Below, piece by piece: positions 1 to 17,197 of a stretch of 17,197 nucleotides of DNA (position 1 is the stretch's first letter; every line of letters starts with the position of its first letter). The stretch covers positions 1 to 17,197 of the forward strand of contig JAHEHW010000008.1 of NCBI GenBank assembly GCA_024639745.1. The letters are read 5' to 3'. Below the pieces are notes generated by a model. The model was not told the DNA's origin and searched no databases. It was given only the letters and a program-made list of their open reading frames with translations. A program made the position numbers and the translations under genes. Source of the stretch: Salaquimonas sp. (GTDB lineage: Bacteria; Pseudomonadota; Alphaproteobacteria; Rhizobiales; Rhizobiaceae).

Positions 1-63
1 ATTCATAAGCTTGGGCCAAACGCGGATACCATGCCCGGCGGGACGGCGTTCAAGAAGGCGTAA
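1..63 (+). CDS. Possible C-terminal end of a plus-strand gene entering from the left
   Basis: Reading frame 1 is open from the window edge to a TAA at 61-63 and gives 20 residues ending TAFKKA. Most codons end in G or C (15 of 20), as expected of coding sequence in this genome. The stretch is too short to identify a family, and an open run of 20 codons can occur by chance. If real, this gene converges on the minus-strand binding-protein gene that ends at 165. Function is unknown. Confidence 0.25.
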   Translation: MHKLGPNADTMPGGTAFKKA

Positions 64-131
64 GATTAAGCCTGACGCCGGTCAAGGTGCTGCGAAATAT
101 AGATAAGACGGCGCGATGTCAGATTGAAAAC

Positions 132-173
132 GCCCAATAGGCCCTTTCATTTCGCCTTTGTGGTTTATTGGGC
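132..173 (-). terminator. Candidate terminator after the left-hand binding-protein gene
   Basis: Perfect 8-base arms GCCCAATA (132-139) and TATTGGGC (166-173) can pair around a 26-base loop. On the minus strand the structure begins at the TAA stop of the binding-protein gene and is followed by GTTTTC, a short T-run. The long loop makes it weaker than a textbook intrinsic terminator. Confidence 0.35.
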
Positions 174-1307
174 TAGCCAAGCCTGGAACCTCTGGTCCAA
201 ATCATCACGATGATCGGCCCACCATTCGTAATTGTAGAGAAAGGCGTTTCCCGCGTTTTTCGGATCGGTTGGCATGTGAGGACCCATATCAATGCCGAGT
301 TCTGCGTGCTTTCCGACGAGCGGCGCTGAGGATTTTCGAGCCGGGCCGTATGAAATATACTTTGCCTGATCCGCCAGGCGCTGCGTGTCGGTTGCGAACC
401 TGACGAAATGAAGCGACCGGTTTAGGCGTTTTCTTGGAAGGCCTGCCGGGATTATCCAGCCTCCGAAATCAAATACCTGGGCATCCCAGAGCATAGCGAC
501 CGGTTGGTCCTGCTCTTCGATAACGGAAAAAAGCCGGCCGTTATAGGTCGATCCCATGACAACTTCGCCATCGGCCAGAAGCTGCGGCGTTTCGGCGCCC
601 GCCGACCACCAAATCACCTCGTCCTTGATTGTTTCCAACTTGGCGAGTGCGCGATCAACACCCCCCCGGGTGGAAAGAACGTCGTAGATCTCATCTTTCG
701 GAATACCATCGCAGAGCAGGGCCCATTCGAAATTGTTGATCGGACGCTTCTCCAACGATCGTCGGCCGGGAAACGTTTCGGTATCAAAAACTGCGCAGAC
801 ACTGTTGGGTGTCTTGCCGCCCCATTCTTCAACATCGCTGCGATAACCGAAAGTGGTCGAGTATACGATATGAGGAGCAATACACGGCGTTATCAGCAAA
901 TCGCCAAAGTCTTCCGAAGCGGAGCTGCCGTCCGGAGCCGGTGCCAGCTGTCTATCCGCATCGATTTCGATGGCTAGCCCTTCGTCGCAAAGGCGGATCG
1001 CATCAGACGCCACCACATCGACAACATCCCAGGTGACATTGTTGGCTTCGGACATGGCGCGAAGTTTCGCGACGGCTTCGGCAGACGACTCTTCATTGAC
1101 GACTTCGACGCCGGTCAATTCCACGTACGGCTCGATATACGCATTCATCTGGGAAGCGGAATAAGCACCGCCCCAGGAAACAACCGTTATCTCATCGGCG
1201 CAGTCGCCGCATTCTGGAAGCGAATTTCCGAAGGAGAAATAGGGGATAATCAGTATCGGAGTCGCGACCAAAAAACCGGAAATTTTTCTGACGAGATTGA
1301 AAGGCAT
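165..1307 (-). CDS. Orphan polyamine-type ABC transporter substrate-binding protein (PotD/COG0687-like)
   Basis: This is a periplasmic binding protein of the spermidine/putrescine class, 380 residues from the ATG at 1307. A GTG three codons upstream (1316) is also possible; neither has a convincing ribosome site. The N-terminus has Arg-Lys (residues 7-8) and then a hydrophobic stretch to about residue 27, a signal sequence. The mature part opens with ITVVSWGGAYS, the first strand typical of the family, and residues 241-260 (PQLLADGEVVMGSTYNGRLF) match the family's ligand-proximal helix and strand. Six cysteines (33, 36, 107, 142, 171, 199) would allow disulfides, which is unusual for PotD. 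No permease or ATPase adjoins it. It lies 220-230 bases downstream of the dehydrogenase gene and beyond that gene's terminator, so it is probably transcribed separately. Its ligand is not evident; a polyamine or other small amine is inferred from the family. Confidence 0.85.
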   Translation of the reverse strand: MPFNLVRKISGFLVATPILIIPYFSFGNSLPECGDCADEITVVSWGGAYSASQMNAYIEPYVELTGVEVVNEESSAEAVAKLRAMSEANNVTWDVVDVVASDAIRLCDEGLAIEIDADRQLAPAPDGSSASEDFGDLLITPCIAPHIVYSTTFGYRSDVEEWGGKTPNSVCAVFDTETFPGRRSLEKRPINNFEWALLCDGIPKDEIYDVLSTRGGVDRALAKLETIKDEVIWWSAGAETPQLLADGEVVMGSTYNGRLFSVIEEQDQPVAMLWDAQVFDFGGWIIPAGLPRKRLNRSLHFVRFATDTQRLADQAKYISYGPARKSSAPLVGKHAELGIDMGPHMPTDPKNAGNAFLYNYEWWADHRDDLDQRFQAWLAQ

Positions 1308-1477
1308 TGATACCACATTTTAAAGGCAAACTGTTGAGGAGTGTATGTGTTCCTGGACAGTCAATTCAAGGGGTTTGCCTTCCAGCCTTTAATCCGAGCC
1401 GCAATTCTGGAACGCCAGGTCGATCCGAAGACTGGCTCAAAACAGCTTGACCCGAAAAGCAATTAAAAAGTGAATCT

Positions 1478-1501
1478 GAAATAAAGGCGAGGATCCTCGC
1501 C
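1478..1501 (-). terminator. Intrinsic terminator of the amine-utilisation operon
   Basis: A perfect 16-base palindrome GGCGAGGATCCTCGCC (1486-1501) forms a 6-bp GC-rich stem with a GATC loop. On the minus strand it is followed directly by TTTATTTC. It begins 36 bases after the stop of the iron-type alcohol dehydrogenase, the last gene of the unit. This separates that unit from the binding-protein gene further left. Confidence 0.7.
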
Positions 1502-1536
1502 ACCGTAGTTCCTGGTTGTTTACCCGTCGAAATCGC

Positions 1537-2682
1537 CTAAAGCGCAGCTTCGAAAAGGGAGAGGACGTGTTCGCGCGTCAGTTTGACAGGGTTGCCACCA
1601 GTACTGGGGTCGCGAAGCGCCGCCTCAGCCAGCATATTAAGGTCCGGGTCCTTCACGCCGAGATCCTCAAGCTTTTTCGGAACCCCGAGTTGATGGTTGA
1701 AGGCGTCGACGAATTCGCAAAAGCCATCGAAACCTCCGCTAATGCCTAGATACGCTGCCACGCCATCGAAACGCCCTCGGATGGCATCGGCATTGAACTT
1801 CAATACAGCCGGCATGAAGACGGCATTCGTCGTACCGTGATGTGTATGATACACCGCACCAATCGGGTGGCTCAGAGCGTGGATCGCACCGAGGCCTTTC
1901 TGGAAGGCCGTTGCCCCCATTGCTGCAGCGCTCATCATGTTCGCGCGTGCTTCGATATCGGAACCATCCTCATAGGCTCTCGGCAGATAGTCCTTCACAA
2001 GCCGCATGCCTTCTAGCGCAATACCCTGGCTCATTGGGTGATAGTGAGGTGAGGAAAAGGCTTCGACGCAATGGGCAAAGGCGTCAAGCCCGGTTCCGGC
2101 AGTAATCGATTTCGGCATGCTGACCGTCAACTCGGGATCACAGATAACCACCGCAGGCAGCATTTTGGGATGGAAAATGATCTTCTTTTCATGAGTCTCG
2201 GAGTTGGTGATGACACCCGCCCTGCCGACCTCGGAGCCCGTACCCGCCGTTGTGGGGACCGCTACGATCGGTACGATTGCATCAGCGTCTGCGCGGGTCC
2301 ACCAATCGCCTATGTCTTCGAAATCCCAGACCGGACGCGTTTGTCCTGCCATGAATGCGACGGTCTTGGCTAGATCGAGACCCGATCCACCACCGAATGC
2401 GACCACGCCATCATAGCCACCTTCCCGGAAAATCTTGAGGCCAGCTTCCAGGTTGGCTTCCGTGGGGTTGGGATCAACTTCCGCGAACAGAGCGCGGCCA
2501 TGCCCAGCCTCCTCGAGCACGTCGAGCGCAGTTTGCGTGATCGGCATTTTCTTTAGACCGCGGTCGGTAATCAAAAGGGGCCGTTCCATTCCGGCGGCCC
2601 GGCACGCATCCGCCAGCTCCTTGATGCGCCCTGCGCCAAATCGGATCGAAGTTGGGTAAGACCAGTTCCCGGTAAGCGTCAT
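1537..2682 (-). CDS. Iron-containing alcohol dehydrogenase (Fe-ADH, group III)
   Basis: A 381-residue NAD(P)-dependent alcohol dehydrogenase of the FucO/AdhB type, predicted to oxidise a primary alcohol to its aldehyde in the cytoplasm. FGGGSGLDLAK (96-106) is the family's glycine-rich nucleotide-binding loop, and PTTAGTGSEV (143-152) is the second conserved loop. The metal ligands are visible as Asp200 and His204 in GLDAFAH, His268 and His282, with the spacing seen in FucO. The ATG overlaps the TGA of the aldehyde dehydrogenase gene (ATGA), so the two are probably translationally coupled. With the ligase and ALDH upstream, the likely substrate is the hydroxyl end of a gamma-glutamylated amino alcohol; this is inference. 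The family assignment is secure, the substrate is not. Confidence 0.93.
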   Translation of the reverse strand: MTLTGNWSYPTSIRFGAGRIKELADACRAAGMERPLLITDRGLKKMPITQTALDVLEEAGHGRALFAEVDPNPTEANLEAGLKIFREGGYDGVVAFGGGSGLDLAKTVAFMAGQTRPVWDFEDIGDWWTRADADAIVPIVAVPTTAGTGSEVGRAGVITNSETHEKKIIFHPKMLPAVVICDPELTVSMPKSITAGTGLDAFAHCVEAFSSPHYHPMSQGIALEGMRLVKDYLPRAYEDGSDIEARANMMSAAAMGATAFQKGLGAIHALSHPIGAVYHTHHGTTNAVFMPAVLKFNADAIRGRFDGVAAYLGISGGFDGFCEFVDAFNHQLGVPKKLEDLGVKDPDLNMLAEAALRDPSTGGNPVKLTREHVLSLFEAAL

Positions 2683-4058
2683 GCTTTGACTTTCCTGAAA
2701 TGATAACTCTTCGGACGGGTTAGATTATGATAGCCGATTTCGGACAGGGCGCCGCCGCGGCCGGTCTGTTTGCAGCCGGTCCAGCAAAGCGCAGGATCGA
2801 GATAGTCTGCGCGGTTCATGAAGACGGTACCCGTTTCGATTTCCCGGCCTATCCGTGCTGCGCGCTCCGCGTCCTGCGTCCAGAGCGAAGCGGTTAGGCC
2901 GTAGACGCTATCGTTCATCAACGCAACCGCTTCATAGTCATCCTTCACCGACATGACGCCAACGACGGGTCCGAAACTCTCATCCCGCATGACTCGCATC
3001 TGATGCGTCACATTGGTAAGCAATTGAGGCATCAGATAGGTTCCGCCGTCATCCTCAGGGAAGTGCGCGGGGTCGATCGTCGCCTTGGCGCCGTCGCGAA
3101 CCGCCTCCGCTGTCTGGGCACGGACTTCCTCCGCGAAGCGTTTGTTGGCCATTGGGCCAAGGGTCGTTTCCTGGTCGAAGGGATTACCGAGTTTCAGGTT
3201 GTTTACCCAGGTCACGGATTTTTCGACGAAATCATCGAAAAGGTTTTCATGGACATAAATGCGCTCGATGCCGCAACAGCACTGACCGGCATTAAACATC
3301 GCGCCATCCATAAGCACATCGACCGCCCAATCAAGATCGGCATCCTCCATTACATATCCCGGGTCCTTGCCACCCAATTCGAGGCCGATAGGCGTAAAGG
3401 TCCCGGCTGCCGCCCGTTCGATCTTCGCGCCCGCCCCGGTCGAGCCGGTAAAGTTGATGAAGTCGAAAGCGCCGTCCGCGATCAAATTTTCGGTGGTCTC
3501 ATGATCGAGAAAGAGATTGACAAAAACATCTTCTGGAACGCCAGCCTCTTTGAAGGCACGGACAATCCGCTCGCCCACGAGAAGGGTTTGCGTAGCGTGT
3601 TTTATCACAACCGTATTGCCGGCAATAAGGGCGGGTATGATCGTGTTGATTGCCGTCAGATAAGGATAGTTCCACGGTGCGATGATGAACACGACGCCGT
3701 GCGGCTCGCGCTCGATACGACGTTCGAACTGCACCGAGTCTTCGCTGACCAAAGGCGCAAGTGCCTTTTCCGCAATTTCGATCATATAATCCGTACGTTC
3801 GTTCACGCCGCCGAACTCGCCCCCATAACGAACCGGCCGCCCCATCATCCAGGCCAGTTCCGGCACGACCTCTTCCGACATTTGATTGAGGCGGGAGATG
3901 CCTGCCTTGACGAGAGCCATACGCTCTGCGATCGGCCTGCGGGCCCATTCCTTCTGTGCGGCACGTGCAGAGGCGACCGCTTTCGCAGCATCGCCAGCGG
4001 ACATGGTTTCCCTCTCCGCAAAAACCGATCCGTCGACCGGCGAAATGCATTTCAACAT
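2679..4058 (-). CDS. Aldehyde dehydrogenase (NAD(P)-dependent, PuuC-like role)
   Basis: A 459-residue enzyme of the ALDH superfamily that oxidises an aldehyde to the acid. The start is the ATG at 4058, one base after the ligase's TGA and preceded by GAAAGG; a longer open frame to 4145 would run back into the ligase gene. Motifs: APWNYP with the oxyanion Asn130, the Rossmann segment FTGSTGAG (203-210), LELGGKDP with general base Glu227, and FNAGQCCCG with catalytic Cys261. Three consecutive cysteines (260-262) at the active site are notable, though neighbouring cysteines occur in other ALDHs. It sits between the ligase and the alcohol dehydrogenase and overlaps the latter by four bases. By analogy with PuuC it would oxidise a gamma-glutamyl aldehyde. 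Substrate is inferred from context only. Confidence 0.93.
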   Translation of the reverse strand: MLKCISPVDGSVFAERETMSAGDAAKAVASARAAQKEWARRPIAERMALVKAGISRLNQMSEEVVPELAWMMGRPVRYGGEFGGVNERTDYMIEIAEKALAPLVSEDSVQFERRIEREPHGVVFIIAPWNYPYLTAINTIIPALIAGNTVVIKHATQTLLVGERIVRAFKEAGVPEDVFVNLFLDHETTENLIADGAFDFINFTGSTGAGAKIERAAAGTFTPIGLELGGKDPGYVMEDADLDWAVDVLMDGAMFNAGQCCCGIERIYVHENLFDDFVEKSVTWVNNLKLGNPFDQETTLGPMANKRFAEEVRAQTAEAVRDGAKATIDPAHFPEDDGGTYLMPQLLTNVTHQMRVMRDESFGPVVGVMSVKDDYEAVALMNDSVYGLTASLWTQDAERAARIGREIETGTVFMNRADYLDPALCWTGCKQTGRGGALSEIGYHNLTRPKSYHFRKVKA

Positions 4059-4059
4059 G

Positions 4060-5430
4060 TCAGTACCTTTCAAAGCCGCGGGCGAGATCCCAATCTGTAA
4101 CCCGGCGGTCGTATTCCAACTGCTCCCATTCGGCGGCATGAACATAGTGTTCGATCACCTCGTCTCCGAACGCCGCGCGCAGCATGTCAGAGCCCTTCGC
4201 CGCTTCGGCTGCCGCACGAAGGGTTCCCGGAATCCCGCGGATGTTCTCAGCCGAGTAGGCATCGCCGGTAAATTCCGGCTCAAGCTCCAATTTCTGTTCG
4301 ATGCCAGCGAGCCCCGCTGCAATCTGACTGGCGAACGCTAGATAAGGGTTGAGGTCAGCCCCGCCAATTCTGTTTTCAATACGAATGCCTTTTGTCGCCT
4401 CACCCACCAGCCGGAAACCCGCTGTACGGTTATCCCGACTCCAAACGGCTTTGGTCGGCGCGAAGGTTTGCGCGACGAAGCGCTTGTAGGAATTGATATT
4501 CGGAGCAAGGAACATTGCAACATCTGGCACATAGGCCAGCAGGCCGGCGATATAGTGCTTCATCACATCGGACATGCCGTGGTTAGCTTTCTCATCAAGG
4601 AAAGCCGGCGTTTTGCCATCGCCAGACCAAAGCGATTGGTGGATATGGCTGGACGACCCGGCTGCGGCGTAATCGTATTTCGCCATAAAGGTAACGGCCC
4701 TGCCCTTGCTCCAGGCGATTTCCTTGACGCCGTTCTTGGTCAGAACGTGATTGTCGGCGGCGGTAAGCGCATCCGCGTATTTGACGTTGATCTCTTCCTG
4801 GCCAGCCCAGGCTTCGCCCTTCGAGTTTTCGACCGGAATGCCGGCACCGCGCAGCCCGACCCGGACGGCACGCATGACGTCTTCTTCCTTGGTGGTCTGG
4901 AAGATATGGTAGTCCTCATTATAGGGGCTGATCGGCGTCAATGTCCTGTAGCCGGAGGCATGGGCTTCTTCGAAGGTTTCCCGGAACAGATAGAATTCAA
5001 GCTCTGACGCCATCATCGCGGAAAAACCGGCATCTTTGAGCCGCGCAAGCTGCCGCTTGAGAATGGCACGCGGCGATACCGCGATTTCCTCATGGCCGAG
5101 GTGATCAAGCGTATCGCACAGAACGAGCGCCGTTCCGGGCTGCCAAGGAAGAAGGCGTAGAGTGGAGAGATCAGGCTTCATCATATAGTCGCCATAGCCT
5201 TGCTCCCAGGATGCGGATTTAAATCCTGGGATCGGCTCCATGTCGACATCGACGGTCAGAAGGTAATTGCACGAATGGGTTTCGTGGACGCCCGCATCGA
5301 GAAAATGCGGCGCATCGAAACGCTTGCCCATCAAACGGCCCTGCATATCGATCTGGGCCATGATGACGGTATCGATCTCGCCGGCATCGACTGCTTTGGT
5401 CAGGTCACCCAATGAAAGAGGCGCGGTCAT
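4060..5430 (-). CDS. Glutamine synthetase-family gamma-glutamyl-amine ligase (PuuA/GlnT-like)
   Basis: A 456-residue member of the glutamine synthetase superfamily. Such enzymes join the gamma-carboxyl of glutamate to ammonia or an amine using ATP. Motifs: the N-terminal KRF element (36-38), metal ligands in ASELEFY (Glu143, Glu145) and GQEEINVKY (Glu212, Glu213), SSSHIHQS (259-266), NSYKRF (313-318) and IENRIGGADLNPY (351-363). It lacks the NLYDLP region that carries the adenylylated tyrosine of assimilatory GlnA, and has NIRGIPGTL there instead. This points to a catabolic gamma-glutamylamine synthetase (PuuA, IpuC or GlnA4-type). AAAGGA lies eight to nine bases before the ATG. It follows the TRAP binding-protein gene after an 84-base gap containing a hairpin and is followed immediately by ALDH. 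The amine substrate is unproven; ethanolamine or a similar amino alcohol fits the neighbours best. Confidence 0.9.
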   Translation of the reverse strand: MTAPLSLGDLTKAVDAGEIDTVIMAQIDMQGRLMGKRFDAPHFLDAGVHETHSCNYLLTVDVDMEPIPGFKSASWEQGYGDYMMKPDLSTLRLLPWQPGTALVLCDTLDHLGHEEIAVSPRAILKRQLARLKDAGFSAMMASELEFYLFRETFEEAHASGYRTLTPISPYNEDYHIFQTTKEEDVMRAVRVGLRGAGIPVENSKGEAWAGQEEINVKYADALTAADNHVLTKNGVKEIAWSKGRAVTFMAKYDYAAAGSSSHIHQSLWSGDGKTPAFLDEKANHGMSDVMKHYIAGLLAYVPDVAMFLAPNINSYKRFVAQTFAPTKAVWSRDNRTAGFRLVGEATKGIRIENRIGGADLNPYLAFASQIAAGLAGIEQKLELEPEFTGDAYSAENIRGIPGTLRAAAEAAKGSDMLRAAFGDEVIEHYVHAAEWEQLEYDRRVTDWDLARGFERY

Positions 5431-5453
5431 GTTTTACATCCTTTTCATGCGGT

Positions 5454-5480
5454 GGCCGGCCCTATAAGGCCGGCCTTTTT
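5454..5480. terminator. Strong intercistronic hairpin between the TRAP binding protein and ligase genes
   Basis: Two copies of GGCCGGCC (5454-5461 and 5468-5475) flank a CTATAA loop. The 8-bp stem is entirely G-C. On the plus strand it is followed by TTTTT (5476-5480), so it would be a classic terminator for transcripts entering from the left. On the minus strand, the operon direction, the T-run becomes an A-run before the stem. There it is more likely a 3' stabiliser or attenuator that keeps binding-protein mRNA above ligase mRNA. Confidence 0.6.
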
Positions 5481-5514
5481 CATAGCACGATGGCTATCGC
5501 ATCTTTTTTCTGAC

Positions 5515-6549
5515 TCAGGTGTAGCGGTAAGGCCGCCCGGCCTTTTGCATGTCGGCATTGTACTTTTTGAAGATCTCGACAACCTTCGCCTTGGTCTCGG
5601 ACTCGGCTGCGATCTCATCCCAGAATTCGCGTGCCGCGGTTTCGACCTGATCCCACTCCGCATCAGGGATTGATGTTAGCTCCATCTTGGTTCCGTTGAC
5701 GCGCAGGTCCGCCTCACCGCCCCAATACCAATACTGGCGATAGTAGTGCGATTGCTCGCAGCAGACTTCGAATAGAGTCTTGAGATCGTCAGGCAGTTCA
5801 TTCCAGCGTTCCTGGTTGGCAAAGAAGTGGCCGATCCACGCACCGGAAATGTTGTTAGTCAGGAAGTAGTTGGTCACATCCGCCCAGCCAACGGTATAGT
5901 CCTCGGTAATACCCGACCAGGCAATGCCGTCGAGTTCACCGGTCTGAACAGCGACCTCGATATCTTCCCATGGCAGCGTTACCGGCACAACGCCGAACTG
6001 GGCCAGGAAGCGACCTGCCGTCGGGAAGGTGAATACGCGCTTACCTTCCAGGTCTTTCAGTGAGCGGATCGGGTCTTTCGTAGCAAAGTGGCAGGGGTCC
6101 CATGCACCGGCAGAGACATGTTTGACGCCGACCTTCGCATATTCCTCTTCCCAGATTTCCTTTAGCCCGTAGCGCGAGAAAAGCACCGGAACGTCCAGCG
6201 AATATCTGGAGCCAAACGGGAAATAGCCACCGAACACGGTAACCTCGGTAGGCGACGCCATGGAGTCATCGTCCGACTGAACGGCATCGATCGTCCCGCG
6301 TTGAAGCGCCTGAAAAAGCTCTCCTGTCGGTACCAGCTGATCCGCATAGAATACTTCGATCTGCATGCGATCGCCGGCAATCTTGTTGAACATTTCGATT
6401 GCAGGATCGAGCACATGCTCTGCAAGCGCGGGACCTGCATAGGTCTGCAGACGCCACTTGATCGTCGATTGAGCAATCGCTGGTGTGGCAAGTGCGGCTG
6501 CCGGCGCCGCAGCAGCGGCACCCTTGATGAAACTACGTCTAGTCGTCAT
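5515..6549 (-). CDS. TRAP transporter substrate-binding protein (DctP family), Tat-exported
   Basis: A 344-residue periplasmic binding protein of a tripartite ATP-independent transporter. The ATG at 6549 follows AAGGAGAAAGAC, a strong ribosome site; a longer open frame to 6618 would add a leader without support. The N-terminus TTRRSFIKG followed by alanine-rich sequence to about residue 27 is a twin-arginine signal peptide. GELFQALQRGTIDAV (76-90) and the segment around 168-210 (DLEGKRVFTFP, then VQTGELDGIAW) place it in DctP. In most family members the motif after GLK carries an arginine that grips a substrate carboxylate; by eye, Phe173 occupies that place. Asp93-Asp95 lie just after the 76-90 motif. 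This suggests a ligand that is not a carboxylate and may be cationic. Encoded directly after its two membrane subunits. Confidence 0.92.
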   Translation of the reverse strand: MTTRRSFIKGAAAAAPAAALATPAIAQSTIKWRLQTYAGPALAEHVLDPAIEMFNKIAGDRMQIEVFYADQLVPTGELFQALQRGTIDAVQSDDDSMASPTEVTVFGGYFPFGSRYSLDVPVLFSRYGLKEIWEEEYAKVGVKHVSAGAWDPCHFATKDPIRSLKDLEGKRVFTFPTAGRFLAQFGVVPVTLPWEDIEVAVQTGELDGIAWSGITEDYTVGWADVTNYFLTNNISGAWIGHFFANQERWNELPDDLKTLFEVCCEQSHYYRQYWYWGGEADLRVNGTKMELTSIPDAEWDQVETAAREFWDEIAAESETKAKVVEIFKKYNADMQKAGRPYRYT

Positions 6550-6601
6550 GTCTTTCTCCTTAGGTTTCGACAAAATTAACACTCTGCGCTTCTGACGTCG
6601 C

Positions 6602-7927
6602 TTATTTCTCATAAACAAATTCCGGCAGCCAAAGAGCGATCTGCGGCATGATCATCACTAGCATTAGAGCGAATATCATTACCCCCACGAACGGGATGAT
6701 CGACCGGTAAATATCGTAAATTCCGATTTCGGGCGGCGCCATGGCCCGCATCAGAAAAAGGTTATAGCCGAAAGGCGGGGTCATATAGGCGATCTGGGTC
6801 GTGATCGTGTAGAGAACGCCGTACCATATCAGATCGAACCCGAGCGCCCCGACAAGCGGTATATAAAGCGGTGCGACGATCACCAGCATTGCGGTGTCGT
6901 CGAGAAATGTACCCATAAGGATGAAGCTGAGCTGCATCAGGATAAGGATCATAATGGGTGAAAAGCCTAGCTTTTCGGTGAACAGGCTCTCGATCGCTTT
7001 GACGGCGCCAAGCCCATCGAAAACCGCACCGAAGGCAAGCGCAGCCAGAATGATCCACATGAACATGCAGGTGATGCCGAGGGTCTTGCGGACGGATACC
7101 TCGAAAACCTCCCAGGTCATTCGCCGCTTCAGAACCGCTGCAACGAGAGCCGCAATCGCGCCGATCGCGGAACTTTCCACCAACGATGTCCAGCCGTTCA
7201 CGAACGGAATCATCATGGCGAAGAAGATCGCAAACGGCAGCAGCCCGGCAAGCAGCAAACGGTATTTCTCGCCCTTCGGCATGTCCCGTTCCCGTTCATC
7301 AAGGACCGGACCGAGGGAAGGCGTAATACGGCATCGTATGGCGATATAGATGATGAACATCGTTGCCATCATGAGACCTGGCACGATACCGGCGAGCCAG
7401 AGCTGGCCGACAGGTTGGCGCGCAATCATCGCGTAAAGCACCAGCACCACGGAAGGCGGCACCAGGATGCCGAGAGAACTCCCGGCCTGAATGACGCCGG
7501 TAACCATCAATTTATCATATCCCCGGCGTAAGAGTTCCGGCAGGGCGATGGTCGCACCGATCGCCATTCCGGCAACCGATAGGCCGTTCATTGCTGAAAT
7601 CAGCACCATCAATCCAATCGTTCCGATCGCCAGTCCACCGCGCAGGCCACCCATCCAGACATGGAACATTCGGTAGAGGTCGTCTGCGATCCGGCTCTCC
7701 GACAAAATATACCCCATAAATACGAACATGGGCACGGTCAGCAGCGGGTACCATCTCATTAGTTTGATGCTTTGCGAAAAGGCGATGTCGAAACCACCAC
7801 GATCGCCCCAAAGCGCGATAGCGGCAATAACGGCCACGAAACCGATTGCGCCGAACATCCTTTGCCCGCTGAAAAGCAGAACCATCATGGAGGCGAACAT
7901 AAGAAGGGCAATCAACTCGTAGGACAT
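6602..7927 (-). CDS. TRAP transporter large permease (DctM family)
   Basis: A 441-residue, highly hydrophobic inner-membrane protein with about a dozen predicted membrane spans, the ion-driven translocation subunit of a TRAP importer. Family hallmarks include the N-terminal FSGQRMFG element, VPMFVFMGYILSES (67-80), AGSSLGILVPPSVVLVLYA in the first half, and a second repeat with FLDDTAMLVIVAP and TPPFGYNLFL. The start is taken as the ATG at 7927, with AAGGAG eight bases before it; a GTG at 7933 would sit only two bases from that site. The gene overlaps or abuts the small permease gene (stop at 7930) and precedes the binding protein by 52 bases. It works with the adjacent DctQ and DctP proteins; substrate is set by the latter. 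Confidence 0.94.
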   Translation of the reverse strand: MSYELIALLMFASMMVLLFSGQRMFGAIGFVAVIAAIALWGDRGGFDIAFSQSIKLMRWYPLLTVPMFVFMGYILSESRIADDLYRMFHVWMGGLRGGLAIGTIGLMVLISAMNGLSVAGMAIGATIALPELLRRGYDKLMVTGVIQAGSSLGILVPPSVVLVLYAMIARQPVGQLWLAGIVPGLMMATMFIIYIAIRCRITPSLGPVLDERERDMPKGEKYRLLLAGLLPFAIFFAMMIPFVNGWTSLVESSAIGAIAALVAAVLKRRMTWEVFEVSVRKTLGITCMFMWIILAALAFGAVFDGLGAVKAIESLFTEKLGFSPIMILILMQLSFILMGTFLDDTAMLVIVAPLYIPLVGALGFDLIWYGVLYTITTQIAYMTPPFGYNLFLMRAMAPPEIGIYDIYRSIIPFVGVMIFALMLVMIMPQIALWLPEFVYEK

Positions 7928-7929
7928 GT

Positions 7930-8496
7930 TCACAGCTCCTTACCGCGAAGGCGAAGGATGTCCTTGCTGAGTTCCGACAAAGCCTGCAGCAGCATCAGGA
8001 CGAGGCCGAAACACATGAGCGCCTTGATCGGCCATAGATAAGGCCGCCAGATCGTGCGGCTGCGCTCGAGCGTTCCGACATCCTCCGAACCGGTGATCAG
8101 ACCGGCAAAAAAGGACAGCGGATCGGAACCGAAATGACCGAGTGAATAAGCAGTAGAACTCAGACCGCCCCAGAGCATCACCACCAGATAGGTGATCAGG
8201 CAAAATACGGTGATGGCATCGACGAGCGCTTTGCGTCTGACCGACCAGCCATCGTAGAAAAGGTCCATACGCACATGCGATCCCATTTGGATTGCGTAAG
8301 GACCACCGAGAAAAAAATAGGCGATCATCGAAAACTGCGCCACCTCCAGGGTCCAAAGGGACGGCTGATCTCCGAACTTGCTGATCGTTGACCACAGCAA
8401 CACAGCCAGCATTAGGAACAGGCCATACATTGCGATGCGCCCAATGCGATGATTGATGGCATCCACAATTACTATGAAACGCCGCAATACGCTCAT
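7930..8496 (-). CDS. TRAP transporter small permease (DctQ family)
   Basis: A 188-residue, four-span membrane protein that pairs with the large permease. The ATG at 8496 forms an ATGA overlap with the stop of the amidohydrolase gene, so an upstream start in the longer open frame is unlikely. The conserved DctQ segment SLWTLEVAQFSMIAYFFLGG (46-65), followed by HVRMDLFYD, is clear. Between spans three and four lies a long hydrophilic loop (roughly residues 127-155) rich in charged residues. Such longer versions occur in the mannitol/chloroaromatic-type TRAP subgroup, to which I tentatively assign this system. The gene is the second of the operon and is tightly coupled to both neighbours. Confidence 0.9.
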   Translation of the reverse strand: MSVLRRFIVIVDAINHRIGRIAMYGLFLMLAVLLWSTISKFGDQPSLWTLEVAQFSMIAYFFLGGPYAIQMGSHVRMDLFYDGWSVRRKALVDAITVFCLITYLVVMLWGGLSSTAYSLGHFGSDPLSFFAGLITGSEDVGTLERSRTIWRPYLWPIKALMCFGLVLMLLQALSELSKDILRLRGKEL

Positions 8497-9269
8497 GTGG
8501 CTGCCCCCTCTGCAGAAGCGGGCGCCAGATCCGAAAAAGCCCCGTTCAACCAGCTGGCGAGATTCCCGGCCATTTCGCGGCATTGTTCCGGCGTGCTGAT
8601 CAGGTCATTGCGAATCTCGATCATCACGTTCAATAGATCTCTCGACAAGCCATGCCGCTTGAGCGTGTGGGTCACACCGTCGGCAGGGCCGTAGGGTTCA
8701 TTGCGTCGGATCTCAAAACCTGTAGCTGCCTTCAAGACTGAATCGGCAAGACGGGCATCCGCATCGTGAAGGATGCCAATTTCAACCGTTCGCGGTTCAC
8801 CGCGATAAACAGGCGTGAAACTGTGCATCGTAACGAGAGCCTTGAGGTTCGGCTTGGCGTTCAGGGTTTCTTCGACCCGATGCTCGAAGGGCCTGTAATA
8901 AGTTTCAATTCTCAAGGTCTTTTCTTCCGGGGTCAAATTGCGATTGCCCGGGATATCGTAGATTTCACTTCGATCCGGCATCGCATCGGTAGCTTCCGGC
9001 GGGCGATTGCAATCGTAAACCAGCCTCGAGATCAAACCATGGACCAATGGCGCGTCCAGGACTTCCGCAAGGTTCATTGCCGTTTCCAGGGCGCCGGGAT
9101 CCCACGCAATATGGCTGACCCTCGCCTCCGGCGCCAATCCAAGATCCTTAAACCTCGCCGGGACGTGGTTGCATGCATGTTCGCAGATCAGAAGGAGAGG
9201 ATATCGCCCGTCCGGATTGAACGTGCGAACGACCTCTGTTTTTTCACTCTTGGCAGTGTGATTATCCAA
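8493..9269 (-). CDS. N-formylglutamate amidohydrolase family protein (PF05013)
   Basis: A 258-residue cytoplasmic hydrolase. CEHACNHVP (29-37), HIAWDPGA (53-60), TMHSFTPVY (147-155) and the late IEIRNDL (217-223) are diagnostic of the N-formylglutamate deformylase family, whose characterised members cleave an amide or formamide on glutamate. No histidine-utilisation (hut) gene is present, so the usual HutG role has no support here. It is the first gene of the TRAP and gamma-glutamylation operon, and a role in releasing glutamate from a gamma-glutamyl amide, as PuuD does, is an attractive inference. The start must be the TTG at 9269: it follows AAGGGG by seven bases, an in-frame TGA lies just upstream, and no other start codon precedes the CEH motif. 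The 3' end overlaps the DctQ start by four bases. Confidence 0.9.
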   Translation of the reverse strand: MDNHTAKSEKTEVVRTFNPDGRYPLLLICEHACNHVPARFKDLGLAPEARVSHIAWDPGALETAMNLAEVLDAPLVHGLISRLVYDCNRPPEATDAMPDRSEIYDIPGNRNLTPEEKTLRIETYYRPFEHRVEETLNAKPNLKALVTMHSFTPVYRGEPRTVEIGILHDADARLADSVLKAATGFEIRRNEPYGPADGVTHTLKRHGLSRDLLNVMIEIRNDLISTPEQCREMAGNLASWLNGAFSDLAPASAEGAAT

Positions 9270-9290
9270 GCGAAAACCCCTTCACCTCGA

Positions 9291-9319
9291 ATGTTCTTCA
9301 CGTTCCGTTTTGATGTCAA
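9291..9319 (-). promoter_or_regulatory. Candidate promoter for the amine-utilisation operon
   Basis: On the minus strand a perfect TTGACA (9319-9314) is followed after 17 bases by GAACAT (9296-9291), a mediocre -10. Transcription would start near 9284, only about 15 bases before the TTG start and just ahead of its AAGGGG ribosome site. Position fits, the -10 is weak, and activation by a regulator would be expected if it is real. Confidence 0.35.
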
Positions 9320-9437
9320 TCGCATAAAGTCAAAAGAATCCTCTCAGCACGGGAGCCCATCCGCTCGGCATAGGCAACAGCGGAAAAAATCGAGTGATTA
9401 AAGTTGGTTGATCATCTGATATGACTATATCGACTGA

Positions 9438-9459
9438 CATCATGCATGTGAGCATGATG
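9438..9459. promoter_or_regulatory. Candidate operator: perfect inverted repeat
   Basis: CATCATGC (9438-9445) and GCATGATG (9452-9459) are perfect inverted arms around the 6-base spacer ATGTGA. The site lies about 120 bases upstream of the -35 candidate of the amine operon and about 190 bases upstream of the acetyltransferase start. A dimeric regulator such as a GntR- or TetR-type protein could bind it. No such regulator is encoded in the window. Confidence 0.4.
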
Positions 9460-9650
9460 CGCCAGAAATTGCCGACTTACTCAATGACGCTCTTTGGACT
9501 GTGTTTGACAGGAGCGGTTTTTGCGGTTCGCGGATATGCAGCAGATTGAAAAGGCAAGCGATCCGGACCAGTACTGATTTTCAATGCGGTCAGGTAAAGC
9601 GCGCGTTTCATCGGGCCTGAAAGCAATATTACACGGGAGTGCGGAACTAT

Positions 9651-10142
9651 ATGCGGATTCGGTTCTTTGAACAGAAAGACTGGGATGCCGTTTGGCGTAT
9701 CTTGAAACCGGTATTTCGCGCCGGGGAGAGCTATGCTTTTTCCCCTGACATCGATGAAAACGAAGCGCGCAGGATTTGGATCGATGCGCCGGCGGCAACC
9801 TATGTTGCCGTCAGTGACGACGGAGACATTTTCGGGACCTACTATATTAAGCCGAACCAGTCAGGCCCGGGATCACATGTCTGCAATTGTGGCTATATCG
9901 TTTCGGACCGGGCCCGCGGCAAAGGCGTTGCCTCACAGATGTGCGAGCATTCGCAAAGCATAGCACGAGAGATGGGCTTCAGGGCAATGCAGTTCAATTT
10001 GGTCGTTTCGACAAACAAAGGTGCTGTGCACCGTTGGAAATCGCTCGGCTTCGATATTGTAGGCACTCTACCGGGAAGCTTTCTCCATCCTGTTGAAGGC
10101 TATGTCGACGCCTATGTCATGTACAAGACCTTTGTCGAATGA
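9651..10142 (+). CDS. GNAT-family N-acetyltransferase
   Basis: A 163-residue acetyltransferase and one of the few plus-strand genes. The acetyl-CoA pyrophosphate-binding motif is visible as DRARGKGVASQM (around residues 87-98, the R-x-x-G-x-G/A core), after the strand CGYIVS. The C-terminal motif KGAVHRWKSLGFDIVG is typical of GNAT proteins that act on small molecules or on protein amino termini. The ATG at 9651 was chosen over the GTG at 9639 because the GGGAG at 9635-9639 can serve it and the protein then opens MRIRFFEQKD, as in relatives. The acceptor substrate cannot be read from sequence. The gene diverges from the amine operon and could acetylate an amine, but nothing in the sequence shows that. 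Confidence 0.88.
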   Translation: MRIRFFEQKDWDAVWRILKPVFRAGESYAFSPDIDENEARRIWIDAPAATYVAVSDDGDIFGTYYIKPNQSGPGSHVCNCGYIVSDRARGKGVASQMCEHSQSIAREMGFRAMQFNLVVSTNKGAVHRWKSLGFDIVGTLPGSFLHPVEGYVDAYVMYKTFVE

Positions 10143-10143
10143 A

Positions 10144-10170
10144 GCGAGCGGACCCTTTTCGCTCTTTCTG
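10144..10170 (+). terminator. Weak candidate terminator after the GNAT gene
   Basis: GAGCG and CGCTC (10146-10150 and 10160-10164) can form a 5-bp stem with a 9-base loop immediately after the acetyltransferase stop. It is followed by TTTCTGT. The short stem makes this a low-confidence intrinsic terminator. Confidence 0.35.
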
Positions 10171-10245
10171 TCAAAGTCTCAAGCGTGTCAGAAACGGACG
10201 TTAACGGACCGAGAATTAATTATCTTGCCGGAAACTGCCAAGGTT

Positions 10246-10262
10246 TATGCGTGATACGCATA
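10246..10262. repeat. 17-base perfect dyad in the convergent intergenic gap
   Basis: TATGCGT and ACGCATA form perfect inverted arms around GAT. It lies in the 210-base gap between the convergent GNAT and DMT-transporter genes. No T-run follows on either strand, so it is more like a protein-binding dyad or mRNA 3' hairpin than an intrinsic terminator. Confidence 0.4.
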
Positions 10263-10352
10263 GCTACGTTAGCTCCCGGCTGCTTTATGATGAAGGAAAA
10301 TCCAGAGCTTTGCATTACCGTTTTTTCGGGTATCACTGCCTCGACAGACGAC

Positions 10353-11279
10353 CTAGCGTTCAGAGATCTCTTCAGACTTCATAGCAAACCTTTCACGATT
10401 CAGGGTATAGAGACCTGTGGCTACGATGATCGCGGCACCCAGCCAAGTCCATGCATCCGGCAGTTGTCCGAACACCACAAATCCATAGAAGGTACCCCAG
10501 ATGAGCAGGCTATACTGAACGGGAGCAACGACAACAGCCTGCGCAGCATCCAGCGCCATTATGACAAGGGTTTCGGCAATCGCTGCCATTACGGCCATAG
10601 CAAGCAGTAAACCAAGTTGCGGCGCGCTTGATGGCGTCTGCCAGACAAAAGGTAACGGAAGGGTGAGAAGGCTCCATGATACGATGGCTGTATAGGCGAC
10701 TGTCGTTCGTGTTCTGTCTCCGCCGGCCAGGATACGAGATAGCACTTGACGCAGTGCAAAAGCGGATGCTGCGATGAGCAGCAAGAAAGCCGCGGGATGC
10801 ATCACTCCCATGCCTGGCCGAATGACGATCAGAGTTCCAAGGAAACCAATCAGAACAGCGGCCCACCTGCGGATGCCCACCGGCTCACGCAGGATCAATG
10901 CACCCAAAACGGTTACGATGAAAGGAGCGACGAAAGTGATTGCGACGGCATCGGCAAGAGGAACGTAGCCGACACCGGCGATGAATAGCGTGGCAGAACA
11001 AGCCGCCAGTGCGCCGCGCCCGATTTGCAGTTTTGGGTTGCTCGAAAACAAGACGGACCGACCCTGGACACCGATAAGGACGAGCACACCCAAAAACAGC
11101 CCGAGTTGGCGGAACCATACGATCTGGATTGGATGGACCGTGTCGGTCAGGAACTTTCCCATCGTGTCCACGCCAGAGAACAGAAACATGCCCATTGCCA
11201 TCAGGGCAATGCCCCGCAGACTGTCCGTCCGCCGATGCGAAGAAGCTCGTTTATTTGGAATGATTGGGGTGATCGCCAT
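10353..11279 (-). CDS. DMT-superfamily transporter, EamA domain protein
   Basis: A 308-residue inner-membrane protein with about ten hydrophobic spans arranged as two EamA repeats, the architecture of the drug/metabolite transporter superfamily. Recognisable elements are the first-span FLFSGVDTMGKFL, ALILREPVGIRRWAAVLIGFLGTLIVIRPG at the end of repeat one (the conserved E-P and R-W turn), and the matching GQLPDAWTWLGAAIIVATGLY at the end of repeat two. The ATG at 11279 was chosen because the frame above it encodes hydrophilic sequence unlike a membrane-protein leader; its ribosome site (GGAA) is weak. It stands alone, convergent with the GNAT gene. Relatives export amino acids or metabolites; the substrate here is unknown. 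Confidence 0.87.
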   Translation of the reverse strand: MAITPIIPNKRASSHRRTDSLRGIALMAMGMFLFSGVDTMGKFLTDTVHPIQIVWFRQLGLFLGVLVLIGVQGRSVLFSSNPKLQIGRGALAACSATLFIAGVGYVPLADAVAITFVAPFIVTVLGALILREPVGIRRWAAVLIGFLGTLIVIRPGMGVMHPAAFLLLIAASAFALRQVLSRILAGGDRTRTTVAYTAIVSWSLLTLPLPFVWQTPSSAPQLGLLLAMAVMAAIAETLVIMALDAAQAVVVAPVQYSLLIWGTFYGFVVFGQLPDAWTWLGAAIIVATGLYTLNRERFAMKSEEISER

Positions 11280-11578
11280 ACTAGATTCCAATAGACGACA
11301 CATAGAGAAGGAGCCATCGAAATCTGTTTGCCATGGCGTCTGGGCTGATGGAACTTGTCGAACTCTCACAGAGCAGTGGGAATGAGGCTGCTCTCTCGCC
11401 AAACGAACTGATTGGCAGACTGGCCGATAAATGGGATTTTTGACTTGATACGGATTAAACTTTTTCGCGGTTATCTGAAGTCAATGATCAGCCATCAGCA
11501 GGCCCCATGCAATCAAGATTGTACCGGGGCAGCAACGAACAACATCTGGCCACGAAAAGAGTTTCTCTGGAGCTGCAG
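11280..11578. other. Gene-free stretch upstream of the DMT transporter
   Basis: About 300 bases with no convincing gene on either strand. Open frames here are short, lack ribosome sites and show no family signature. It should hold the promoter of the DMT transporter, but no good -35/-10 pair is apparent. It lies beside a transposase fragment, so it may partly be insertion-sequence debris. Confidence 0.5.
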
Positions 11579-11698
11579 GCTTTCGAGCACGATCCGTATC
11601 TTTTCTTCGGCGTTGAACTCGCGACGCTTCTTGCGTCTGATGTCTTTGGCGGCATGTTCTGCCGACTGTCTCTGCTTCCTGGATTTCATTCTCGTCTT
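11579..11698 (-). pseudogene. Truncated IS3-type transposase OrfA fragment
   Basis: About 40 codons, from KTRMKSRKQRQ to EEKIRIVLES, match the start of the helix-turn-helix protein (OrfA) of IS3-family elements of the kind common in rhizobia. AAGGAG lies 11 bases before the ATG at 11689, consistent with a genuine transposase start. After EEKIRIVLES the family sequence would continue with a G-x-x-G-E/D-x-S-I-type segment and about 50 more residues. Instead the frame runs into unrelated sequence and stops at 11513. OrfB is absent. This is a remnant with no transposition function. Recognition is by memory of the conserved motif and no search was run. Confidence 0.65.
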
Positions 11699-11931
11699 CA
11701 CTCCTTGAAGGGTACGATGAGCCTGAAATCCTCCATTATGTAATAAGTCCAATATGCCCCTGGGTACGGACTGGTTACACTTCAATACCTCAAGACGCGC
11801 CCCCGATCCTATTGCTGAAAAACCCTGGGCAACCTCCACGATCTCCATTGGGTGCCTCTCAATCCGATAATCCTAATAATATCGAAATATTATCCGGCTA
11901 TCGACCCGCACTTCAGGTTGAATCGTAAACT
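11699..11931. other. Spacer downstream of the ABC permease genes
   Basis: About 230 bases without a gene, between the last ABC permease stop and the transposase fragment. It contains a perfect AT-rich stem: ATAATAT (11876-11882) and ATATTAT (11887-11893) around a CGAA loop, about 40 bases beyond the permease stop. The stem could end or protect the ABC operon mRNA but has no GC-rich base or T-run. The part nearest the transposase fragment may be the end of the former insertion sequence. Confidence 0.4.
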
Positions 11932-12783
11932 TCAGCTTCTTCTTTGGACCAGGATCATCATGAGCGCTAGCAATGATGACCCTACCATCAACAGCAGCGA
12001 TACCGCGTTCAGGATCGGTGTCGATCCTTCCTTCATCCGGTCGAACATGGTGATGGTCAGAGGTGCGTCCGAGCCAACCAGCATGAGCGTCGTGTTGAAG
12101 TTCTCGAAGCTCATCAGGAAGGCCACGACTCCGGCCCCTATCATGGCTGGCGCAAGATAGGGCAAAGTTATGGTACGAACGGCAGTCAACCGGTCTGCGC
12201 CAAGATTGAGCGCTGCATCTTCAAGCGTCTGGTCAAACTTTTGAAGTCGGGCAGAAATAACGAGTGTTGCAATGGTCGCAATGAAAGAAAACTGCCCCAA
12301 CACAACAAGCCCCAATCCCGGTCTCAGTGTCTCGAGCTCCAAGGAGAAGCCGGACCAAACGGCGTTGGCAATTGTCGAAGAAAAGACCAGTATCGATATC
12401 CCGAGAACGATGCCCGGAACAACCAATGGCAACAGCATCAGCACATAGAGAAAGCCGCGCCCAGGGAACTGATAGCGATTGAACAAGAAGGCGTTCGTAG
12501 TTCCGACAGCTACCGAAAGGATACTCACTGAAACACCGACAATTGTGGAGGTAAGGATCGAGCTGAGTATCGTGCGTTCATGGAAAATGCCAATGATCGG
12601 ACGTGCATCACCGAAAAACCAGGCAAGCGTAAAACCTTCCCACGGAAGGGAAGGAAACTGACTGTCATTGAAAGCGAATATTGCCACAACGATCAAAGGC
12701 ACAGCTAGGTACACAAAGAAAAGAACGACATAGGCTGTGTAGATGAAACGGACAAAACGTGACTGTGGAATCGATGGAATCAT
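11932..12783 (-). CDS. Polyamine-type ABC transporter permease (PotC-like)
   Basis: A 283-residue inner-membrane protein with about six spans, the second permease of the spermidine/putrescine-type importer. The cytoplasmic EAA loop that docks on the ATPase is visible: DAALNLGADRLTAVRTITLP, about 80-90 residues from the C-terminus. FAFNDSQFPSLPWEGFTLAWF after the first span is the usual PotC periplasmic element. The ATG at 12783 is preceded by GAGG; an in-frame ATG at 12816 would overlap the PotB-like gene by 20 bases and is the alternative. It is the last gene of the four-gene operon and works with the adjacent PotB-like permease and PotA-like ATPase. Confidence 0.9.
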   Translation of the reverse strand: MIPSIPQSRFVRFIYTAYVVLFFVYLAVPLIVVAIFAFNDSQFPSLPWEGFTLAWFFGDARPIIGIFHERTILSSILTSTIVGVSVSILSVAVGTTNAFLFNRYQFPGRGFLYVLMLLPLVVPGIVLGISILVFSSTIANAVWSGFSLELETLRPGLGLVVLGQFSFIATIATLVISARLQKFDQTLEDAALNLGADRLTAVRTITLPYLAPAMIGAGVVAFLMSFENFNTTLMLVGSDAPLTITMFDRMKEGSTPILNAVSLLLMVGSSLLALMMILVQRRS

Positions 12784-12796
12784 GATGGGAGCCTCA

Positions 12797-13654
12797 TCAA
12801 CCCATCGTTTTCTCAAGTGTCTGTCCGGTTAGCCGCAGCACGGACCAAACAATGATAGAAGATAGCAGAAGCAGCATGAAGCCGAAGGCAGCGCCCAGCT
12901 CCCAGTTAAACCGCACAATGAACTGCAAATAGATGAGTTCTGTGAACCACAAGCTGTCCTTGCCGCCTAGCATTGTCGGGGTAAGGTAATTGCCAAGCGT
13001 CAACATGAAGACAACAATACTACCTGCAACGATGCCCGGCGCCGCATGTGGGATAATCACCTCTCTAAGGATACTCAGACCGGATCCGCCAAGATCGTAG
13101 GCTGCTTCGATGATCTGATCGTCGAGACTTTCAAGGGTCGTAACAAGCGGCACTACCATGAACAACATAGAGGTATAGACAAGCCCGATCATTATCGCGG
13201 TATCATTGTAGAGCATCTCAACTGGACCACTGACAATACCTGTCCATTGAAGAACGCTGGAGACCAGCCCCGTCTCGCGCAACAGAATCATCCAACCGAA
13301 GGTCCGTACGATCTCCGAGACCCAGAACGGGACCAAACAAAGCAGAAACAGGACGGATTGAGTTCTGCCCTTCGCCATTTTCGCGATATAATAGGAAGCT
13401 GGAAAAGCGATCACGAGTGTAATAAGGGTTGCAAGGATCGACATCGTCGCAGTTCGAACGAAGGTCCAGATATAAAGAGGTTCCTCGAAAAAGGTGCCGT
13501 AATTTGCAAGACTGGACTGATACTGCCTCACGCCGACGCGTTCACGGATCGAAACGAGAAACATGTCGATATGCGGGATGATGATCAGCAGCACCAGCCA
13601 CAGTAAAAGGGGCGTAATCAGAAGGATGAAGCCGATTTTCGTCTCAGTCTTCAT
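12797..13654 (-). CDS. Polyamine-type ABC transporter permease (PotB-like)
   Basis: A 285-residue inner-membrane protein with about six membrane segments. The N-terminus (KIGFILLITPLLLWLVLLII, residues 6-25) is the first span of this family. The EAA loop is EAAYDLGGSGLSILREVIIP, followed by HAAPGIVAG, the contact site for the ATPase. Its ATG overlaps the TGA of the ATPase gene (ATGA), so the two are translationally coupled. It forms the channel with the PotC-like protein. The substrate is probably a polyamine or a related amine, inferred from the family. Confidence 0.92.
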   Translation of the reverse strand: MKTETKIGFILLITPLLLWLVLLIIIPHIDMFLVSIRERVGVRQYQSSLANYGTFFEEPLYIWTFVRTATMSILATLITLVIAFPASYYIAKMAKGRTQSVLFLLCLVPFWVSEIVRTFGWMILLRETGLVSSVLQWTGIVSGPVEMLYNDTAIMIGLVYTSMLFMVVPLVTTLESLDDQIIEAAYDLGGSGLSILREVIIPHAAPGIVAGSIVVFMLTLGNYLTPTMLGGKDSLWFTELIYLQFIVRFNWELGAAFGFMLLLLSSIIVWSVLRLTGQTLEKTMG

Positions 13655-14751
13655 CCATCAGTCCACTTGAAACACCTAGCCTGATCCGTCGTCCAGCCAA
13701 TAGCGACCTCAGCGCCTCTTGCCAGATTGGTCATTTCTCCAGATTGCGGGAGTGCGACCTCAATCGGTTCCAGCTCCTCTTCCGCCTGAAACAGGATATT
13801 GCTCGCAGCACCATTGAAAAGAACGCTGACCACCTTGCCTGACAAGCGATTTCGAAGGTCATCAAGATTTTCGGCTTTTTTTGACAATCGAATCGCCTCA
13901 GGCCTTACGAAGATTTCGACTTGATCACCCGTCATCAGCGAGCTGCCTTGAGAGCTGCTAAAGATCGTTAAGCCGTTCTCCGTCAGTACCTGGGCTTCCC
14001 TGCCCTCGATACGTTCGACTCTACCTATCCATCGGTTGCTTTCACCGACAAAACCGGCAACGAAAGCAGTTTGCGGATTATAATAGAGTTCCTGCCCCGA
14101 TCCCACCTGTTCGAAACGCCCGGTATTCATAACCGCGATCTGATCAGACATGACAAGCGCTTCAGACTGATCATGCGTGATATATACGAATGTCGTGTCG
14201 AACTCCGACTGTAGCGCTTTCAACTCGATTTTCATGTGCTCGCGCAGTTTCAAGTCCAGCGCCCCGAGCGGTTCGTCGAGCAGCAGCACGTCGGGGTTCA
14301 GAATCATGCATCGCGCGATCGCGATCCGCTGTTTCTGCCCGCCTGAAAGTTCGTTGATTTTACGCTGTCCCAGACCCGGAAGGTTGATCCGATGCAGCAT
14401 CTCCTCGACCCGCCGGGCTATTTCAGCTTTCGCCATCCCCTGTCGCCTGAGGCCGTATCCGATATTGTCTGCAACGCACATCATCGGAAAAAGCGCAAGG
14501 TGCTGGAACACCATATTCACCGGGCGCTTGTTGGGAGGCGTATCCAGAACCGATTTCCCGCGGATAAGAATATCGCCACCACTTGGCTCAAGGAACCCGG
14601 CGATCATCCGCATGATCGTTGTCTTGCCGCATCCAGAGGGACCGAGAATCGAAAAGAAGGAGCCTTGCGGTACACTGAACGAAACATCATCGACAGCCTG
14701 CGTCTCGCCAAAGCGCTTGATGAGATGCTGACATTCCAGATCGGGTGTCAT
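13651..14751 (-). CDS. Polyamine-type ABC transporter ATP-binding protein (PotA-like)
   Basis: A 366-residue ATPase that powers the importer from the cytoplasmic side. All nucleotide-binding motifs are intact: Walker A GPSGCGKTT (37-45), Q-loop Gln83, signature LSGGQKQR (135-142), Walker B VLLLDEP (155-161) and the switch His193. Residues from about 240 on form the TOBE-type regulatory region seen in PotA and other carbohydrate/polyamine ATPases. The ATG at 14751 has GAGG in front. The open frame to 14895 runs back through the terminator-like hairpin and the binding-protein gene, so it is not used. A 68-base gap with a strong hairpin separates it from the binding-protein gene, while downstream it overlaps the permease gene. 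Confidence 0.95.
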   Translation of the reverse strand: MTPDLECQHLIKRFGETQAVDDVSFSVPQGSFFSILGPSGCGKTTIMRMIAGFLEPSGGDILIRGKSVLDTPPNKRPVNMVFQHLALFPMMCVADNIGYGLRRQGMAKAEIARRVEEMLHRINLPGLGQRKINELSGGQKQRIAIARCMILNPDVLLLDEPLGALDLKLREHMKIELKALQSEFDTTFVYITHDQSEALVMSDQIAVMNTGRFEQVGSGQELYYNPQTAFVAGFVGESNRWIGRVERIEGREAQVLTENGLTIFSSSQGSSLMTGDQVEIFVRPEAIRLSKKAENLDDLRNRLSGKVVSVLFNGAASNILFQAEEELEPIEVALPQSGEMTNLARGAEVAIGWTTDQARCFKWTDG

Positions 14752-14775
14752 TGCCGCCTCGCCACAAACAGAAAG

Positions 14776-14802
14776 TGGCACCCGCTGGATTGGCGGGTGC
14801 CA
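14776..14802 (-). terminator. Attenuator-type hairpin between binding-protein and ATPase genes
   Basis: TGGCACCCGC (14776-14785) and GCGGGTGCCA (14793-14802) are perfect 10-base arms around a 7-base loop. On the minus strand the structure starts 18 bases after the binding-protein stop and is followed by ACTTTCTGTTTG, only moderately T-rich. It probably causes partial termination or blocks 3' decay, giving more binding protein than membrane parts, as is common in ABC import operons. Confidence 0.65.
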
Positions 14803-14819
14803 TCTTGTTTTCGATACGA

Positions 14820-15896
14820 TCAGTTTGCCGCGTTGACGCGGTCCAGTATGCTGCCTTCCAGCACTTCGAGGCCTGCCGGCACTGGCGGATACCATTTGAT
14901 GTTATCAACGTCTTCCGGAGGGAAACTGGCCTGATATTTTGCCTTCAACTCCGCTGATACGAACTCATCAGCACCCTTGGAAGCGGTGAAATTACCAGCG
15001 ACGTCGGTGATCATCGCAGCAATTTCCGGCTGCATCACGAAGTTGATCCATGCATAGGCTGCATCGTCCGCCTGTCCTTTGGCCGGAAGGACAAAGGTGT
15101 CGATCCAGCCCAGCGCGCCGGATGCGGGAGCGACGAAGGTTATCGAGGGCATATCGGAATTCAGTTTCCATCCGCCCGTGTCCCAAGCCATAGAAGCGAC
15201 GACTTCACCTGACCGGAGCAGATTCATCAGTTCGTCGCCACCGCCCCAATATGCTTTCACATTCGGCTTGCATTCAATTAGTTTGGCCTCGACCTTTTCC
15301 ATGATGTCTTTGTAGGCTGCCTCGTCGTTATATGCTGCAAACGGATCCATACCCATCGAATATGCAAAGCCGATAAGGGTGGGGCGCTTCAGGCGATAGG
15401 ATACTTTCCCAGCAACAGCATCAGAGCACAGATCGATATAATCCTTTACCATCGATGCTTTTTCGGTATCGATAACAAGCCCGCTGGTACCCCACACATG
15501 CGGCACGCCATAGACCTCACCATCAACGGACGTATTACCCTTTGTCGCTTCCAGCATCGAAGGAATGAACTGCGATGAATCTATTTTTGAAAGGTCGATA
15601 GGCTTGTAGATGCCGAACTCGGCCTGCGGGCCAGCAATCCGGTCCTGGCTTGGCTGGGCAAGGTCAAAACCACCACCGCCGGTCGCCCGAAGTTTAGCGA
15701 TCATTTCCTCGTTGTTCGAAAGAGTAACTTCAACTGTATGCCCTGTTTGCTTTTCGAACATCTCGACAACATTGTCGGGAGCATAGCCGCCCCAAGTAAG
15801 GAGGCGAAGGGTGTCCGCTTGAGCCTGCACGGTAAACGCAGAGAGAGTAGCCGATATTGCCAATGCTGTTATTTTCAGATTTCGTTTCTGGTTCAT
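14820..15896 (-). CDS. Polyamine-type ABC transporter substrate-binding protein (PotD-like)
   Basis: A 358-residue periplasmic binding protein, the first gene of the ABC operon. The ATG at 15896 has GGAGAGACGG before it. Residues 1-27 form a Sec signal peptide with likely cleavage after AQA. The mature protein opens DTLRLLTWGGYAPDNVVEMF, the family's first strand and helix, and contains YGVPHVWGTSGLVID (around 128-142) and WINFVMQPEIAAMITDVAGN (around 285-304), both PotD-type signatures. With the ATPase and two permeases downstream it forms a complete importer. It differs clearly from the left-hand PotD-type protein (165-1307) in length, cysteine content and sequence, so the two are not recent duplicates. 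Ligand is not proven; spermidine, putrescine or a related amine is likely. Confidence 0.93.
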   Translation of the reverse strand: MNQKRNLKITALAISATLSAFTVQAQADTLRLLTWGGYAPDNVVEMFEKQTGHTVEVTLSNNEEMIAKLRATGGGGFDLAQPSQDRIAGPQAEFGIYKPIDLSKIDSSQFIPSMLEATKGNTSVDGEVYGVPHVWGTSGLVIDTEKASMVKDYIDLCSDAVAGKVSYRLKRPTLIGFAYSMGMDPFAAYNDEAAYKDIMEKVEAKLIECKPNVKAYWGGGDELMNLLRSGEVVASMAWDTGGWKLNSDMPSITFVAPASGALGWIDTFVLPAKGQADDAAYAWINFVMQPEIAAMITDVAGNFTASKGADEFVSAELKAKYQASFPPEDVDNIKWYPPVPAGLEVLEGSILDRVNAAN

Positions 15897-15936
15897 GTTC
15901 CGTCTCTCCGTTCTTTTGATGCAGGTTGTAGATAGT

Positions 15937-15965
15937 CAGCATGCACTGATTGGTAGTGCTGGCTG
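15937..15965. promoter_or_regulatory. Imperfect dyad upstream of the ABC operon, candidate operator
   Basis: Inner arms GCACT (15943-15947) and AGTGC (15955-15959) flank a 7-base spacer. Outer arms CAGC (15937-15940) and GCTG (15962-15965) extend the symmetry to 9 of 11 pairs. It lies 40-70 bases upstream of the binding-protein start, where a repressor or an RNA hairpin could act. No regulator is encoded in the window. Confidence 0.4.
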
Positions 15966-16001
15966 ATCCAGCTTACATCAGTTTATCCCACGAATTTATG
16001 A

Positions 16002-16026
16002 CAGCCCGGTCGGGCTGGTCTGTCAA
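16002..16026 (-). promoter_or_regulatory. Hairpin and TTGACA after the arsenite efflux gene
   Basis: CAGCCC and GGGCTG (16002-16007 and 16012-16017) form a 6-bp GC stem with a GGTC loop just beyond the ACR3 stop, a possible end of the ars transcript, although no true T-run follows. A perfect TTGACA (16026-16021, minus strand) lies beside it and could be the -35 of the ABC operon promoter. No good -10 was found at 16-18 bases. Confidence 0.35.
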
Positions 16027-16034
16027 TAGATTAC

Positions 16035-17042
16035 TTACGAGAAACGGGCACGAGTCCGATTCGCGAACGCGACAAGCGACAACATGACGGGAACTTCAAC
16101 CAATACGCCGACAACCGTCGCCAAAGCAGCCCCTGAATTCAGGCCAAACAGACTGATCGCTACCGCTACGGCGAGCTCAAAGAAGTTTGATGTTCCTATC
16201 AATGCACAGGGTGCTGCTATACGGTGCGGCACCTTCCATAAATAAGCAGCAGCATATGCAAGCGCAAAGATGCCGTATGATTGCAGCAGGATCGGAACCG
16301 CAATAAGCGCAATCACGGTTGGCCTTTCCAGGATGACCTCGCCTTGCAGGCCGAAAAGAATAACCACGGTTGCGATCAGTCCTACGATCGACCACGGTTT
16401 GGCTCCACTCTGAAAAGCCTCGATCCTCTCGGCGCTTACTAATCTGACCCGGGTGAGAATGCCAGCTAAAAGCGGCAAGGCTACGAAAAGGACCACGGAA
16501 AGGACCAATGTTTCCCAAGGCACCACGATGTCGGTAACGCCAAGCAGGAAGGCCACGATAGGTGCGAAAGCAACGACCATGAAAGCGTCGTTCACGGAGA
16601 CCTGCAGAAGCGTGTAACTCTCATCGCCATTCGTGAGCTGTGACCAAACGAAAACCATTGCCGTGCAGGGTGCTGCACCAAGAAGTATGAGCCCGGCGAT
16701 GTATTGCTGAGCATCAGCTGGAGCAATCAGATCGGCAAAAACGAATTCGAAAAAAAAGACGGCCAATACAGCCATGGTGAATGGCTTGATCAGCCAGTTG
16801 ACCGCGAGCGTTATGGTCAATCCCTTCGGCTGTCGGAAAACATCTTTCAGAGAGGAAAGATCCACGCCGATCATCATCGGGTAAACCATTGCCCAGATTA
16901 GTACGGCGACAATCAAATTGACCCGCGCCAACTCCATTGCCGCGATCCCTTCGACGAGACCGGAAAAAAGATTTCCAAGGGCTATGCCCGCCAAAATAGC
17001 GAGCGCGATCCACAGCGACAGATATCTTTCAAATATGCTCAA
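16035..17042 (-). CDS. acr3: ACR3-family arsenite efflux transporter
   Basis: A 335-residue inner-membrane protein of the bile/arsenite/riboflavin transporter superfamily with about ten spans; it exports arsenite and in some members antimonite. [17 protein letters not shown] contains the family's essential cysteine (Cys126), and [11 protein letters not shown] carries the conserved acidic residue (Glu316). [18 protein letters not shown] (283-300) is a further signature. The start is taken as the TTG at 17042, giving [14 protein letters not shown] as in relatives; its TTGA overlaps the stop of the MFS gene, implying coupling. The frame stays open to 17129, but that leader lies inside the MFS gene. 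It belongs to an ars operon continuing beyond the right edge, where an ArsR-type regulator would be expected. Confidence 0.93.
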
Positions 17043-17197
17043 GCAGCAACCTCTGTCGTGTCCGGGGCTTGCAATCGGCCTGATGCCAGCGCGCTGATGG
17101 CGACCATCGCTGTCGCAGTACCCAAGCAAAGCGAAAGTCCGCCGATCTGATAGGTCAGCCCGGAAAGCAAAGTACCAATCAGACGGCCACCAGCATT
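17039..17197 (-). CDS. C-terminal fragment of an MFS transporter (ars operon)
   Basis: The last 52 codons of a gene that enters from the right edge. The product begins [20 protein letters not shown], followed by a hydrophobic span and a short charged tail. The N-x-G-R-x-x-G-x-x-x-G-L pattern is typical of the penultimate-helix region of major facilitator proteins, including those found next to arsenic resistance genes. Its TGA overlaps the TTG start of the ACR3 gene. Function as an arsenic-related exporter is suggested only by that neighbour. Confidence 0.7.

Follow-up and report, generated by a model that had tools for sequence, protein, structure and literature searches.

Escherichia coli degrades putrescine by the Puu pathway, in which the substrate receives a gamma-glutamyl cap, the free end is oxidized and the amide is hydrolyzed. 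A capping-oxidation-hydrolysis route is also given for the ethanolamine (eto) operon of Phaeobacter (Roseobacter) sp. MED193 in the account of PMC10132767, and has been put forward for Chromohalobacter salexigens and for Streptomyces coelicolor. According to that account the MED193 genes have the order GGAH-EtoV-EtoW-EtoX-ETAGA-GAADDH-GETADH, the Kd of the binding protein EtoX for ethanolamine is 7.88 uM, and the GGAH, EtoX, ETAGA, GAADDH and GETADH proteins are raised on phosphorylethanolamine (PMC10132767). Papers citing Vetting et al. (2015) give the C. salexigens PDB entry 4UAB as Csal_0678 with ethanolamine bound, and a review table lists PF00120, PF00465, PF00171 and PF05013 for this organism (PMC9397018). 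In S. coelicolor the GS-like enzyme GlnA4 is described as gamma-glutamylating ethanolamine (PMC6529630).

The window, which is the whole stretch of 17,197 nucleotides of Salaquimonas DNA that was analyzed, has seven genes that an earlier note had read as a coupled minus-strand operon for amino-alcohol catabolism. All seven ORFs are present on the minus strand, uninterrupted by internal stops, and in a Pfam profile search each product scores above the gathering score. From the 5' end of the operon they are:

8493..9269, minus strand: predicted GGAH-type gamma-glutamylglycine amidohydrolase (PF05013 FGase, 133 bits; TTG start as mechanically listed)
7930..8496, minus strand: EtoV, TRAP small permease DctQ (PF04290, 67.5 bits; mechanical ORF to 8583)
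6602..7933, minus strand: EtoW, TRAP large permease DctM (PF06808, 228 bits)
5515..6549, minus strand: EtoX, predicted TRAP ethanolamine-binding protein with a Tat-type signal (DctP, 72.5 bits; mechanical ORF to 6618)
4060..5430, minus strand: GS-like ligase, predicted ethanolamine gamma-glutamylase, ETAGA (PF00120 Gln-synt_C, ~328-329 bits)
2679..4058, minus strand: aldehyde dehydrogenase (ALDH), predicted gamma-glutamylacetaldehyde-amide dehydrogenase, GAADDH (PF00171 Aldedh, 399 bits; mechanical ORF to 4145)
1537..2682, minus strand: iron-type alcohol dehydrogenase (ADH), predicted gamma-glutamylethanolamide dehydrogenase, GETADH (PF00465 Fe-ADH, 168 bits)

The mechanical starts of EtoX, EtoV and the ALDH are probably too early, and ATG codons at 6549, 8496 and 4058 respectively appear better. 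The EtoX ATG at 6549 has AAGGAGA upstream, and the protein scores 20.1 bits with the Tat signal model TIGR01409 (cut-off 16.7). With the revised starts EtoV and the FGase-family gene, EtoW and EtoV, and ADH and ALDH overlap by four bases, and the gaps are 1 base between the ligase and ALDH, 52 bases between EtoW and EtoX and 84 bases between EtoX and the ligase.

The locus and the MED193 eto operon (L047) are alike in all seven families, in their order and in their orientation. Identity to the MED193 proteins is 86% for EtoX, 55% for EtoV, 60% for EtoW, 59% for the ligase (ETAGA), 71% for the ALDH (GAADDH), 74% for the ADH (GETADH) and 51% for the FGase-family protein (GGAH). MED193 differs in that an RpiR gene lies divergently beside GGAH, the ligase falls in a different tree group from that of the window, and EtoW has a longer mechanical ORF (500 aa, compared to 443 aa). 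C. israelensis (L023), a relative of the C. salexigens that has the Csal_0678 TRAP system, carries the full operon, again with an RpiR gene where the window has none. The EtoW proteins are 80% identical, and those besides EtoX and EtoW are 53-75% identical. The S. coelicolor GlnA4/SCO1610-1615 cluster has a GS-like ligase, two dehydrogenases and a hydrolase in common with the window; the text of PMC6529630 puts the hydrolase in the formylglutamate amidohydrolase family, and in one of its figure legends a short-chain dehydrogenase and a glutamine amidotransferase appear. The Streptomyces cluster is described there with the regulator EpuRI, and with a putative amino acid/ethanolamine permease, which S. 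coelicolor itself lacks, instead of the TRAP genes (PMC6529630). The window operon is thus very probably an eto operon, that is, the known microcompartment-free ethanolamine pathway. Since the seven genes match a published ethanolamine operon the earlier guess proved correct, but what it describes is an ordinary, known system and not a new one.

The seven genes are found together far beyond chance, as 62 of the 80 loci carry the complete set with order and orientation unchanged. A neighborhood search for such co-conservation had been proposed in the earlier note. Six of the remaining 18 loci are cut by contig ends; the other 12 are short of some genes without such a cut, and five have TRAP genes only. 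We rejected the TRAP-only loci as a sign of another pathway, finding no EutB or EutC in ten chosen neighbor proteins (from L021, L051, L074, L081, L084 and L046). These match parts of ABC transporters, an oxidoreductase of the DAO family, MoeA, two P450, YcaO and MTTB domains, or have no match at all. In a sample of 67 other EtoX-bearing genomes of the window's order, EtoX is adjoined by the ligase in 49 and by the FGase-family gene in 47, and has neither beside it in 12. Further ligase loci at the level of the class have EtoX within a flank of ~1.5 kb in only 10 of 29 cases. The enzyme set also occurs without TRAP genes. In Sinorhizobium and Rhizobium it comes with an amino acid permease, and in Aminobacter the listed genes include no transporter. 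Near the operon, at 11932-15896, there is a PotF/PotD-like ABC transporter. Its membership of the system is unproven, homologs of all four parts (58-80%) being found in only 4 of the 80 loci.

EtoX matches the solved chain 4uab/4xf5 with 674 bits; the next solved chain scores 76. The ligand glutamate (Csal Glu220) corresponds to E239 of the 367-residue EtoX ORF, the position being obtained by counting in C. israelensis, and is invariant in all 81 sequences. Ethanolamine binding is shown for orthologs of EtoX, and a Streptomyces enzyme of the ligase's type has been shown to gamma-glutamylate ethanolamine. Both activities had been mentioned in the earlier note, and the published accounts of Csal_0678 and of GlnA4 (PMC6529630) bear them out.

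By analogy with these systems we infer every step of the pathway in the Salaquimonas organism. Ethanolamine, for example from phospholipid headgroups, would be bound by EtoX and taken up through the EtoVW TRAP transporter. At the expense of ATP, the GS-like ligase would then combine it with glutamate to give gamma-glutamylethanolamide, whose hydroxyl end would be oxidized by the Fe-type ADH and then the ALDH to generate gamma-glutamylglycine. Finally the FGase-family amidohydrolase would release glycine, together with glutamate that would be recycled. This is the route that was originally predicted for the window; it is the one given for the MED193 operon and is almost certainly right.

C289-C290-C291, N159 and E256 of the ALDH are invariant in 69 of 69 sequences, and D200, H204, H268 and H282 of the ADH in 68 of 68. 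The hydrolase has 28 invariant residues over 71 sequences, including E30-H31 and H149, and its closest solved chain is 2odf (Atu2144; 235 bits). The amidohydrolase of the earlier note is here assigned to PF05013, the N-formylglutamate amidohydrolase (FGase) family. Among the families shown, none of the four operon enzymes comes up to a curated NCBIfam cut-off. EutB of the cobalamin-dependent Eut pathway gave no matches in the organism's own genome (the E. coli control was positive); that genome is 77% complete, so the absence is weak evidence.

An RpiR gene, a usual though not essential neighbor, lies beside the operon in 68 of the 80 loci, and is missing in the window, where the best result of two RpiR queries is a 42-residue chance match (E = 1.0). 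The 84-base etoX-ligase intergenic RNA folds with -29.2 kcal/mol (z = -4.43), and none of 200 shuffles is as good. Two structured elements may be listed:

5454..5475, minus strand: hairpin between etoX and the ligase gene (RNA fold of the 84-base intergenic region)
1486..1501, minus strand: candidate terminator (16-base perfect palindrome followed by TTTATTT, 35 bases beyond the last stop)

The hairpin possibly protects the etoX message or lowers downstream expression. The terminator had been called clear; the palindrome and TTTATTT are present, but a total of 10 terminator-like sites in 10 kb against 10.8 expected is not above chance, and the site is not statistically special. Upstream of GGAH the word TATTGACA occurs in 37 of 66 intergenic regions. 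It was rejected as a shared operator, the simplest reading being a -35 promoter element. A guessed palindrome was also dropped as an operator: it has 3-4 mismatches in 23 of the 66 regions (about 5% of shuffles), and its best site in the window has 4 mismatches, which 84 of 500 shuffles equal or better.

Solved relatives of the ligase include 11zs (621 bits) and 5dm3 (586 bits). In a tree of 70 ligases from the 80 loci, with the order-level ligases beside EtoX left out, the window ligase lies outside the group that contains 69 of the 70 eto ligases compared, and only that of L053 joins it. With the ligase outside the group of the characterized operons, the regulator gene no longer in the usual position and a hairpin following etoX, it could be argued that the operon has shifted from RpiR-controlled ethanolamine use to a broader amino-alcohol pathway, in which the hairpin may raise the supply of binding protein relative to the enzymes. 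We regard this as unlikely. It is very unlikely that the same pathway has another amino alcohol as its main substrate, such as 2-amino-1-propanol (alaninol), giving alanine and not glycine. The placement of the ligase and the missing RpiR gene would be consistent with such a substrate, as would the second PDB entry of the chain matched by EtoX, 4xf5, which we take to be a complex with 2-amino-1-propanol. Yet EtoX is 85-86% identical to its C. israelensis and MED193 orthologs, with the ligand glutamate invariant. Moreover the L053 ligase sits within an eto operon, and the ligases adjoining EtoX in the 49 genomes of the order are 56-74% identical to that of the window. A swapped ligase as the sign of a different substrate was therefore rejected, and we read the window ligase as lineage divergence. 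GlnA4, too, is reported to be ethanolamine-specific (PMC6529630).

A Puu-type operon for polyamine (putrescine) catabolism would have a GS-like ligase, an ALDH and an amide hydrolase in common with the window in outline, and the ABC transporter is near. This is nevertheless highly improbable. EtoX is an ethanolamine-type binding protein, the ligase scores 200.5 bits with the gamma-glutamylputrescine synthetase model NF045547 (cut-off 650), and the ALDH 201.8 bits with the PuuC model (cut-off 850). No amine-oxidase (PuuB) or PuuD-type family appears in the Pfam results for the seven genes; the window has the FGase-family hydrolase and an Fe-ADH instead, the latter replacing the amine oxidase as the earlier note had proposed. 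The family names Gln-synt_C and FGase, and type I GlnA as the best NCBIfam model for the ligase (232 bits, below the cut-off of 429), might suggest that ordinary glutamine synthetase or N-formylglutamate enzymes of the histidine pathway had drifted beside a TRAP transporter, but this can practically be dismissed, given a second, stronger Gln-synt_C protein elsewhere in the genome (L089, 463 bits), a DGSS motif in the organism's own GlnA that the operon ligase lacks, a score of 19.4 bits for the FGase-family protein with the HutG model TIGR02017 (cut-off 278.75), and the conservation of the seven genes together.

As an eto operon, the locus bears out a prediction made from the sequence alone. 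Ethanolamine from phospholipids is a shared source of carbon and nitrogen, and PMC10132767 reports that about 5-10% of ocean bacteria have etoX. The window locus is one more eto carrier, with a small variation in its regulation.

The ethanolamine system in the window is already described rather than new. According to PMC10132767, the eto operon of Phaeobacter sp. MED193 comprises RpiR, GGAH, EtoV, EtoW, EtoX, ETAGA, GAADDH and GETADH; its EtoX binds ethanolamine with Kd = 7.88 μM, and phosphorylethanolamine raises GGAH, EtoX, ETAGA, GAADDH and GETADH. We recovered this operon as L047 (L-numbers denote loci retrieved from other genomes), and its seven proteins are 51-86% identical to those of the window. 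The same four enzyme families are in the list for Chromohalobacter salexigens in PMC9397018, and Streptomyces GlnA4 produces gamma-glutamylethanolamide, with the same later steps proposed (PMC6529630). The papers disagree on the degree of proof for the C. salexigens pathway, 'demonstrated to function' in the relevant passage of PMC10132767 but 'predicted in an in silico approach' in that of PMC6529630.

Among the NCBIfam families listed, none is reached at its cut-off by any of the four operon enzymes, and the functional assignment therefore depends on the identity of the operon and on its binding protein. The best solved match of the window EtoX is chain 4uab/4xf5, at 674 bits against 76 for the runner-up. 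4UAB is Csal_0678 of C. salexigens complexed with ethanolamine, in which Glu220 holds the amine and hydroxyl (PMC12410723); Csal_0678 has no counterpart of the arginine with which most TRAP binding proteins hold carboxylates (PMC4646407). The C. israelensis orthologue (L023), taken to represent Csal_0678, has a glutamate at position 220 counted from the protein start. It corresponds to E239 in the window EtoX open reading frame, and is invariant in all 81 aligned EtoX sequences, window included. The operon reading of the earlier note, gamma-glutamylation of an imported amino alcohol followed by oxidation and hydrolysis, is right in nearly every point.

The features of the window are as follows.

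165-1316, minus strand, lone SBP_bac_8 binding protein of the spermidine/putrescine type, immediately downstream of the operon
1537-9269, minus strand, the seven-gene eto operon
9639-10142, plus strand, gene for a GNAT acetyltransferase, divergent from the operon and occupying the position that RpiR has in most relatives
11932-15896, minus strand, PotF/PotD-like ABC cassette (binding protein, ATPase, two permeases)
16035-17129, minus strand, ACR3 arsenite efflux transporter (TIGR00832, 383.9 bits, cut-off 282.8)

The coordinates of the seven minus-strand genes claimed previously were confirmed; there are no internal stops, and all seven exceed the Pfam gathering score. The first gene encodes a PF05013 protein (N-formylglutamate amidohydrolase family, FGase). 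From relatives and ribosome-binding context, EtoX, EtoV and ALDH probably start later than the mechanical reading frames, at 6549, 8496 and 4058 respectively. The 'clear terminator' of the earlier note is plausibly positioned, but such sites show no excess over shuffled sequence (10 seen, 10.8 expected). Between etoX and the ligase gene (5431-5514) lies a hairpin that is a stronger RNA feature than this candidate (z = -4.43, 0/200 shuffles as good). On the operon strand it has no T-run; the plus-strand reading has one and resembles a terminator.

In Salaquimonas sp., EtoVWX would import ethanolamine, which the GS-like ligase would gamma-glutamylate. The alcohol end and then the aldehyde would be oxidised, and hydrolysis would give glutamate and glycine. 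Aligned relatives show no variation at Fe-ADH D200, H204, H268 and H282, at ALDH N159, E256 and C289-291, or at FGase E30, H31 and H149. With their roles presumed from family knowledge, the sequences of the three enzymes fit catalytic competence. The window ligase keeps what we take to be the GS catalytic motifs. It lacks the DGSS motif present in the GlnA of its own genome, consistent with an amine, not ammonia, as acceptor.

We examined co-conservation in 80 loci chosen by EtoX similarity; these are the best-scoring 80 of at least 576 relatives, so the sample is tilted to close relatives. The complete seven-gene set, with order and strand unchanged, is found in 62 of these best 80. Among the 18 incomplete loci of this best-scoring set, six end at a contig edge (L016, L022, L025, L033, L053, L064) and twelve do not. 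Five of the latter have only TRAP genes (L021, L051, L074, L081, L084), none of the four enzymes being matched within 10 kb of EtoVWX. L046 has only FGase and TRAP genes; L024 lacks both dehydrogenases, L040 ADH, L054 ALDH, L012 the ligase, and L013 and L057 FGase. L012 belongs to Pseudoruegeria sp. HB172150, which has a ligase 74% identical to that of the window on another contig (L127).

Among 199 sampled genomes of the order, EtoX is present in 68, own genome counted. Of the other 67, some of them fragmented assemblies, 49 have the ligase gene no more than 4 kb from EtoX and 47 have FGase no more than 6 kb away; both are near in 41 and neither in 12, three of which carry the two together elsewhere. 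At class level the ligase was found in 41/385 genomes (E up to 1e-150). At the ligase loci taken from this search, excluding the window, EtoX occurs at 10/29 and ALDH or ADH at 23/29, within flanks of about 1.5 kb. L104 has EtoW (76%), ligase, ALDH and ADH, with no EtoX match at the expected position between EtoW and ligase.

The window departs from the published operon in its regulator and its ligase. RpiR adjoins GGAH in MED193, whereas the divergent GNAT gene is next in the window. In the 80 best-scoring loci RpiR adjoins GGAH in 68, i.e. 68 of the 71 with GGAH; one of the three exceptions, L026, is cut by a contig end. A search of the window for the eto RpiR gave a chance-level best match (E = 1.0), and the sole RpiR-family gene found in its genome (77% complete) is 27% identical to that of MED193. 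In a quick tree without bootstrap, the window ligase clusters among 18 rows (SH-aLRT 96), apart from a 75-row group (99) holding 69 of 70 eto ligases.

Neither the GNAT protein nor the SBP_bac_8 protein (best solved relative 8jv1, 232 bits) has a homologue at E 1e-10 in the 80 best-scoring eto loci. All four parts of the ABC cassette occur at 58-80% within the 10 kb etoX flanks in four of the same best 80 (L011, L018, L044, L066).

On the conjugative Aminobacter plasmid pMET3 (L122:7176-17347) the FGase-GS-ALDH-ADH module adjoins bhcRABCD of the beta-hydroxyaspartate cycle, a neighbourhood that would suit assimilation of the resulting glycine/glyoxylate. Of 35 plasmid records matching the ligase we inspected six, whose gene tables are incomplete. 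The Paracoccus denitrificans plasmid has the complete operon plus RpiR, and that of P. alcaliphilus lacks FGase in its incomplete table. Those of Sinorhizobium meliloti and Rhizobium leguminosarum carry no TRAP genes; in both, an amino acid permease accompanies RpiR, FGase, ligase, ALDH and ADH. In Aminobacter sp. NyZ550 the four enzyme genes are found together with RpiR, and none of the adjoining listed genes encodes a transporter. In Ruegeria conchae the four enzyme genes have a DeoR-type regulator upstream and are followed immediately by an EamA-family transporter. From these six contexts, therefore, the enzyme module often stays together while the transporter varies.
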